From positions 49,983 through 113,982 of the forward strand of contig JAKEHY010000023.1 in NCBI GenBank assembly GCA_022614805.1: 64,000 nucleotides of DNA, written 5' to 3'. The stretch comes from Candidatus Zixiibacteriota bacterium. GTDB lineage: Bacteria; Zixibacteria; MSB-5A5; DSPP01. Each line of letters starts with the position of its first letter. Position 1 is the first letter of the stretch. The translations under genes and the position numbers were made by a program. Below are positions 1-64,000 of this stretch, piece after piece. The notes under the pieces were generated by a model. It saw only the letters and a list, made by a program, of their open reading frames with translations. It was not told the DNA's origin and did not search any database.

Positions 1-2
1 AA

Positions 3-263
3 CTCCTGGATTTGACCATCGAAACCTGCGAGAAGGAAAAAATCAAATATCACTTGGCGGCCATGGAGAAGGGGACCACGGACGGCGCCAAGGTGCACGT
101 CTCCCATTCCGGCGTCCCCACCATCGCCTTGGGCGCCCCGACCCGTTACATCCACACCCATCAGGCGATGCTCTTGCGGGATGATTACGACGCGGCCGTC
201 AAGCTCGTGGTGGCGCTGGTGAAAAAGCTGGATGCCAAAATGGTCTCCGGCCTTTACAAGTAA
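3..263 (+). CDS. M42-family metallopeptidase, C-terminal fragment
   Basis: Partial gene, open at the left edge of the window; the frame is already open at base 3. The 86 visible residues match the C-terminal end of M42 (glutamyl aminopeptidase / cellulase M-like) peptidases: the stretch VSHSGVPTIALGAPTRYIH followed by the metal-ligand-like HTH is characteristic. Family members are cobalt/zinc aminopeptidases that form tetrahedral shells and trim cytosolic peptides. The catalytic N-terminal part is outside the window. The stop codon overlaps the cysS start (TAATG), so the two are probably co-transcribed. The family call is fairly secure; substrate cannot be judged. Confidence 0.8.
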   Translation, partial: LLDLTIETCEKEKIKYHLAAMEKGTTDGAKVHVSHSGVPTIALGAPTRYIHTHQAMLLRDDYDAAVKLVVALVKKLDAKMVSGLYK

Positions 264-1660
264 TGGGGCTGGTTTTTCTAAACACCTTCACCCGCAAAAA
301 GGAAGCGTTCGCCCCCCTCGAGCCGGGTAAAGTGGAGCTCTACACCTGCGGCCCCACGGTTTACGATTTCCCCCACATCGGCAACTACCGCACCTTTTTG
401 TTCGAGGACTTGCTCCGCCGTTATTTGAAATACAAGGGATTTTCGGTCGTTCAGGTGATGAACTTAACCGACGTCGATGACCGCACCATCGCCGCTTCGC
501 GCAAGGAGGGTATTCCTCTTTCCGAATACACCGCCCGCTATTCCAAAGCCTTTTTCGAGGACTTGAAAACCTTGAACTTCGATTTGGCCGAGCATTATCC
601 CGCCGCCACCGAGCACGTGGGCGAAATGGTGGAAATCATCCAAAAACTTTTGAAGGATGGCTACGCCTATGAATCGGGCGGTTCCATCTACTACAAAATC
701 TCCGCCTTCCCCGGCTACGGCACCCTGCCGCATTTCAAGCCGGACGAGCTGAAAGCCGGCGCCCGGGTGGCGGCGGACAGCTACGAAAAGGAAGAAGTCG
801 GCGACTTTGCCCTCTGGAAGGCCTGGGATGAAAAGGACGGCGACGTTTTCTGGGAAACTCCTTTGGGAAAAGGCCGCCCCGGCTGGCACATCGAGTGCAG
901 CGCAATGAGCATGAAATATCTGGGCGACCGTTTCGACATTCACACCGGCGGCGTGGACAACATTTTTCCCCACCACGAAAACGAGCGGGCCCAGTCGGAT
1001 GCCTTTGCCGGGCACCCGGTCGTCAAATATTGGCTGCATTCGGAACATTTGCTGGTGGAAGGGAAAAAGATGTCCAAATCCCTCGGGAATTTTTACACGT
1101 TGCGCGACCTCTTGACCAAAGGGTTCGCCCCTCCGGCCATCCGCTACGCCTTAATTTCCGTCCATTACCGGCTGCCTTTGAACTTTACCTTCGAGGGGAT
1201 GACCGCCGCCCGAGGCGCCTTGGAGCGGCTCTACGATTTCCAGCGCAGCGTCAAAAACGCCAAGGAGGCGCGCGAGGGAGTGGAAGTCGGCCACGCCATC
1301 CATAAAGCCCGCGAGACCTTTGAACAAGAGATGGACGACGATTTGAACATCTCCGGCGCGCTCGCCGCCCTCTTCGATTTCGTCCGGGAAACCAACCGGC
1401 TCATCATCTCCTATGGCCTTTCCCCCAAAGACAAAGAAAAAATCGGCGAGTTCTTGTGCAAACTCGATTCGGTTTTGGGATTCTTGAAAGAGCCGTCCGT
1501 CTCCATCGACCTTCAGGTCGAAAAGCTCATCGCCCAGCGCAACGATGCCCGCAGCCAAAAAGATTTCGCCCGCTCCGACCAGCTCCGTCTGGAACTGGAA
1601 AAAATGGGCATCATCCTCGAAGACACCCCGCAGGGGACGAAGTGGAAGAAACGCCTTTAG
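263..1660 (+). CDS. cysS: cysteinyl-tRNA synthetase
   Basis: Class I aminoacyl-tRNA synthetase that charges tRNA-Cys in the cytoplasm. The HIGH signature appears as PHIGN near residues 37-41 directly after the zinc ligand Cys29 in [10 protein letters not shown]. Further zinc ligands are visible in WHIECSAMS and in FPHHENE. The KMSKS loop is at about residues 270-274. The length, 465 aa, is normal for CysRS. The ATG overlaps the stop of the upstream peptidase gene by one base. Its last ~100 bp are duplicated in diverged form downstream of the next gene (2390-2497), which suggests a past recombination event at this 3' end. This is a host housekeeping gene outside the integrated element. Confidence 0.97.
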
Positions 1661-1804
1661 AAATTCTGCAACATCGTGTATGCGAGAAGATCGAGGGCAA
1701 GTGATATTATCTGGAAACTGTATAAACAATAGTTCTGCGGACAAAGACGAGCGTCCTTCGCCTCCGGCCATCGGTGAACTCGGAAAGCGAAGGTCAGCAA
1801 AACC

Positions 1805-2365
1805 ATGAAGACATTGCTCGTGCGGACACTTGAACAGTGGCGTGACTGGCTCACCGGGCACCATTCATCAGAGTCAGAGGTCTGGCTGATCTTCCACAAG
1901 CGACATACTGGCGTTGCGTCAATCGCCTACAAGGACGCGCGTGACGAAGCGCTGTGCTTTGGCTGGGTGGACAGTCTCGTCAAGCGCCTGGATGACCGGC
2001 GGTACGCACTAAAGTTCACACCGCGGAGAGCGGACAGCCGATGGTCGGCCGTGAATCGGAAGCGTTACGCCGAGCTCAAAGCCGCCGGGCGATTGAAACC
2101 GGCAGGAATCGAACGCCCCCCTACCGACCGCGGCTATGGTCCTCGGCCACCCCGGCTTCCGATGCCCGCAAAGCTTCCGGCGTACATCCAGGCCGCACTC
2201 CGGAATCACCCGAGAGCCTTGCGCCACTTCGAAGTGCTGGCCCCCGAGCAACGCCGGCGGTATATCGCCTGGATTGAGTCCGCCAAGCGCGAGGAAACGA
2301 AACTCAGGCGCCTGAAGGAGGCGGTTCGCCTCTTGGCCAGCGGCAAAGTCCTGGGACTGAAATGA
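1805..2365 (+). CDS. YdeI/OmpD-associated family protein
   Basis: A 186-aa cytosolic protein of the YdeI/OmpD-associated family. The N-terminal half has the family pattern W-x-W followed by ALCFGWVDSLVKRLDDRRYALKFTPRR, and the C-terminal helical part has HFEVLAPEQRRRYIAWIESAKREETKLRR. Family members are linked to bacteriocin or antimicrobial-peptide tolerance, but the biochemical role is not established. The gene stands alone between the true cysS end and a second, diverged cysS 3' end, so it probably arrived as an inserted segment. The 144 bp before it (1661-1804) hold no recognisable gene. Confidence 0.75.
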   Translation: MKTLLVRTLEQWRDWLTGHHSSESEVWLIFHKRHTGVASIAYKDARDEALCFGWVDSLVKRLDDRRYALKFTPRRADSRWSAVNRKRYAELKAAGRLKPAGIERPPTDRGYGPRPPRLPMPAKLPAYIQAALRNHPRALRHFEVLAPEQRRRYIAWIESAKREETKLRRLKEAVRLLASGKVLGLK

Positions 2366-2389
2366 CAAGCCGCAAAAACCGCCAAGTTC

Positions 2390-2497
2390 AGTCGTAAACA
2401 TTTTGCCCGCTCCGACCAATTGCGTATGGAACTGGAAAAAATGGGCATCATCTTCGAAGACACCCCCCAAGGGACGAAGTGGAAGAAAAAACTCTGA
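2390..2497 (+). pseudogene. diverged duplicate of the cysS 3' end
   Basis: This stretch translates in one frame to a copy of the CysRS C-terminus ([18 protein letters not shown], then the DTPQGTKW motif and a stop). By eye it differs from the true cysS end (1562-1660) at about 15 of 99 bases. No start or upstream coding sequence is present, so it is not a gene. Together with the intact cysS it brackets the YdeI gene, as expected if a segment from a related genome was inserted by recombination through the cysS 3' end. Confidence 0.85.
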
Positions 2498-2520
2498 TGG
2501 CATTCGATGCCGCTGCCATT

Positions 2521-2587
2521 GTCATTCCGAGCGTAGCGAGGAATCCGGGTTGGGGGAGGGTGGCGTAGCGGAGGTCTTCAGACCTCC
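2521..2587. repeat. REP-like intergenic palindromes
   Basis: Two short symmetrical blocks. ATTCC and GGAAT flank a GAGCGTAGCGA centre at 2524-2544. A perfect hairpin follows: GGAGGTCT at 2570-2577 and AGACCTCC at 2580-2587. Sequences of this style are common dispersed intergenic repeats in bacterial genomes. A role as terminator is unlikely because no T-run follows the first block. Copy number cannot be judged from one window. Confidence 0.5.
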
Positions 2588-2745
2588 AGATTTTTGCTTG
2601 CGCCTGCAACAGATTGACAATATGTCTGTCGCAGATAATTTTGGGGTCCGGTTATGTGGAAAAAGCACGAGTATGTGGTGTCAGCTGGAAATCACATAAA
2701 GAGAAGTTAGCCGAATATCAGGTCTTAGGCGCAGAACGGGTTCAC

Positions 2746-3555
2746 ATGCCAGAACGCTTCGATTTCTATGATAGCACGTATGGTCACTTCACCGAGCACG
2801 TTTTCGACATCATCCGAAAAGAGACTTTTGGCGTAGATATCGGTCAGGACAACTGGCTGACGGTTGATGAATATGAACGTTTTCTTTCCTGGCTTGGACC
2901 TGCCCCTGAACATCACGTGCTGGATGTTGCCTGCGGTTCCGGCGGCCCGGCCCTCTACCTTGCCAAAACAGCCGGTTGCCGCATGACCGGGATGGATGCG
3001 AACGAGAAGGGGGTGGCTGCGGCTACGCAAATGGCGGTCAGGGCCAACCAGACCGGCCGAGTACGCTTCACCGTAGGGAACGCGAGTTCCCGCTTACCCT
3101 TTGACGACAACACTTTTCACGCCCTTCTCTGCATAGATTCAATGAATCATTTTCCCGATCGGCTCGCCGTGTTCCGGGAATGGCACCGTGTCCTTTGCGC
3201 CGGTCACCGGGCCATTTTTACCGATCCGGTCGTGATCACGGGGCCGGTGACTAATGACGAACTGGCCATACGCAGTTCCATTGGCCTTTTTCTTTTCGTG
3301 CCGCCAGGAGTCAATGAGCGGCTCATCGAAGAGGCGGGCTTTCTGCTCGTGCGGCAGGAGGATGTCAGCAACAATGCCGCTCTGGTTTCTGGCCGCTGGC
3401 ATGAATCGCGGCAACGGCACAAAAATGAGTTGCTCGAAATCGAAGGGGAAAACCGCTTCGAAGGGTTGCAACGGTTTTTTGCATCGGTGCATCAGCTCAC
3501 GACGGAACGACGGCTGTCAAGAATTGTGTATTTGGCCGAGAAACGGGCTGGCTAA
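2746..3555 (+). CDS. class I SAM-dependent methyltransferase
   Basis: A 269-aa methyltransferase of the small-molecule (UbiE / glycine-sarcosine methyltransferase-like) type. Motif I is VLDVACGSGGPALYLA, and the motif II/III region is TGMDANEKGV. The post-I acidic position and the LPFDDNTFHALLCIDSMNHF segment fit the family. The start is placed at ATG 2746 (MPERFDFYD), where family-like sequence begins; the open frame reaches upstream to 2614 but that part looks non-coding. No partner gene shows the substrate. It is a host-flank gene and probably monocistronic. Confidence 0.8.
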   Translation: MPERFDFYDSTYGHFTEHVFDIIRKETFGVDIGQDNWLTVDEYERFLSWLGPAPEHHVLDVACGSGGPALYLAKTAGCRMTGMDANEKGVAAATQMAVRANQTGRVRFTVGNASSRLPFDDNTFHALLCIDSMNHFPDRLAVFREWHRVLCAGHRAIFTDPVVITGPVTNDELAIRSSIGLFLFVPPGVNERLIEEAGFLLVRQEDVSNNAALVSGRWHESRQRHKNELLEIEGENRFEGLQRFFASVHQLTTERRLSRIVYLAEKRAG

Positions 3556-3620
3556 CTCGTACGGTGGCCGACCGTCCCTTGCTGCGTGGCTCAAGGCGGC
3601 TGTCAAAGAGGAGGTCTTTT

Positions 3621-4646
3621 ATGGACGCACAAACAGCAGAGTCGCTTTTGAACTTCGCGGAAGAAGCCGGCCCGAGCTTGCGGGGTCCGGAGTCCAAGGC
3701 CCTATTCGAACAGTTCGACCAGAAGTACGGCGATTTACAATCGGCGTTGCAGTGGTACATCGACGAGGAGCGCGCCACCGAGTCGTTCCGGCTTGCGAGC
3801 GCGCTTGTTGCTTTCTGGATGGCGACGAAGCGGATGGAGGAGGGCTGCGTCTGGTTCGATCGGGCCCTTGCGTTGCCTGGCGGCGAGGATGTCCAGCGCG
3901 GGCGGGCTTCGTTCGATGCCGGGTACCTGACGTTCTGGAGGGGTGACTACGAGCGCTCGTGGCTACTCCAGAATCGGGCCCTCGAACTCGGCCGTCGGAC
4001 GAACAATCCCACGGTCACAGCCCTGGCGCTGGTTGGCTTGGCGCGCATTGCTCTTTTTACGGACGTCGAGGAGGCGCGGAAGCTCTGTCGCGAGGCCATC
4101 GCGGTCACCGAAGGGACGGCCGACCGGGCGGGGCGCTCCAGCGCGATGCATGTGCTCGGGGCCGCGGCGCAGATGGCAGGGGACTTCCTCGAAGCACGCG
4201 ATATAATGAGCCAGCGAATCGCCCTTGGGCGGGAAATGGGCAACCTCGCCATCGTCAGTATAGAATGCAACAATCTCAGCATGGTCGAGCGCCAGCTTGG
4301 AAACCTCGATCGGGCCGAGGCGCTGGCGCGTGAAGCGCTGGAGATCGACTACCAACGCGGGAACGCCCAGTCCATTCCGTGGATGGTCAATGGGCTTGCA
4401 GCTGTCGCGAGGGATCGTGGCGAGTTCAAGCATGCGGCGACGCTCATCGGTATCGCCGATGCCGCCATGGAGGCAGCTGGCGGCGCCTGGCCGCCGGACG
4501 AACTGGTTCACTACCAGCGAACCGTGGCCACTATCACCGAAGCGATGGGTTCGGCGCAATTCGAGCGGGCGCGCGCCGCGGGTCGTTCAATGACGCTGCC
4601 CAAGGCCGTCAACTTTGCTCTCGGAACTCGCTCGGCCGGCTCTTGA
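3621..4646 (+). CDS. TPR-repeat protein resembling the C-terminal part of LuxR/AfsR-type regulators
   Basis: A 341-aa protein rich in Ala, Arg and Leu with several helical repeats of tetratricopeptide type, for example RALELGRRTNNPTVTALALV and REALEIDYQRGN. The C-terminal segment (MGSAQFERARAAGRSMTLP) resembles the end of large LuxR- or AfsR-like ATPase regulators, but no ATPase and no DNA-binding HTH are present. It may therefore be a detached sensor/scaffold part or a truncated regulator. The start at 3621 is chosen for its AGGAGG ribosome-binding site (3608-3613 region). It is GC-rich like the host flank. Confidence 0.65.
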   Translation: MDAQTAESLLNFAEEAGPSLRGPESKALFEQFDQKYGDLQSALQWYIDEERATESFRLASALVAFWMATKRMEEGCVWFDRALALPGGEDVQRGRASFDAGYLTFWRGDYERSWLLQNRALELGRRTNNPTVTALALVGLARIALFTDVEEARKLCREAIAVTEGTADRAGRSSAMHVLGAAAQMAGDFLEARDIMSQRIALGREMGNLAIVSIECNNLSMVERQLGNLDRAEALAREALEIDYQRGNAQSIPWMVNGLAAVARDRGEFKHAATLIGIADAAMEAAGGAWPPDELVHYQRTVATITEAMGSAQFERARAAGRSMTLPKAVNFALGTRSAGS

Positions 4647-4753
4647 CGGCCGGTGCCTGACAAGCATTTGTCGCCGAATGGCCGGACGTGAAACGCCACC
4701 TCGAACTCCGCCTCGCGCGGCATGCGAAAAAATAGTAACCGGATGAATACACA

Positions 4754-5242
4754 ATGGCCGTTCTAATACGCACCCTTGTTTACGCCACGCTCTTCATCGG
4801 CTTCGTCTTGGTCTATCTCCCGGCGCAAGTCTTGTCTTCCGCCGGAATCGGAAAACCGGAACGTCTCGGAGTCGTTCAGTTCGCCGGGATGTTCATTTGC
4901 GCCGTCGGCGCGGTCATCGCCGTCTGGTGCATTCTCGCTTTCGCTTTGGAAGGCCGCGGCACGCCCGCGCCGTTCGACCCGCCCCGAAAACTGGTGATGC
5001 GCGGGCCGTATCGCTTTGTACGCAACCCAATGTACTTAGGCGCGGGACTGGCCCTCGCCGGGGCGGCGCTCTTCTACGAATCCGCCTCCCTATTGGCCTA
5101 CACCGCCGGATTTCTTTTGCTGATGCACCTTTTCGTTGTGTTATACGAGGAGCCGGCTTTGCGCCGAAGCTTTGGAGAGGAATACGAAAACTACTGCCGC
5201 CGGGTGCGCCGCTGGCTGCCGAAGGTGAGACGGGGGAATTGA
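4754..5242 (+). CDS. isoprenylcysteine carboxyl methyltransferase-like membrane protein
   Basis: A 162-aa integral membrane protein with about four hydrophobic segments. The C-terminal half carries the ICMT/PEMT-like signature: GPYRFVRNPMYLG followed by EEPALRRSFGEEYENYCRRV. The family uses S-adenosylmethionine to methylate lipid-like or prenylated substrates at the membrane; bacterial members are mostly uncharacterised. It is the last host gene before the tRNA-Thr locus. Confidence 0.85.
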   Translation: MAVLIRTLVYATLFIGFVLVYLPAQVLSSAGIGKPERLGVVQFAGMFICAVGAVIAVWCILAFALEGRGTPAPFDPPRKLVMRGPYRFVRNPMYLGAGLALAGAALFYESASLLAYTAGFLLLMHLFVVLYEEPALRRSFGEEYENYCRRVRRWLPKVRRGN

Positions 5243-5436
5243 GGGCTTGATGCCCAAACCGAATCGCGGCGGATGGAGGACCTGTTCGCGCGGACACAAA
5301 TACCGCGGCTTTTCCTTCTGCCCCACCTGAATGCCCGGCCGCGCCCGGCGGGTCGCCGCGGCTCGAAAAAAAAGAAATAAGTCCCGCCCGCGTCGTAGCC
5401 GCTGAAAGCGGAGAATCCCCTATTCCTTTTTCCCCC

Positions 5437-5465
5437 TTGGCATTGGGCTTTCCAACCGATACATT
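5437..5465 (+). promoter_or_regulatory. sigma70-like promoter of the original host tRNA-Thr
   Basis: TTGGCA (5437-5442), a 17-bp spacer, and TACATT (5460-5465). The -10 box ends 13 bp before the first base of the tRNA 5' half at 5479. This is the normal layout for a bacterial tRNA promoter. After integration it drives only the orphan half. Confidence 0.55.
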
Positions 5466-5478
5466 TAACACCGAGCGC

Positions 5479-5520
5479 GCTGGCATAGCTCAGTTGGTAG
5501 AGCAGCGGTTTTGTAAACCG
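5479..5520 (+). pseudogene. tRNA-Thr(TGT) 5' half left at attL
   Basis: The 42 bp match the acceptor 5' strand, D arm and anticodon arm of tRNA-Thr(TGT), with the D loop AGTTGGTA. The match stops after ACCG, where AAACAG replaces the variable loop and T arm. The same sequence appears complete at 60144-60215 with D loop AGGGGTA. This half is therefore the original host 5' part, cut off when the element integrated. Confidence 0.92.
5496..5520 (+). other. attL core (25-bp identity with attR)
   Basis: The 25 bp from the D arm through the anticodon stem are identical to 60160-60184. Strand exchange must have occurred somewhere inside this block, most likely at the anticodon loop TTTGTAA, which is a common site for tyrosine recombinases. 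Confidence 0.85.
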
Positions 5521-5678
5521 AAACAGTGTTGCCAGGCCCTTTCGTCCTGGCCCGTTGAATCACAAGATTTTAGCTGAAAGGTCGTTGGGAAGCAAAAAGT
5601 TACGCCGCTTTATCGGGTTTCCATCTATTACTATCCATTACGATGGAGTGCGATATGGTGGGATGTAATAGAGGGGTT

Positions 5679-5701
5679 GAGCCGTAGCAAAAGTCGTAGC
5701 A
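5679..5701 (+). repeat. left-end direct repeats, candidate integrase arm sites
   Basis: Two units, GCCGTAGCA at 5681-5689 and GTCGTAGCA at 5693-5701, are spaced exactly 12 bp apart. The whole 23-bp block recurs with one mismatch at 60019-60041 near the other end. An inverted pair CTATTAC (5625-5631) / GTAATAG (5665-5671) lies between this block and attL. Confidence 0.55.
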
Positions 5702-5742
5702 GCTAAAACACTCGTGCAAAAAAGGCGGGCGGCTTTGCCATC

Positions 5743-6186
5743 CTAAAGATGAATAATCTCGAGGTCTGGCCGAACGGATTTCAGGTATTCGGCAACCAAT
5801 CGCCTATGGCATTCTTCCGGGGTCGCTTCGGCGCAAAGTAGGCAAATTCTGTTGCAATCAGCGGTGATTTGGTCGAAGATTTCAGGGATTGGTCTGCTTC
5901 TCAACAACAGCGTATATTCCTGCACGTAGCCAGTCCAATCCGAGGTCTGTCTGAAGTTTCTTCGGATTTTGCTTGTTGGGGCGAATTCCTTGATTTGCTG
6001 ATACTCAATCCCGAGTTTTTCTTCCACGATGGGTCTAAGCTTTGATGCCCTATATTCGCCCGAACCGATAAAGTTCGGGTTTTGCCTCGTGTCGATTATT
6101 TTGCGGATGCCATTGCCTTGAATGATGGTACAGAAGAGGTCGAGAGGCTTTTTACCGTAACCGATCGTAAACAGTTTAATAGACAT
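5743..6186 (-). CDS. DUF488 family protein
   Basis: A 147-aa protein of the DUF488 family. The N-terminal FTIGYGKKPLDLF and the C-terminal cysteine block CLLCAEATPEECHR near residues 115-130 are diagnostic. The family function is not known; it often travels with mobile DNA, nucleases or defence genes. It lies 25 bp downstream of the Cas4/RecB-like nuclease gene on the same strand, so the two probably form an operon at the left end of the element. Confidence 0.9.
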   Translation of the reverse strand: MSIKLFTIGYGKKPLDLFCTIIQGNGIRKIIDTRQNPNFIGSGEYRASKLRPIVEEKLGIEYQQIKEFAPTSKIRRNFRQTSDWTGYVQEYTLLLRSRPIPEIFDQITADCNRICLLCAEATPEECHRRLVAEYLKSVRPDLEIIHL

Positions 6187-6211
6187 ACTTCATGACATCG
6201 GCCTGAGTTTC

Positions 6212-6853
6212 CTATTGGTTAGCCACCTCGCGGCTCCATTTACAAAACTCGCAGCTCCCGTTAAAGTCCGGCAGGGCGCCTTCCAGACACCGCTTCGCCT
6301 GCTGGTACAATTCGAATGCCCTTTCTGGACGAGTCTTTAACTGGTGGACTTCGACTTCGAACGGAACGCCTTTATGCAATTCTCCCGTAGCCGGGCTGTA
6401 GTAAATGATACAGGCCTCATCGGTCGTTTTGTGGCCGGTCTTCTGAAGCAGTAGCGTATAGGTATCCATTTGGGTCTGGTAATACCTCGCGCTGTAGCTC
6501 GTGTCGCCGGGCAGCGAAGCTCTGGTCTTGTGGTCTAATGGAATCAGCGAACCGTCCGGTAGCTGAAGGCAGTCATCCAGCTTTCCGGTGATTTTGAGGT
6601 CTATATCCGGCACTTCGAACTTTAGGTTTAGGGATATGGCGGCCAGCTTCCCCTTCACCTTGCCATCAATCAGGGGCGGCAGCTTGCCATCCTTCCTATA
6701 GCGATTGAAGTATTCCTTGATTACCAAATCCATTCCACCCGGCAACGAGGGAAAAATTCCCCTGGGCCTGGCAATCTTCTTATTGAACTGAATCCAGAAG
6801 CAGCGCGGGCACTCGATGAAGAGGCTTAGGGTGGAGTTGGAAAGGGAGATCAT
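6212..6853 (-). CDS. Cas4/RecB-like PD-(D/E)XK nuclease with Fe-S-type cysteines
   Basis: A 213-aa nuclease of the RecB/Cas4 superfamily. The active-site pattern is GKLDDC followed by LIPLDHKTRA, giving D...D-x-K in place of E-x-K, then QMDTYTLLL as the QxxxY motif. Two N-terminal cysteines (Cys15, Cys18 in IECPRCFW) and a C-terminal CEFCKW pair could bind an Fe-S cluster as in Cas4 and AddB. Such enzymes trim DNA ends. No CRISPR array or other cas gene was seen, so a CRISPR role is not supported; it is better read as part of a defence or repair pair with DUF488. Confidence 0.82.
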   Translation of the reverse strand: MISLSNSTLSLFIECPRCFWIQFNKKIARPRGIFPSLPGGMDLVIKEYFNRYRKDGKLPPLIDGKVKGKLAAISLNLKFEVPDIDLKITGKLDDCLQLPDGSLIPLDHKTRASLPGDTSYSARYYQTQMDTYTLLLQKTGHKTTDEACIIYYSPATGELHKGVPFEVEVHQLKTRPERAFELYQQAKRCLEGALPDFNGSCEFCKWSREVANQ

Positions 6854-6964
6854 ATAAAACCGGCCAATTTTTCCTTACCATTTCCTAATTTGCTGCAGTT
6901 CACTGCGCCGGAAATCCGTAAGGCCGTGAAATCCCTTTTCCATTATATTGCTCCAGTGAGCGAA

Positions 6965-6973
6965 TATATAAAA
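6965..6973 (+). promoter_or_regulatory. archaeal-type TATA box upstream of the Schlafen-Argonaute gene
   Basis: TATATAAAA, centred 36 bp before the ATG at 7005. No clear -35/-10 pair and no good ribosome-binding site precede that ATG. The spacing would give a short leader under archaeal rules. AT-rich chance occurrence is possible. Confidence 0.35.
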
Positions 6974-7004
6974 CATTTGAAACTAAAAGTAGTCTGAGAT
7001 TCCC

Positions 7005-10000
7005 ATGTTGCCAAGAGAGCTATTCGACAAACCTGACGTAGCGAAATTTGCGGACCGATATTTTGAGTCGCAGGTTTTTGAAAGAAAACGGGGTTTCACC
7101 GCGGAAAGGACAGCCGCGACAATTTCCGCCTTTGCAAACGTTAATCCAGATGGCGGTTTAATCGTCATGGGAATTGAGGATGACGGCCGCGTATCGGGGA
7201 TTTTCCAGTTCGGCCGGGGGTGGGTGAGTCACGTTCAAAAAAGCCTGAACGGAATAATACCTGTAGCAAATATTTCCGTTAAAACCACTCCTTGCTTGAA
7301 TGCTGGAGGTGCCCCTGATGAAATTCTTTTAATCCACGCAGCCTTTTCGTCAAGCAGGGTTGTGGAAGTTTCAGACGGTCGAGCTTTCAAGAGAATTGGA
7401 GAAGAAACCATTGAGCTCTCAGAGGACGAGAAACGAGAGCTAAGGATTTCCAAAGGTGAGTTGGAGTATGAAAGAGAACCGGTCACCGAATATAATCCTG
7501 AACTTTTGGACTCGCACCTAGTGGACGATTTTCTCCACCGAATTAAAGCCAGAGATTCTTTAAGCTTGGAGGTTTCCGCAGAGGACGTCCTTTTGAACAG
7601 AAGGTTGATTACGAGAAGAGAGGGTAAACTTTGGATTACTATTGCGGGGGCACTTCTATTTTATAAAGACCCCTGCAATATTATTCCCGGTGCAAGGGTG
7701 CGCTTTCTAAGATTTCAAGGGACCGAAGAGCTATTTGGTTCGGAATCAAATATTATTAAGGACTCTTACTTTGAAGGCCCACTGGCACGGCAGATCGCTA
7801 AACTGCAGGAGTTTTTACGGACTCAGATTCGAGAATTTAGCTATCTAAACGAGGATGGCAGATTCGTCACAGAGGCAGAATACCCTGAATTCGCTTGGCT
7901 AGAAGCCCTTGTAAACGCTATTGCTCATCGGTCATATAATTTAAAATACGCTAACATTTTTGTGAAAATGTTCGATGACAAACTGGTAATAGAGAGTCCG
8001 GGTAGCTTTCCTGGAGTAGTTAGTGCATCAAATCTCATCCATTATCCGCGCAATCCGGTCATAATGGATGCGCTTCGCTATATGGGCTACGTAAAGGCCG
8101 CGAGGGAAGGAACCCGGAGGATGTACCAAGAAATGGAAAGAATGGAGCTTCCTCCTCCAGAGTTTAAAGGGGAGTCAAGTCAGGTTGTCGTGATTTTGTA
8201 CAACAACATGGCGGAACGGGAAAAGAAAAGGAGTAAGACAAAAGAACCAATATCCTACGAGGTTGGGAATCTATTCCGTATGCAAATTGACGAGTCGAAG
8301 GGCACACTAGACGAAACAGAAAGCAAAATTCGCGAAGAATTTATCAAAAAACTAATGGCTAACGGTTGGGTACTAAGCCCTTTCAGGACATCGGCTCATT
8401 CTATAAAGAAAGAGCTAAAAGCAATCGAAGTTAAAGGCACGCTTGTATGCAGTATTCGCAAAGGATTTCGATTTTCATTCAAACGCTATAAGGATACACT
8501 GTTTCTCGCGATTGACCCCAAGGTTCAATTAGTTAACCATTTAACTCTGAAACAAATATTGGAAATTGTTCCAGATATTCGCTCGGTGCTTCCACGATAT
8601 AAAATTCAGGCATTCGACGTCGATAAAGATGCGCATTTAACCATATTGGGCTTAAAGAATGATAAAATGGCCAAGGTCACCATTGACCAGAAAGTATTTG
8701 AATTCCCGACTGACGAACTCGTACCAGCCCTACCTGCCGATTTAACCCAACTCGTTCTTAAAGAGGCCTCGTCCACCGTGGATATCCGGAAAGAAATTGC
8801 GAGATATGCGAATTTGACAGTTACAGACGCACCTCGGAAGAGGTTTACAGACACCATAGAACTTGCGAATGAACTCGCCGCGAAGATATTTCCCCTCAAG
8901 ATAGATGGTACAACAATTTACATGAAGCCCGAACCCGCAAACCTAACCTTACCGGTCTTTTATGTAAACAGAGATCTCCGCGAGCCGGCTGCCACCTTTG
9001 ACCCCCAGGGAACTAAAAAGGAAAGAGAAATTCTGAGCGGCCTTGTTAAGTTTGGCTCTTATGAAAAGCCCGATGCGACCATCTCTCTAATATCACTGGT
9101 AACCCCAAGCCAATCTAAGAATATGAATAGGCTTGTTGGCCAGATTGTAAAAGGTAGCTTCAAATTTGCCGGTATGGAGCGTGCTTTCAGTACCAAGATT
9201 ACGGCCGAGAAAGTCATCACTACAAAATCTCCCGATGATTACCTTGCAGCGTGCAAAGGAGAAGTGCCGCGATTGGATGAAAACAAAATCTATATGTTCC
9301 TGGCGTATTGCCCTGAGGGTACCTATTCACGAGAAGACTACTCGGCACCTTATTATACCGTTAAGAAATTTCTTTTGGAGAATGGCATTCTTTCCCAGAT
9401 GGTGGATGAAGATACTCTAAATAATCCGAAATTCAAAGACTTCAATTTGGCCTTAGACATATTTGCAAAGAGCGGGTTTATCCCATGGGTCTTGGCGGAC
9501 GGTTTGCCGGACGTAGACCTAATTGTAGGGCTTTCATATTCGTCAATATCGGGAATAGAAAAACCTAACAGGGTAATCGGGTATGTTAACGTGTTCGACC
9601 CTTTCGGGAGGTGGCAGTTTTACAGAGGGAGTTCAAAAGCGTTTTCCTATGAAGAAAGAAAGAAATACTTTAGCAAATTAGTTGTAGAAACCGTGGAGGA
9701 AATTCAAAAAGATAGAAATATCAAGAAAGTACATATCCATGTTTCCTTTAAACTCAGCAGAGAGATTAAGGAAGAAATTTATAACCAGCTCGCAGCTATT
9801 ATACCTGGTATTTCAATTCATTTTGTTTGGATTAATCAAGGCCATACGATAAGGTTTTTTGACACGAATCCAACGGGAACTGGAAGCTTTCAGCGTGGAT
9901 TATATGTTGTCACGTCTAAAGACCAGTTTTTCATCGCCACGACCGGAGAAAACGAGTTAAACCAGCAAAGTCTTGGCACTCCAAAACTTCTTGAAGTTAA

Positions 10001-10223
10001 TGTTTCCTCACTTCCCAGGGAACGTTATCCAGACCTGAAAACTATAGCCTTTCACGTCCTAAGCCTTACTAAACTCAACTGGGCATCGACCAAGTCGTTC
10101 TGCAGAGAACCCATTACAATCAAATTTGCGTCTGATATCGCTTACTTAATGAATGCCTTCCTAATGTCATCCGAAAGCTTTGTGTTAAACAAAAAGCTTG
10201 AAAAAAAGCCGTGGTTTTTATGA
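7005..10223 (+). CDS. Schlafen/AlbA_2 - Argonaute PIWI fusion protein
   Basis: A 1,072-aa single-chain fusion. Residues ~20-140 form an AlbA_2 (Schlafen-type) domain, seen as ERKRGFTAERTAATISAFAN and GGLIVMGIEDDG. Residues ~290-400 match the HATPase_c_4 module of AlbA_2 proteins (LEALVNAIAHRSYN, then ESPGSFPG). Residues ~400-690 resemble the N/L1/L2 or APAZ-like part of prokaryotic Argonautes. The rest is MID-PIWI: PWVLADGLPDVDLIVGLSYS (~827-846), GYVNVFDPFGRWQFY, KVHIHVSFKLS (~908) and LTKLNW...PITIKFASDIAYL. The catalytic aspartates appear lost: Ser stands at the first site (GLSYS) and probably at the second (HVSF) and last (FASD). An inactive PIWI that guides a fused effector is the natural reading, by analogy with short Argonautes linked to SIR2 or TIR. 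The type I restriction operon follows 79 bp downstream. Confidence 0.85.
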   Translation: MLPRELFDKPDVAKFADRYFESQVFERKRGFTAERTAATISAFANVNPDGGLIVMGIEDDGRVSGIFQFGRGWVSHVQKSLNGIIPVANISVKTTPCLNAGGAPDEILLIHAAFSSSRVVEVSDGRAFKRIGEETIELSEDEKRELRISKGELEYEREPVTEYNPELLDSHLVDDFLHRIKARDSLSLEVSAEDVLLNRRLITRREGKLWITIAGALLFYKDPCNIIPGARVRFLRFQGTEELFGSESNIIKDSYFEGPLARQIAKLQEFLRTQIREFSYLNEDGRFVTEAEYPEFAWLEALVNAIAHRSYNLKYANIFVKMFDDKLVIESPGSFPGVVSASNLIHYPRNPVIMDALRYMGYVKAAREGTRRMYQEMERMELPPPEFKGESSQVVVILYNNMAEREKKRSKTKEPISYEVGNLFRMQIDESKGTLDETESKIREEFIKKLMANGWVLSPFRTSAHSIKKELKAIEVKGTLVCSIRKGFRFSFKRYKDTLFLAIDPKVQLVNHLTLKQILEIVPDIRSVLPRYKIQAFDVDKDAHLTILGLKNDKMAKVTIDQKVFEFPTDELVPALPADLTQLVLKEASSTVDIRKEIARYANLTVTDAPRKRFTDTIELANELAAKIFPLKIDGTTIYMKPEPANLTLPVFYVNRDLREPAATFDPQGTKKEREILSGLVKFGSYEKPDATISLISLVTPSQSKNMNRLVGQIVKGSFKFAGMERAFSTKITAEKVITTKSPDDYLAACKGEVPRLDENKIYMFLAYCPEGTYSREDYSAPYYTVKKFLLENGILSQMVDEDTLNNPKFKDFNLALDIFAKSGFIPWVLADGLPDVDLIVGLSYSSISGIEKPNRVIGYVNVFDPFGRWQFYRGSSKAFSYEERKKYFSKLVVETVEEIQKDRNIKKVHIHVSFKLSREIKEEIYNQLAAIIPGISIHFVWINQGHTIRFFDTNPTGTGSFQRGLYVVTSKDQFFIATTGENELNQQSLGTPKLLEVNVSSLPRERYPDLKTIAFHVLSLTKLNWASTKSFCREPITIKFASDIAYLMNAFLMSSESFVLNKKLEKKPWFL

Positions 10224-10302
10224 CACATTTAAAGTTCCGAGGCCACATTATAACAACGCCCTGTGGGGCAATTAACCTGGGTAGAGTAGATGGGGTGACA
10301 AA

Positions 10303-11817
10303 ATGTTAGACATCAAAACGCTTGAAAATTGGCTCTGGGAGGCGGCATGCAAAATCCGGGGAGAAATTGAAGCGCCAAAATATAAGGATTACATCCTCCC
10401 TTTGATTTTCTTGAAGCGACTCTCTGACGTTTACGATGATGAGGTTTCGAATTTAGCCGCCGAGTACGGCGACAAAAAGATTGTTCATCAGCTCATTGAA
10501 GAAGATCATAGCCTGGTCTGGTTCTTCCTCCCGGAAAAAGTGCGGTGGAACGGCATAATAAAGCAAAGCACCCGGCTCGGCGAGTACCTAACTGATGCGG
10601 TTCGGGCCATAGCCAGGGAAAATCCTAAGCTCCAGGGTGTGATTGACATCGTGGATTTCAATGCTGCTACGGCCGGGCAGCGTGTGATTAGCGACGAGAA
10701 ATTGAAACTACTCGTTGACACTCTGAATAAGCACCGGCTTGGCCTAAAGGACGTCGAACCCGACATTTTGGGTAGGGCCTACGAGTACTTGCTTAGAAAA
10801 TTTGCCGAAGGCTCAGGCCAGAGTGCCGGGGAGTTTTACACGCCGAGAGAAGTCGCAATTTTAATGAGCCAAATTGTGGACCCCAAAGAAGGGGAAGAGG
10901 TCTACGATCCTTGTCTTGGTTCTGGTGGTCTGATAATTAAGTGCTACCTGCGATTTAAGGAGAAATTTGGAGACAATGCGAAAATAAAGCCTCTAAAGTT
11001 TTACGGCCAGGAAAATGTCCATAGCACCTACGCCATGGCAAAAATGAATGCCTTCATCCATAGAATGGAAGCAGAAATTGCCTTAGGCGATACGATGAAC
11101 CGGCCGGCATTCACCGCCTCCGAGGGTTCGCTGAGAAAATTCGACATCGTAGTTGCTAATCCAATGTGGAACCAGGATTTCGTTCAAAGCACGTATGAAA
11201 ATGATGGTTTCAATAGGTTCGTTTACGGATATCCGCCTTCTTCTTCTGCCGATTGGGGTTGGATTCAGCATATGTTTGCTTCTCTAAAACATCAAGGAAG
11301 ACTGGCGGTAGTGATTGATACTGGTGCCATTTCCAGAGGCTCGAGGAATGCGGGGTCAAACAGAGAGAAAAGCATACGGAAGGCATTTCTTGAAAATGAC
11401 CTAATCGAGGCCGTTGTTTTATTGCCGGAAAATCTTTTTTATAATAATACTGCTCCAGGTGTGATAGTAATTCTCACCAAAAACAAGAAACATAAGAGTG
11501 AAGTTCTAATTATCAATGCTTCTAAGCTATTTGAAAAAGGAAGACCAAAGAATTTTCTACCTGAAAAAAGCATTAAAACCATAGTCGACCTATTTCACAA
11601 GTGGAAGGGAGAAAAAGGCTTGAGTAAGATTATTACAAAGGAAGAGGTGTCTGCAAATGACTATAATCTTAGTCCTTCAAGTTATATCTCACAAAATGGT
11701 GGAGAAGAGGTGCTGGATTTGGACGATGCCATAGTGCAAGTTAAGGACGCGGAAGAAGAAAGAAAGCTCGCAGATTATAAACTAAAAAAAGTTTTGGAAG
11801 AATTAGGGTTTGAGTGA
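10303..11817 (+). CDS. hsdM: type I restriction-modification system, methyltransferase subunit
   Basis: A 504-aa N6-adenine DNA methyltransferase that combines with HsdS and HsdR. An HsdM N-terminal helical domain (LENWLWEAACKIRGEI) is followed by AGEFYTPREVAILM, the SAM motif DPCLGSGGLII (~202-212) and the catalytic motif NPMW (~286-289), a variant of NPPY/F/W. A GGGGTGA ribosome-binding site lies just before the ATG. The stop overlaps the start of hsdS by 8 bp. The three genes form a tight operon, and translational coupling is likely. Confidence 0.95.
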   Translation: MLDIKTLENWLWEAACKIRGEIEAPKYKDYILPLIFLKRLSDVYDDEVSNLAAEYGDKKIVHQLIEEDHSLVWFFLPEKVRWNGIIKQSTRLGEYLTDAVRAIARENPKLQGVIDIVDFNAATAGQRVISDEKLKLLVDTLNKHRLGLKDVEPDILGRAYEYLLRKFAEGSGQSAGEFYTPREVAILMSQIVDPKEGEEVYDPCLGSGGLIIKCYLRFKEKFGDNAKIKPLKFYGQENVHSTYAMAKMNAFIHRMEAEIALGDTMNRPAFTASEGSLRKFDIVVANPMWNQDFVQSTYENDGFNRFVYGYPPSSSADWGWIQHMFASLKHQGRLAVVIDTGAISRGSRNAGSNREKSIRKAFLENDLIEAVVLLPENLFYNNTAPGVIVILTKNKKHKSEVLIINASKLFEKGRPKNFLPEKSIKTIVDLFHKWKGEKGLSKIITKEEVSANDYNLSPSSYISQNGGEEVLDLDDAIVQVKDAEEERKLADYKLKKVLEELGFE

Positions 11818-13081
11818 TATCGTGGTGCGAAAAGAAAATCCCCGAACAATAAAGGCTGACCAATTACAGCCTGGTGACCAACCCTTTGGCTGGCGGATTG
11901 AAACTGTAATCGGCTGCACCTTGAATAAGCGAGCATCAGTTGGAAAGGTTAAACAGCAACGCTATAAAAAGCAAGGTAAGTATCCTATTGTGGATCAAAG
12001 TCAAAAGCTAATTGCAGGTTTTTGGGACCAGGAAGAAGACGTATATAAAGGGAATCTTCCTGTGGTCGTATTCGGAGACCATACTAGGATTGTTAAGTAT
12101 ATCGACTTTCCATTCGTGTGTGGAGCTGACGGTACGAGAATTCTGATTCCTGATACCCAGATTGTATTTCCTCTTTTTCTTTACTATTCCCTCTTATTTA
12201 TAGATATACCGAGCAGGGGATATAACAGACACTACTCGTTACTAAAAGATAGGGCTTTGCGGTTACCGCCTTTGCCTGAACAAAAGAGTATTGCCGTCGT
12301 ACTGTCCGCCATTCAAGAATCAAAAGAAAGGACAAAGCAGGTCATTGGTGCTTTGCGAGAGCTAAAAACATCTCTAATGAAGCATCTGTTCGATTTTGGG
12401 CCCGTAAGGTTGGAGGAAATCGGCAAGGTAAATCGTAGAGAAACCGAGGTCGGGCTGATTCCTAAAACATGGAAAATTACAAAAATATCGGATGTTGTAG
12501 AAAACACACCCTACGTAAACGCCAGACGCCCCCTTAGTATGAAATTTAGATATGTGGATGTGTCTAGCGTTAACAATGTCTCTCTTAAAATTGAATTAAC
12601 AGCTACTTACGAAGGCCGGAAGGCTCCCAGCAGGGCGCGGAAATGGATTAAGAATGGCGACGTAATAATTGCTACAGTGAGGCCAACTCTGAAAAGAATT
12701 GCCCTGATAGGCCCAGACTTAGACGGTCAAATTTGTTCTACCGCATTCTGCGTTTTGAGGGCAAATAGCGGTGCGATGGATAATAAATACCTCTTTTATG
12801 CTATCCAGAGAGATGCCTTCATCGAAAATCTTGGAAAACTACAAAGGGGCGCAAGCTATCCTGCCGTTACTGACAAGGATGTAAAGAGTCAAAAGATACC
12901 GCTCCCGGATCCGAGCGATCAACTACAGATTTCCCTCATCCTGTCTGCGCTTGATGAAAGAATAGCTCAAGAAGAAAAAAAGGCGGAAACGTTGGCACAA
13001 TTATTTCAGTCGATGCTTCATTACCTAATGACCGGTATAGTGAGGGTCAACCATTTGAAGTTAGAGGTTGGGCATGGCTAA
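11810..13081 (+). CDS. hsdS: type I restriction-modification system, specificity subunit
   Basis: A 423-aa HsdS with two target-recognition halves, each followed by a long helical spacer: LRLPPLPEQKSIAVVLSAIQ and QKIPLPDPSDQLQISLILSALD. The duplicated PLP-x-QxxI/L pattern is typical. It selects the bipartite DNA target. A TTG start at 11810 overlaps hsdM; an alternative GTG at 11822 would shorten it by four residues. It overlaps hsdR by 8 bp. The recognition sequence cannot be predicted from the protein here. Confidence 0.92.
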   Translation: MSDIVVRKENPRTIKADQLQPGDQPFGWRIETVIGCTLNKRASVGKVKQQRYKKQGKYPIVDQSQKLIAGFWDQEEDVYKGNLPVVVFGDHTRIVKYIDFPFVCGADGTRILIPDTQIVFPLFLYYSLLFIDIPSRGYNRHYSLLKDRALRLPPLPEQKSIAVVLSAIQESKERTKQVIGALRELKTSLMKHLFDFGPVRLEEIGKVNRRETEVGLIPKTWKITKISDVVENTPYVNARRPLSMKFRYVDVSSVNNVSLKIELTATYEGRKAPSRARKWIKNGDVIIATVRPTLKRIALIGPDLDGQICSTAFCVLRANSGAMDNKYLFYAIQRDAFIENLGKLQRGASYPAVTDKDVKSQKIPLPDPSDQLQISLILSALDERIAQEEKKAETLAQLFQSMLHYLMTGIVRVNHLKLEVGHG

Positions 13082-15971
13082 GCTTGGGGTTGAAAGGACT
13101 GCAGTGCAGGCTCCACTAGTCCAATATGCATGCGAAATAGGATGGGAATACGTTGGGCAAGAAGAAGCTCTAAGGCTTAGGGGAGGGAAGACCGGCCTGC
13201 TCTTTAAAGAGGTTTTTACCGATCAAATACTCAAACTCAACTCCGACTTTATTGACCACCTAATGATTGAGGAAATCATAAAGAAACTTGAGAGATTACC
13301 TGCCAGGATTGAAGGCAATCTACAGGCCTGGGAATACCTGCGGGGACTTAAAACCGTGTTCGTGCCTGACGAAAAGAGAGAAAGAAACGTCAAATTCATT
13401 GATGAGGACATCAAGAGCAATGGTTTTCACGTGACGGACGAATTTGAGTTTACGAATGGAACTCATACGAATCGGTATGACGTTGTCTTTTTGATTAACG
13501 GCGTGCCCGTTTTCTTCGTAGAGACCAAGGCTGCTCACAAACTGGAAGGCATTCAGGAGGGCCTTGACCAAGTCAGAAGGTACCACAGAGAAACTCCGGA
13601 GGCCATGACGCTGTTTCAGATTTACACCCTGACTCACATCATACAATTTTTTTACTCAGCCACTTGGAATTACTCGCACAAAACCTTGTTTAACTGGAAA
13701 AGGGAAAGCCAGGAAAAGGACTTTGAGAATTTGGTAAAGGCTTTCTTCGACCGAAAGGCCGTGGTCGGTACGCTCCTGAAATACATCCTGTTTACAAGGC
13801 AGGATGACGAACTAAAAAAGGTAATTCTAAGGCCTCATCAGATGAGAGCAGTCGAGAAAATTGTAGAAAGGGCCGCCCATAAAATCAAACACAAGGGCCT
13901 AATTTGGCACACGCAAGGAAGTGGAAAAACGTACACAATGATTGTGGCGGCACAGGCCATCTTAGAGAATCCCTTGTTTGAAAATCCCACCGTCATTCTG
14001 CTTGTGGATAGAAACGAGTTGGAAACCCAGCTTTTTGGCAACCTCTCCTCAGTGGGGTTTGAGGATTTGGAGGATCGAATAATAAAGTCAAAAAAACATC
14101 TCCGGGAGCTTTTGGAAAACGATACGCGGGGCCTGATCGTTTCGATGATTCACAAGTTTGAGGGAATGCCTCAAAACGTCAATACAAGGAAAAACGTTTT
14201 TGTACTCGTGGACGAAGCACATAGAACAACGACGGGGGATTTGGGCAACTACTTAATGGGCGCGCTTCCAAACGCCACGTATATCGGATTCACTGGAACG
14301 CCGATTGACAAGACCGCTTACGGAAAGGGTACCTTCATAGTTTTTGGAAAGGAAGACCCGCCCAAGGGCTACTTGGACAAGTATGGTATGGCCGAGTCCA
14401 TTGAAGACGGAACAACGGTAAAACTACATTACTCCTTGGCCCCAAGCGAACTAAGGCCGGAAAAAGCCGTTTTGGAGAAGGAATTTCTAAGCTTGGCTGA
14501 AGCTGAAGGCATAAGTGACATCGAAGTATTGAATAAAGTTCTAGAAAGAGCCGTCACTTTAAGAAACATGCTCAAAAACAAAGAAAGAGTCCGAAAAGTG
14601 GCGGACTACGTTGTCAAGCATTTTAAGGAATATGTCGAGCCAATGGGCTATAAGGCGTTTCTGGTAGCGGTTGACCGCGAGGCCTGCGCCCTTTACAAAG
14701 AGGAGTTGGACAAGCGTCTGCCAAAAGAGTGTTCTGAAGTCGTCTTTAGCCCATTTCATGAGGACGAACCTCAGTTGAGAAAATATCATTTATCTGAAGA
14801 AACCGAAAAGGCAATCAGGAAAGCGTTTCGTGTACCGGATAAGCTGCCCAAGATACTAATAGTTACCGAGAAACTTCTGACGGGATTCGACGCGCCGATT
14901 CTTTACTGCATGTATCTGGACAAACCCATGCGAGACCACGTCTTACTTCAGGCAATTGCCAGAGTTAACAGGCCGTATGAGGATGGGGATGGAAGAAAAA
15001 AGACCTGCGGATTCGTGCTTGACTTCATAGGCATCTTTGACAACTTGGAAAAAGCCCTGGCTTTCGATTCCGGAGATGTTAGCGGAGTGGTAAAGGACAT
15101 CGAGATCCTTAAAGAGCGGTTCGCCTCGCTCATGAAAACTGCCAGAGTGAGATACCTTAAACTAATTGAGGGCAAGAACCGGGACAAGGCCGTTGAGGCC
15201 GTGCTGGAACACTTCAAAGATGAGGATGAACGTCATACCTATTACGGCTTTTTCAAGGAAACCGCAGACATTTACGAGGTGCTGTCTCCAGACGCCTTCT
15301 TAAGGCCTTTCATAGACGAATTTGATACCTTGGCGCGCATGTACAGAATAGTAAGGGAAGCTTATGACCCCGGGATTCCAGTTGACAGAGAATTTACCAG
15401 AAAGACCGCCAAGCTGGTCCAAGAGCACACAAAGAGCGGCGTGATAAATTCCAGTTTAGAGGTTTATGAAATAAACGAACACACCCTGAAAAAGCTGGAG
15501 GACAACAAGGCCTCTGACACCGAAAAGGTATTTAACCTGCTCCGAAGCATTGGACTTGCCATTAAAATAGGCGAGAAAACGGCCCCTTACCTCATTTCTA
15601 TCGGTGAGAAAGCCGAATTGATTTCAAAGCTCTTTATCCAGAGACAGAAAGACACGCAGGAAACCTTGGAGGAGCTGAAAAGGCTCATCGAGGAAATTAA
15701 TTCCGCGAAACGCGAACAAGAGAAGAAAAAGATGCCGGTGGACATCTTTTCTGCCTATTGGGTTTTGAAGGAGCAAGGCATACCCGAACCGGAGGTAGCT
15801 GCCAACGAAATACAAGAAGTCTTTGAAAAATATCCTTTTTGGAAAACTACAGAAGAATACGAAAGAAAAGTCAAACAACACATTCTTAAGATTCTTGGGA
15901 AATCAAAGTTGAACGTGAAATTGTCCGTAGAACTCACAACTAAAATAATCCGAATCTTAAAAGGTGTCTGA
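13074..15971 (+). CDS. hsdR: type I restriction-modification system, restriction subunit
   Basis: A ~965-aa translocase/endonuclease. The N-terminal nuclease domain shows NRYDVVFLINGVPVFFVETK (PD-ExK, Glu/Lys ~150). The SF2 motor follows with Walker A GSGKTYTM (~282), DEAHR (~380), GFTGTP, and motif VI-like LLQAIARVNRPY. It cleaves unmodified DNA after translocation. ATG 13074 is chosen over TTG 13068 because it is preceded by GAGGTTGGG. The gene is intact over all motifs, so the restriction system may be active. Confidence 0.95.
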   Translation: MAKLGVERTAVQAPLVQYACEIGWEYVGQEEALRLRGGKTGLLFKEVFTDQILKLNSDFIDHLMIEEIIKKLERLPARIEGNLQAWEYLRGLKTVFVPDEKRERNVKFIDEDIKSNGFHVTDEFEFTNGTHTNRYDVVFLINGVPVFFVETKAAHKLEGIQEGLDQVRRYHRETPEAMTLFQIYTLTHIIQFFYSATWNYSHKTLFNWKRESQEKDFENLVKAFFDRKAVVGTLLKYILFTRQDDELKKVILRPHQMRAVEKIVERAAHKIKHKGLIWHTQGSGKTYTMIVAAQAILENPLFENPTVILLVDRNELETQLFGNLSSVGFEDLEDRIIKSKKHLRELLENDTRGLIVSMIHKFEGMPQNVNTRKNVFVLVDEAHRTTTGDLGNYLMGALPNATYIGFTGTPIDKTAYGKGTFIVFGKEDPPKGYLDKYGMAESIEDGTTVKLHYSLAPSELRPEKAVLEKEFLSLAEAEGISDIEVLNKVLERAVTLRNMLKNKERVRKVADYVVKHFKEYVEPMGYKAFLVAVDREACALYKEELDKRLPKECSEVVFSPFHEDEPQLRKYHLSEETEKAIRKAFRVPDKLPKILIVTEKLLTGFDAPILYCMYLDKPMRDHVLLQAIARVNRPYEDGDGRKKTCGFVLDFIGIFDNLEKALAFDSGDVSGVVKDIEILKERFASLMKTARVRYLKLIEGKNRDKAVEAVLEHFKDEDERHTYYGFFKETADIYEVLSPDAFLRPFIDEFDTLARMYRIVREAYDPGIPVDREFTRKTAKLVQEHTKSGVINSSLEVYEINEHTLKKLEDNKASDTEKVFNLLRSIGLAIKIGEKTAPYLISIGEKAELISKLFIQRQKDTQETLEELKRLIEEINSAKREQEKKKMPVDIFSAYWVLKEQGIPEPEVAANEIQEVFEKYPFWKTTEEYERKVKQHILKILGKSKLNVKLSVELTTKIIRILKGV

Positions 15972-15973
15972 GC

Positions 15974-16267
15974 ATGATTTCGATTGCCGAATTCAAAAAG
16001 GAAGTCTTAACGTGGGCAGAGGACATTCGGGCGCAACCTAAAGAAATCCACGTTAGACAAATGTGGAGGAAGTGGGCCAGCTGCTCCACAAAAGGACGTT
16101 TGACTTTCTCCTTTGCGCTTCTAAACCAATCCTTAGATGTCAGGTCAAAGGCCGTCGTTCATGAGCTTTTACACCTTAAGTATCCGAACCATGGAAAAAT
16201 GTTCAAGTCGCTGCTGATATCCCACTTGACTAAAAAAGGAATCGATGCTAGGGAAGTGGAATTATAG
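15974..16267 (+). CDS. YgjP-like (DUF45) metallopeptidase-type protein
   Basis: A 97-aa protein with the zinc motif HELLH in VVHELLHLKYPNHGKMF and the preceding KWASCSTKGRLTFS, as in YgjP/DUF45 proteins. The family resembles small SprT/WLM metallopeptidases and is often found next to type I restriction genes; the reason is unknown. It is shorter than most family members, lacking the usual N-terminal region. It starts 2 bp after the hsdR stop and belongs to the operon. Confidence 0.85.
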   Translation: MISIAEFKKEVLTWAEDIRAQPKEIHVRQMWRKWASCSTKGRLTFSFALLNQSLDVRSKAVVHELLHLKYPNHGKMFKSLLISHLTKKGIDAREVEL

Positions 16268-16289
16268 ACAAATGGGCTGTCATGCCAAG

Positions 16290-16297
16290 TTTTTAAG
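16290..16297 (+). promoter_or_regulatory. TATA-like box before the small zinc protein
   Basis: TTTTTAAG centred 26 bp before the ATG at 16320, the spacing expected for a leaderless archaeal transcript. There is no ribosome-binding site before that ATG. Short and AT-rich, so weak on its own. Confidence 0.25.
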
Positions 16298-16319
16298 TTC
16301 TGCCGTTTAATTCAGTACC

Positions 16320-16613
16320 ATGATAACCGGCCGGGCCGTAATTGAGTGCCCCTTCTGCCATAAGGAATGCGTAAGTGCCTTTCACAAGCCAAGCTATCTA
16401 CAAGGCCGAAAAAGCAGCATTTCCAACAAATCAATAATGAAATATTATCGCATTCCGGAATCCTATACGGTAGCTGGCGATTGTCCAAATTGTGGTGCAA
16501 AAGAGAAAGACATTCAGAAGGCCGTGGATGGAGAACCGACTAAAAAGTTGACACATGAGGAGAGAATTCGCAGGCTCAAAGAGGCGGGAATTCCGACAAC
16601 GGTGGAATTTTGA
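16320..16613 (+). CDS. small zinc-ribbon protein
   Basis: A 97-aa protein with paired cysteines CPFCHKEC near the N-terminus and CPNCGAKEK about 45 residues later, consistent with one zinc ribbon. The C-terminal part is charged and helical (LTHEERIRRLKEAGIP). No wider family is recognised. It ends 7 bp before the end of the converging minus-strand gene block. It may be a nucleic-acid-binding accessory of the restriction operon, but that is a guess from position. Confidence 0.6.
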   Translation: MITGRAVIECPFCHKECVSAFHKPSYLQGRKSSISNKSIMKYYRIPESYTVAGDCPNCGAKEKDIQKAVDGEPTKKLTHEERIRRLKEAGIPTTVEF

Positions 16614-16620
16614 AATTCCG

Positions 16621-17142
16621 TCAAGGTCGTCCATTGGTTTTTCGGAAGAAGGTTGCTCCGTAGAGCATCTTCGCCATCTCCGGGTCGGTTGACTTCCATA
16701 GCCCGGTGTTGTCTTCAACAATTAGTTCGTCCACCAATGGTTCCAGTTCTTTCAGCAATCCTACCGCCCGCGCGTGGGCAGTAAAACCTGTCTCCTCCAT
16801 GTAGGTTGGCAAAAAGCTGTGGCATCGCCAGTCATTTTCGCCAAACTTTCCGAAGATGAAAGTAAGCAGGGCGACGTCCCATTCCAAGTCAATGGCGACG
16901 CCCTTGAAGTAAGAGGGGACCTTACCATAAACCGAACCGCAACCTCTGCCCCATTTGTGGTAACAGCGTTTCAGACGGGAATAGACGTCCTCTTCGACCG
17001 AAGCCTGATTCTCGTCCCAACCCGGCTCAAATGGGAAGTCCGCCTTATAGGTTTTGTAATCTTCCTTCACGAAACGCTCGACTATCTTGTCTATCTTTTC
17101 CACGCTGTTCACGGATGCCCTATAATACAAAGACAGTTTCAT
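16621..17142 (-). CDS. unknown protein, copy 1 of a tandem triplet
   Basis: A 173-aa protein of unknown family. It shares a clear pattern with the two genes upstream on the same strand: an N-terminal YYRA/TALV segment with KID and YK-P/A, a central W-x-R-xC...Y, and the block FGKF-x-x-NDWRCHSFLPTY followed by LLKELEPLVDEL. The conserved WRCH suggests a functional or metal-binding site. There is no signal peptide or membrane segment. It has the longest C-terminal tail of the three. A duplication origin is visible in sequence; function is unknown. Confidence 0.7.
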   Translation of the reverse strand: MKLSLYYRASVNSVEKIDKIVERFVKEDYKTYKADFPFEPGWDENQASVEEDVYSRLKRCYHKWGRGCGSVYGKVPSYFKGVAIDLEWDVALLTFIFGKFGENDWRCHSFLPTYMEETGFTAHARAVGLLKELEPLVDELIVEDNTGLWKSTDPEMAKMLYGATFFRKTNGRP

Positions 17143-17197
17143 GTGAATCGATTAGTAAATTTGATTGAGGCCTGATGCCTGCAAAGTTCCGAGCATG

Positions 17198-17698
17198 TTA
17201 TGAGGGCTTTGCTGGTTTTAATTCTCTCAAATGCTTAGGAGTCCACAAGCCGGTAGTCTCTTCAACGTCTAAGCTGTCCACGAGGGGTTCCAACTCTTTC
17301 AAAAAACTAATTGCCGTTTCGTGGGCCTTGTAGTTCGTCTCTGCCAAGTAGGTTGGCAGATAGTTGTGGCAACGCCATTCGGCCTCGGAAAACCTCCCAA
17401 AGACGAAACTCAGCGAACCCGCAATGGGGTCGAGGTCCAACACTATTCCCCTGAAATGGCTTGGCGTCCTCCGGTATATGTGGCGGCAAGCCCTGGCCCA
17501 CTCATGATAGACGTTGCGGATGCAGGACTCCCGGTCAGCGCCGACTATGGGAGTGGTGTACGTAATCAATTCCGGGTCAAAAGGGAAATCCACTTTGAGC
17601 GGGTTATAGCGCTCCTGGTCGAAGTGTTTGATTACGTCGTCTATCTTTGCGGGGTTTCTCACGAATGCTCGGTAATAGATTGAAGGTCTCATGATCAT
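17198..17698 (-). CDS. unknown protein, copy 2 of a tandem triplet
   Basis: A 166-aa paralogue of the neighbours. Shared landmarks are SIYYRAFV, PAKIDDVIKHFDQERY, the block FGRFSEAEWRCHNYLPTYLAET and FLKELEPLVDSLDVEETTGLW. It is closest to copy 1, with which it also shares TTGLW near the C-terminus. A second ATG (Met3) is an equally likely start. The 43-55-bp gaps between the three copies suggest one transcript. Confidence 0.7.
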   Translation of the reverse strand: MIMRPSIYYRAFVRNPAKIDDVIKHFDQERYNPLKVDFPFDPELITYTTPIVGADRESCIRNVYHEWARACRHIYRRTPSHFRGIVLDLDPIAGSLSFVFGRFSEAEWRCHNYLPTYLAETNYKAHETAISFLKELEPLVDSLDVEETTGLWTPKHLRELKPAKPS

Positions 17699-17740
17699 TA
17701 GCGGGAAGGGTTCGAGGCCAGGCAGGTGAGGCCGACAAAC

Positions 17741-18187
17741 TTAACCTACGAAACTGTACTTTGCGTCCAGTTCATCCACGAAGGCTTCGAGTTGCCTGAG
17801 GAGACCGATTACCTCATAGTTAACGGCCGGTTCTCCGATTCCCGTCTGATAGGGGAAATATCCGTGGCAGCGCCATTCATTGTCCGCAAATTTGCCGAAC
17901 ACGAAGGCCAGCTTTTTTGGTGTGCCGTCCGGTTCCAGTATGATCCCTTTGCAGTAATTGGGCGCTCGGCCCTGGTAAACCTGGCGGCAGGCCTTCGACC
18001 ATTCCAAAAGGCCCTGTTTGAGCTTTAATTCAAAACTCTTTCCGTCCGGTGCTTGGACGCCGTTATCCGATTGTTCAAGCGAAAGTGCGACTTTCGCCGG
18101 CTTGTAGCGTGGCTGGTCAAAGTATTTAATCATCTGGTCAATCTTGCCCTCGTCCTTCACCAAGGCCGTGTAGTAAACTCCTTCCAT
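17741..18187 (-). CDS. unknown protein, copy 3 of a tandem triplet
   Basis: A 148-aa paralogue and the most diverged of the three. It retains YYTALVKDEGKIDQMIKYFD, the core FGKFADNEWRCHGYFPYQT and LLRQLEAFVDELD. It is the first of the triplet in the direction of transcription. The invariant E/DWRCH and the repeated KID/FDQ-RY elements are the strongest sign of a shared fold. No known family was recognised. Confidence 0.68.
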   Translation of the reverse strand: MEGVYYTALVKDEGKIDQMIKYFDQPRYKPAKVALSLEQSDNGVQAPDGKSFELKLKQGLLEWSKACRQVYQGRAPNYCKGIILEPDGTPKKLAFVFGKFADNEWRCHGYFPYQTGIGEPAVNYEVIGLLRQLEAFVDELDAKYSFVG

Positions 18188-18210
18188 AGCTCCTCATCAC
18201 CAATTTGCCG

Positions 18211-18621
18211 TCATTCTCCTCCGGTCAGCTCGTCAGCGGCATGGTTGAACAGTTTCGTCCGGTAGTCGATGGTTCCGCCGTCCGTGGATTGTTCCCGCCA
18301 GTAGTTGAGCATGACCTGGAGTTCCTTTTCAATCCTGTCCCGGTTCTGAATGAACCTGAGGTTGATTAGTCCGCCCTGCAGGATGGCAAGAGGGCAATAA
18401 TCAGGCTTTCGGTAGAAAGCCTCTTCGCAGGAAGGGCAGACCATGCAGCCGTGGCCTTGGTAGGCATTTTCACCGGCCCTTGGCCTGAATTGATTGATGA
18501 CGTTCCGGTATTTCTCATTCTCGGGTTCGTCATACCAGTCATGGGCATCACATAGTGTGAGCATTCCAGAGTTTTTCCCACAGCAGGGGCAAACCATTGA
18601 GGGGGCTTCATGTTCCACCAT
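18211..18621 (-). CDS. small zinc-finger protein
   Basis: A 136-aa protein with two CxxC pairs: CPCCGKNSGM near residue 11 and CPSCEEAFYRK near residue 62, with a further Cys-His environment (HDWYDE, GHGCMVC). It probably binds zinc. The C-terminal third is helical. Family unknown. It lies head-to-tail between the triplet and a 66-aa gene, all on the minus strand, within the DNA-metabolism block. Confidence 0.6.
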   Translation of the reverse strand: MVEHEAPSMVCPCCGKNSGMLTLCDAHDWYDEPENEKYRNVINQFRPRAGENAYQGHGCMVCPSCEEAFYRKPDYCPLAILQGGLINLRFIQNRDRIEKELQVMLNYWREQSTDGGTIDYRTKLFNHAADELTGGE

Positions 18622-18624
18622 ACC

Positions 18625-18825
18625 TCACTCGAGCTTTGAGTTTTTAAGCCACTCTTGAATGTAATCGTCGACCTCGTGCTTGGAGTCGAATATCTTGGCT
18701 TCGTGGACCTTGTATCTTCTTCCCGTGAGTTCGACTTCCTTTGGGTCATCAACCGGATATATCACCTCAATCTGGTAGCGGCCTTCAGACAGTTCGTAAA
18801 ACGCCAGGGTAAACTTTTCTTTCAT
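18625..18825 (-). CDS. small hypothetical protein
   Basis: A 66-aa acidic protein (MKEKFTLAFYELSEGRYQ, ending in DDYIQEWLKNSKLE). It resembles a small beta-alpha protein but has no recognised motif. It is 3 bp upstream of the zinc-finger gene and 17 bp downstream of the SSB-like gene, so it is probably translated from the same transcript. Confidence 0.5.
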   Translation of the reverse strand: MKEKFTLAFYELSEGRYQIEVIYPVDDPKEVELTGRRYKVHEAKIFDSKHEVDDYIQEWLKNSKLE

Positions 18826-18842
18826 TAAGGTCTCTCTTGCGC

Positions 18843-19412
18843 CTAAAACGGCAGGTCTTGTTCCTGGCCAGGGCCTGCCGGAGGGCCATCGGCCTGGCCT
18901 GACGTGGATTCTTCCGGGGTATCTGGCCCTTCCTTTTCCTTCCTTTTCTTCTTCCGGCCCAAGTTGAGCACGTATTTCTCGAAGGTCTTGGAGAGGTCAA
19001 TGGTGTATTTGGCCATGTCTTCCAAATCCATTTCTCCTTGGTTCGCTGCCGTGACTATGGAGGTGGCCGACCTTAGACAGCTAAGCCGGGCGATTTGGCG
19101 GTTCTTTCGGGTGTCGTATTCCAGAAAAGCGTCGATGTCGTCCTCGCTGGTCGGTGCGCCCTCCTTACCGTCCCCATTAGGCGGTCTCTCCTTGGCCGGT
19201 TCGATTAGTTCGATGTCCCTTAAGTTGGCGAATTTTCCGTTAATCTCGTAGGTGAATTGTATCTTGTCCCCCACGTGGTAGGTCTTAATGAACTCCTTGT
19301 CCCAGGCGCTGTAGATCTGCCCGTCGATGGTTACGGTCGCGTATCTCTTCCCTCTTCGGGAAAACTTTACCTCGATGTCCTCGATTTGCCCGATGACAAT
19401 GTCTTCCATCAA
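18843..19412 (-). CDS. OB-fold protein with SSB-like C-terminal tip
   Basis: A 189-aa protein. The N-terminal ~75 residues are beta-rich (IGQIEDIEVKFSRRGKRYAT, VGDKIQFTYEINGKFANLRD) and look like an OB fold. The middle holds a helical segment and a basic run (RKKKRKEKEG). The C-terminus is a Gly/Pro-rich linker ending in EQDLPF, very like the acidic-Pro-Phe tip by which bacterial SSB recruits partners. It may be a divergent single-strand DNA-binding protein serving the element's replication. A TGCGAATTGTGC motif lies ~55 bp upstream of its start. The OB assignment is by pattern only. Confidence 0.6.
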   Translation of the reverse strand: MMEDIVIGQIEDIEVKFSRRGKRYATVTIDGQIYSAWDKEFIKTYHVGDKIQFTYEINGKFANLRDIELIEPAKERPPNGDGKEGAPTSEDDIDAFLEYDTRKNRQIARLSCLRSATSIVTAANQGEMDLEDMAKYTIDLSKTFEKYVLNLGRKKKRKEKEGPDTPEESTSGQADGPPAGPGQEQDLPF

Positions 19413-19465
19413 ACCACCCGTAGATGGTTTGAGAGGGGATTCTTAAAAGGGTAGGTCGGGCGTAT

Positions 19466-19477
19466 TGCGAATTGTGC
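19466..19477 (+). promoter_or_regulatory. TGCGAATTGTGC motif, site A
   Basis: Exact copy of a 12-bp near-palindrome found repeatedly between 19.4 and 26.7 kb. It lies 54 bp upstream of the SSB-like gene start (minus strand). Confidence 0.45.
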
Positions 19478-19505
19478 CGGTCAGGCAGCGTTCAGATACG
19501 CCATG

Positions 19506-19931
19506 CTATCGACCGTAGAGGTCTGATAAGGATTCAACCCTAAATATCTTCTTTAGCGCCTGGGAAGTGGAGAGGAAGCAATGCTCGTTAAGGTAGAACT
19601 CCGACAACTGAATCCGGGTAAGCCGGCCAACTCCTCTTGCCGAATTCTCTATTGGTTTGATGGTCTTAACTTCTTTCAGCACGCCCCTGTTGGCCAAGTA
19701 CTTTAACTGCCCCCTAACCTTCCAGTAGCTTTCCGGGAGGCCGGAGCGGGCGAGCTGTCGGAGGTACCAGGTCACGGAGGGGCTGTTTGACACCAAGAAG
19801 CCGTTCTTTAACAGGACGTAGTTCTTCAATCCGAACAGCGCCAGATACGGCCTTAGCCGCGACCTTCTTGGCGACAAAACCCTTTCCAGATATTTCACCT
19901 GCGCTTCAAATTCTAACCGCTTCCAATTCAT
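19506..19931 (-). CDS. unknown protein, possibly DNA-binding
   Basis: A 141-aa basic protein starting at ATG 19931 (MNWKRLEFE). The frame extends 11 codons further upstream, but the family-like hydrophobic/basic pattern begins at the chosen start. The segment YLRQLARSGLPESYWKVRGQL with KYLANRGVLKEVK resembles a winged-helix core, which would fit DNA binding. No family is recognised. It lies between the helicase gene and the SSB-like gene. Confidence 0.45.
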   Translation of the reverse strand: MNWKRLEFEAQVKYLERVLSPRRSRLRPYLALFGLKNYVLLKNGFLVSNSPSVTWYLRQLARSGLPESYWKVRGQLKYLANRGVLKEVKTIKPIENSARGVGRLTRIQLSEFYLNEHCFLSTSQALKKIFRVESLSDLYGR

Positions 19932-19960
19932 GACTACACCAAGGGGGTCCCGCAATAGAG

Positions 19961-19974
19961 GCACAATTGTACGC
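19961..19974 (-). promoter_or_regulatory. TGCGAATTGTGC-like motif, site B (reverse)
   Basis: GCACAATTGTACGC, whose reverse complement matches the 12-bp motif in its AATTGTGC half. It lies ~30 bp upstream of the ATG at 19931. Confidence 0.35.
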
Positions 19975-20114
19975 CGTAAGCGAGGTCATCTCTCGACACT
20001 TCGTGCTTCACGAGACATAGAGGGCAAATCAATACGACCGATTGAACCTCCGAGCGGTAAATGCCCATATTTCCGGATTGAACTGGATGCGTATAAAAAC
20101 TTGGCATTCGCAGG

Positions 20115-20126
20115 TGCGAATTGTGC
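20115..20126 (+). promoter_or_regulatory. TGCGAATTGTGC motif, site C
   Basis: Second exact copy of the 12-bp motif, between the helicase gene end and the 141-aa gene. A TATA-like GTATAAAAAC lies just before it (20092-20101). Confidence 0.45.
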
Positions 20127-20193
20127 GCTTGGAGTTCGAAGTTGTAAGGCAGTCAATTGATTCTAAACCTGATTAGGAGACGCAGCGTTCGAT

Positions 20194-22257
20194 TCAAAAA
20201 CCGGGTAGCAGGAGCTGATTTGGGTCGTATCGTGCCTTTTTCCGGGTTCTCCTCGTGAGATAGCTGGCGGGATTGACGTAAAAGAGCTTGTTCTGGACTA
20301 TTTCTTCCTTTGGGGCCGGGACGTTGGATTTATTCAGCTTTGACCATACCTGCTCAACGCCGTCGATTTCCAGGCCTTCGAGAAGGGCCTTTGCCATCTC
20401 CGTGCTCACGTCTTCTCCGGCGGTCATTGCCAGCAGGCCCTCTTCCGAGAATTTGCCCTCTATGGCGAGGGAGGCCTCGAGCTTCGAGCCCATGAGCTGC
20501 AGGGCTTTCTCCTGCATGGTGGATTCGTAAAAAAGGTAATAGACCTTCACGTCTTTGTCCTGACCGATTCGCCACGACCTCCGCGAGGCCTGTCTCAAGG
20601 TGAAAACGCTGTATCCGGTCTGGTAAAACACCAAGGTCGGGAAATCGTAGAGGTCTAAGCCGGTCTGAACCAGCTTGGGGTTCGCCAGAACCACCTGAAC
20701 GCCGGATTTCACTTTATCGTGAATCCAATCCTCCCTTGCCTCCGGGTCCACGGAATACCTTAAAATGTCGGTATTGATGCCCTCGTCAAAGAGGAGCCGC
20801 TCAAGCCTTGAGGTTACGTCTTTTAGGCCGGTGTACTGGCAATAGGTAAAGACCTTCCTGCCTTGCGAAACCTCTCCTTTTACCAGGTCAATGAGCTTCC
20901 GCTCTTTGTTATAGACCTTGTCCTTGGGAAGGTTTATGGGGGTTGCCACGACCTTCTCGGTCTGAGGGAACAGTATCGGCCCGTTGTCAAACGGCCTGTC
21001 AGGATAGGCAAGCAGGGCGTTCAGGTAGGTGCTGAGCAGGGCCTTGCTTCCCCGGCTGAGGGCGGACTTAACGGCTGCGGACAGCGTGTCTTGAAGCGCT
21101 CCGTAAGCATCCTGAAGCTCCTCGTCCATGCTGATCCGGATGACCTCCTCTGAAATCGGGGGCAGGTCTGGGGCAATGTCTTCCAGGGACAAAAACACGG
21201 TTTTGTCAAGCAGGTGTTTTGAGAATATCATGGGGGAGATGCCCGGCTTGCGCTTCAGGATTGAATATTTTCTCTTCCCTTTCGAACAGAGGTTGTCCTC
21301 TGGACGGGACTTGGTAATCCTCTCCAGCACCCCGTATTTTGCCATCCATTTGGAAACCTCCTCGTACTCGATGTCCTCCCGTTTGATGGTGTGTGGGGAA
21401 AGTCGGTAAAGTACGTAGTAGATGTCATCGGCATATCCCCCAAGCAGGGTCCCGGTAAGCGCTACCGTTTTACCGCAGGCGCTTGACAAAGCCCCGAAAG
21501 AATTTCCCTGAGCACTTGCGCCACCCTTCAGCTCGTGCACCTCGTCGGCAACGAAGAAGTCGAAATAGCCCTTAAGGTATTTCTTTATGTAATCAGACAG
21601 CGCGTATCTCCTCATCTTGCACCCGTCCGCCTCCCACAGAGGGGCATCGCATGCGGGACACCATCTCTTGCTGCTTTTAAAGTACTCTTCTGTTGCCGGC
21701 GTTTCGTCCTTGTCAAGAATTTGACCAAAGCAGTCCGGGCAGTGGTAATTGCCGTTTTTGCTGAGAACGGCGGGTTTCCAAGCGTAACCGAGCTTGGCCC
21801 TGTCCTTGCTCACGATGACGTATTCGGGATGGTCCGGCTGATTCGTATCCAGAGAGAGGAGGTCCTTTAAATGTCGCACGATGTTTGCCTCTGCGTCGGG
21901 AATCGTCTCCAGAATCTCCCGCTGCCATTTCTTCACCAGGTGGCCCGGGCACATGACCAGAGTCCTCGCGGGTCTTCCGTCGTTGTTATAGACGTAGGGG
22001 ACGGAGGCCCCTATGAGGGACTTGCCGCAGCCCATCTCGCCTACCACGATAGCCGAATCGTAATCCCGGAGAAGATTTGAAAGCCCCATGATGGCGTCAC
22101 CTTGGGCCTGGTATGGTTTCCTCAAGAGCGTGTGCAGTTTCCCGTCCCACTTGTCTCCGGGGTTGAAAATGGGTTCAGCGGTTTGTTTAATCTTTTCGAC
22201 AAGCGTGGCTCCGTACGTCCTCAAATAGTCCGTCACGTCCTTTATTTCACCGAGCAT
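20194..22257 (-). CDS. SNF2-type helicase with zinc-binding insertion
   Basis: A 687-aa SF2 ATPase. Walker A is GEMGCGKS (~74-81), the DEAH-like box is ADEVHEL (~238) and motif III is ALTGTL. The C-terminal lobe has VFTYCQYTG, the VVLANPKLVQTGLDL motif, and RQASRRSWRIGQ, the SNF2 motif VI. Four cysteines (CPDCFG, CPACDAPLW, ~170-206) form an inserted zinc site. Such helicases are common on plasmids and integrative elements beside a DUF6094 methyltransferase, as here. It probably remodels DNA during replication or transfer of the element. Confidence 0.85.
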   Translation of the reverse strand: MLGEIKDVTDYLRTYGATLVEKIKQTAEPIFNPGDKWDGKLHTLLRKPYQAQGDAIMGLSNLLRDYDSAIVVGEMGCGKSLIGASVPYVYNNDGRPARTLVMCPGHLVKKWQREILETIPDAEANIVRHLKDLLSLDTNQPDHPEYVIVSKDRAKLGYAWKPAVLSKNGNYHCPDCFGQILDKDETPATEEYFKSSKRWCPACDAPLWEADGCKMRRYALSDYIKKYLKGYFDFFVADEVHELKGGASAQGNSFGALSSACGKTVALTGTLLGGYADDIYYVLYRLSPHTIKREDIEYEEVSKWMAKYGVLERITKSRPEDNLCSKGKRKYSILKRKPGISPMIFSKHLLDKTVFLSLEDIAPDLPPISEEVIRISMDEELQDAYGALQDTLSAAVKSALSRGSKALLSTYLNALLAYPDRPFDNGPILFPQTEKVVATPINLPKDKVYNKERKLIDLVKGEVSQGRKVFTYCQYTGLKDVTSRLERLLFDEGINTDILRYSVDPEAREDWIHDKVKSGVQVVLANPKLVQTGLDLYDFPTLVFYQTGYSVFTLRQASRRSWRIGQDKDVKVYYLFYESTMQEKALQLMGSKLEASLAIEGKFSEEGLLAMTAGEDVSTEMAKALLEGLEIDGVEQVWSKLNKSNVPAPKEEIVQNKLFYVNPASYLTRRTRKKARYDPNQLLLPGF

Positions 22258-22265
22258 TCAAACCC

Positions 22266-22820
22266 CTAAAACTCTATTTCGCCATTCCTGATCCCTTCCG
22301 AGATGAAGGCATCCAGCTCCTCCTCCCTGACGGAAAGCCTTATCACCCTCCTGGAGCCCAAAAGCTCGTCCAGGCACTTTTCCCGACGAATTTTCCCGTA
22401 TAGCCACTCAGACCACTCCGGAATCAAGGGAACCGAGTAATCCCCCCTGACGGAATTGTAGACCAGTGCCGGCGCGTCTTCATCCCTGTCAACGTAAAGC
22501 AGTTTATCTCCATTGTAAGAGGCCTTAAAGAAAACGTCTGCAAGCACGATTTGATGCAGGAGGTTGTTTCCCAACGTGGTACCGAGGATTCGGTATCGAT
22601 GGGAGAAGTCCTGCCGGACCGACGTGTTCTTGCGCCCGATTATCCGGATTTCCCTGCCGGTGACCAGAGCCGCCGTTATCGCCTTGACCTTAGCCTCATA
22701 ACCGGCAACGGACATCAGATAAAGGCGGGACTCTTGGTCATAAGCGTATCCGTCCGTGTAAGCCTCGACATCCACCCCCTTCCAGTGCTCGGCATACTTT
22801 ACCTTCTCGAGCATGAACAT
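22266..22820 (-). CDS. hypothetical protein between helicase and methyltransferase
   Basis: A ~184-aa protein with no recognised domain. It is mixed alpha/beta, with no membrane segment (YAEHWKGVDVEAYTDGYAYD, then VVRLSVREEELDAFISEG-like charged helices near the end). Its start overlaps the stop of the DUF6094 gene (TGATG), and the helicase start follows 8 bp after its stop. The three are clearly one translational unit. The conserved linkage suggests a shared role with the helicase and methyltransferase. Confidence 0.6.
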   Translation of the reverse strand: MFMLEKVKYAEHWKGVDVEAYTDGYAYDQESRLYLMSVAGYEAKVKAITAALVTGREIRIIGRKNTSVRQDFSHRYRILGTTLGNNLLHQIVLADVFFKASYNGDKLLYVDRDEDAPALVYNSVRGDYSVPLIPEWSEWLYGKIRREKCLDELLGSRRVIRLSVREEELDAFISEGIRNGEIEF

Positions 22821-23842
22821 CACATTAGGGTCAGAATGTCTCCATCTCTCTTCAGGACCTTAATGGACACCTTGTAACTCTCGACCTCCCGTTCGACCAA
22901 CGTGTTCCCCTCGTACTCCTCGAACTTGGAGCTGACCTTTTCCACTTTGCCCCTCACGATGTGCTTGTCCGGGCCGTCGGCGACCACGCCGTCAAGGCAT
23001 CCGTTGGCAAGGAGCAATCCGATGTGGCCCCTGTGCAGGGGGAGGGGAGGCCGGCCCATGTAGCCGTCCGTTGCTTCGGCGTTTTCAATCATTTTCTTCC
23101 ACAGGATTGAAGATTCCAGTTCCCTCTCCAACTCCTCCTCGTCAATCAGGGAGGAGCGAAACAACTGAACCGGACCTGAAGGGGGAAGTTTGTAAATTGG
23201 TTCGTCCAAATACGGAATTTCCGGGAGTGCACGGCCTGGAATGGCTCGCAATCTTTCATATTCATCATCGTCCAGAGCCGCTTCCTGTTTTTTGGTTCCG
23301 AACAGAACGATTTGTCCGAAGGTCTCATACTCCTCGTCCGGGAATCGGAACACGTTGAACTTCTCGATTCGATAGGAGAGTATCTTGGCAACGTCATCGT
23401 TGAGCCGTTCCTGAGGAATCAGGTAAACCATCAGGCCAGCCGGCTGGAGATATTTCACGGTGCTTTTGAGGAAAGTTTTCTCTTTCCTTTCTCCCGCATT
23501 GACGCTATCCCAATCGTAAGGTGGATTCAGGTAAAGGCAGGCAAAGGCGCCGTTGCTGATTCTGGCATCCTCGTAACTGCCTCGGATGACGTGGTCGAGA
23601 TTCTTCTTTGCTCGTTTTGCCCTGTGCTGGTCCAACTCGATGCCATAAGTTGTTGCCTTGGCGTCACCCTTCAGTTTTTTCAGTGCCAACCCTTCCCCAC
23701 AGCAGGGGTCTAAAAGATTTACGTTGTCGTCGGGAAAACCGATGTAAGACCTTATTCTTTCAACCACCGTTTTGGGCGTCGGGTAATAGCCCATCTTGAT
23801 TGCTGCTTCGGGTCTCATGCTGATTGAATCAGCCAAAAGCAT
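22820..23842 (-). CDS. DUF6094-type N6-adenine DNA methyltransferase
   Basis: A 340-aa class I methyltransferase. The N-terminal MGYYPTPKTVVERIRSYIG leads to the SAM motif LLDPCCGEGLALKKL (~45) and the catalytic NPPYDWD (~104). This arrangement matches DUF6094 proteins found on integrative elements and plasmids. It may methylate element DNA to protect it or mark replication. It heads a three-gene unit with the hypothetical protein and the SNF2 helicase. It could instead act on the element as an anti-restriction modification; no target is visible. Confidence 0.8.
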   Translation of the reverse strand: MLLADSISMRPEAAIKMGYYPTPKTVVERIRSYIGFPDDNVNLLDPCCGEGLALKKLKGDAKATTYGIELDQHRAKRAKKNLDHVIRGSYEDARISNGAFACLYLNPPYDWDSVNAGERKEKTFLKSTVKYLQPAGLMVYLIPQERLNDDVAKILSYRIEKFNVFRFPDEEYETFGQIVLFGTKKQEAALDDDEYERLRAIPGRALPEIPYLDEPIYKLPPSGPVQLFRSSLIDEEELERELESSILWKKMIENAEATDGYMGRPPLPLHRGHIGLLLANGCLDGVVADGPDKHIVRGKVEKVSSKFEEYEGNTLVEREVESYKVSIKVLKRDGDILTLM

Positions 23843-23900
23843 AGTTATCGTTACTAAAAGAGCGTGCCGTTTATGCTGGAAGGGTTGGGTGGTAGCCGAG

Positions 23901-23919
23901 TTCTTGTCGAATACAAGAA
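23901..23919. other. inverted repeat between integrase 2 and the methyltransferase gene
   Basis: TTCTTGT (23901-23907) and ACAAGAA (23913-23919) around CGAAT. It lies in the 163-bp gap upstream of the DUF6094 gene, so it could be an operator or a weak terminator after integrase 2. Confidence 0.35.
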
Positions 23920-24005
23920 GAATAGTTGGTAGTTAAGGGGAAGGCCTGCTAAGGGAGAAGAAAGCTAAACAGATTGCCCGAGAACGATGCGGGTTGTACC
24001 TTCGT

Positions 24006-25232
24006 TTACGAAAGAACGGACTGCAACTGCTTTAAGCGCTTTTGGAATTCGGGATCAGAGTCCTTCAATTCCTGGAGCCGTGTCTGAATAACCTTGTCCT
24101 TTAACCCCACCGTCATCAACTCGTCAAACGCCTGCCTCTTGGAATCGAGGTCGAGAAGGGTCTTCAATTCCAGAGCCGAGGCGCATTTGCCGCAAAAAGA
24201 AAAGTCGGGAGGGTTTATCCATTCGCACTTTTCGCATTTTTTGGGTTTGAGGACGGCCTCCGGAGATTTGTCCTTCTCCCTCAAGCCGTAAAGGCCAAGA
24301 ATCGCATTATCCACGTCCCTCCCTGAAAGGTGAACGTAGATAGACGCCATGTCGGAACCCTGAGTCCATCCAAAGAATTCTTTCATCTGGGCCTCGGTTA
24401 AATACTGTGCTAACTGAGTTGCCCTACTGTGTCTAAAAAGGTGGGGATGAATCCGCTTCCGAATTCCGGCTTTCCGGCCCGCGGACTTTAAAACCTTGAG
24501 TGCTCCGCTGTAGCCGATAAACTCAAACTGTTTGTTTCTACCATCCTTGAGCCAAAGCGGAAAATCGGGGTTTTTGGAAGCCGGATGCATTTGAAGCCAG
24601 TTAACGAGCGCCGGACAGGAGGCTATTAAGCGGACTCGGCGCATACCGGTTTTGCCAGAAACGATGATGAAAGCACCATACTTGTCAAATTGAACGTGCT
24701 TTACTTTCAATGTCAGGATTTCGCCTATTCTGCAGCCGCTCTCGTAAAGGACATGTATTAGCGCCCGGTCTCGGGAGTGGCCGGCAGCTTGAATCATTCG
24801 CTTTACCTCTTCCTCGGTCAATAACTCATCGGGTAGCAGGTGACTGTTATTTTTTCGCGTCGTTTTAATCCAGCGAACCTCTTCAGGATACGTGTCGCCA
24901 CCCCTCAGCCATCTGAAAAACCTCTTCAGGGTTATGCGGTAATCCCTTTTAGTCCATTCGGAATGGTCGCTCCTTTCTAAGCGGGTTAAATACCTTATGA
25001 GGTCATCTTTTACAAGCTTGTCAAAATCTTTGCCAGTTTCTTGGGCGATGCGAAACAGAATCGTAACGTATTTAATGATTCTGACCTGGCTCAACCCTTC
25101 GCTAAAGCACGCATCGTGATACCTTAGAATCAGCATTTTATTCTCGGCCGAAAGGTTCGGGGAACTTCTAACTCGCCCTAATAACGCCTCAATTTGTTTC
25201 TCGTAATTCTTCAGCTGGATCTCGTCTTTCAC
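24006..25232 (-). CDS. tyrosine recombinase with C-terminal zinc ribbon (archaeal style)
   Basis: A 408-aa site-specific recombinase. The N-terminal SAM-like core-binding domain spans ~10-120. Catalytic residues are Arg in ESGCRIGEILTL (~170), HPHLFRHSRAT (~262-272), a Trp in the usual His position (FFGWTQGSDMAS) and Tyr in SIYVHLSG (~297). A four-cysteine ribbon, CEKCEWINPPDFSFCGKC, follows at ~335-352. This recombinase-plus-ribbon layout with SGRDVDNAIL is typical of archaeal integrases. It lies 30-55 kb from the element ends, so it is more likely a resolvase, an inverting enzyme or the integrase of a nested older element than the enzyme for the tRNA-Thr site. Confidence 0.85.
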   Translation of the reverse strand: MKDEIQLKNYEKQIEALLGRVRSSPNLSAENKMLILRYHDACFSEGLSQVRIIKYVTILFRIAQETGKDFDKLVKDDLIRYLTRLERSDHSEWTKRDYRITLKRFFRWLRGGDTYPEEVRWIKTTRKNNSHLLPDELLTEEEVKRMIQAAGHSRDRALIHVLYESGCRIGEILTLKVKHVQFDKYGAFIIVSGKTGMRRVRLIASCPALVNWLQMHPASKNPDFPLWLKDGRNKQFEFIGYSGALKVLKSAGRKAGIRKRIHPHLFRHSRATQLAQYLTEAQMKEFFGWTQGSDMASIYVHLSGRDVDNAILGLYGLREKDKSPEAVLKPKKCEKCEWINPPDFSFCGKCASALELKTLLDLDSKRQAFDELMTVGLKDKVIQTRLQELKDSDPEFQKRLKQLQSVLS

Positions 25233-25253
25233 CTACATTATTTCGCGCAAGGG

Positions 25254-25262
25254 CTTATAAAG
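25254..25262 (-). promoter_or_regulatory. archaeal-type TATA box for integrase 2
   Basis: Read on the minus strand: CTTTATAAG, centred 26 bp before the ATG at 25232. This is the expected distance for a leaderless archaeal promoter. The ATG lacks a strong ribosome-binding site. Confidence 0.4.
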
Positions 25263-25498
25263 CTTGGGGGCTTCTCACTGCAGGTGTAAAGCCCCAGGGG
25301 TGGGAGGGAAAAGAAATCCATAGCCCCCGACGGCATATTCGGCATTGGACCGCTTGCAAAAGTAGGACAGCTCAATTTTCTTCAAAAAGAAGGTGCCGTA
25401 ATATTCTGGCCCATTCCGGCAACTTGTCCAAGAGCTCCTGGTCGGATTTCATCGCAAGAGATTACAGGCAAGCGAATAAAACTATGACCGAGGAGTGG

Positions 25499-25510
25499 TG
25501 CGAATTATGC
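25499..25510 (+). promoter_or_regulatory. TGCGAATTGTGC-like motif, site D
   Basis: TGCGAATTATGC, one mismatch to the consensus. It lies in the gene-free region downstream of orc1/cdc6 and upstream of integrase 2. Confidence 0.4.
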
Positions 25511-25582
25511 TTATAGATTAAGGGGAGAACAACGCGGAGATGGCCAGGCGTCGAGACTTCGACGATTGTTAACAACAACTAA

Positions 25583-26653
25583 CTACTCAATGACGTAAAA
25601 CTTTCTAACGTTTCCTTCTTTCACCCTTGCCGGTTCAACGCGAATGAGGCCCAGGTCCCGAAGTCGGCTCACATATTTCGAGAACGTCCTGACCGCTATC
25701 GGCTCGCCGCCTTTCTCCTTAGTTTGAAGCATATAGGTTTGCCACAAGCTGCCAGATACGATTCCGGGGTTATCCTTTACCAGGTTATACAAAAGGCGAT
25801 GGTCGGGAGTGAGCGTTTCAAGGAGGTACGTCCTTTTCCAGTTTTGAGCATTCTTCCAACCGTTACGAATGTGGCTTTCGGCGATGACCTTATCCCGGTT
25901 TATTTGAGCATCGTTGGCCGCGTCCTTCAAAGTCTGGATGGCTACTCGAGCGTCGCCCCCGGACAGATTGACGATCTTCTCCAGCAATTGACGGCTCCAG
26001 GTGCCCGGAGTGAGGGAGAGGTCAGCTCTTTGGCTAATAATCTCCAGCAGGTCGGCTTTCGTGTAAGGATGAAACTCCACCTGAACCGGATTCAAGCGCG
26101 ACTTTACCCGCTCTTCGAGGGTGTAAAAGGCCAGCTTGTCGTTGGAAATGCAGAGCAGCCCGACCTTTCCCAAGGTGGAGAGCGCGTAAAGAATGGTATT
26201 TCGCTCTTTGGGTTCGGGCTTGTCAATTTCGTCCAACACGATGATGAAGGGCTCGGACTGAATGTGACGCTGGAACTTCATCAACTTGTAGGTCGTGCTG
26301 GATTGGGCCGTATGGAGAAGCCGGAGGTCCGTCACAATTTTTTCCATAATGAAATGCAAGGTATGAGATTCCCAGCAATTGACGTAGACGCCATTAACGT
26401 TCGCTTCCTGGCGCATCTGCTTGAGAACGTATCTTGACGTGGCAGTTTTTCCTGAACCGGAAGCCCCAAATAGCCAAGCGTGCATGGGTTTGTTCCGGGA
26501 CAGGGCAGGCGTCAGGCTATGGCCAAGAGCCTTAAGTTGCCCTTCTCGACCGGGTATTTTTTCTGGTAAATAGTCTTCAGCTAAGAGGTCGGGGTTAACT
26601 ATAATACTGGCAGATTCCCGGGCAACCATGCAAAATTGTTCATTTTGGGGCAT
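25583..26653 (-). CDS. Orc1/Cdc6-type replication initiator ATPase
   Basis: A 356-aa AAA+ protein of the archaeal/eukaryotic Orc1/Cdc6 family. The entry motif LAEDYLPEKIPGREGQLKAL precedes Walker A GASGSGKT (~63-70), Walker B FIIVLDEIDKPE (~137), sensor 1 LLCISNDK and a sensor 2 region with GGDARVAIQTLKDA. A winged-helix domain occupies ~275-356 (RTFSKYVSRLRDLGLIRVE). Such proteins bind origins and load helicase. Finding one inside a bacterial chromosome strongly suggests the element's replicon is of archaeal type. It stands alone on the minus strand with a 12-bp motif copy 24 bp upstream of the start. Confidence 0.9.
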   Translation of the reverse strand: MPQNEQFCMVARESASIIVNPDLLAEDYLPEKIPGREGQLKALGHSLTPALSRNKPMHAWLFGASGSGKTATSRYVLKQMRQEANVNGVYVNCWESHTLHFIMEKIVTDLRLLHTAQSSTTYKLMKFQRHIQSEPFIIVLDEIDKPEPKERNTILYALSTLGKVGLLCISNDKLAFYTLEERVKSRLNPVQVEFHPYTKADLLEIISQRADLSLTPGTWSRQLLEKIVNLSGGDARVAIQTLKDAANDAQINRDKVIAESHIRNGWKNAQNWKRTYLLETLTPDHRLLYNLVKDNPGIVSGSLWQTYMLQTKEKGGEPIAVRTFSKYVSRLRDLGLIRVEPARVKEGNVRKFYVIE

Positions 26654-26676
26654 TAAAAGAAATCCGGGTGGTAGGG

Positions 26677-26688
26677 TGCGTTTTGTGC
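26677..26688 (+). promoter_or_regulatory. TGCGAATTGTGC-like motif, site E
   Basis: TGCGTTTTGTGC, two mismatches, placed immediately upstream of the orc1/cdc6 start at 26653. The position suits autoregulation or initiator binding. Confidence 0.35.
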
Positions 26689-26815
26689 CGCTTATTGCAA
26701 ACCTTATCGCACCTGGTGTAGGGCGTGGACATGTTAAGGAGGTGGGTCAAGACTTCTTGAACAACGCGCGAATTAGCTGCTTTGATCAGGCAAGCGCAGG
26801 CTCAATGTCCCTCAG

Positions 26816-29800
26816 TCAGTTTCGACGCAATAGCAGGTCTTCTAACTGTCGATAGTATACCACTCTTACGGGACTTTTAACCAAATAGGTCGCAAGGCTC
26901 TCCGTATCTAACACTATTAACGGCGTCACCTTCCAACGGCCTACTCTTACCAAGCTTTGATCACTTGAAGCCAGGACTTCTCTAATATGTTCCGCGGTCC
27001 ACTTTGCTCGTTCCTGGTGCTTTTCGACAGTCGACTTTTTGCCATTATGCGGATGAAAAAGTTCTCTTAAGTCCTTAGCCATCTCCCAAGGGGTTCGTGC
27101 CGCAGCTAAGTCCTTCGCTTCAATGACAACGATTTCGTGGTATTTCGGAATTATGACTAAGACATCAATGTCGCCGAGAGACTGACCAGGTTTATACTCG
27201 ATTGGGAGCCCGTCTATTTTTTTAACCCGCTTTCGAACAATAGCGCCGGGTATTTTTTCGCAAAGTTCAGCGACTTGGTCATTAAATTGCTTAGCTTCAC
27301 GCTCTCGAAATTTGTTAAGGTATATTGTCATTTCTTTGGTTTGTGCTCGAAGGCGTCCGCCCAAGCAAAGCCCCGTTAGATATCCAATGGCGCGATAAGT
27401 GTGGCGGTTGCCCCATAGGACCTCCGTTTTCCCGTTCGTCTCCCGCAATACGAGCGGTCTGCGAAGATACGACACCTCTCGATTAAACCGCCACGGATAA
27501 ACCTCTTCCCTTCGATAGGGATGTGGGTCTAAAAAACTATCCCGCGGACCAAGTGAAAACAACTTCAATGCGGCAGCCAGTTGTTCCTCATTCCAGGTCA
27601 ACTGTTGTTTCAGCCAGGTAATGAGAGCGCCTCGGTCCGAAGTCTTTGGTTCGCCTTCAGCCTGATTACCAAACCTAATCATGGCGGATAGAAATGCTAC
27701 TAACTCACTGAGGCTGAAGCCAAATTCATGCTTAACGGCAGCTTCCAACGCCTCTGCTTCTGATGGATTTTGCGACGAGTCACTTTTGCGCCATGTGCGC
27801 TCCCATTGCTTCGTGCTCCGGACAACCTCGGCCGCCGCAAATTCACCTAAAAATGCCTCTTGAGCCTTCCTGTAATGCTCTTGGTCGACCCCCAAACGGG
27901 CGGAAGGAAGGACGTCAAGGGTTATATCAGCAAGCTTGAGATGGATGAGATCGCTTAAGGTGCCCCAATTTTCAATTTCAGCCGCGATCCCTAATAAATA
28001 GTCGTACATGGCAAGGCTCATTGGACGGACCCCTCTTGGAGGCCTTGCTGCCACATATTCAATCAAGAATCTACTTGCAAGCGCCGCCTTAGCAAGATCT
28101 GATTGTTCCTTGGCAATATCGCGCTGGAGATTCTGGCCGACCTCGAAACAGGCGATGCGAGTGGGAGTAGTAAATTTGGTGAATTCCTGCTCGTAGACAA
28201 GTCGTTCATTGTAAGCCACAAGCCAATCCATCAGCCCGTCCGGTGACAAAGTCGAAATTACATTTTCTAATTTATCAAATAAGTCCTTTACTACGATGTC
28301 CAAGATGGAGGTTCGCTCTGAATCGGCAATCTTGCCAACGCGAATGGTAGATTGACTGGAGAGGTATGTCCCAACTTCATCAAGCAGTTGGCTCTCAACT
28401 ACTGCCTGAACCAAGCGCTCACGAGGTAGTCCATTTTTTACCAAAATTGGATTATCAACGGTAGAATAGAAAAAGAGCTTCTTTTTCGCTCCCAAAGGTG
28501 CATAGGTGTTGAGAAGTTCATCAATAGCGGCCACTGACAACGATCCGCCACTTAACATGCTGAACCCATTAAGTAATTCACGCAGGATGGCTCGTTCCCC
28601 TGCATTGTCGGCTCCCCTTAATCGTTGTGCAACGCTCCAACCGACTGATACACGGAGATGACTCCGCCCTAGAAGGTCATACTTAAGCATTTCATCCGGG
28701 GTTTCTTGGCCTGGGTTTTCAAACCACTGCACCCCGTCAGACAGTTTGAGGGAAATTCTCAGATGTTTAAGCCGGCCGACTATACCCTGTAAGTGAGGAC
28801 CTAGCCCGGCAGTCAGTTGCCACATCCAGTAAGCCACCATATCCATAAATTGCCAATGCAGCTGACGATACTGACCCCTAGGTACGTCTTCCGAAGCTGT
28901 AATCCAAACATTGATTGGCAACCCCTCAACTAATATGGCTAATTGTTTATCAGTCGGCGGCCATGGGGCATATATTGGTACCGATATGTCGCTGTGCAAG
29001 AGCGTCACTTCAGCAACGCGATTTTCATTGTATGAATCGGTGCCATGAAAGTCCCTCTTCTTATGAATCTCACGTCGAAGGAGTCCAGCTGAGCCTGGTG
29101 CAATTAAAAGAGTCGTTGGCCGTGCCTTGTCAGACGTATAGTAGCTGAAGTGGTTTTTTCGGTAGAAGTAAAACTCATCCAGAGTGTTAGTTGTTCTGAT
29201 AGAACAATGTCTCCGGATTTCATGTGAAGCCTGCGCATAATGCCACAACAGCAACGGATCACCGCCTTCTCCTAAGGCTATTGTCTGAAGATTTTCCGCC
29301 GTCATAAATTGTACATAGCTAACCGGGTGGTTTCCAGAGGCGTCAAATCCCGCGATAAGCCATCTACCTATCCCCTGAATGATTACAAGATGCAAGATGT
29401 TATTTGGGGCTGGCCCGTTGGAGAAGACCAATTTTTCAACATGTTCAAGGTGTGCGGTTAATTTTTCAGAATTGTCTCCAATTGACCACCGGCCGAATAC
29501 TTCTTCTTCATTGTAATGAGTTAAGTCATCGGTAAGTAGAAGCACATGCAGCAGCTTATCTGAATCAAATTGGAAAAATAGCTCTGATGCTATTCCAGAA
29601 AGGTCCTTGGGAGCAGTGAACTCATAAAAGAGTTCTTTGGGATGAAAAAAGCTCAGAGTCTGACGAACGGTATCTCGAACTGCAGCGTGATAGCGATTAG
29701 CAAGTGCTTCAGTAACGTTATGCTGACGGGCCAGGCGAAAGATGGCGTGGCGTAGGGCGCTCAAGAGCGCAAATGGTGCGGCGACTGCATATCTGTCTGT

Positions 29801-30544
29801 CCTTCGTATTATTGGTTTGGCAAAGAATGGACCGTCTTCAATATTTGACGCACTAAACCGAATTGAACCCAACTCTCCCGTAAGGAGATTCAACGCAGCG
29901 TCGGAAATTCGAGCCGAACTAAAAAGTTGAGTTAGCTCTTGCTGAGTGAAAGTGACGGCCCGTTTAAGCTCTCTAAAGCGGGCTGACCTTGGCAGTTGAA
30001 CATTCCCTCCGGGAGCCTCGACAGGATGGTCTTTTCTGGAGAGGTTACTTTTCCGTGCAATTTCGTTACTAAGCGCAAGTGTAAATCGGATGACCTCATA
30101 CACCTCACGACGAAATTGCTCATGCGGAAATGTCTCCTCGGAAAGGAATATGGCCTTTGCAAGGTGCCTGATTATGAACGAGGACTCCTCAGCTATTCCA
30201 GGGAACACCGTGTAGGAACCGCCGTAGAAAGTAACTTCCTCAGCAAACAGACTGTCAAATGGATCTTCGGCCCATGCAATGTCGGTGGCGAATGGAGGGC
30301 CATTAAGCCAGGCGTCTAGTTTTCTCGAACTTATTGGTGGTCGAATTGTATCGTCTTGCTTTAAGCTCGCAATCAGCGCGCCAGCGGTTTCAAGTCTGAG
30401 AGTACGGTCGGCATTCTCCGGGACCAGCTGAAGCGCCCCAATACATGCCGCCAAATCGAATGCGTCGTATGCCAGTATCGGTGCAGCCCATCTTTCTGGC
30501 CTGGGGCCGGAATTGTCATCGTGATTTTTGGTTTTAGTCTTCAT
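26816..30544 (-). CDS. 1,242-aa protein with C-terminal PD-(D/E)XK nuclease-like domain
   Basis: A very large cytosolic protein. The first ~1,080 residues match no family I recognise; they are mostly alpha/beta with no Walker motifs and no membrane segments. Near ~1125-1146 the sequence LGDIDVLVIIPKYHEIVVIE is followed by AKD, giving D...E-A-K, the signature of Mrr/NERD-type restriction nuclease folds, and RELFHPHNGKKSTVEKHQERAKW continues in that style. The gene is monocistronic with over 150 bp on each side. A large sensor region with a nuclease tail fits a single-gene defence protein, but this is inference. Confidence 0.6.
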   Translation of the reverse strand: MKTKTKNHDDNSGPRPERWAAPILAYDAFDLAACIGALQLVPENADRTLRLETAGALIASLKQDDTIRPPISSRKLDAWLNGPPFATDIAWAEDPFDSLFAEEVTFYGGSYTVFPGIAEESSFIIRHLAKAIFLSEETFPHEQFRREVYEVIRFTLALSNEIARKSNLSRKDHPVEAPGGNVQLPRSARFRELKRAVTFTQQELTQLFSSARISDAALNLLTGELGSIRFSASNIEDGPFFAKPIIRRTDRYAVAAPFALLSALRHAIFRLARQHNVTEALANRYHAAVRDTVRQTLSFFHPKELFYEFTAPKDLSGIASELFFQFDSDKLLHVLLLTDDLTHYNEEEVFGRWSIGDNSEKLTAHLEHVEKLVFSNGPAPNNILHLVIIQGIGRWLIAGFDASGNHPVSYVQFMTAENLQTIALGEGGDPLLLWHYAQASHEIRRHCSIRTTNTLDEFYFYRKNHFSYYTSDKARPTTLLIAPGSAGLLRREIHKKRDFHGTDSYNENRVAEVTLLHSDISVPIYAPWPPTDKQLAILVEGLPINVWITASEDVPRGQYRQLHWQFMDMVAYWMWQLTAGLGPHLQGIVGRLKHLRISLKLSDGVQWFENPGQETPDEMLKYDLLGRSHLRVSVGWSVAQRLRGADNAGERAILRELLNGFSMLSGGSLSVAAIDELLNTYAPLGAKKKLFFYSTVDNPILVKNGLPRERLVQAVVESQLLDEVGTYLSSQSTIRVGKIADSERTSILDIVVKDLFDKLENVISTLSPDGLMDWLVAYNERLVYEQEFTKFTTPTRIACFEVGQNLQRDIAKEQSDLAKAALASRFLIEYVAARPPRGVRPMSLAMYDYLLGIAAEIENWGTLSDLIHLKLADITLDVLPSARLGVDQEHYRKAQEAFLGEFAAAEVVRSTKQWERTWRKSDSSQNPSEAEALEAAVKHEFGFSLSELVAFLSAMIRFGNQAEGEPKTSDRGALITWLKQQLTWNEEQLAAALKLFSLGPRDSFLDPHPYRREEVYPWRFNREVSYLRRPLVLRETNGKTEVLWGNRHTYRAIGYLTGLCLGGRLRAQTKEMTIYLNKFREREAKQFNDQVAELCEKIPGAIVRKRVKKIDGLPIEYKPGQSLGDIDVLVIIPKYHEIVVIEAKDLAAARTPWEMAKDLRELFHPHNGKKSTVEKHQERAKWTAEHIREVLASSDQSLVRVGRWKVTPLIVLDTESLATYLVKSPVRVVYYRQLEDLLLRRN

Positions 30545-30721
30545 AAGTATAAATGGATAAAGAAATTAAAATGCCCTTGAAGTGCAACTTTTAAAACATA
30601 GCCTGGTGGCCCACGCTACCTAGGGCAACGATTCTCGTCTCACCCTGCGTTGGGACAAATTATGAAATTAGGATGCGTGGCCTTTGTAAGCCGGACATGC
30701 CGTATTAAATTAGCGAGTGGC

Positions 30722-30871
30722 ATGGATTTCTACCTTGGAACCGAGGGCTTTAGCTACGAATACTGGAAGGGTTTATTCTACCCGGAGGGACTTAAGCAGG
30801 AGGATTATCTGTCGTTTTACGGAAAGGTTTTTAACAGCGTGGAAATTAATAACATTGATTGCGCAGCCCAA
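30722..30871 (+). pseudogene. truncated DUF72 family gene
   Basis: The first ~45 residues (MDFYLGTEGFSYEYWKGLFY, PEGLKQEDYLSFYGKVFNSVEINN) match the N-terminus of DUF72 TIM-barrel proteins. Homology ends abruptly after VEINN where the converging SWIM gene begins. Over 180 residues of the normal protein are missing, so this is a remnant cut by a rearrangement. Confidence 0.7.
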
Positions 30872-30874
30872 TCT

Positions 30875-31603
30875 CTATTTAATAAGGTCCAAAAGAGACT
30901 CTTCCCAGCCAAAGGAGGTGTCTTTATTTTTCAACGCATGAAATGCCCGCGTGCAAGCGGGGTCAAGCCGGGCGTATTCCTTGAGCATCCCGACCACCTG
31001 TTCCATGAACCCGCCAACGGTTCCATCGGAATCATCCACGCCACCCTCCCGCAATTTCCTATCCAGTCGCAATAGCAGGTTAACCAACAAGACCGCGGTC
31101 TGTTCACTTACCGGCAACTCGCCCACCAGCGCCGATAACCGATTGCACCCCCCCGAAAGCGAATGTTGATACCCAAACCAAATGCGGGACGGACCGCGGT
31201 AGGGCCTAATGTAACCCAGGGCAGCAGTAATGGCTTTTTTGGTTGCCGCTAATTTTTCTGCACTTAATTCTCCCAGTTGGCCGCTGCACGTTACTTGGCC
31301 CACAACTCGCTTATCCTCGTCGCCTAATGGCCTGCCACCCATAACCGCACAGATCGCCACCGCCACCATATGCTTGCAGACTGTGTCGTGTTGGCCCACG
31401 AAGCAGTCGCAACTGCCGCGATCAAAGTGGCGAGCTTCAACGAATACCGAATATGGCTTGCTCCCCAGCACTACAGCGGAGAATCCATCGAGGGTTTCTT
31501 GAAACCTGGTCACCTTTCCGCTCCCATACAATCCAACGGCCTTCTCAAAGGTCGGGCCGTCAGTGGCGTATTTTAATTTGTCCAAGTCATAAGCTGGCAA
31601 CAT
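30875..31603 (-). CDS. SWIM zinc-finger protein
   Basis: A 242-aa protein with the SWIM motif CDCFVGQHDTVCKHMVAVA (C-x-C...C-x-H, ~70-88) preceded by a small beta domain (YSVFVEARHFDRGS). SWIM domains bind DNA or proteins. The C-terminal ~140 residues are helical and carry LLVNLLLRLDRKLREGGVDD, with no known domain. Proteins of this type are often encoded beside SWI2/SNF2 ATPases, but none adjoins it here. Its 3' end abuts the DUF72 remnant. Confidence 0.75.
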   Translation of the reverse strand: MLPAYDLDKLKYATDGPTFEKAVGLYGSGKVTRFQETLDGFSAVVLGSKPYSVFVEARHFDRGSCDCFVGQHDTVCKHMVAVAICAVMGGRPLGDEDKRVVGQVTCSGQLGELSAEKLAATKKAITAALGYIRPYRGPSRIWFGYQHSLSGGCNRLSALVGELPVSEQTAVLLVNLLLRLDRKLREGGVDDSDGTVGGFMEQVVGMLKEYARLDPACTRAFHALKNKDTSFGWEESLLDLIK

Positions 31604-32296
31604 ACGTGACCGTACTCAGTTTTTTTCTTTAATTAAAGCTGGAAGTGATGGTTTTGCAAATGGATTCCCGCAACTTCGGCGGGGTTTTCAAGAGCCGGGG
31701 CAATAATAACACCGAGCGGAAGCTGTCAATTGCCAATATCAGGGATGGTTTTTGAACCCACGCCCGCCACTCTCACCTCGAGAGGAGGCAAAGGTCTGAC
31801 CGATGACGGTTTGCCTGGGGCTAGGTCTGACAGGATACCGTAGGCCGGCGGGGAGTGACCAAGTAAGCCGACTGGCAGTGCAAGCGCCCTCTTGAACTCT
31901 CGGTGATTCTTTCCGCACAAGAACGGAAAAACGGGCCGGGAAAACGAGGCAGCGTAAGCGATTGACGAAAAAAGAGTGGTATGGTATACTTCCACCAAGA
32001 AAATGGGCGTGCACAATCCAAGTGCGACGACTATGAACTAAATCCATGTCCTCGATCATGGACCGGCTGGGGTTCGTAATCCGGTTGACATGCCCGTGCA
32101 AGGAGGGTTTAATGCCGATTCGCATAAGAGGCTGCGAGAAGAACACTTTGGGGTCGCAACAGGGGCCCGCTCAAGCAGTTGGGCTGATTTCCCCCCGGAT
32201 TCCTGGAGCGTTTAGGCGGGCTCTCCCAATCGTGTTTGGGGTGTTAGGCGGGTCGGCCTAAACATTGTTAGCCGCACTCGAAAGGAGAAAGCAGAC
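31604..32296. other. gene-poor region before the cobalamin-linked operon
   Basis: About 690 bp with only short unconvincing open frames. It contains a good sigma70-like promoter at 31962-31990. An inverted repeat GTTTAGGC (32210-32217) / GCCTAAAC (32256-32263) lies just before the operon's ribosome-binding site. Composition changes from AT-rich to GC-rich across it, marking a junction with the foreign cargo. Confidence 0.4.
31962..31990 (+). promoter_or_regulatory. sigma70-like promoter facing the cobalamin-linked operon
   Basis: TTGACG (31962-31967), a 17-bp spacer and TATACT (31985-31990). It is the best bacterial promoter match in the element and points toward 32297. Confidence 0.5.
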
Positions 32297-32854
32297 ATGT
32301 ACCGACTTCGTTTCCTTGTTCTCGTGGGCATGATCTTGGCGGCGGCCGCCTCTCGGCTGATCCCGCATCCACCCAATCTCGCACCCATCGGGGCGATCGC
32401 CCTCTTCGGCGGGGCTTGCTTCGCCCACAGGCGCGCGGCCTTAGTCGTGCCGCTGGCGGCGATGTTCCTGAGCGATCTGGCGATCGGCGTGCTGAGTGGC
32501 AACCTGTCCCTGGGCCTGCATCGACTCATCCCCGTCGTTTACGGCAGCTTCGCCCTGATCGTCTGCCTCGGGTTCTGGCTCCGGACTCGCCGAACTCTCG
32601 TCCCAATCGCGGGGGCCATGCTGACCAGCTCGGTCCTGTTCTTTGTCCTGACCAATTTCGGGGTCTGGGCCTTGGGGGCCTGGTATCCCAAGACCTGGGG
32701 TGGACTGGTCGCCTGCTACGTGGCGGCGATCCCGTTCTTCCATAACACGCTGCTGGGCGACGCGGTGTACACAACCATCCTGTTTGGCGGCCTGGCGCTC
32801 GCTGAACGAGGTTTCCCGGCGCTGCGAACACCGGCGCCGGTCGCGTCGCGCTAG
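32297..32854 (+). CDS. DUF6580-like membrane protein, possible transporter component
   Basis: A 185-aa very hydrophobic protein with five or six membrane segments. The start LAPIGAIALFGGACF and the later NFGVWALGAWYPKTWGGL and FFHNTLLGDAVYTTILFGGL match the DUF6580 family, described as putative transport proteins similar to ECF substrate-binding components. An AAAGGAG ribosome-binding site precedes the ATG. It heads a GC-rich operon with a BtuF-like protein and a PP-loop enzyme, which suggests uptake of a corrinoid or related compound. Confidence 0.7.
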   Translation: MYRLRFLVLVGMILAAAASRLIPHPPNLAPIGAIALFGGACFAHRRAALVVPLAAMFLSDLAIGVLSGNLSLGLHRLIPVVYGSFALIVCLGFWLRTRRTLVPIAGAMLTSSVLFFVLTNFGVWALGAWYPKTWGGLVACYVAAIPFFHNTLLGDAVYTTILFGGLALAERGFPALRTPAPVASR

Positions 32855-32862
32855 GAGAGTCG

Positions 32863-33819
32863 ATGAGAATCGTCTCGCTGCTCCCCAGCGCCACGGAGAT
32901 CATCTGCGCACTAGGGCTGGAAGATCAGCTCGTGGGCGTGACCCACGAGTGCGATTTCCCGCCCTCCGTGTGGCATTTGCCGAAGGTGACACGCACCCTT
33001 ATCCCCGCCGATGCCTCAAGCGGCGAAATCGATCTCCTGGTGCGTGAGCGATTGCAGACAAACCGGGCTCTGTACACGCTCAACTTGCCCGTCCTCGAGG
33101 AGCTGCGGCCCGACTTGATCGTCTCGCAGGCGCTCTGCAACGTCTGTGCGGTAGCCGAGGACGAGGTTCGCGCCGCTGCGTGCATGCTCCCCGGTGGCCC
33201 CCGGGTGATTAACCTGGAGCCGCAGACCCTCTCGGAGGTGCTCGCCTCCTGTCGGCAGGTGGCCAGGGTGGCGGGCGTCGAGCGGTCTGCGGAGGAACTC
33301 ATCGCCGCGCTGACCGCCCGCGTCGAGGCGGTGGTCGCCCGCACAGCCCAACTCGAGAGCCGGCCGCGCGTGGCCCTGCTGGAATGGCTGGACCCGCCGT
33401 TCTCCTCCGGCCACTGGAGTCCCGAGCTGGTCCGACTGGCGGGCGGCGTTGAGGGACTCAGCCAGGAGGGACGGCCGTCGCGGACGCTCCGCTGGAACGA
33501 CGTGCTGGAGTGGCAGGCGGAGGTGGTGTTCATCGCCTGCTGCGGCTTCAGCGTCGAGCGGACGCTCGATGACCTACCGCCGCTGCGGTCCATCCCTGGC
33601 TGGCGGGACCTCCCTGCCGTGCGCGCCGGTCGGGTGTACGTGACGGACGGCTCGCACTATTTCAGCCGCCCGGGTCCTCGACTGGTGGACAGTCTGGAGA
33701 TTCTCGCACACACGCTGCACCCGGAGGTGCATCCGTTGCCCGGAGGGTTGCCGCTTCCCGTTCGCGTGGCCGACCCCGGGATCGACATCGTCCACGCGAT
33801 TTCCTCGGTGACCGCATAG
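32863..33819 (+). CDS. cobalamin-binding periplasmic-type protein (BtuF-like)
   Basis: A 318-aa protein of the helical-backbone metal-receptor family. MRIVSLLPSATEIICALGL and LVGVTHECDFPP are the hallmark N-terminus of cobalamin-binding proteins, followed by DLIVSQALCNVCAV and a C-terminal lobe with WNDVLEWQAEVVFIACCGF. It lacks a signal peptide, so it is either cytosolic or exported by another route. Eight bases separate it from the upstream membrane protein. Binding of a corrinoid is likely by family; no ATPase or permease of a BtuCD kind is nearby. Confidence 0.85.
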   Translation: MRIVSLLPSATEIICALGLEDQLVGVTHECDFPPSVWHLPKVTRTLIPADASSGEIDLLVRERLQTNRALYTLNLPVLEELRPDLIVSQALCNVCAVAEDEVRAAACMLPGGPRVINLEPQTLSEVLASCRQVARVAGVERSAEELIAALTARVEAVVARTAQLESRPRVALLEWLDPPFSSGHWSPELVRLAGGVEGLSQEGRPSRTLRWNDVLEWQAEVVFIACCGFSVERTLDDLPPLRSIPGWRDLPAVRAGRVYVTDGSHYFSRPGPRLVDSLEILAHTLHPEVHPLPGGLPLPVRVADPGIDIVHAISSVTA

Positions 33820-34577
33820 TGCTGCCGCGCGTGCTGCTTTCTTGGAGTTCGGGCAAGGACAGCGCCTGGACCCTGCACATCCTCCGCCAGCAAGAGGTGG
33901 AAGTCGTGGCGCTGCTGACCACGTTCAATGAGGCTGCGGACCGTGTGGCCATGCACGCCGTCCGCCGGGCGCTGGTCGAAGCCCAGGCGAGGGCGGCGGG
34001 CCTCCCCCTGTGGCAAGTCCCGCTCCCGTGGCCGTGTTCCAACGCCACCTACGAAGAGCGAATGATCGAGGTGATTGTCCGCGCGCGGGAGGAGGGCATC
34101 ACGCACGTGGCCTTCGGTGACCTGTTCCTGCAAGACATCCGGGACTACCGCATCCGCCAGCTGGCAGGGACCGGGGTCGAGCCGCTGTTCCCGCTGTGGT
34201 GTTCGCCGGCCGACACACCGGACTTGGCCCGGCGGATGCTCCACGGCGGCCTGCGCGCTGTGCTGACTTGCGTGGATCCCAAGCAACTTTCGGAACGGTT
34301 CGTGGGGCGGACGTACGACGCAGGACTGCTGGCCGATTTACCGTCCGGTGTGGATCCATGCGGCGAACGCGGAGAGTTTCATACCTTCTGCTTCGGGGGC
34401 CCGATGTTCGCCTTTGAGATTGCCGCGGAGGTTGGCGAAACCGTTTCCCGCGGCGGGTTCTGCTTTGCCGATCTGGTGCCATGTGCGTCGGTGGTTAACT
34501 CTCAAGAGGCGGCTAACAACGGCATCCAGCGGTTCGGCGTACCGCCGCCGCTGATGCTGACCGTGAAACCGAAGTAA
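33819..34577 (+). CDS. PP-loop ATPase (diphthine-ammonia ligase-like adenine nucleotide alpha hydrolase)
   Basis: A 252-aa enzyme with the PP-loop signature LLSWSSGKDSAWTLH near the N-terminus and GITHVAFGDLFLQDIRDYR, then GVDPCGERGEFHTFCFGGPMF, all typical of COG2102-like proteins. The family adenylates a carboxylate and adds ammonia; bacterial members have unknown substrates. A GTG start overlaps the previous stop by one base. Operon position with the BtuF-like gene suggests work on a cobalamin-type side chain, which is inference. Confidence 0.8.
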   Translation: MLPRVLLSWSSGKDSAWTLHILRQQEVEVVALLTTFNEAADRVAMHAVRRALVEAQARAAGLPLWQVPLPWPCSNATYEERMIEVIVRAREEGITHVAFGDLFLQDIRDYRIRQLAGTGVEPLFPLWCSPADTPDLARRMLHGGLRAVLTCVDPKQLSERFVGRTYDAGLLADLPSGVDPCGERGEFHTFCFGGPMFAFEIAAEVGETVSRGGFCFADLVPCASVVNSQEAANNGIQRFGVPPPLMLTVKPK

Positions 34578-34804
34578 AGGGCCGAAACCATTAGGTCGCT
34601 TTCGGGCGCGGTCGGGAAGGTCTTCTGTTTCATGAACGACATTTACGCCGGCCATGCACCGGCGGGAGTGAATTATTTAAAACGCTCCTTGGACTTAGAA
34701 GCCATAAACCCGAAGTCCCTCTGGCCACCTGTCCCCGACATGTTTAGGTGACGATTCAAAGTCGGTTGACAGCCTCTGAATGCGGCCCTTAATTAAGTTC
34801 CACT

Positions 34805-35468
34805 ATGTGCGGCGGCTTGCGGTTTTCGAAGATGAGGGTCTTAAAAATCATCGAGGAATTTGAATGCGAAGACCCCGGCTTGACATAAAACCTAACATCA
34901 TCGTGCGTCCCACGATGACGATTCCGGTGGTTTATGCGCAAGATGGCGACCGCAGGCTAAACCTAATGCGTTGGGGCTTCGTTCCTCCCTGGGAGAAAGT
35001 AGAACCCCTAAAAAAGCCATCCATTTTCAATGCGAGAAGCGATAAGGTAGCGTTAAGCAATGTTTTCAAATCATCATTGTTGCAGGGAGGTGTCTAATCC
35101 CGACTGACGGATATTATGGGTGGAAGAAGGTCGATTCGAAGAAGGTGCCGGTCGTTTTCACGATTAAAAACGAAGAAGTATTCGCTCTGGCCGGTCTTTG
35201 GTATATCTACAGACCCCCGGAGGGAGAGCCCATCCATACTTGCACGATAGTTACCACCGATGCCAACAAGTTTGCGGCGAAGGTTCATAACAGGATGCCG
35301 GTGGTTCTGTCCAAAAAAGCCCAAGGGACCTGGATGGATCAGGCGATTTCAGACGTAAAGCTCTTGAGCGGTCTTCTGAAGCCATTTCCTGAAGAGTTGA
35401 TGGAGGCGGAAGAGGTTACTTTGCCGTCCCCAAAACGAAGTCCTAAACGGCCGCCGTCGGAGAATTAA
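34805..35468 (+). pseudogene. SRAP (YedK/HMCES-like) gene broken by two frameshifts
   Basis: Three frames together rebuild an SRAP protein: MCGGLRFSKM at 34805 with catalytic Cys2, then IIVRPTMTIPVVYAQDGDRR, LNLMRWGFVPPWEKVE and INARSDK-like FNARSDKVA in a second frame, then CLIPTDGYYGWKK and KVHNRMPVVLS in a third. Breaks lie near 34885 and 35088. The active-site Glu of DGFYEW is Gly here, while the late His is kept. SRAP proteins crosslink to abasic sites in single-stranded DNA; this copy should be inactive unless the breaks are sequencing errors. Confidence 0.85.
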
Positions 35469-35548
35469 TCGTGTCGTGGGAGTAAAATATGGGGAAAATT
35501 ATCAACAATATGTGGTCAAGTGAGTTGTGAAGAAAGGCGGTGAGACGA

Positions 35549-35677
35549 ATGCGAACCAAATCACGGGCAAAAATTCGCCGTCAGGCAGGACTGAAGCAAG
35601 CATGGCGGACCCGCGACTACAAGGAGCGGGCTAAAAAGGGTTGGAAAACCCGCAAAGAAAAAGGTAAGGCGAAATAA
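35549..35677 (+). CDS. 42-aa basic peptide
   Basis: Short gene below usual length cut-offs: MRTKSRAKIRRQAGLKQAWR and then TRDYKERAKKGWKTRKEKGK. About one residue in two is Lys or Arg, suggesting nucleic-acid binding. An AAGGCGGTGAG ribosome-binding site precedes the ATG and a strong terminator follows its stop, which supports a real small gene. Confidence 0.5.
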   Translation: MRTKSRAKIRRQAGLKQAWRTRDYKERAKKGWKTRKEKGKAK

Positions 35678-35697
35678 AGGAGGTTGGTTTTATTGGG

Positions 35698-35732
35698 CCG
35701 CCGGGACTAGAACGTTCCGGCGGTTTCTTTTT
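35698..35732 (+). terminator. Rho-independent terminator
   Basis: CCGCCGG (35698-35704) pairs with CCGGCGG (35717-35723) and is followed by TTTCTTTTT. It ends the 42-aa peptide transcript. The ~220 bp after it (35733-35952) hold no gene, only a repeated TTATTGAC pair near 35862 and 35872. Confidence 0.8.
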
Positions 35733-35952
35733 GGATCCAGTTGGCGAATGAGGCACAGCAAGGCAGGTCGGGTGGGAATGTGGCACACCGGGGCAGAACG
35801 GGGCAAATTCAGGGGCCTCCAGTATGATCGCAGATGTTACAGGGATGGGCGGAAACTTTATTGACTGGGGAATTATTGACCGGTATCTTCGTAGTCGGGA
35901 TTGAGAAACCACGAGCCGGGATAGGCACAAAATCGGAAAGAGGTTGGCGACA

Positions 35953-36333
35953 ATGATTGTTAAAAAGTTCGATTTGACTGACAGGCCGGGAAGTGAAGGT
36001 TCGTTGGCATGGGGAGAGGGGGGGCTTGAGTACGAAGCTTTTATCCAATCTATTCGGAAATCACTCCACATAAAGGCGGAGGAGGATGAAATTTACAAGG
36101 TTTCCATGACCTGGAGCCTGAAGTCAAAAGGCAGGGAACACCGATTTCTAAAGCTCGATCTCGACAATGCCGCTAAGCCCATTTTAGATGCAATTTTTAA
36201 TTCGGGAACTGGTGGCAAGCGTGACTCTACGAATAGAGATGGTCGTGTAGTGGAGCTGCGATTGAAGAAGATTCCTTCTCACAAGGAATATTTGTGGATT
36301 GCCATCCAAACGTTGTCGAGAAAGGGTAACTAA
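35953..36333 (+). CDS. RusA-like Holliday junction resolvase
   Basis: A 126-aa endonuclease of the RusA family. The catalytic motif is LDLDNAAKPILDAIF (~66-80), with the later acidic DGRVVELRLKK. The family resolves four-way junctions in prophages and elements. ATG 35953 is chosen over TTG 35944 because GAGG lies ~8 bp before it. It is followed after 4 bp by the P-loop kinase gene, then the Ski2-like helicase, suggesting a recombination or repair operon. Confidence 0.8.
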   Translation: MIVKKFDLTDRPGSEGSLAWGEGGLEYEAFIQSIRKSLHIKAEEDEIYKVSMTWSLKSKGREHRFLKLDLDNAAKPILDAIFNSGTGGKRDSTNRDGRVVELRLKKIPSHKEYLWIAIQTLSRKGN

Positions 36334-36337
36334 ACCT

Positions 36338-36790
36338 ATGGTAAAATTGCTTATCGTTGTTGGGCTACCAGGATCTGGCAAGTCTACTTTTATTGAAAAT
36401 AGACTGTCGAAAGGGGAATTCCCAGGGACCTATTTTGATGAATTTATGGCAAATGCGATTGACGATGTTCACGAGTTCAAACAAAGCAGGCACTACGGGA
36501 TACTAATCAAGCAGTTACAGGGAGGCCAGAATTGCGTAATCGCCGACATAAGCTTTTGTCTGAAAGGTAAGCGTGATGAAGCAGTAGAAGCCATACGGGA
36601 AAAAGTTGTCGCGGTCGATATCCAATGGAAATTCTTCGAGAACTCGCCTGCTAAATGTATCAAGAATGTTTTACGGTCGGGCTCCCCAGCAATGGCGAAC
36701 AAAATATACTATATAAACCTTTTCTCAGGTAAATATAGGATACCCGATGGGATTGAGGCTGAAGAAATTTGGCAGGAGCCATTAAATTAA
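36338..36790 (+). CDS. P-loop kinase-like protein
   Basis: A 150-aa AAA_33-type ATP/GTP-binding protein. Walker A is GLPGSGKS at residues ~9-16, a YFDEF acidic motif follows, and NCVIADISFC marks the third strand. Such proteins phosphorylate small molecules or polynucleotide ends. The start at 36338 lies 4 bp after the RusA stop. It is shorter than most polynucleotide kinases and has no phosphatase domain. Substrate unknown. Confidence 0.7.
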   Translation: MVKLLIVVGLPGSGKSTFIENRLSKGEFPGTYFDEFMANAIDDVHEFKQSRHYGILIKQLQGGQNCVIADISFCLKGKRDEAVEAIREKVVAVDIQWKFFENSPAKCIKNVLRSGSPAMANKIYYINLFSGKYRIPDGIEAEEIWQEPLN

Positions 36791-36829
36791 TCGTATGGAG
36801 CAAAGCAGATACAGGCAGAGGAAATTGAA

Positions 36830-39709
36830 TTGAGCGAGCAGTTAATTGAAGAGCCGTCGAGTCTTCAAGCAAACATGAAAACTTTGACGCATGTCTACGG
36901 AATTCCTGAGGACGTGACGAGTATTTGGATCCAAGAAGAGGGGAACGAACTTCTTGAAATTCAAAAAACTGCTATTGAAAACTTTGGCCTTCTTCAAGGT
37001 AAGAGTATCATCATAACTGCACCCAGTTCATCAGGCAAAACTTTTGTCGGAGAGATTGCGGCCGTGCATGCCTACTTTTCTGGGAAGAAAACTCTTTTCC
37101 TTGTTCCTATGAAGGCTATCGCTGAAGAAAAATATGCCGACTTTGTTCGAAAATATAGACGCTTTGGGATTAACGTAGTAATCTCGACACACGATAGAAC
37201 AGAGTTCGACTCCAACATTTTGGCAGGTTATTTCGATATTGCGGTCATCATTTTTGAAAAAATGAACGTCTTACTTACACAGAGTGCTGCAGTACTGAAC
37301 AGTTGCGGGCTTGTGATAGTCGATGAACTTCAACTTTTGAACGAAAGGGAACGGGGTCCGGGGTTGGAAATTTTATTGACAAAAATAAAGGTTCTCAAGG
37401 AGGCCTCAAAAGGTTCTTTTCAATTCCTTGGTCTTTCAGCCGTACTTGCAGATTTAAATCAATTCGATATATGGTTAAATGCCCAACAGTGTGAGTCGAA
37501 GATGCGGCCATTAGAGCTGCATGAAGGGGTTCTGTCGCCCAATGGCACGTTGAAAGTTCAAAAATTCAACGATGGCACAATTTATGAGGAAAAGCTTCCA
37601 GAGATTGACAAGGTTGTAGTTCCATCGTCGGAACCGATGGACCGAGAAGAAAGCGATTTGCTTCAAGATTCTATTTTGCACCGGTTGCTACTAGTTTGTC
37701 GGCACTATTTGAAAGAGGGTAAGCGAATCTTAATTTTCAGAAAATGGAGAGCATTGGCGGTATCAACCGCTCAGTTCCTTTCGCGAGAACTGAGTCTTCG
37801 ACCAGCTTCAAAAGTCATAAGCGTGCTTGAGGAAATAGAAAATACAAATTCCCATGACGTTTTAACGGAGTGCCTGGCCAAGGGGATAGCATTTCATAAC
37901 TCAGATTTACTTCCCGAGACGCGGCTTACGATTGAAGATGATTTTCGCAGCAATGACGGTCAAATTAAGGTGGTTTGTTCAACGAGTACTCTCGCTATGG
38001 GTGTCAATCTACCTTGTTCCATAGTGATAATTCCAGATGCGCTCAAACCTGACCCTGATGCCGAAGCGTTTCATGAAATTCCTATTACCACATCCGAATA
38101 TAAGAATATGTCTGGCCGTGCTGGGCGAACACGGTTCAAAGAAGAGGGCGTATCTATTCTTTTAGCCAACTCTCAGGCTGAAGCGGCAAAATTCTGGAAA
38201 AATTATGTGCAAGGACGTCTTGACACTCTATCGCCCTCTCTGGTAAAACGCGACCTTCGAAAAATAATGCTCGACCTGTTTGCAGGTGAGTTATGTAAGA
38301 CCGAGGAAGAGCTTCAAAAGTTATTATTGTCGTCTTTCACAGGATTTGTGCACTGGAATCGAACACACAGCACACGAGAAGGGTTTATTGCGGTGATCGC
38401 TGGGAATTGCCAGTTCTTGTTGGAAAATAACCTTGTTAAAAGGACGGGAAAGGCGATTTTAGTTCCAACAGATATTGGGAAATTGTGTGCGGCCAGCGGT
38501 GTTGAAATTGAGAGCTTTATTTTGCTCTCGCAGAACCTGCACAGAATTGTTCCAGCTGATTGGGTTCCCTGGCAAATTATTTTTATATGCTTGCACTGTG
38601 CCGAATTGACAAACCGGTTCAAAGTAACTTTTCGTAGAGTAGACCAGCATAGTGTTTGGAGAGTTTTAGAGGAACGTAATCCGAAGAATCATGAAACCCT
38701 TTGCAGTTGGTCTAGAGAGCTTTTGAATGACACCATTGAAACTGTTAAAAGAGTTCAGACATCCATGCTGTTGGTGGACTGGATTAACGGAATGGAGATG
38801 AGGGATCTGGAAAACTCATACACTTCAAACCAAAGAGATCGGTTTCTATCAGGTGCTGTAAGAGATATTGCATCCATTGTAGCGTGGATGACAGATTCCA
38901 TGCGCCGGATTGCTCAAGAGTTAAAATATGATAAAGAGTTTTGCAGTGCCCTCCGCATACTTAGCGAACGTATTGCACGAGGTGTTCCCGCAGAGGGTAT
39001 CGAATTGCATAAACTTGGTGTTCGGGGAATAACTCGAACTGTTATAAAGAGGCTTGTGGACGCTAAACTCGCCAATTTGGACAGCATCCTCGAGGCCCGC
39101 CCAGAAAGTTTTCGTGGGATAATTAGTCCACATCTTGCTCAGCGAATTCAGGAGGCGATAGTTCGTAATATTGAGGAAAGCCTTGAGTACACCAAGCGTT
39201 CCCAAATAATCCGAATTGAGAAGCAGGGCCGCGATTCGGGTATGATAAAAGGGCTTTATGAATTGGAAGGTATTCGACTCGAAGATGCCGTTGTCGAGTT
39301 GTTGAATTCTCCGCCATTGGGACTTGGCGCAAAAAGAATGTCTAAGCAAAAGGAAGGCGAGCCCGATATTCGCTTGGTGCTACCGGATGGAATACTGGTC
39401 GGCTCGGTAACGGCTTCTAAATCGCCTATTTCGGACAAGAAGTGTGCTGAAATAATTAGATCGGGAGCTAAAATGAATCCAACCTCCTTCGTTGTCTTTG
39501 GCCGCCCCGGATTTCACAAACTTGCGACCGATAATTCACCACACGTAAATGCTCAACTTGATTCATTAAAATCTTACAAACTAATATCGATGCCGGACCT
39601 TGGTGAGCTATTCGTAGCTGTAGTTGAAGGAAAAATAAACAAAACGAAGTTTGTAGAAATACTAATGAAGAGTCGTGGGTTAATTTTGGCTCAAAAAGAA
39701 GTAGGATGA
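36830..39709 (+). CDS. Ski2-like superfamily 2 helicase
   Basis: A 959-aa helicase. Motif I is APSSSGKTFVGE, motif Ia FLVPMKAIAEEKY, motif II DELQ (VIVDELQLL), motif III GLSAV, motif V STLAMGVNLP and motif VI YKNMSGRAGRTR, all of the Ski2/Hel308 class. Residues ~700-800 include a helix-hairpin-helix-like stretch (KLGVRGITRTVIKRLVDAKL). The last ~130 residues contain GEPDIRLVLPDGILVGSVTA, reminiscent of a PD-(D/E)XK fold that has lost the Glu. A TTG start with AGAGGA upstream is used. The RusA and kinase genes precede it on the same strand. Confidence 0.82.
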   Translation: MSEQLIEEPSSLQANMKTLTHVYGIPEDVTSIWIQEEGNELLEIQKTAIENFGLLQGKSIIITAPSSSGKTFVGEIAAVHAYFSGKKTLFLVPMKAIAEEKYADFVRKYRRFGINVVISTHDRTEFDSNILAGYFDIAVIIFEKMNVLLTQSAAVLNSCGLVIVDELQLLNERERGPGLEILLTKIKVLKEASKGSFQFLGLSAVLADLNQFDIWLNAQQCESKMRPLELHEGVLSPNGTLKVQKFNDGTIYEEKLPEIDKVVVPSSEPMDREESDLLQDSILHRLLLVCRHYLKEGKRILIFRKWRALAVSTAQFLSRELSLRPASKVISVLEEIENTNSHDVLTECLAKGIAFHNSDLLPETRLTIEDDFRSNDGQIKVVCSTSTLAMGVNLPCSIVIIPDALKPDPDAEAFHEIPITTSEYKNMSGRAGRTRFKEEGVSILLANSQAEAAKFWKNYVQGRLDTLSPSLVKRDLRKIMLDLFAGELCKTEEELQKLLLSSFTGFVHWNRTHSTREGFIAVIAGNCQFLLENNLVKRTGKAILVPTDIGKLCAASGVEIESFILLSQNLHRIVPADWVPWQIIFICLHCAELTNRFKVTFRRVDQHSVWRVLEERNPKNHETLCSWSRELLNDTIETVKRVQTSMLLVDWINGMEMRDLENSYTSNQRDRFLSGAVRDIASIVAWMTDSMRRIAQELKYDKEFCSALRILSERIARGVPAEGIELHKLGVRGITRTVIKRLVDAKLANLDSILEARPESFRGIISPHLAQRIQEAIVRNIEESLEYTKRSQIIRIEKQGRDSGMIKGLYELEGIRLEDAVVELLNSPPLGLGAKRMSKQKEGEPDIRLVLPDGILVGSVTASKSPISDKKCAEIIRSGAKMNPTSFVVFGRPGFHKLATDNSPHVNAQLDSLKSYKLISMPDLGELFVAVVEGKINKTKFVEILMKSRGLILAQKEVG

Positions 39710-39742
39710 CTTCTCTAATTAGGTGAATCGTCCTTGGCCATC

Positions 39743-40282
39743 TTAATCATCATCGTCTGGAGGGTCACCCTCCCATCCTGACGGTGTGCACTCACCCGGT
39801 GGCGGATCGGAGCATTTCTCCGTATATGTTTGCGCGACCTCCGTTGGAAGACCGCGAAACCAAAATTCTGGAACTGGTCCGAAATATCGCTCATACGCTC
39901 TAACGAAACTCCGACCGGCGTTACTAGGAACGGGAGTGTAGGAAGTATTCGGCTGGTGATGGATGAAAAACCCGACGGTCTCACGACAGAATCTGGGATA
40001 CTGACGTGTGAACAAGATGAACTGATGCCATACTTCATCGATGAGAGAACTAATCATCCCAAGTGGACCTATTCGAAAGCCGACGAGTGCGATGAAGCGT
40101 TTGAATTCACGAACGGCTGTCGGCAGATCTTCAAGTTCAATTCTCCCGTCTTTTAGGAGCTTTTCCTCGACGAACGGAAAGTCTGTCTGCTCGATGCGCG
40201 TAAGCATCGCTAACTGCTCATCGGTCAGGGATACGCTCGGTAAGACACCGAGCGGTAATTGAAGAGTAACGGTCGTTGCCAT
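39743..40282 (-). CDS. glycine-rich-domain-containing-protein-like (GRDP/DUF1399-like) protein
   Basis: A 179-aa protein whose LIDEVWHQFILFTRQYPRFC matches the signature of GRDP-like proteins (DEiWH-x-hilyT-x-Y-x-x-FC), followed by FFIHHQPNT. Family members are known from plants and scattered bacteria; function is unclear. The C-terminus is Pro- and Asp-rich and ends DDDD. It is monocistronic, converging on the helicase gene. Confidence 0.7.
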   Translation of the reverse strand: MATTVTLQLPLGVLPSVSLTDEQLAMLTRIEQTDFPFVEEKLLKDGRIELEDLPTAVREFKRFIALVGFRIGPLGMISSLIDEVWHQFILFTRQYPRFCRETVGFFIHHQPNTSYTPVPSNAGRSFVRAYERYFGPVPEFWFRGLPTEVAQTYTEKCSDPPPGECTPSGWEGDPPDDDD

Positions 40283-40946
40283 TGCGCGTCCTTTCTTTTG
40301 TCAGTCTGAAGCAGTCTTCTTTGCCAGTTGAATAGCTTCAACACTGGCAAGGTGTCCGCCTGGAAATATAGCGCGCTTCTCTGTGTCAATCAATGGGAGT
40401 TAATGGAACAGCCTTGGCTCTGTTCCTAGAGTGGTTTGGTGGACATTGACCGATTTGAAGTCCGTCCCCAGCACATTCACCACCGGTCCTTCCCATTGCA
40501 CAATACCCTTGACTGCCAGCAGTTCGCTATTTACAATAATTTTTTCATACTTTAAAAGGATTTTGGGCCGAATTATTACGTTTATGAAGCTGAACTCATC
40601 TTCTATAGTAAGGAAAGCAAATTCTTTAGCAGCAGGGGGGGCTAACCTTCATTATCCCGACAACGAGAATGGTTTTGCCTGTATCGGTTAAATCTATGAA
40701 TCCCTTACGGTACAGTCCGAGTTCTCTGTGACTACGACTCAAGCGATTCAACTTTAGTCCGATAACCTTACTGGCCATCTCTTGAACTTGGCCTCCTTGA
40801 ACGGGAGCGTCCGATGCTTCCGTGCCTGACACCGGTTGGCCATTGATCGTTGGTATTGTCGGGACAAATGTAGCATTTCGGTCGCAGCCAAAAGCATTGG
40901 GCAGGAGGGATAATACCGCTTGTTTATAGGTAACGAGGGGGGGCAA
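40283..40946. other. 660-bp region with at most a gene remnant
   Basis: No secure gene. A minus-strand open frame at 40626-40946 (106 codons, TTG start) has a plausible C-terminal stretch, VIGLKLNRLSRSHRELGLYR and then KGFIDLTDTG, that resembles a winged-helix tail, but the N-terminal half looks non-coding. It may be a decayed DNA-binding gene. An inverted repeat (TTGAATAGCTTCAA) lies at about 40327-40340. Confidence 0.35.
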
Positions 40947-42833
40947 ATGGACCGCGAAGTCAGCCCTTACGTACCAGCCAGGTTGGACTCGGTTTCAAAT
41001 CACAAAACCGGCAGCGTTTTCGTATTTCTTCTTTTCTTAGGCACCGTACTGTTCCCCATTGTCCTGGGCTGTCTTGCAGTGCAGGGCTGGCGGTCTGGCC
41101 TTTACCCTAAGTGGGCTGCCTTTTCCCTTTTTGCCGTAGCCTTAATAGGCGGCTTCGCCGTTTGGGCCTACTTGGGTATTCGATGGTTATGCAAGATGAA
41201 AGCGGCGCTGGGATGCGTTGAGGATAGAGATCAAAAGCTACTTTCGGTTCTCGACCGGATAGACGAAGCGGTCATTGGCATAAACTTTACCGGCACCATT
41301 ATCTCTTGGAACCACGGTGCGGAGAAAATGCTTGGGTACTCGGCCCTTGAGGCCGTGGGTCAAACCCTCTCCAAACTGGCGTCGGCGGGTTGTTCGTCCG
41401 AACTGTCAACAATCATGGCGAGAGTAAAAAGTGGAACGGAAACGGATCATGGCGAGGCCCTGCTGAGCCGGAAGGATGGCAGGCCAATCCGCGTATACTT
41501 GTCCACTTCCTTTTTAAAGGATGATGGTGGCCAGATTTGCGGTGCGGTTACGGTGTGCCGCGACATCACCGAACAGAAGAATCTTGAAGAGCAGTTTCGG
41601 CAGACCCAAAAAATAGATACCTTGGGCAAACTGGCTGGCGGGGTAGCCCACGATTTTAACAACCTGCTGACCATAATCATGGGTCGCAGCCAGATTCTCA
41701 AGTATCAACTGAATGAGAAGCACCCCTTGTGGCGGGACGTGGACCTGATCTTGAGCACCGCCAAGCGCGCGGCTTCATTGACCGGTCAACTACTGGCCTT
41801 CAGCCGCAAGGAGGCCGTTCAACTGAAGGTGATTGACCTGAACGACGTGGTAAACGTCATGGAAAAGATGCTTCGGCGGCTTATTGGCGAAGACATCGAA
41901 TTGATGATCGTGAAGGAGGAAGCCCTCAAGCCGGTTAAAGCTGATTTTGGCCAGCTGGAGCAGGTAATCATGAACTTGGTAGTAAACGCCCGCGATGCCA
42001 TGCTCCAGGGAGGCAAGCTGATCATAGAAACCGCGAACGTGGAATTAGACGAAAACTACGCCCGCACGCACGTGGGGGGCCAGCCGGGGCCCTACGTGAT
42101 GCTGGCGGTGAGCGACACCGGTTACGGCATGGATGCGGAAATTCGCAAGCAGGTCTTTGAACCGTTCTTCACGACCAAGGAAAAGGGGAAAGGCACGGGG
42201 CTGGGTCTGACCACGGTATACAGCATCGTCAAGCAGAACAAAGGAAACGTCTGGGTCTACAGCGAGCCCGGGCTGGGCACGACCTTCAAGGTCTTCTTGC
42301 CCCAGGTGGAGGAGCCGGTTCGGGTAGATAAAGCACCTTCATCTGCTGAAGAGATACCCGGCGGTGCGGAAACCATCCTCCTGGTGGAGGATGAAGCGGC
42401 CGTCCGGACGCTGGCACGGGAGGCCTTAAGTAGCAAGGGCTACGCCATTCTCGAGGCCCGCCACGGCGGAGACGCACTCCTAATCCATGACCAGCACAAG
42501 GGTTTCATAGACCTATTGCTGGCAGACGTCATAATGCCCCAGATGAGCGGCCCGGTATTGGCCGAGCGCCTGTTGCGTGAACGGTCGGGTATGAAAGTGC
42601 TTTTCGTATCCGGGTATACCGACAACCCGGTCCTAAGGGATTCCCTCTTAGTTAAAGAAGCCCCCTTTCTGCAGAAGCCCTTTTCGCCTGATTCCCTGGC
42701 CCGCAAGGTGCGGGAAGTGCTGGACGGGAAGACGGGGGTCAAGCCTCCAGTCGCAGAACCGGCGTCGGGAATTCCTTCTAAGGCAGGCGGCAAGCCGTCT
42801 TCAACAGATAACATCGGTTTTAGAAAGAAGTAA
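40947..42833 (+). CDS. membrane-anchored PAS hybrid histidine kinase
   Basis: A 628-aa sensor kinase. Two membrane segments (~23-45 and ~55-78) are followed by a PAS domain (IDEAVIGINFTGTIISWNHG), HisKA with phospho-accepting His in GGVAHDFNNLLTI (~233), a HATPase domain (VMNLVVNARDAM, GYGMD, KGTGLGL) and a C-terminal receiver with ILLVEDEAAVRTLA and Asp in LLADVIMPQM (~525). It is the bacterial cyclic hybrid type. GAGGGGGG precedes ATG 40947. No response regulator or cognate target gene adjoins it. Cargo of bacterial origin is likely. Confidence 0.92.
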   Translation: MDREVSPYVPARLDSVSNHKTGSVFVFLLFLGTVLFPIVLGCLAVQGWRSGLYPKWAAFSLFAVALIGGFAVWAYLGIRWLCKMKAALGCVEDRDQKLLSVLDRIDEAVIGINFTGTIISWNHGAEKMLGYSALEAVGQTLSKLASAGCSSELSTIMARVKSGTETDHGEALLSRKDGRPIRVYLSTSFLKDDGGQICGAVTVCRDITEQKNLEEQFRQTQKIDTLGKLAGGVAHDFNNLLTIIMGRSQILKYQLNEKHPLWRDVDLILSTAKRAASLTGQLLAFSRKEAVQLKVIDLNDVVNVMEKMLRRLIGEDIELMIVKEEALKPVKADFGQLEQVIMNLVVNARDAMLQGGKLIIETANVELDENYARTHVGGQPGPYVMLAVSDTGYGMDAEIRKQVFEPFFTTKEKGKGTGLGLTTVYSIVKQNKGNVWVYSEPGLGTTFKVFLPQVEEPVRVDKAPSSAEEIPGGAETILLVEDEAAVRTLAREALSSKGYAILEARHGGDALLIHDQHKGFIDLLLADVIMPQMSGPVLAERLLRERSGMKVLFVSGYTDNPVLRDSLLVKEAPFLQKPFSPDSLARKVREVLDGKTGVKPPVAEPASGIPSKAGGKPSSTDNIGFRKK

Positions 42834-43011
42834 AGGTCAAAGCACAAAAGGGTTCGACGCCTGGGCGAGGAGTGGCTACGCTTATTTTGATAATCGTTAC
42901 CACTATCGGGGCCGCCGCGCAAATCGCCGTAATCCAGGTCTCAACAAGAATTGTAGCGCAAAACAAAATTAGTGGTTATAAAACTTTAAATTCGTCCGAT
43001 AGTGTTAATGT

Positions 43012-43045
43012 CTCTACCCACCATGGGACAAAAAGGCGGGTAGAG
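43012..43045 (+). other. inverted repeat before the 91-aa gene
   Basis: CTCTACCC (43012-43019) and GGGTAGAG (43038-43045) form an 8-bp stem ending ~10 bp before the AAAGGAGG ribosome-binding site of the gene at 43068. It could act as a leader hairpin or operator. Confidence 0.35.
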
Positions 43046-43067
43046 CCGAAAAAGGAGGTGAGTAAGC

Positions 43068-43343
43068 ATGCCGCAAACCAAAAGCTCCACAACTCCAACT
43101 TCGGGGACGAGCACCCGGGGGATTTCCTTCTGCAACTGGAACGACGTCTGTGAGCCCGGTGTCTACGTGGACACCGAATATCCCCGCTACTTCCGGGTCA
43201 CCGGAGATTCCCTCGTGCCCAACGGCAGCCCAACGATTCATGCCTCGGGCTTTACCGTGGCCAAGATTTCCTCGGATCCGATGCTGGTGAAATCCCGCAT
43301 CCAGCATACCTGCGCAGAGAACAACCTGCCGGTTCCCCAGTAG
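43068..43343 (+). CDS. 91-aa hypothetical protein
   Basis: A small protein with a Ser/Thr/Pro-rich start (MPQTKSSTTPTSGTSTRG) and a compact body (FCNWNDVCEPGVYVDTEYPR, YFRVTGDSLVPNGSPTIHAS). It contains three cysteines. A very strong AAAGGAGGTGAG ribosome-binding site precedes it and a terminator follows, so it is probably well expressed. No family is recognised; a secreted or RiPP-like role is not supported by any nearby enzyme. Confidence 0.6.
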   Translation: MPQTKSSTTPTSGTSTRGISFCNWNDVCEPGVYVDTEYPRYFRVTGDSLVPNGSPTIHASGFTVAKISSDPMLVKSRIQHTCAENNLPVPQ

Positions 43344-43373
43344 GTCGTTTTCACCCTAACAGGTTCTCTACAG

Positions 43374-43400
43374 CCCCGCCTCCCCGGCGGGGTTTTTATT
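43374..43400 (+). terminator. Rho-independent terminator
   Basis: CCCCGCC (43374-43380) and GGCGGGG (43386-43392) followed by TTTTTATTT, 30 bp after the 91-aa gene. Confidence 0.85.
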
Positions 43401-43460
43401 TGAAGACGAAAAGCTCACCAAACAAACCCTTTGCCTTGAGGCAACAGGCCGACTTCCCTA

Positions 43461-43494
43461 AAAGAAGAAGGGCCGGTCGGGGAGCGGCCGGCCC
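43461..43494 (-). terminator. possible minus-strand terminator
   Basis: GGGCCGG (43470-43476) and CCGGCCC (43488-43494). On the minus strand the stem is followed by a pyrimidine run (CTTCTTCTTT), so it could end the decayed gene that lies to its right. Confidence 0.45.
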
Positions 43495-43617
43495 GGAAAG
43501 AGAAAAACCCGCTGGGCAGGATCGCAGTGGTTTCTCACCGTTAAATTACCTGATTCCGATATTTCGGTCAAGCGCTTTTCGCGCAATCGTTACCTCTCCT
43601 GCCGATTAATACAAAAC

Positions 43618-43937
43618 TCAGGTCGGTTCCCATCCGGCCCGGGTCTTGTCAAAGTCGGGAGCGGGTTGGTGGAGCAGTACCTCGGTGGCCAAGTGCTCCC
43701 ACTTGAGGCCGGCTTTCTGGTCCCTTTCCCGCTCGCAAATAAAAGTCAAACCATCTAAAAAAGGTAACTCAAAAGAGCGAGCCACCACACGGTTAGATCC
43801 CCCTTTAGGTAGGTACAGGTTCTTGGTCTAAAGAAGCCACGCGATGACTCGCCATAAGAGTATACGCAACCAAAACCGACTTTAATGGGGCATTTCAGAC
43901 AGGCATCTTGCGGAAAGGGCTTGCTCCAGCTAACCAT
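43618..43937 (-). pseudogene. frameshifted gene remnant with cysteine motif
   Basis: Two minus-strand frames together give a coherent protein: CLKCPIKVGFGCVYSYGESS and RGFFRP in one frame, then NLYLPKGGSNRVVARSFELP, FLDGLTFICERERDQKAGLK and WEHLATEVLLHQPAPDFDKT in another, ending at TGA (43618-43620). The frame changes near 43815-43830, where an in-frame TAG also occurs. Upstream bits to ~44000 look similarly decayed. The family is not recognised; the CxxC...C cluster suggests metal binding. Confidence 0.5.
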
Positions 43938-44000
43938 GTTTTGCGGCCTCAGTACCCCCGATCCATCTGGAAACTAAAGGCGACCGAATCAACTCCACTC

Positions 44001-44368
44001 CGGGAACTGCGTTAGAAACTCAGCAAGGGGTAAAGCCAAAGAATAGGCGGCTTGGATAGTGTCATCTTTTGGAAGTCTACTCCAGCCATTGCAACGGCAG
44101 AGGAAAGAACAAACCAGAACGGTCAACGAATAACATTTTTTTACCTACCCCGAACTGAACGACGTCAAACCATCAGATTCGAAATTCGGTGGTAGCGGGT
44201 GCCCGTGCTGGATAGTTTTCGAACCCTGGATTAGCCATATCTTCCAACCAAAGAGGCTTCGAGTTTTTAGGAAATCTCGATTACCGTAAGAGCTGCGGTA
44301 AAGGAATTGTAAGGGTGGCCGATAAGGGATTAATGGAGAGTGTTCCAAACACCTGCAAAGGAGGGGTT
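44001..44368. other. gene-free stretch
   Basis: No credible coding sequence. It may contain further decayed pieces of the minus-strand remnant to its left. The ribosome-binding site of the beta-barrel gene is at its right edge. Confidence 0.4.
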
Positions 44369-45106
44369 ATGAAAAGACTCACCGTTTCGATCGCCATTTC
44401 GGTTTTTGCGGCAGGATTTGCAGCGGAAGCCGCATCTTCCGAAGGTTTATCAATTCGTCAAGGGTTTCTCGCTTTCCAGCCCAAGGTTGGTTTTGTCTTG
44501 CCCACGGGCTCCTACCGCGATGTTTCCCACAGCGGCATAGGATTGCAGGGAACCGTGGAATACTACCTGACCAATCGTTTTTCGGTAGGTGCCTCCATCA
44601 ATTTCACCCAATCCAGCGCCACTGCCGAGGCGATTCGGGCTCAAGCGACCGCCCTGTCTTCCCCCGGTGGAAACTCGGCGGTTGCCCATACCTTTAACAG
44701 ACCGGCACCCAATACCGAAGAAGGAAGGCTCGTTTCGACAACAACCAATCCCGTCACAATATCTAGTTGGAAGCGCCAGGTCATGCAGTATGGAGCCTAC
44801 GGCCGGTATCTTATGCCTATCGGCTCCGCCAGCTTCAGCCCCTACGTTTCAGCCGGTTTGGGAATTTATAACGTTGGAGGCTCGGTTGCCGGCAGCGGGG
44901 CTACCAAGCAGGAGCTGGAACAGGCCACGAACTCGCAAGGGCGCACCAGCCTGGGGATGAACCTGGGTGGCGGAGTGATGTTCAATGTTGCGCCGGCCGT
45001 CGGCCTTGTGGCGGGGATTTCCTACCATAACGCCTTTTCCAGTCCAGCCACGAACTACTTTCAGATTAATACCGGTCTTAACTTCTTCTTTAATCCTGGA
45101 CGTTAA
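44369..45106 (+). CDS. outer-membrane beta-barrel protein
   Basis: A 245-aa exported protein. The signal peptide is MKRLTVSIAISVFAAGFAAE with cleavage after an AEA-like site. The mature part has alternating aromatic strands (FLAFQPKVGFVLPTG, YYLTNRFSVGASINFT, YGAYGRYLMPIG) and ends in NTGLNFFFNPGR, as in OmpA/OmpW-like eight-stranded barrels. AAAGGAGGGG precedes ATG 44369. It implies a host with an outer membrane. Its presence in the element shows bacterial cargo. An inverted repeat GGCCGCTC (45120-45127) / GAGCGGCC (45142-45149) follows and may stabilise or end the transcript. Confidence 0.82.
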   Translation: MKRLTVSIAISVFAAGFAAEAASSEGLSIRQGFLAFQPKVGFVLPTGSYRDVSHSGIGLQGTVEYYLTNRFSVGASINFTQSSATAEAIRAQATALSSPGGNSAVAHTFNRPAPNTEEGRLVSTTTNPVTISSWKRQVMQYGAYGRYLMPIGSASFSPYVSAGLGIYNVGGSVAGSGATKQELEQATNSQGRTSLGMNLGGGVMFNVAPAVGLVAGISYHNAFSSPATNYFQINTGLNFFFNPGR

Positions 45107-45242
45107 GCATAAAAGGGAAGGCCGCTCTGGTTTTGGTATCGGAGCGGCCCTCCGACTTTAAGGCAAACGCCTCATTAGTCTACTTCGTTCGAAACCAAGT
45201 CGTCGATAGAAGACGAAATACGGTCTAAATCCCTGCCTTTTA

Positions 45243-45542
45243 TTAGCGGGAAAGCGACCTATTTTTGTGATAGAAGAGTTGTTCAGCGGTATTTCTGACC
45301 AAAACCCCGGCCCAAAGGAAGGCCAAGCTCACCTTCCCCGATGACCGGCTGCCAAAGATGCCCACGCAAGTGCCCTTAGGGAGGCCGCTTTGGGGAAACA
45401 GGGCATCCAATTCGGGTATGCCCGTTTTTGGGGCGTAAAAGTCCCGTTTTTCTGCTTTCTTGACTGCTTCGGGCCAGCGCTGGCGAAGCAGCTCTTTAAG
45501 GTCTTGAGGGGTGAGGCCGGCAATCTCTTCGATGTTTTTCAT
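45243..45542 (-). pseudogene. truncated RecA/ImuA-like ATPase
   Basis: 99 residues with the RecA-fold start: GIPELDALFPQSGLPKGTCV followed by Walker A GSRSSGKVSL (~63-72). A full RecA or ImuA needs over 200 residues and a Walker B, which are absent; the frame ends in unrelated sequence (FYHKNRSLSR). It is probably a remnant. The Val in place of Thr after the P-loop Lys is also unusual. Confidence 0.6.
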
Positions 45543-45775
45543 ACAATGGACTAATAATCAATGACTTACGACAGTCAAGTCAGCCCCTACCTGTCGACTA
45601 TGCTATTTTTTTACACTACAATCAAGGGTAGTATAAAATAGAATAATACCTGCAACTTGTTTGTCAAGGGGTACATAACGAAGACGATACGCCTAACCGT
45701 CTCAATCCTAAGTACCCGGACAGCGATTTAAGGGCGACGATGAGGAAAAAACTTCGTATAATCCTCCATCACAGT

Positions 45776-46504
45776 CTAACAAATTCTGACGGTTCTTGAT
45801 ATTTTAATACAAGCCCCGTTTTTGCAACCCTTAGTGCAATTGCCGAAAGTAAAAATTGCCCCTTTGCCATCTGAAGTGCAGGAATACTCGTTCAAACCTG
45901 AGGAGTTGGCGGGTATCGAATTAAGACCACAAAATTCATCATAACCAAATTGGTAGGGGGAGGAATTGTAGGCTATTGCTATAAGTCCAAACTTAAACGG
46001 GTCAAAGTTATCCCCAATTGGTTGGCAGGCGAACACAGAGCTATTGTTTGTGAAAGTTACATTTTCACCACCGGGATTACAAACCCTTCCATCCGAAGCG
46101 CAACCGCTTGTACAAATCCCCAAAGTAGCCCTGCTTGTCACGTTATCATCGCATGAATATTCCGTGAAGTTACCGTTCAGGGGGTCGCAACTGTCATAGT
46201 AAAATGCAGTGGGAACCGCTAAACTAGAAATATTCCCCTTTCTAAATGGATCGTAGTTATTATCGCCATCATATGTACAAGCAATTACACCCGTCAACGC
46301 AAGTTGGTCTTGAACGACAAAATCACCTTCGGTAACCGTTTTATAGTAGCAGTTGTCGTTTTCTGTCACGACTGCTCGCAGTTCTCCTGAGGGCGTGACT
46401 GAAAGATTGTTTAGAAAGGTAATCACGGCAAGCGCAACGAAAAACACGACAGATGCCAGCATTAAGATTTTGAAGTTTTTTTCCACGATGAGAACCACAT
46501 CCAT
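45776..46504 (-). CDS. membrane-anchored cysteine-rich surface protein
   Basis: A 242-aa protein with one N-terminal membrane helix (ILMLASVVFFVALAVITFL) and an extracytoplasmic part that repeats the pattern D-x-C...N-x-T/SEYSC-x-D...C-T-x-GC...G-x-C (LNGNFTEYSCDDN, LNEYSCTSDGKG, CTKGCKNGACI). Many Asn-x-Ser/Thr sequons are present. Such EYSC/GC..GAC repeats are frequent in surface proteins of DPANN archaea and some candidate-phylum bacteria. TTTAAATA lies ~40 bp upstream. Function is unknown; adhesion is a guess. Confidence 0.6.
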   Translation of the reverse strand: MDVVLIVEKNFKILMLASVVFFVALAVITFLNNLSVTPSGELRAVVTENDNCYYKTVTEGDFVVQDQLALTGVIACTYDGDNNYDPFRKGNISSLAVPTAFYYDSCDPLNGNFTEYSCDDNVTSRATLGICTSGCASDGRVCNPGGENVTFTNNSSVFACQPIGDNFDPFKFGLIAIAYNSSPYQFGYDEFCGLNSIPANSSGLNEYSCTSDGKGAIFTFGNCTKGCKNGACIKISRTVRIC

Positions 46505-46599
46505 TAAAGGGACGTTGATTATTATTTGTCTGTGGGTATTTAAATAAATTTGAAAACTTACAAGATAGGGATTGAATCCGAATTTCTAAGGCGCCCGTA

Positions 46600-47949
46600 T
46601 TACGAGCAAGGGCAGGGTTGACCCAAAAATACGGCGTTTAACTCGCAAACTACATCAGAGGGCGTAAGTTCCCCATCGCAATTAGCATCGGCCGTACAGT
46701 ACAAACAATCTCCAGTTCCAAGAAACACGCAGTTCAATTGAAGGACAACGTCTGCGGGAGTGGGGGACCCATCTCGATTAAGGTCGCCTCGGTTAGCGGG
46801 ACACGGATAGTGATAACCCAAGTCTAAATATCCGATGTCAGGCCGATGGTCACGGCGCGTGCTTAACCACTCAAGATTCGATGCGGCAACCGAATCGCTT
46901 CCACCGTCCACACAATCGCTCGTGATGCTGTCTCCCGAAGATTCTTGGCTCAAGTAGTAAGGTCCCAAGGGCCCGGGTATAAAGTGCGGTTCTCGAATGA
47001 TGTTATAAAAGCTATCACAAGGAACCCCATTACGATTAGTTCCCTATGTAGTATCGCCTAAGCCGCTGCCACATTGGGGGTCGGCTACATAGCCGACGCC
47101 AGAAAGCCAAAAATTATTGAAGGATGCCTGCGCCGAACTGTTGCTACACTTTATGGCCTTTCCAGCGGTTACGATAGTATTATTTCTTAACTGCGGATTC
47201 GAAAAATAAGCGCTCAGAATTATCCCATCGGCTTCATCAGAAATCGTATTATTTATTATCGTAGGCGCTGAGCTCCAGTAAACAAATATGGAGGGTGCTA
47301 TTCCAGCTTGATTGTCGAGAATCAAATTGTTATTAATCAGAGCACCACAACTCGGGTAGCAGGAAATCGCCCCTCCGTGGGTTGCGGAGTTGGAAACAAA
47401 CGTGTTGTTCTGAAGGATTGGAGAGCCACAACAAATGGCTATTCCGCCGCCTGGCTTAAAATAGATGAAAGGAGCCGGGGTCGAATTGTTTTTAATCACA
47501 TTATTTTTTATCGTCGGAGATGAATTTGCGCAATATATACCAGCCCCTGTAAAGTCCGACTCTCCAAAATATACTGGTGCATAAGTGCCCCGCCCGTTCT
47601 GGAGCGTAAACCCGTTGAGGATAGAGTTATTGTCTTCACCCGCTTGGAATAAGACGCAGGAGCGATGTAGCGTGTCCACTGGAAGGGAAGCGTCAATGAT
47701 TGTAGAGTCGATAGTTTCCTGCAGGCCATCGAAAATAAAATTACTGGTAAGCAGAATTTTCTTCCCTATGAAGTTCAAGTTTTCGTAGTATATGCCTCTA
47801 CGGACTAAAACTGTGTCTCCATCCATGGAGCTTTCTATAGCGGATTGGATCGTCGGCATATCATCGGGGACGGTGATGACTTTAGCTGAAACCCATTCCG
47901 GGAAAATGACAAATAAAAAAAGCAATCCTGTCCTTCTAATTATTAGCAT
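46600..47949 (-). pseudogene. secreted beta-helix protein with dockerin-like tail, split by an in-frame TAG
   Basis: The first 301 codons encode a signal peptide and a right-handed parallel beta-helix (ITVPDDMPTIQSAIESSMDG, many NN-x-I repeats). They end at TAG (47044-47046). The same frame continues without another stop through GVPCDSFYNIIREPHFIPGP into a C-terminal dockerin-like pair of calcium loops (NRGDLNRDGSPTPADVVLQL, DANCDGELTPSDVV), ending at 46600. One gene of ~450 codons has thus been split by a single amber codon. It is either a recent nonsense mutation or readthrough. The 301-aa product alone may still be secreted. Confidence 0.7.
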
Positions 47950-48052
47950 ATAGCTTCATAAGACGCGCTCAGCGATGCTCCTGGCGGTAACAACCTTCGA
48001 AGGTCAGTGCACTGACAAAATAATTCATCACTTCCGACAAATCAAGCCATAT

Positions 48053-50113
48053 TCACTCGTAGGAAGGTAGCTCATTCCTCGTATCGACCAGAAAGTCGTG
48101 AATGGCTTGTGTAGCGACCAAATTAACGTTGCCGCAAGGGTTTCTTTTGAGTTCCAAGAGCAATTTTTCTGCATCCAGGGTCCGTAAAGTGAGACAAAGA
48201 ATTTGACTGAATCCGCCCTCAAGGTTTTTGAGAACATTCGTAAGGGCGTCCGACTTTCCGGTTTCAATTTCCACCGCAATGTTCTCCTTATCCTTACGGG
48301 CCGCCAAATCTACCCGGTGCCCATTTTTCAGAAGCACTTCCTCGTCAACTTGATAACCCCTGGACTTCAAACAGAACTTAACCTTATGCTTCCAGAACTC
48401 GTGCTCCAAAGATGCATTTTGTGGGAACTCTTTTAGGTTTACACCCTTTCTCCATAACTCGACTTTTGCCCTTTCCGTAATGACCAAAATCTTCAATTGT
48501 CCTTTCAAATTTGAAAGCTTCTGCTCCTTTAAGAACCCGCTTCGAATTAACCCGGATTTCAATTTATTACCCAGGTAGGTATTTAGCTTCAGCCGGTGGT
48601 ACCTCTCGGTCACCCCGCTGAAAGGAAATGTTGTAACGTCAGTAAGCAAAGCGAGCTCTGCATCTATTAATCCAGTTTTTTGGTCTTTCGGTAAGTCCGT
48701 TTTGGCAAAACCTCGAACTTCGCTAATAACTCGCTCTAACTTTTGTTGAAGCTTTTCGTAACCCGCTTCGGTCGAATCAGCCTCATAAATTCCCCATTCC
48801 AGTTTTTCATCGGTTATTAGGCCTTTTTGGATTGGGAAGAGGTCAAATTTGACGAGAAAGGGCTTGTGCCATTCCGGAACTTTGACGATGCCGCATCCGG
48901 TTGCAGGCATTCTCAAATAATCGGTATTTTCATAGGCCAAATTGAGGAGCTTTGACGTCAGCGATACGTCGTCGGGGTAAAACATCTTCATCGCAATGTG
49001 CGTATGGATGTTGGCCAGAGCGGTAGGCGTAATTAAGGAAGGCTGTTGGTCGATGACTACAAACCCTTCGCCAAGTTCGCGGATCTGCCGTAAGACGATG
49101 TCCATTATAGTTTCCTTGCCGGAGACCGTCTGCTTGGCCCGGAAAAGGATGTGGTGAGCTTCCTCGATTACGACGCAATGCTTGAATTGCTCCCTTTCTT
49201 GTTCGCTCAACCTTTGGTGGAAGAGCCATAGAAGAATGGCTTCAGTAAAAAAGGTTTTTTCGGAATCGGTAAGGCCGTCCAACTCGAACACGATGTTATT
49301 GGACAGGTCCAACTTGCTTTCTTGATTATTCAGTACATCCCCGATGCCGCCAAAGCAAAGGGCGCCAATTGCCCTCTTGGTCGAATCCAGCCATTGGCCT
49401 TCTCTTCCTTTGGCCTTGTACATTTGGAGTAATTCCTGGGCTTCTTTCAAAGTCGGGTAATTCTCGGTGGTTCCAGAATAGACGTTGTATTTTTGGTATA
49501 ACTGGTCAAAAATCTTTTGGAGTATGCTTTCAACCCCGTGACCCAGAAAAAGAGCGTGCTGACAAACCTCGATGAACTGCTTCAACCATACTGCTGCGTC
49601 AGTGGCCGGAGGAGGTATTAAAGGGTTCCAGTAGACTGGTGAAACATTCCGGCCGACTGTGTAAATCGTGAGTTTTCCCGGGAAGTGCTCGAGCAAGTCC
49701 CGAAAGTTTCGCTTCCAGTCAAACACCAGGAATCTCGTTTCCGTTTGAAGCAGGTTCGAAAGAAAGAGATGAACTATGTTTGTCTTGCCCGAGCCGGTCA
49801 TGCCCCAAATGCCTACGTGTTGGTTTAGCTGTTTGTCCGTAACTGAGAAGCCTCCGACAGCACTGTCACCAAACAGGACCGTTCCGAGCGGGTATCCATC
49901 CTGAGTATTAGATAATGGAGGCGGGTCAAGCAGGATTTTTCCTTTTTGGAACGATTCTTCCAGCTTTTTTGCCAGCAAGCCGTGGAGAAAACCCTCGATT
50001 TCGCGCCGCTTGGCCAAGTCGGTTTCGGAAGTATAAGCCAGCCACAATGCCCGGGCCCTTCGGTCACCCAATAGGGGCTTGGCCTTTTCAAACAAGGATT
50101 CAATTCGGTCCAT
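48053..50113 (-). CDS. HerA-like ATPase with winged helix and nuclease-like tail (copy A)
   Basis: A 686-aa DNA-pumping type ATPase. Walker A is GMTGSGKT (~103-110), Walker B VVIEEAHH (~312), and an arginine-rich motif RQIRELGEGFVVIDQQPSLI follows, all typical of the HerA/FtsK/VirB4 class. A linker and a winged-helix-like region (~490-570) lead to HRVDLAARKDKENIAVEIET (~600-620), a D...E-x-E pattern like a PD-(D/E)XK fold. A coiled-coil gene overlaps its start by 14 bp. It could move DNA during transfer or segregation, or serve in defence. The right-end gene at 55458 has the same layout. Confidence 0.8.
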   Translation of the reverse strand: MDRIESLFEKAKPLLGDRRARALWLAYTSETDLAKRREIEGFLHGLLAKKLEESFQKGKILLDPPPLSNTQDGYPLGTVLFGDSAVGGFSVTDKQLNQHVGIWGMTGSGKTNIVHLFLSNLLQTETRFLVFDWKRNFRDLLEHFPGKLTIYTVGRNVSPVYWNPLIPPPATDAAVWLKQFIEVCQHALFLGHGVESILQKIFDQLYQKYNVYSGTTENYPTLKEAQELLQMYKAKGREGQWLDSTKRAIGALCFGGIGDVLNNQESKLDLSNNIVFELDGLTDSEKTFFTEAILLWLFHQRLSEQEREQFKHCVVIEEAHHILFRAKQTVSGKETIMDIVLRQIRELGEGFVVIDQQPSLITPTALANIHTHIAMKMFYPDDVSLTSKLLNLAYENTDYLRMPATGCGIVKVPEWHKPFLVKFDLFPIQKGLITDEKLEWGIYEADSTEAGYEKLQQKLERVISEVRGFAKTDLPKDQKTGLIDAELALLTDVTTFPFSGVTERYHRLKLNTYLGNKLKSGLIRSGFLKEQKLSNLKGQLKILVITERAKVELWRKGVNLKEFPQNASLEHEFWKHKVKFCLKSRGYQVDEEVLLKNGHRVDLAARKDKENIAVEIETGKSDALTNVLKNLEGGFSQILCLTLRTLDAEKLLLELKRNPCGNVNLVATQAIHDFLVDTRNELPSYE

Positions 50114-50495
50114 TGTTACCGGGGCTGCCGTTGGAATAGGCCCTTTGAAGGCGGGTCAAGGACCGCTGTTCGGACTGGAAGTGTCGCAGCTGGCGCTTCA
50201 AAAACTGAATGTCTTTCCAAGCGCCGGCCAGCCAGGTTCGTTTGAGCTCGCTCAAGCGCAAAAGCTCTGTTTCGAGGGCCAGTCGCCGGGTTTCGATCAC
50301 CTGGCTATTGCCCAGGGTCCAGTGCTTCAGTTCCTCAATCCCGTCCTGTATGGTGCGGATTTCCTTGTTCAGTTCCTTCAAGAACATCTTGTTGAGATTC
50401 CTGCGTGACCGGATGTCGTTGGTAAGCTGTTCGATGAACTCGTTCAATAGCGCCAGCTTGTCCTCCAACCAGAAATTCCAGCCGTTTTCGGTCAT
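50100..50495 (-). CDS. coiled-coil protein coupled to HerA-like ATPase A
   Basis: A 131-aa protein that is almost entirely helical with heptad-like leucines (LLNEFIEQLTNDIRSRRNLN, ETELLRLSELKRTWLAGAW). Its last codons overlap the ATPase start by 14 bp, a sign of translational coupling and probably of a physical complex. TAAATA, read on the minus strand ~23 bp before the ATG, could be its TATA box. Confidence 0.6.
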   Translation of the reverse strand: MTENGWNFWLEDKLALLNEFIEQLTNDIRSRRNLNKMFLKELNKEIRTIQDGIEELKHWTLGNSQVIETRRLALETELLRLSELKRTWLAGAWKDIQFLKRQLRHFQSEQRSLTRLQRAYSNGSPGNNGPN

Positions 50496-50606
50496 GCCGC
50501 CTCAGAGTTCGCCTATTTAGGGTAAGGAGGGTTATTAACGCTTGGCGGCCCAGATACCGCTTGTTCCCCTTGAAGAGGCACAAAGGGCATGTGGGGTGGA
50601 AGAGTC

Positions 50607-50616
50607 TTATATAAAT
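50607..50616 (+). promoter_or_regulatory. archaeal-type TATA box before the YkgJ-like gene
   Basis: TTATATAAAT centred 35 bp before ATG 50646. A GGGGGAG ribosome-binding site also precedes that ATG, so the leader would be short but not absent. Confidence 0.4.
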
Positions 50617-50645
50617 ACGGGCTTAATTTTTATGGGGGAGCTTTA

Positions 50646-51434
50646 ATGAAACTTGGAGATGCGCGTAAGTATCTTGCTAACATTGACCAAAGTGTCATTC
50701 AAACCCTCGAAGAGCGTTACTCGCACATCAAAGAGCCGTTAGGCCCCGACAGCCGGTTCAAATTCTCCTGCGATGCCGATGGCAGGTGTTGCACCAATAG
50801 AAAAAACGAACCAATCATCCTAAGCTCCTATGACGTTCTCCGGTTGCGGAAAAGGCTGGGAATGAAGACTCGGGACTTTCTGAAGGAATACACCTATATG
50901 ACCTTTGGAAGCGATAGCCAGCTGCCCGTGGCCCTGCTCAAGACGAAGGAGGGGGAAAAGACTCAGCCGTGCGTGTTTTTAAAAAAGGGACTTTGCGGGG
51001 TTCACGAGGACAAGCCCCTGCGGTGCCGGCTTTACCCACTGGGCCGAATTATGGCAGACGATGGAACGTCCTATTTCTTTCTTCAAAACGTGCCCAGCTA
51101 TTGCCAGGTCGGGCGCGGGAAAGAGTGGACTCTCGAAGAATATCTCAAAGAATCGGAGATTGAAAGCTTCACCGATTGGAGCGATAGGCTGTTAGTGCCG
51201 CTATTGGAGATGGACTTTGAAAAGTACAAGGCGCTGCCTTTAATTGAGAAAGTAAGGCTCGCCAGTTTCATGTACGATTTTGACTTTTGGGTAGATGACG
51301 CCATTAAGGAAGGGTTCGTTCAAGGCCCGCCAACGGACGAGATGTATATGGAGTTCGTTGAGCAGGCGACGATCCACTTTATCGAGAAAGTGGTGGGATA
51401 CCGGCAGAAAAAACTGAAATTGATGGGAGAATAG
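50646..51434 (+). CDS. YkgJ-family cysteine-cluster protein
   Basis: A 262-aa protein with the YkgJ (CxxCxxCC-type) metal-cluster pattern: FSCDADGRCCTNRKNEP (~40-56), then QPCVFLKKGLCGVHEDKPLRC and RLYPLG. The family binds zinc or an Fe-S cluster and has no firm function. ATG 50646 is chosen for GGGGGAG 7 bp upstream; the frame continues back to a GTG at 50589 without family-like sequence. It is divergent from the HerA/coiled-coil pair. Confidence 0.8.
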   Translation: MKLGDARKYLANIDQSVIQTLEERYSHIKEPLGPDSRFKFSCDADGRCCTNRKNEPIILSSYDVLRLRKRLGMKTRDFLKEYTYMTFGSDSQLPVALLKTKEGEKTQPCVFLKKGLCGVHEDKPLRCRLYPLGRIMADDGTSYFFLQNVPSYCQVGRGKEWTLEEYLKESEIESFTDWSDRLLVPLLEMDFEKYKALPLIEKVRLASFMYDFDFWVDDAIKEGFVQGPPTDEMYMEFVEQATIHFIEKVVGYRQKKLKLMGE

Positions 51435-51452
51435 CGCGCAGCTCCCTTCCTT

Positions 51453-51914
51453 TTATTCCTCAGGCCTTAATCGGTAAACTCCCGGTTCAATTTCGTCAAG
51501 AAAGTCCAATTTTCCCGCGAAGCGGTATTTTTTGATTAGTTTCTCTATTGTTGGACTGCGTATGCGAATATGATATCCATCATAGAGTTTGTCGCTTACG
51601 TCAACCGAAGAGAACTCGTATTCATCCTCGAATAGCTCATCCAACAATTCGGGAAGAGCTCTTGTAAGCTTTCGATATTGACGGTACCATGTTTTCAGCT
51701 TTTGCTTTCTATACCGCCTTTGAAGTGCGAGGACATCGGGACGTCGTTTGTACTCTTTCTCTTTTGACCGATAAGTGGGATTTAAGTGCCGATAAATTGT
51801 GCTATAGCTTACCCGGTACTTCTTCGCCAACCGTAGGTCAGCTCCATAGGAACTGAACCCCCGATTAATCAAACCCCTTTTTTCGGCAACCAGGTTTGCC
51901 GGTAACTTTACCAT
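51453..51914 (-). CDS. helix-turn-helix protein
   Basis: A 153-aa basic protein. The N-terminal NLVAEKRGLINRGFSSYGAD and LRLAKKYRVSYSTIYRHL form a resolvase-like helix-turn-helix. A long basic helix follows (RRYRKQKLKTWYRQYRKLTR) and then an acidic C-terminal domain. It is probably an element regulator. Its 3' end converges on the YkgJ gene with an 18-bp gap. Confidence 0.65.
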   Translation of the reverse strand: MVKLPANLVAEKRGLINRGFSSYGADLRLAKKYRVSYSTIYRHLNPTYRSKEKEYKRRPDVLALQRRYRKQKLKTWYRQYRKLTRALPELLDELFEDEYEFSSVDVSDKLYDGYHIRIRSPTIEKLIKKYRFAGKLDFLDEIEPGVYRLRPEE

Positions 51915-52009
51915 GTATCAATTTTTTAACCTCTATGAATAAATCCTTCAAGAAATATGGTGGTAAAATTGCGAAAACTCGTTGTATATATTAGAGTTAG
52001 AGGTAACCC

Positions 52010-52075
52010 CCCGGCGGCCAAGTGGTAGAGAAAAAGAGCAGGTTTATGGCCTGTCAATCGTATATTCTAAGGGTG
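52010..52075 (+). other. tRNA-like degenerate sequence
   Basis: CGGCCAAGTGGTAGAG looks like an acceptor/D-arm start, and GCAGGTTTATGGCCTGT folds as an anticodon arm with loop TTTATGG. No matching T arm or acceptor 3' strand is found. A TATA-like GTATATATTA lies at 51983-51992, ~22 bp upstream. It may be a tRNA remnant or an old attachment fragment. Confidence 0.3.
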
Positions 52076-52104
52076 TGCAAGGTGAAGGAAAAGGTAATAC
52101 ATAG

Positions 52105-53283
52105 ATGTTAATCGGAACCGTCTCGTCGAAAGACCCAAAAGGAAGGATAGCGATTCCCAAGGTTGTGGGGGAACACCTAAGATTCGGTAGCCCGTGGCTG
52201 CGGATAGTACCCTACCTAAATGCAGGTCACCTCGTTATTAGTTTTGCGCTTTCGCAATTTTGGAAGAAAAGATGTACCCATTTGCTAATATTCGCGAAGA
52301 ATATTCCGGAGTCGGTTCTCAAAAATTTGCCATGTGGAGCTCTATCCGAGGTAATCGGGAAACGGGATTGGCGGCGAATGTCTTTTCCAGTCGAATGTCT
52401 CGCCAGCAAAGAACTGAAGATTGCAAGAAGGGTCATGCTTTTTGTAGGCGGATTTAACGGAACCGAACATCGGTTTCTCGCTATCCTTCCAATTAACGGC
52501 ATGATGTTAACGTGGTCATTCCTCCTTTCGGCAGGATGTGCTAGCTATAACTCCGATGAACTATTCAGTGCGGAGAAGGAGTTAGCCGAAATGTGGTCAA
52601 AGCTATCGAGAATGGGTATTAACGGTCAAGAGAAGCTGGAGGAATTTGAGACCAAAGTTAACGAGTACGAGCGCTCGAAATATGGCGGACTAAAAAAAAG
52701 ATTGGCACACAAATTAAATCTCCAAGTAATTAGGGACTTTGCCGGTTTTGTCAGACAAATTGGGGTCTTTAAAGGGAAGAATGGTCAACGTAAGCCGGTG
52801 CAAGTTGAACTCATAAAGGATGACCAAGTGAGGCCGGTTGCCCCCCGGGAGCGCTGGGCTAACGCCAGCGAAATTGAACTGTCCCCAATGTGTTATCGAA
52901 ACGTGATTGTCACAAATTTATTTCTTGAATACCCAGCCTTAGAGCTTGATGCACTCATTGATTGTCGGAACCCCTTATATCCAGACGGCAAGGCAGCTGA
53001 CCTATGGGACCTCCATACTTCTCAATGGCAATTTCTGGCTCCGGCACTTTTATCTAAGAAATATTTATGGAATTATCCAATTCGGATTGAAGGCGTAACT
53101 GATATTGAATTCCCCGAGGAAACGGGAAAATTCATTGAAAAACATTGGAGCAAATTATCCTGGTGGAAGAAAGTATTTAGTTTAGGCCAGCCCGAGGAGG
53201 AGACTAGGCTTGTCAAGTTAAAGCTAAAGACCGTTAACGTTGGAAGTTGGAGTAGCCTTAGAGAGGAGTTGATTAGGGACTGA
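52105..53283 (+). CDS. unknown protein with possible AbrB-like N-terminus
   Basis: A 392-aa protein of unknown family. Residues 5-30 (VSSKDPKGRIAIPKVVGEHL) resemble the swapped-hairpin DNA-binding start of AbrB/MazE proteins. The rest is mixed alpha/beta with a charged helix near ~155-190 (SAEKELAEMWSKLSRMGING) and a late WWKKVFSLGQPEEE. No membrane segment was seen. It stands alone; a hairpin GCCCGCTACC (53296-53305) / GGTAGCGGGC (53331-53340) follows its stop and may end transcription. Confidence 0.5.
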   Translation: MLIGTVSSKDPKGRIAIPKVVGEHLRFGSPWLRIVPYLNAGHLVISFALSQFWKKRCTHLLIFAKNIPESVLKNLPCGALSEVIGKRDWRRMSFPVECLASKELKIARRVMLFVGGFNGTEHRFLAILPINGMMLTWSFLLSAGCASYNSDELFSAEKELAEMWSKLSRMGINGQEKLEEFETKVNEYERSKYGGLKKRLAHKLNLQVIRDFAGFVRQIGVFKGKNGQRKPVQVELIKDDQVRPVAPRERWANASEIELSPMCYRNVIVTNLFLEYPALELDALIDCRNPLYPDGKAADLWDLHTSQWQFLAPALLSKKYLWNYPIRIEGVTDIEFPEETGKFIEKHWSKLSWWKKVFSLGQPEEETRLVKLKLKTVNVGSWSSLREELIRD

Positions 53284-53440
53284 TTAAAAACCATTGCCCG
53301 CTACCGCAGCCAGTTTTCGAGGCCGGACTGGGTAGCGGGCTGGAAATTGGTCGTCACAGCCGGTGGTTACCGGCCGGGCCATTTCCATTGAAAAAATGAA
53401 CGAAAGAGGGTCCAAAGTCAAGCGGCCTAAGAAGGAGGTG

Positions 53441-53524
53441 ATGGGTCTACTAATAACGATAGTGAAGGGGGGTGACGGCAACCAAAATAGTTCAACCTTC
53501 ACAAAGGAGGAAGAATGCAGTTAA
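53441..53524 (+). CDS. possible 27-aa leader peptide
   Basis: A 27-codon frame (MGLLITIVKGGDGNQNSSTF...) begins just after GGAGGTG and overlaps the start of the next gene by 10 bp. The ribosome-binding site is closer to the ATG than usual. It could couple translation to the next gene, but it may be chance. Confidence 0.22.
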   Translation: MGLLITIVKGGDGNQNSSTFTKEEECS

Positions 53525-54318
53525 CAAAAACTAACCGGCTTGCCTTGATGGAGAACGGCGCGGGCGCTTTAGACTTAGGCGACCGGCAGGTTATTCCAAT
53601 TCAGGACGCCAGCCGGGAGCTCGCGCCGGTGGTGGATGGGGAGACCCGTTCCATTCTGGAACGGCTGCCCGGTTACGGCTGGTTGGAAGAAGTCAACCGG
53701 GAGCGGTCCCTAAAGGCCCTTAGGGGCATGCTCCTGTGCCACTGGCAGGGACAGCCGGATTATCGCGACGCATTCACGCCGCACCTCGTGTTTTGGGGCA
53801 ACCTGGATTACGCCGGGAACCTCGTCCGGGTCATTCGGAATGCCGGATTGGAGGGAGCCAAGCTTTTTGCGGTCACGGAGGGCATGCCAAGGGCAGCAGC
53901 GCCGGTCATTACCGGAATGGAATTTGACTGGCAGCTGCACCGGGTCGGAAACCCGCAAAGGGAGTTACCAGGATTTGCGCTGGAAGCCCTGGACAGCGTG
54001 GAAAGGAAAGGCCCAATTTTCACGGAACTTTATTTGGCCGAACCCGGTCGGGTGCACAAGGAACAGGTGGCGCCAGTTCTCGCACAGGAATTCGGTGCGG
54101 TGGTAAAGGCGGCGGTGGGTGCCACCCGGGGGGTGGTCAATGCCGTGAGCCACGCCGGTAGGCGGTTCTTTGCCGAACTTGCGCGTCAGATGGAGCAGGT
54201 GGCAGAGCAGGCCAGAGCCAGCTTTTCGCCTGTCCCATACCCTCACCACGATCCAGTTCTCCTCGCCAAAACTGGCCAGCGATACGCATATTTCTTGGAG
54301 GTCATGCGTTGGGAGTGA
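53515..54318 (+). CDS. unknown protein, first gene of right-end module
   Basis: A 267-aa protein with no recognised domain. It has two parts: an N-terminal alpha/beta region (LVFWGNLDYAGNLVRVIRNA, LFAVTEGMPR) and a C-terminal amphipathic helical region (GRRFFAELARQMEQVAEQAR). AAAGGAGGAAGA precedes the ATG. It overlaps the next membrane-protein gene by 10 bp. Five genes then run to the HerA-like ATPase with no large gaps, suggesting a functional unit. Confidence 0.5.
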   Translation: MQLTKTNRLALMENGAGALDLGDRQVIPIQDASRELAPVVDGETRSILERLPGYGWLEEVNRERSLKALRGMLLCHWQGQPDYRDAFTPHLVFWGNLDYAGNLVRVIRNAGLEGAKLFAVTEGMPRAAAPVITGMEFDWQLHRVGNPQRELPGFALEALDSVERKGPIFTELYLAEPGRVHKEQVAPVLAQEFGAVVKAAVGATRGVVNAVSHAGRRFFAELARQMEQVAEQARASFSPVPYPHHDPVLLAKTGQRYAYFLEVMRWE

Positions 54319-54830
54319 GGCCGCGGTTCGATGTGGAGCTGGATACCAGCTTAAAGCCGGAGGGGAGCGGTTTGCAGTACAGGGCTACCGCTCTCCTCCG
54401 GCCCTTGGCCGTGCTTTCGGTGATTTTCCTGGCCATCACGCTTGCGGGGAACAACTGGGAGCGGCTGAAGAGTGCGCCGTTTTTCATCGCCCTAGGCACG
54501 GTGAGTAGCGTTTGTTTTCTGCTTCTGCTGTGGGCTTTGTGCTTTTTGTGGTGGTTTTTCATTGGTAGCGGACAGGTATTGGAGCTTGTCAAAGACCTTT
54601 TGCCAGCGGGAGGAGAAGAGTTTCGGATTTGCCTGGCTTTTTTGGTGTTGGCCATCCCAATGCTAAGGATTGTCAATCGGACGCTAAAACGGGCAAGGGT
54701 GTCCCACCGCGCGGCGGTTACGGGCGTGGTTCTGCTCTTTTTACTTGACGCCTACCTATATCTGAATGGAGGAAAGGCAGCGGCGCTGGCAATTGCCCGG
54801 GCCGTCGCGACTTTCTTTCGGGCACTTTAA
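54309..54830 (+). CDS. membrane protein of the right-end module
   Basis: A 173-aa protein with about four membrane helices (LAVLSVIFLAITLAG, FIALGTVSSVCFLLLLWALC, FRICLAFLVLAIPML, VTGVVLLFLLDAYLYL). A TTG start overlaps the upstream stop by 10 bp. No family is recognised. With the second membrane gene at 55220 and the HerA-like ATPase it could form part of an envelope complex. Confidence 0.5.
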   Translation: MGVRPRFDVELDTSLKPEGSGLQYRATALLRPLAVLSVIFLAITLAGNNWERLKSAPFFIALGTVSSVCFLLLLWALCFLWWFFIGSGQVLELVKDLLPAGGEEFRICLAFLVLAIPMLRIVNRTLKRARVSHRAAVTGVVLLFLLDAYLYLNGGKAAALAIARAVATFFRAL

Positions 54831-54846
54831 CGGCTCGGTCGGAAAA

Positions 54847-55215
54847 ATGAACGGAAACCGGCGAAGAAGAATTAAACGGGAAATCGAAAGGGAGCGGCTG
54901 GGGAGGGACGTCACGCCGCATGGAGCAATCAAAACGGTTTCGAGGGTCCACGAAATCAACGAGAGGGCCGAACTTGAAATCACGGTGACCTCCCACCTCG
55001 GAAGCCTCGCATGCGGGCATTTTTCAGACAAGGTTGGCGGGCGTTGTGGTAGATGCCGGAGGCCCCTTTGCTCAGGGTGCTCCAAGACTATCTGTTACGT
55101 TTGCGGGTCGGTCAGCTGCGCCGCCTGCACGGTACCGAGCTATTCTGGAAAGCTCTCCTACCATCGTGGTTGGTGTCGGCTTTTCGCTCCCTTCGTAAGG
55201 CTAATTCGAGGGTAG
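54847..55215 (+). CDS. cysteine-rich zinc-binding protein
   Basis: A 122-aa protein starting at ATG 54847 (MNGNRRRRIKREIERERLG). The frame could begin at 54766 but would then overlap the previous gene deeply. The N-terminus is strongly basic. Eight or more cysteines in CGHFSDKVGGRCGRCRRPLC and CSGCSKTICYVCGSVSCAAC form one or two zinc ribbons. Probably a nucleic-acid- or protein-binding partner of the module; family unknown. Confidence 0.5.
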   Translation: MNGNRRRRIKREIERERLGRDVTPHGAIKTVSRVHEINERAELEITVTSHLGSLACGHFSDKVGGRCGRCRRPLCSGCSKTICYVCGSVSCAACTVPSYSGKLSYHRGWCRLFAPFVRLIRG

Positions 55216-55219
55216 CTCA

Positions 55220-55501
55220 ATGTGGTTGCTGGTTGTCCTGGTGGCGTTAGCATTGGTTTTCAGGAGACAGATTTTCAAACGCCCCCGGCTGACAGCCGGG
55301 TTGTTTCTCGGTCTTCTGTGTGCGGTCGCCTTGCTTAAGGTATTAGAATCGGACCCGGCGTGGCGCTCGATTTCCACTGGAAAGCCAGGACTAGCCGCGC
55401 TGGTAGTCTTGGTCGTGGTCGTGATGGCGATTAGGATTTTAAGGTACATATTTGACGATGTTTGGCCGAGTGATAAAAATGGTGGTTCGGAACGGTCATA
55501 A
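55220..55501 (+). CDS. small two-helix membrane protein
   Basis: A 93-aa protein with two hydrophobic segments (MWLLVVLVALALVF at the start and LAALVVLVVVVMAIRIL near residue 58) and a hydrophobic middle (LFLGLLCAVALLKVL). It begins 5 bp after the zinc protein and overlaps the start of the HerA-like ATPase gene. Role unknown. Confidence 0.5.
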   Translation: MWLLVVLVALALVFRRQIFKRPRLTAGLFLGLLCAVALLKVLESDPAWRSISTGKPGLAALVVLVVVVMAIRILRYIFDDVWPSDKNGGSERS

Positions 55502-57533
55502 TCCCGATAATCTGAATCGATTGGCGAATGCCCTCGGGAAGGATGACCCTTGGGTAAAAATGAATCTCACTGACGCCGCGCGTTTCCCGGAGATTGCTAC
55601 TGATATTGAAATGATGCTCTCGGTCGCAGTTGATGAACGAGGATTTGATAGGGCAAACCTGCCGCCCTACTCGCTTCAATCCAATGGGGAGGTGCAGGAC
55701 CCAATTCATATTGGCGAAACAACCTGGAACGACCGGAAGTACAACGAATTTAAGTTGTCGCTGCAAAGCTTTTTCCTACCCGTTCTCGTAGTAGGTGGGA
55801 CCGGAAGTGGCAAGTCAAACCTAGTCAAGAACTGCGTTTCCCAGCTGGCCGACTATCCGGACAAGACCTGTTTCTGGATCTTTGATTTTCTCCAGGAGTA
55901 TCGGGAGCTTGCTACAGGGCATCAAAATATTTTAGTATTGCCGTTGTCAGCGTTAAGGATAAACCCGCTAAGACCGCCGGCTGGGGTGGAAACATCCGAA
56001 TGGGCTCAAGTGTTCACGGAAATCTACAGCCATTCTTTCCACGTTTTAACCGGATCTAAGAGTTTCATTCACACGAGCCTTCACGACTTGTATGCAATGT
56101 ACGCTGATGAAGGTAAAGAAGCTTTTCCCAGCCTTGCCGATTTTTTACAATACTTGCGGGCCCAAAAATTGACGCGTACAGTATGGAGCTATGCTCCACT
56201 TAATATTTTACGGATAGATTCGATCTGCAAGTCTCTCGTAGGCAAGATAGACGTTAGTCGAGGCTTTGAAGATGAACTGCCGGGCCGCAATGTGGTATTT
56301 GAGTTCGATAGCGCCGGTGAAAGTGAATTGCAAAATTTCCTCTGTGAGTATCTTATGACTCGTGCTTTTTACTCGAGGCGCAATACAACATCAATCGCCA
56401 AAAACCTGGTCCTAATTATAGATGAAGGTCATCGCATTTTTGACCGGTCGAAGGAGCACACCGCCGCTGGGCTTCCGTTAATTGACACTTTGGTTACACA
56501 ATGCCGCCACGCGAAAATTTCGATGCTTTGCTCTGTTCAAGAAATTAGCAAAACAACTAACTCGCTTGTGGCCAATAGTCATTTGAAGTTTGTGCTTCAA
56601 GAAGGAAGCGGAAGGGACGAGGATGAAGTTAGTAAAGCCTTGCAGCTTACGAAAGAGCAAAAAGATTGTCTGCCGCAGTTAAGGGTCGGAGAGGCGATTG
56701 CCGCGACTGACGCCGGCCTTTATTTAGTCAAAGTAAAGCCGTTCACCCAAGGCTCGATGGTTTCTGAACAAAATGCGAGAGAAAGTACGAGGGCCGCCAT
56801 AGATAGACTGATGCAGGTAGTCGAGGGGAGGTCGGATTTGATGAAAACCCGGCTTGCCCAGGTCAACGGCCGAGGTCCGGACCTTGAATTGGCTCTCCTT
56901 TTGTGCCTGGCAAAAAGCCCGCTGTCCACCGCGGGAGAACTTGCCGGCGCCTTGAAATCGAGCAGGGCGAAGGTGGACAGGGGGTTGGATGCGCTCGAAT
57001 TCAAAGGCCTGTTGCGGAAGGTCAAACCCCTAAACTTATTCAAGGGCGGAGGTATAATTCTGTACGAGCCAACCGAGAAAGGAAAGAACCGCTGCAAGGA
57101 GTCGGGTCAACCCTATTACCATCCCGGAAAGTGCGGTTTGGAGGGGTATTTTTATCTGACTAAGGTCATTGAGCCCTTTTATAGAAGTCAGGGGTATAGT
57201 ACCAGGCTTGAAGGTCGAAGCGGAAACAGTACCGCGGATCTGATAGTCGAAAAAAACGACCAGTGCACTGCTGTGGAACTTGAGCTCACCAATGCAAACA
57301 TCTACGCCAACCTTCTACGAAATCTGGCGGCCACTGGAGTCGACCAGACGGTCCTTGTATTGAAGAATAACGACCTTTTCCAAAAAGCAACCGTGATGTC
57401 CAAAGACCTTGACGACTTGAACCGGCGGCGGATTGAATTAAGGGTTATAACCGATTTCGCTCCAGGCAAGTCATTCGTTACCACTAAGGAAATAGAGAAT
57501 GAAAACGAAATTAAAAAAATTACAAAAGGTTAA
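55458..57533 (+). CDS. HerA-like ATPase with winged helix and nuclease-like tail (copy B)
   Basis: A ~691-aa ATPase. Walker A is GGTGSGKS (~113-120) and Walker B LVLIIDEGHR (~318), followed by TLVTQCRHAKISMLCSVQEI, the HerA/VirB4-like sensor region. A winged helix (STAGELAGALKSSRAKVDRG, ~500) leads to STADLIVEKNDQCTAVELEL (~591-610), a D...E-x-E pattern like a degenerate PD-(D/E)XK domain. The layout parallels copy A. ATG 55458 and ATG 55479 are both possible starts. It lies between small membrane proteins and the primase, so it may be the DNA-transfer or segregation motor of the element. Confidence 0.8.
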   Translation: MFGRVIKMVVRNGHNPDNLNRLANALGKDDPWVKMNLTDAARFPEIATDIEMMLSVAVDERGFDRANLPPYSLQSNGEVQDPIHIGETTWNDRKYNEFKLSLQSFFLPVLVVGGTGSGKSNLVKNCVSQLADYPDKTCFWIFDFLQEYRELATGHQNILVLPLSALRINPLRPPAGVETSEWAQVFTEIYSHSFHVLTGSKSFIHTSLHDLYAMYADEGKEAFPSLADFLQYLRAQKLTRTVWSYAPLNILRIDSICKSLVGKIDVSRGFEDELPGRNVVFEFDSAGESELQNFLCEYLMTRAFYSRRNTTSIAKNLVLIIDEGHRIFDRSKEHTAAGLPLIDTLVTQCRHAKISMLCSVQEISKTTNSLVANSHLKFVLQEGSGRDEDEVSKALQLTKEQKDCLPQLRVGEAIAATDAGLYLVKVKPFTQGSMVSEQNARESTRAAIDRLMQVVEGRSDLMKTRLAQVNGRGPDLELALLLCLAKSPLSTAGELAGALKSSRAKVDRGLDALEFKGLLRKVKPLNLFKGGGIILYEPTEKGKNRCKESGQPYYHPGKCGLEGYFYLTKVIEPFYRSQGYSTRLEGRSGNSTADLIVEKNDQCTAVELELTNANIYANLLRNLAATGVDQTVLVLKNNDLFQKATVMSKDLDDLNRRRIELRVITDFAPGKSFVTTKEIENENEIKKITKG

Positions 57534-57539
57534 TTGGGT

Positions 57540-58694
57540 ATGAGTGAAAAGGAAAAGGTAGCGGCGTTCAAGTTCGTTGACTTTGCCGCGCACTACCAAA
57601 AAGGGTTTAGGAACAATGTGATACCGGTATCCGAAGTTTCGGATGCAGTCCAAAAATACCGAAAATTCGAATGTTACGCTTCGGCCTTAATTTATAACGA
57701 AGAAATCAAGGATTACATGCGGAAGAATTTACACCACGGCCGGCCCAGCGTGGCCGGTTACCCAGGAGTGGTATGGGGATATTACATCCCATTTGATATC
57801 GACTTGCGTGCAGGTAGGCAGGATGAGGGATTTAAGACGGCGAAGGCTCTGGCGGGTTTTCTAATAAAGTATCTCGAGTTAGATAGAGAATCGCTGGTAG
57901 CTTATTATAGTGGGTCGGGCATCCATTTTTCATTATCGAGCGAAAAATTTAGCGCCGAACCCAGCAGCGGTCTCCATATGGTCTTTAGTGACCTCAGGAG
58001 ACGCTTAGTGAAGCTTTCAATGATAAAACAGGTTGAATCAATCGATTTAACGATTGGGGACAAAAACAGGCTCTGGCGGCTGCCAGGCACGATGAATAAG
58101 AAAACGGGGCTGTTCAAAACGGAGCTTGAATTAGAAGAGTTGGACAGGCTGGGATTGGAGGAGATTAAAGAGCTATCCAAGCAATCCAAACCTACTCGGT
58201 ATACTGACTCAGCCGGCCTGATCCCTAACTCAAAAATTACATCAAATCCAGTAGCCGAAGCTCTCTACGGCGAAGCGGTAGAGCGACTGAAAAAAAGGTC
58301 AAAAACGAGAGTTCAACCACATCAGGTCAGGAAGGAAGCATCGGACGCAATTGAGACGCTCTGTGAAGCCAGGAAAAAGATATGGGACACGCCAGTGCCC
58401 GAGGGTCAACGGAACAACGCCGGCATCAGGCTAGCCAGCTGGTTCAGGATTTGCGGAAATTCCAAAGAGGAGACGGAGTCCCTGCTCAAATTGTGGAATG
58501 AAAAGAATGGCATTGGACTCGAAGACGAAGAATTGGTACGCATAGTTTCGTCGGCATATGCTGCGGCTGAACCTTACGGTTATTTTTGTTTTGACGAAAT
58601 TATTCGCCAATACTGTCCGTATTATCCTAGGAACCATTCATCCTGCCAGCAATACCAAATATTCAAGGGTGTTCAAACTCCACTGGAATGTTAA
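57540..58694 (+). CDS. archaeo-eukaryotic primase (PriS-like / PrimPol)
   Basis: A 384-aa protein of the AEP superfamily. The catalytic metal motif is IPFDIDLRAG (DxD, ~84-86), the second motif YYSGSGIHFSL (S-x-H, ~125), and the third acidic position IDLTIGDKNRLWRLPG (~168). A C-terminal cysteine cluster (CPYYPRNHSSC, with Cys near ~350 and ~375) resembles the zinc/Fe-S part of replicative primases. It should make primers, or short DNA, for the element's replication. It starts just after the HerA-like gene stop. Archaeal-type primase plus Orc1/Cdc6 points to an archaeal-style replicon. Confidence 0.85.
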   Translation: MSEKEKVAAFKFVDFAAHYQKGFRNNVIPVSEVSDAVQKYRKFECYASALIYNEEIKDYMRKNLHHGRPSVAGYPGVVWGYYIPFDIDLRAGRQDEGFKTAKALAGFLIKYLELDRESLVAYYSGSGIHFSLSSEKFSAEPSSGLHMVFSDLRRRLVKLSMIKQVESIDLTIGDKNRLWRLPGTMNKKTGLFKTELELEELDRLGLEEIKELSKQSKPTRYTDSAGLIPNSKITSNPVAEALYGEAVERLKKRSKTRVQPHQVRKEASDAIETLCEARKKIWDTPVPEGQRNNAGIRLASWFRICGNSKEETESLLKLWNEKNGIGLEDEELVRIVSSAYAAAEPYGYFCFDEIIRQYCPYYPRNHSSCQQYQIFKGVQTPLEC

Positions 58695-58758
58695 GGATTA
58701 TTAACAAAATTCAATTGGACTCGAAGGAACATTTGGTTAGCTGTGATGTAGGTGAGCT

Positions 58759-58995
58759 ATGCAAAACGCAGACAAGGCCAAGACAAACCTCCAGCAAAAA
58801 TCAGTCGAGCCACTGCTTACGGTAGACGAAGTCTGCCGGCTGCTACAGGTGAAGAGGAGCACGGTCTATTCCTGGGTGCAGTCCGGAAGACTGGCTTGCG
58901 TCCGGTTAGGTAGGGTATTACGTTTCCACAGTGATTCGATTGGCCGGGTTTGGACGGAAGGGCTTCGGCAATCAAGAAAGGAGAAGAATGATTAA
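58759..58995 (+). CDS. excisionase-like helix-turn-helix protein
   Basis: A 78-aa protein with the HTH_17 / MerR-like fold of many excisionases: LLTVDEVCRLLQVKRSTVYS followed by WVQSGRLACVRLGRVLRF. It directly precedes the integrase gene, with stop and start overlapping (TAATG). It probably directs excision or represses the integrase promoter. GGTGAGC precedes the ATG. Confidence 0.8.
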   Translation: MQNADKAKTNLQQKSVEPLLTVDEVCRLLQVKRSTVYSWVQSGRLACVRLGRVLRFHSDSIGRVWTEGLRQSRKEKND

Positions 58996-60164
58996 TGCCG
59001 AAAAAGCCCACAAATCTGGTCTCACGGAATAAAATGTTCTATTTTCGTATACAGATTGACGGATGCGACAAATGGGTCTCGCTGGGGCCGGATTACCGGA
59101 AGGCGCTCGATGCCCACAAGGAGCTTTCGTTCAAATACAGCGAGTTGCGGCAGGAAAAGTACGTCCAGAAGCGGCTGGACCGGCTCCTTCCCCGTAAGCC
59201 GGTCGAAAGCCTGCACGTAGACCAGCTGGCTCACCGATGGCTGCACGAATACGTAGCCGTGCGCCGGAACGAAAAGGGTCAAAGACTGGCCCGGCAACGG
59301 TACGTCGACTTTGTAGCGCCGCTGATTGGGCAGATGAAGGTGGAAAGCGTCACGCCCGCCGACCTACGCAAAGTCCAAGCAAGCCTATCTGCTCGAGGGC
59401 TTTCCGTCAATAGCGTCCGTCACCTATGCGCGGACATACGCTGTATGTTCCTTTATGCCAAGCAGGAACTCAGGTGCATCACAGATGCTCCAATACCGCC
59501 TAATTTCCTGCCAAAGAAGTCGGAGGAAGCTCCGAGGCGGCTATCTGACCACGAGGTGAATAAACTGCTCGAGGCTGCCGCTGGCGAGGATTCATTGGTT
59601 ATCAGGCTCGCGCTGCAAACCGGCCTACGTTGGGGCGAATTAAAATCGCTCCGCCGGGTCCATTTCCAGCGCTCTGTCTCTGGACCGCATTTGGTGCTTG
59701 AGAAAACCAAGTCGAAGAAAGTTCGGCGGGTTTTTCTGACTGACCAGCTGGCGGCGGAATTGGAACTTCTCCGGTGTGGTTCCGTGGAAAAGCCGATGTT
59801 CCCGAATCTCCCTTATTCTCCGAGGCCGATAGTCAATCGTCTGAAGAAGAGGACGGGAATTGTCTGGAACTTCCACCGGCTACGGCATACCTTCGCTTCA
59901 CGCTGGCTGGAGGCCGGCGGGTCGAAAGAGGCCCTTCGGCAAGCCTTGGGGCACTGCACGATTCAGCTGACCGAACACTACGGCCGGGTTTCTGAAGATT
60001 ATGTTGCGAGAGAGGCTCGAGCCGTAGCAAATGTCGTAGCAAAAGCCGTAGCAGGGGCGGACAAGTGCGCATCCAACCCTAAGGCGGCAGGAGAGGGAAC
60101 TCCTTGCGAAGCAGAGGGTTTTGAAATAAGTTTACCCCATGACGCTGGCATAGCTCAGGGGTAG
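58995..60164 (+). CDS. tyrosine integrase of the element
   Basis: A 389-aa site-specific recombinase. A core-binding SAM-like domain spans ~75-165 (HRWLHEYVAVRRNEKGQ). Catalytic residues are Arg in LQTGLRWGELKSL (~208), HRLRHTFASRW (~295), LGHCTIQLTEHYGRV with the nucleophile Tyr ~329. The C-terminal tail (ARAVANVVAKAVAG) is encoded by the 12-bp-period repeat. The last six codons and the TAG stop (60162-60164) lie inside the tRNA-Thr gene. This is the enzyme expected to act at the tRNA-Thr attachment sites. Confidence 0.95.
   Translation: MPKKPTNLVSRNKMFYFRIQIDGCDKWVSLGPDYRKALDAHKELSFKYSELRQEKYVQKRLDRLLPRKPVESLHVDQLAHRWLHEYVAVRRNEKGQRLARQRYVDFVAPLIGQMKVESVTPADLRKVQASLSARGLSVNSVRHLCADIRCMFLYAKQELRCITDAPIPPNFLPKKSEEAPRRLSDHEVNKLLEAAAGEDSLVIRLALQTGLRWGELKSLRRVHFQRSVSGPHLVLEKTKSKKVRRVFLTDQLAAELELLRCGSVEKPMFPNLPYSPRPIVNRLKKRTGIVWNFHRLRHTFASRWLEAGGSKEALRQALGHCTIQLTEHYGRVSEDYVAREARAVANVVAKAVAGADKCASNPKAAGEGTPCEAEGFEISLPHDAGIAQG
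60019..60053 (+). repeat. right-end direct repeats inside the integrase gene, candidate arm sites
   Basis: Three units at exact 12-bp spacing: GCCGTAGCA (60021-60029), GTCGTAGCA (60033-60041), GCCGTAGCA (60045-60053). They are coding (Ala/Val-rich tail) and match the two units near attL in sequence, order and spacing. Confidence 0.55.
60104..60132 (+). promoter_or_regulatory. candidate tRNA promoter inside the integrase gene
   Basis: TTGCGA (60104-60109), a 17-bp spacer, TAAGTT (60127-60132), ending 11 bp before the tRNA. The layout mirrors the original host promoter at 5437-5465. The boxes are weak, so confidence is limited. Confidence 0.4.
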
Positions 60165-60215
60165 AGCAGCGGTTTTGTAAACCGCCGGTCGGGGGTTCGA
60201 ATCCCTCTGCCAGCT
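60144..60215 (+). tRNA. tRNA-Thr(TGT), regenerated at attR
   Basis: Complete cloverleaf: acceptor GCTGGCA with TGCCAGC, D arm GCTC/GAGC with loop AGGGGTA, anticodon stem GCGGT/ACCGC with loop TTTGTAA (anticodon TGT), T arm GGGGG/CCCTC with loop TTCGAAT, discriminator T. CCA is not encoded. Bases up to 60184 came from the element and the rest from the host. The attR core is 60160-60184. The integrase stop codon lies in the D arm. Confidence 0.95.
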
Positions 60216-60301
60216 TCTAATTTTTTGTCCCCCTTGTTGACATCCTCTCTCAATCTTCGCTATTTCTCCCCATCGAAAACCGAAACCAAATAGGAGGGTC
60301 T

Positions 60302-61951
60302 ATGACCAATTTCCGTCCCGCCGCGCTAACGCTCGCAATCCTTTGCTTCACCTCGCCGCTCTTCGCCGCCGTTTTGCGGGAGGCGGCCGAGGCGGCCAAA
60401 AGCTACGAAGGGAAAACGCTCTATCTCCGCAAAACCTTAAACCAGTCCCGCAAGGTCTATTTGAACGTGCCGCTGGGGGAATTTTATTACGAATACAAAA
60501 AGGGGCGGATGTTCCCTCTTCGCGAACCGGTGCAGGTGCAAATCACCAAGGTTGAATCGAAAGAGAACGTCAAGTTTTCCATCATCAGCAAGCAGTTGGG
60601 GAAAACCGAAATCGAGCTCAAATCGGCCGACGGCAGCCCCATCACAAAACAGGCGGTGGAAGCGGCCCTCCGTCGAGCCTTCTCCACCGACTGGACCGAC
60701 GACGCCAAATTGTTCGTCGGCAGCAAAACCACCAAAACCCTGCACGTGGACGGCTGCAACCATATGCCGGAGGAAAAGGGGCTGGTGAGATTTGCCTCCG
60801 TCTCCGATGCGGAAGGGGCGGGCTTCCGCAAATGCCTGGTCTGCTTCCGCCAAATCCCGACCGTCTCCGGCTTCGAAAAGGAGCGGGTGCTGGGGCAGCA
60901 GACCGCCTCGGCCTTCCGCAACTACAATCCGGTCGTGACCGATGACCGCCTGAACGACCGGGTCAAAAACGTCGGCTACCAGGTGTTGGAAAACTGGCCG
61001 GCGCCTTTGAAGGGATACAACTACAAATTCTACGTGGTGGAAAACGACGTCCCCAACGCCGTCGCCTGTCCGGCCGGGCAGATTTTCGTCACCACCGGAC
61101 TTTTGGACGCCGTCGAATCGGACGAGGAACTGGAAGGGGTTCTGGCGCACGAAATCACCCACGTGGAAATGCGTCACGGCTACCGCCAGTTCCGGGCGGC
61201 CCAGAAGGGGCAGGCGATTTCCACCGCCGCCGGAATCGTGGCGGGGGTAATCACCGCCGCCAAAAGCAAGAAAGACAAGGTTGAAAAAGGGGTGGCGGTC
61301 GCCAACGTCGTCACCCTGCTGGGCAACGTCTCCACCGCCATCGCCCTTTCCGGTTATTCCCGCGGCTACGAGGAGGAGGCGGACAGCTATGCCCTGGCCT
61401 ATCTCGCCACCCGCTCGCAAGATGGAGCCGGACGCCCGTATCTGGCCACCCTGCGCAAGTTGCGGTACTACAGCGACATCGAGGAGATTTCCGAGGACGC
61501 GCAGGGGCTGGCGCTTTTTCAAAGCCATCCCAACATCGCCGCGCGGGTGGACAAAGCCCAGAACCTGGACGTCGCCCCGATTCAAAACGCCCTTTTCTAC
61601 GGGCTGAACAAGGAGGGGGAACTCGTTGCCACGCTTTCCTTTGAGATGCAGGCCTTTTCCGCTTACCGCAAGCGGGCGACCGGGGTAGCCGGGGAAAAGA
61701 CCGAGCTGCGCGTTTTTGTCACGTTGGAAACGACTCCCAATCTTGGGGATAAGGACAAGGTTAGAAGCGTTGCTTTAAAGATTGCGCGGGGGGAAGTCAT
61801 TCTGGACAACAAGGAGGACACCGAAATTTTGCCCTCCGATTTGGTCGGCTGCACGTTTTACACCAACAAGTTGGAGGATTTCATTCCCGCCATCCAGTCG
61901 GTCAAATTGCCGTTGAAGAATGTGAGCCGGTGGGTGAAAGCGGGGGATTGA
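60302..61951 (+). CDS. secreted M48-family metallopeptidase
   Basis: A 549-aa exported zinc protease. A signal peptide (LTLAILCFTSPLFAAVL) is followed by a domain with cysteines (VDGCNHMPE, RKCLVCF), like the small metal-binding YH..C modules of other exoproteins. The protease core has HEITHVEMRHG (~283, HExxH) and the third ligand EEEADSYALAYL (~357). An AGGAGG ribosome-binding site precedes the ATG. It is a host gene 86 bp after the tRNA, outside the element. It probably takes part in envelope protein quality control. Confidence 0.9.
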   Translation: MTNFRPAALTLAILCFTSPLFAAVLREAAEAAKSYEGKTLYLRKTLNQSRKVYLNVPLGEFYYEYKKGRMFPLREPVQVQITKVESKENVKFSIISKQLGKTEIELKSADGSPITKQAVEAALRRAFSTDWTDDAKLFVGSKTTKTLHVDGCNHMPEEKGLVRFASVSDAEGAGFRKCLVCFRQIPTVSGFEKERVLGQQTASAFRNYNPVVTDDRLNDRVKNVGYQVLENWPAPLKGYNYKFYVVENDVPNAVACPAGQIFVTTGLLDAVESDEELEGVLAHEITHVEMRHGYRQFRAAQKGQAISTAAGIVAGVITAAKSKKDKVEKGVAVANVVTLLGNVSTAIALSGYSRGYEEEADSYALAYLATRSQDGAGRPYLATLRKLRYYSDIEEISEDAQGLALFQSHPNIAARVDKAQNLDVAPIQNALFYGLNKEGELVATLSFEMQAFSAYRKRATGVAGEKTELRVFVTLETTPNLGDKDKVRSVALKIARGEVILDNKEDTEILPSDLVGCTFYTNKLEDFIPAIQSVKLPLKNVSRWVKAGD

Positions 61952-62468
61952 AGATTGTAGATTGAGGATTGCAAAAACAAATGCAATCAAGGGGGGAATT
62001 TGGCAAAAACGGCGGGGAAAGGGCGGAGAAATTGAGGATTTTTTTTGAAAATCAAAAAACAAAAACGGTTGGGAAGTTGTTGCGATTTTAGGTGAAAGTG
62101 CAATTTAATACACATCCTTGAACGCCTTGTCCCTTAGCGGATTAGAAAATGTGACGAATTATTTTTTGGTCATCGGGTTGAATTTCTTCTATAGCAGGAA
62201 CTTGCGCCGGACATTTTTTGAGGGGTTTTTGGACAGGTAGGCGCGGAAGTGAAAACTTTCCGAAATTTTAATGAATTTGCAATCTTACCCCTGGCCCCTT
62301 CCCGACACGGGAAGGGGGGGAGGGCGAACAACCGTTCGCCCCTACGAAGACATCCCTTCCGGCCTTGCGGTATGTTTAACCTCCTCTTAATCCCCTCCTT
62401 CGTAAGGAGGGGACAAGGAAAGGCAGAGATTAGAGATTAGGGATTCGGCCGGCCGTACGCGTCTGATT
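61952..62468. other. intergenic region with several perfect hairpins
   Basis: No gene is supported in these ~520 bp. Three perfect inverted repeats stand out: CCCCTTCCCG/CGGGAAGGGG (62295-62317), GGGCGAAC/GTTCGCCC (62322-62341) and CCCCTCCTT/AAGGAGGGG (62392-62412). Short runs such as GATTGAAGATT and GATTAGAG recur here and at 63583. They look like dispersed host intergenic repeats. Confidence 0.5.
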
Positions 62469-63497
62469 TCACCGGCCGAACCAGCGCCGCCAGCCGGTTT
62501 TTGCGCCCACTTTTTCCTGTTCTTTGGATTGTGCCGGAGGCTCGTGGGGTTTGGCGGTTTTCGGAAAATCCGGTTTTTCACGCCGCAGCAGGGAGAGATG
62601 AATGACCGCCCCTTCCACTTCCAAGGCGGAGCCAACCAGCCCCTCGCCGGTGAAGCGGTAATCGTCGCCCCAAGCGACCGAGGGGTGAATGGACTCTTCG
62701 AGGGAGGCCGCCTTTTCAAAAAAATCGCGCGCCGATTTTTCCGGGTCATCCGGTTTTTGCTCCTCTTTGGAAAAGAGGGCATCCAAGGCGTAGCTTTTCA
62801 AAAGTTTGGGATACAGCTCGGCGAAGGCCTTTGGCCGGGAGACGTAGTCCAGCCCGACCACCCGGTTGCCAAGCAGAACCAAAAGCCCCTGTTGTCCTTC
62901 CTTCAGCGGCAGCGCTTTTTCATATTCTTCCAGACTTTTATCCTGCGACCGGTAAACTTCGTGCATAGCGCCGGTCGGCGAATGCGCGCCGGCCATGGCG
63001 GAGAAGAGGGCAATTTCTTCCCAGATTTTTTGCTGATTGGAGCCGTAGGTCCGGGAAGATTTCAAGGACGCGGAAACCGAGCTCATTTTCATATGGCGCA
63101 GGCTGGCGTACATCGCCGTCCTGGCGTCGGCAAACTCGGGGCTGGTGTAGCTCCAGCGCCCGGCCTCCGTGCAGCTTACCGGCACGAAAGTCGTGGATTT
63201 TGCACGGACGAGAATGGTGGTATTCAGCACCCGGTTCTGCTTGGCACCGACCAGCTCCTCGGCATCCAGGAGCAGAACGGGGCGGTCGCCATTGTTTTCC
63301 ACCTTGAGATTAGGGACGCTTCCCTTTTCGTCAACTTCGGTGACCCGGCACTCGCCCTGGGCCAGGGCCTGGCTTAGGGTAACATAGTTTGGCCCCGGAA
63401 CGCCGTCCGAAAAAAGGGGGAGGACGGTCAGGCGCTCGTGGCGCCGGGGTTCACCAAACCGCAGGCCCTGCAGGCAGATGTTTAGTTTCTGGTGCAC
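62469..63497 (-). CDS. ARPP-1-like (DUF6569-like) protein
   Basis: A 342-aa cytosolic protein. Features such as PVLLLDAEELVGAKQNRVLN, SCTEAGRWSY and QQGLLVLLGNRVVGLDYVSR match the ARPP-1 type domain found in diverse bacteria; the function is unknown. The GTG at 63495-63497 is used as start because AGAGGAGG lies 5 bp upstream; the frame extends 11 codons further without support. It is a host gene converging on the M48 gene. Confidence 0.7.
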   Translation of the reverse strand: MHQKLNICLQGLRFGEPRRHERLTVLPLFSDGVPGPNYVTLSQALAQGECRVTEVDEKGSVPNLKVENNGDRPVLLLDAEELVGAKQNRVLNTTILVRAKSTTFVPVSCTEAGRWSYTSPEFADARTAMYASLRHMKMSSVSASLKSSRTYGSNQQKIWEEIALFSAMAGAHSPTGAMHEVYRSQDKSLEEYEKALPLKEGQQGLLVLLGNRVVGLDYVSRPKAFAELYPKLLKSYALDALFSKEEQKPDDPEKSARDFFEKAASLEESIHPSVAWGDDYRFTGEGLVGSALEVEGAVIHLSLLRREKPDFPKTAKPHEPPAQSKEQEKVGAKTGWRRWFGR

Positions 63498-63648
63498 GTT
63501 ACCTCCTCTTCTGTGCCGTATGGCGGCCATAAAAATTACGTCTTGGCGTTGAAAAAGTCCACCCCTTTTAAATACAGTGATTGGAGATTAGGGATTCGTC
63601 CGCCCTTCAGCACCCAAAAAAGCAGGGGGGGCCCGGCAGAATTCATTA

Positions 63649-63939
63649 TCAAAATCCAATTTCAGTAGAATCCAGAAAATTCGAAAACCCTTGGTTGTAA
63701 ATGTTTCGTGGATGAAGCCCGGCTTTCAAGCCTCGCAGATGGTCAGCAATGTCTCGAGCATCATTACTGCTTATTATATCAAGTTCAGTTGAGCTTTTAA
63801 ACCCTTCAAAAATATCCCGAATTACTTCATCCCGTGCTCGATAACCAATAACGTAGATTTCTTTTGCCTGCTTTATCAAAGCCCGTGCTGGCTCTACAAT
63901 GTGCCGTGCCCCACTTAAGATTTGGACAGGTATAATTGG
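63649..63939 (-). pseudogene. C-terminal fragment of a SIR2-like protein
   Basis: About 95 residues resembling the end of SIR2-like domains: AKEIYVIGYRARDEVIRDIF followed by DIISSNDAR. The frame is blocked by TGA at 63940-63942, and a plus-strand gene start lies immediately beyond. The N-terminal, NAD-binding part is therefore missing. It is probably a remnant; a short gene starting at TTG 63879 is the alternative. Confidence 0.5.
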
Positions 63940-63952
63940 TCAAGGAGGTTAA

Positions 63953-64000
63953 ATGGAGACAGCGACGATGCCTGTTCAGATCCGGAAGGTTTCGGGTAGG
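63953..64000 (+). CDS. start of a gene running off the window
   Basis: ATG at 63953 preceded by AAGGAGG (63942-63948), with a TATAAT -10-like box at 63931-63936. Sixteen codons (METATMPVQIRKVSGR) are visible with no stop. Product cannot be judged. Confidence 0.5.
   Translation, partial: METATMPVQIRKVSGR

Follow-up and report, generated by a model that had tools for sequence, protein, structure and literature searches.

The window (the whole 64,000-nucleotide stretch of DNA analyzed here) encodes at 25583-26653 a canonical archaeal-type Orc1/Cdc6 protein, and it comes from a bacterium of the Zixibacteria class. The gene is carried by a 54.7-kb integrative element, and it is regarded as probable that this element belongs to a lineage common to Zixibacteria, Planctomycetota and DPANN archaea in which Orc1 initiates replication when the element is excised. 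The features of the element are listed in Table 1.

An archaeal-type Orc1/Cdc6 on a tRNA-Thr-integrated element of a bacterium

The window Orc1 scores 185.8 bits with the family model TIGR02928 ("orc1/cdc6 family replication initiation protein"), above the cut-off of 181.3, and the Cdc6_lid region scores 44.1 bits (cut-off 27). Its best relatives of solved structure are archaeal Orc1 proteins, with phmmer aligning nearly the full length to S. solfataricus Cdc6-1 (2qby_A, E = 2e-31) and A. pernix Orc1 (2v1u, E = 1e-29). The Pfam winged-helix model Cdc6_C, taken alone, is sub-threshold (17.5 compared with 25.1). The C-terminal part of the predicted structure (pLDDT 70, moderate confidence) aligns to 2qby, 2v1u and 1w5t up to residue 356, and the top fold matches of the model are archaeal Orc1/Orc2 chains with Z scores of 15.6-15.8. 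The Walker A (GASGSGKT), Walker B (VLDEID) and sensor II (GDAR) motifs are kept in an alignment with nine relatives from both domains, in which the stretch between the lid and the winged helix is constant at 54-56 amino acids. The sensor I and arginine-finger region differs among the aligned sequences, so the Orc1 assignment rests on the other motifs. The full Orc1/Cdc6 layout of AAA+ core and C-terminal winged helix, as read by the first-pass annotation, is confirmed by the TIGR02928 score, the motifs and the model extending to residue 356; placement in a bacterial non-Orc1 AAA+ family is contradicted by the same score and motifs, the archaeal structural relatives and the tree described below.

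The host assembly (2.56 Mb in 38 contigs, 93% complete, 0% contamination) contains a bacterial DnaA and a bacterial 16S fragment, in agreement with the bacterial chromosome proposed in that annotation. A search for MCM in the host, at this completeness, and in the element gives only AAA+ matches of 25-27 bits, and the MCM family profile also gives matches in each of the 14 control genomes, among them E. coli.

The element is 54.66 kb long and lies between duplicated halves of a tRNA-Thr gene, with an exact 25-bp repeat from the anticodon arm at each end that fixes the boundaries suspected near 5520 and 60184. The window has four arm-type repeats, none of them more than ~200 bp from an end of the element, and the phage-type tyrosine integrase at the right att end would be the enzyme that inserted the element into tRNA-Thr, its relatives adjoining tmRNA in the Phycisphaerae genome G194 and tRNA-Glu in the Zixibacteria genome G063. 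In the sibling species (G001) the left flank matches at 79-85% identity and runs into a complete tRNA-Thr without the element, this tRNA being identical (74/74) to the right copy of the window. All features of a tRNA-Thr-integrated element are found, namely the tyrosine integrase, the att duplication, the arm sites and the uninterrupted site in a relative. The GC content is 0.49 inside the element and 0.58 and 0.55 outside. The two tRNA-Thr 5' halves (5478-5520 and 60143-60184) differ in the D loop, with TTGGTAG on the left and GGGGTAG on the right; the right half equals the chromosomal tRNA of the sibling, and the crossover may therefore have occurred 5' of the anticodon core.

Table 1. Features of the element in window coordinates
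Feature	Position	Strand	Description
attL, tRNA-Thr 5' half	5478..5520	+	25-bp core 5496-5520
Integrase arm-type repeats, left end	5680..5701	+	AGYCGTAGCA x2
Defense cargo: AlbA_2/HATPase/pAgo fusion, then type I restriction-modification	7005..15971	+	
SSB-like protein	18843..19412	-	N-terminal OB-like barrel, disordered tail ending DLPF
152-aa protein	19506..19964	-	53% identity with the other Zixibacteria element
Cargo triplet: SNF2-like helicase, 185-aa protein, DUF6094 methyltransferase	20194..23842	-	
Tyrosine recombinase with C-terminal double zinc ribbon (DZR)	24006..25232	-	Conserved orc1 partner; Phage_integrase 74 bits, DZR weak
orc1-recombinase intergenic region	25233..25582	-	Putative equivalent of the G195 attachment site
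Micro-ORF, 26 aa, MKSDQELLDKLPEWARILRHLLFEEN	25372..25452	-	In the orc1-recombinase gap
Orc1/Cdc6 replication initiator	25583..26653	-	356 aa, ATG start; AAA+ core, Cdc6 lid, C-terminal winged helix
Hel308-like superfamily 2 helicase, 959 aa	36830..39709	+	PRK02362 326 bits (under equivalog cut-off); Helicase_dom4_arc
Core HerA-type ATPase	48053..50113	-	DUF87 50 bits; in the group of 9 loci of the HerA tree
Second HerA-like ATPase	55452..57533	+	DUF87 26 bits; adjoins primase
Archaeo-eukaryotic-type primase (AEP) with PriCT-1 domain	57534..58694	+	PriCT_1 28 bits; PHROG primase E 4e-21
Phage-type tyrosine integrase	58995..60164	+	Phage_integrase 71 bits; at att end, overlaps right tRNA
Integrase arm-type repeats, right end	60020..60053	+	AGYCGTAGCA repeats
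attR, complete tRNA-Thr(TGT)	60143..60215	+	Core 60160-60184; identical to uninterrupted tRNA of sibling G001

Related elements in bacteria and archaea

In a maximum-likelihood tree of 64 Orc1 proteins the window Orc1 falls in a clade of 11 with support of 100/100. The bacterial members are the window, G063 and the Planctomycetota genomes G194, G664 and G430 (two proteins), and the DPANN archaeal members are G195, G268, G271 (two) and G329, with DPANN and haloarchaeal plasmid or virus Orc1 as the nearest neighbors outside. A topology that groups all bacterial members together is rejected (p-AU 6.3e-5), and the clade of 11 requires a minimum of five switches between the domains. The tree is unrooted, and a main direction of transfer from archaea to bacteria is likely.

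Orc1 matches well above background (genome matches of ~18-31 bits being taken as AAA+ background) are found in seven of the 132 Zixibacteria-class genomes, one of them a fragment, and in seven of the 392 Planctomycetota genomes; within the class shared by the host and G063 these two are the only ones in the same Orc1 clade. A second clade is all-bacterial (G500, G627, G664, G726, G471 and G168) and has one member on a single 4.25-Mb contig. Two scans of viral contigs gave no Orc1 relative and a third gave matches of 26-28% only, and the phage and plasmid collections matched only in haloviruses and in records with mostly haloarchaeal genera. More distant Orc1 genes (24-29% identical; L006, L007, L008, L010 and L016) are scattered through the tree in further genomes of the same class and represent either several separate acquisitions or mis-binned contigs. 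One DPANN contig (G271:C24; L081, L082) carries three Orc1 genes of different clades within ~30 kb, and a Planctomycetota contig of lower GC than its bin (G430:C222; L073, L096) carries two full Orc1 genes and one that is broken.

The elements of the Phycisphaerae bacterium G194 and the Aenigmatarchaeon G195 belong to a single lineage and are the strongest case of one that is found in both domains. They have ~16 genes in common at 54-88% amino acid identity, including Orc1 (68%), HerA (69%), the SNF2/185-aa/DUF6094 triplet (80/69/73%) and the SSB-like protein (88%), and are inserted in a tmRNA gene in G194 and in an intron-containing tRNA gene in G195. The tmRNA gene, a bacterial gene, is detected on the G194 contig (G194:C56) at 174.8 bits together with Phycisphaerae-like genes for Tat-signal enolase-like proteins and a dockerin-like protein, whereas G195:C4 encodes aCPSF1, a ribonuclease of archaea (842 bits, cut-off 580), in addition to the intron-containing tRNA. 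With this pair and the rejection of bacterial monophyly, the earlier suggestion of a lineage of elements spanning both domains stands. For the other relatives, G271:C24 encodes an IF5B-type factor, G329:C6 an NFACT protein and G664:C2 a sigma-54 activator near the module; the domain assignment of G430 comes from GC alone. Two copies of a 30-bp stretch from the tmRNA 3' end, at 21849 and 72596 (L135, L093), mark the limits of the G194 element, and a third copy at 13295 (L136) suggests tandem insertions at ssrA in this genome. A DPANN integrase (G268:C85 7001-8012, L080) is 67% identical to the tmRNA integrase of the Phycisphaerae element.

Conserved core and other genes of the element

The conserved core consists of Orc1 and the zinc-ribbon tyrosine recombinase, usually joined by one HerA-type ATPase and an OB-fold SSB-like protein. 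Homologues of the recombinase are found in seven related elements of both domains, with a tree of too poor resolution for a test of co-inheritance. The recombinase gene follows orc1 by ~350 bp in the same direction in the window and G194, and in G664 and G063 the two genes are adjacent but convergent. In G195, where a 14-bp att repeat at 11375 and 57384 bounds the element, the recombinase is separated from the tRNA at one boundary by 18 bp, and orc1 is located ~260 bp inward of the opposite boundary. Closing this element into a circle gives the order orc1-att-recombinase with near-equal spacing and a micro-ORF as in the window and G194, the 31-aa counterpart in G194 and G195 showing weak likeness to the window micro-ORF with a PEW motif alone in common. 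By analogy, the window region between orc1 and the recombinase gene would correspond to the G195 attachment site, with attP placed between the two genes. The zinc-ribbon recombinase is probably the integrase of the module in the archaeal element, and the window and G194 elements appear to have kept the module intact, with integration carried out by the second, phage-type integrase. A dif-like inverted repeat at 25267-25295 does not reach significance by itself.

A single HerA group is common to nine loci in the HerA tree. An accompanying HerA for every Orc1 was considered and dropped, as G268, G329 and G271 carry other HerA types. Two HerA-type ATPases are found in the element, as announced in the first-pass annotation, and are the only HerA genes of the host genome. 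The conserved core includes just the first of them (48053-50113). A HerA-like fragment is also present on L095 (G063). The AEP primase predicted at 57.5 kb is borne out by the patterns DxD, SGxSGxH and IGDKxRxxRLPxT together with PriCT_1, and its catalytic motifs FDIDL, SGSGIH and IGDKNRLWRLPGT are conserved with L095; phmmer against the PDB gives no match for the primase. A search of the three closest relatives found the primase in just one of them. The SSB-like protein has homologues in four other elements (L018, L020, L072 and L110), and the fold matches of its model are weak.

The SNF2/185-aa/DUF6094 triplet of the window is 67-68/48-49/59-60% identical to those of G194 and G195 and is thus more conserved across the domains than Orc1 (42-44%); it may be a modification or defense cassette that was acquired more recently. 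The defense cargo begins with a 1072-aa protein in which Schlafen AlbA_2, a RecG-type HATPase and a complete pAgo-like region are fused; a full type I restriction-modification operon comes immediately after it. A patch of high GC (0.65) at 32297-34577 contains DUF6580, periplasmic binding protein and diphthamide-synthase-like genes and represents host-like cargo in the element. Among the main ORFs of the element, with small ORFs covered in part, only HerA/TrwB-like ATPase matches were obtained and none to a relaxase or VirB4-type protein.

Proposed role in replication

Orc1 most likely initiates replication of the excised element, as suggested by the intact ATPase motifs, the canonical family, the linkage with the recombinase, SSB-like protein and primase, and the precedent of archaeal elements. 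Orc1 and AEP/PriCT genes occur in thaumarchaeal integrated elements, where they are presumed to recruit the replisome (PMC6563490). In the integrated state the element would reside in tRNA-Thr through its phage-type integrase, and on the excised circle Orc1 in the ATP state would bind the element origin and open the DNA, after which the AEP primase, the OB-fold SSB-like protein and helicases would start DNA synthesis. Candidates for the helicase are the host DnaB and the Hel308-like protein or HerA ATPase of the element. HerA probably also pumps DNA in segregation or transfer. The zinc-ribbon recombinase, the probable integrase of G195, may act beside orc1 here as a resolvase or spare integrase.

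Searches for repeats around orc1 and for an ORB-like consensus gave nothing above chance, nor did over-represented k-mers in 17 intergenic regions of relatives. A palindrome at 55372, TTCCACTGGAAA, was considered as an origin and is within chance. The first-pass annotation had initiation following the archaeal scheme, of which the archaeal initiator stands and the scheme as a whole does not; with no ORB-like origin and no MCM found in host or element, at most the initiator is archaeal, and without MCM a helicase step unlike that of archaea is required. More tentatively, Orc1/Cdc6 could work as the initiator in bacterial cells that lack MCM by handing over to a non-MCM helicase (host DnaB, element HerA or the Hel308-like protein), with the same element replicating in both domains.

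Neighborhoods of Orc/CDC6 and HerA/FtsK genes have been described as anti-invader systems (PMC10853773; PMC12839542), and the Orc1-HerA pair could accordingly be read as a "HerA/FtsK capture" defense module, in which an Orc/CDC6-clade ATPase localizes a restriction apparatus on invading DNA and the pair is cargo, not the replicator. The window resembles these systems in having HerA and an Orc/CDC6-clade ATPase in one mobile neighborhood, HerA is found near Orc1 also in the second bacterial clade, and the element carries further defense genes. This reading is nevertheless unlikely, since the capture systems have an inactive REase inserted between the AAA+ and wHTH parts of the Orc/CDC6 protein (PMC10853773), whereas the window Orc1 has no such insert in a stretch of constant length among its nine relatives, is a canonical family member above the TIGR02928 cut-off and not a divergent member of the clade, and groups with DPANN and haloarchaeal plasmid and virus Orc1. 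Near three of the archaeal Orc1s in the clade, moreover, no HerA of the window type was observed, so the Orc1-HerA pairing is not strict. Marginally less likely again is a role as DNA-binding regulator or maintenance factor, and replication driven by a different protein of the element, for example the AEP primase. Sulfolobus Orc1-2, a DNA-damage regulator, provides the precedent of a non-initiator Orc1 (PMC9738581), and the fruitless origin searches and the presence of the primase agree with such a role, but the ATPase motifs (Walker A, Walker B, sensor II) persist across nine diverse relatives, and the primase was found in just one of the three relatives searched whereas orc1 defines the set.

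An assembly chimera or mis-binned archaeal DNA, to which the GC shifts at the element borders and the predominance of metagenome assemblies among the genomes compared could point, is scarcely credible. The identical 25-bp repeats of attL and attR, the confinement of the arm sites to both ends and the left flank running into the uninterrupted tRNA-Thr of the sibling make a chimeric contig very unlikely, and the independent occurrences elsewhere, with a Phycisphaerae contig that has a member of the window element's lineage between tmRNA repeats, an integrase adjoining tRNA-Glu in G063 and a related Orc1 on one single 4.25-Mb Planctomycetota contig, answer the concern about assembly raised earlier.

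Several of the closest known systems are archaeal. The thaumarchaeal ICE/CIE (NitGar-E3, NitVie-E3 and NitAQ6f-E1; PMC6563490) are likewise integrated, some with Cdc6/Orc1 and others with an AEP primpol and PriCT-1, but have archaeal hosts only, whereas the window host is a bacterium with DnaA and without MCM. Haloarchaeal plasmids and viruses (Halalkalicoccus plasmid 1, virus BJ1) are mobile replicons with their own Orc1/Cdc6 and the nearest annotated records, but are only 25-31% identical and fall outside the cross-domain clade. The secondary Orc1 proteins of DPANN (G268, G271, G329 and G195) belong to the same 100/100 clade, are 36-42% identical and in some cases lie near the same zinc-ribbon recombinase, differing from the window in their archaeal hosts. 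Orc/CDC6-clade ATPases are known from bacterial defense systems, so their presence in bacteria is nothing new; the literature searched, with partial coverage, contains no report of a canonical Orc1/Cdc6 in bacterial mobile elements, and the novelty appears to lie in a domain-crossing integrative element that carries a canonical Orc1.

Reviews assign DnaA to bacteria and Orc1/Cdc6 to archaea and eukaryotes as initiators (PMC11880632). Elements that have taken Orc1 over the line between bacteria and archaea more than once indicate that replication modules still cross domains via mobile DNA, and an older idea, that mobile elements exchanged the replication machineries of cells, becomes testable. 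The finding raises the question of what Orc1 loads in a cell without MCM; if it does act there as an initiator that hands over to a non-MCM helicase, the same element would be able to replicate in both bacteria and archaea.
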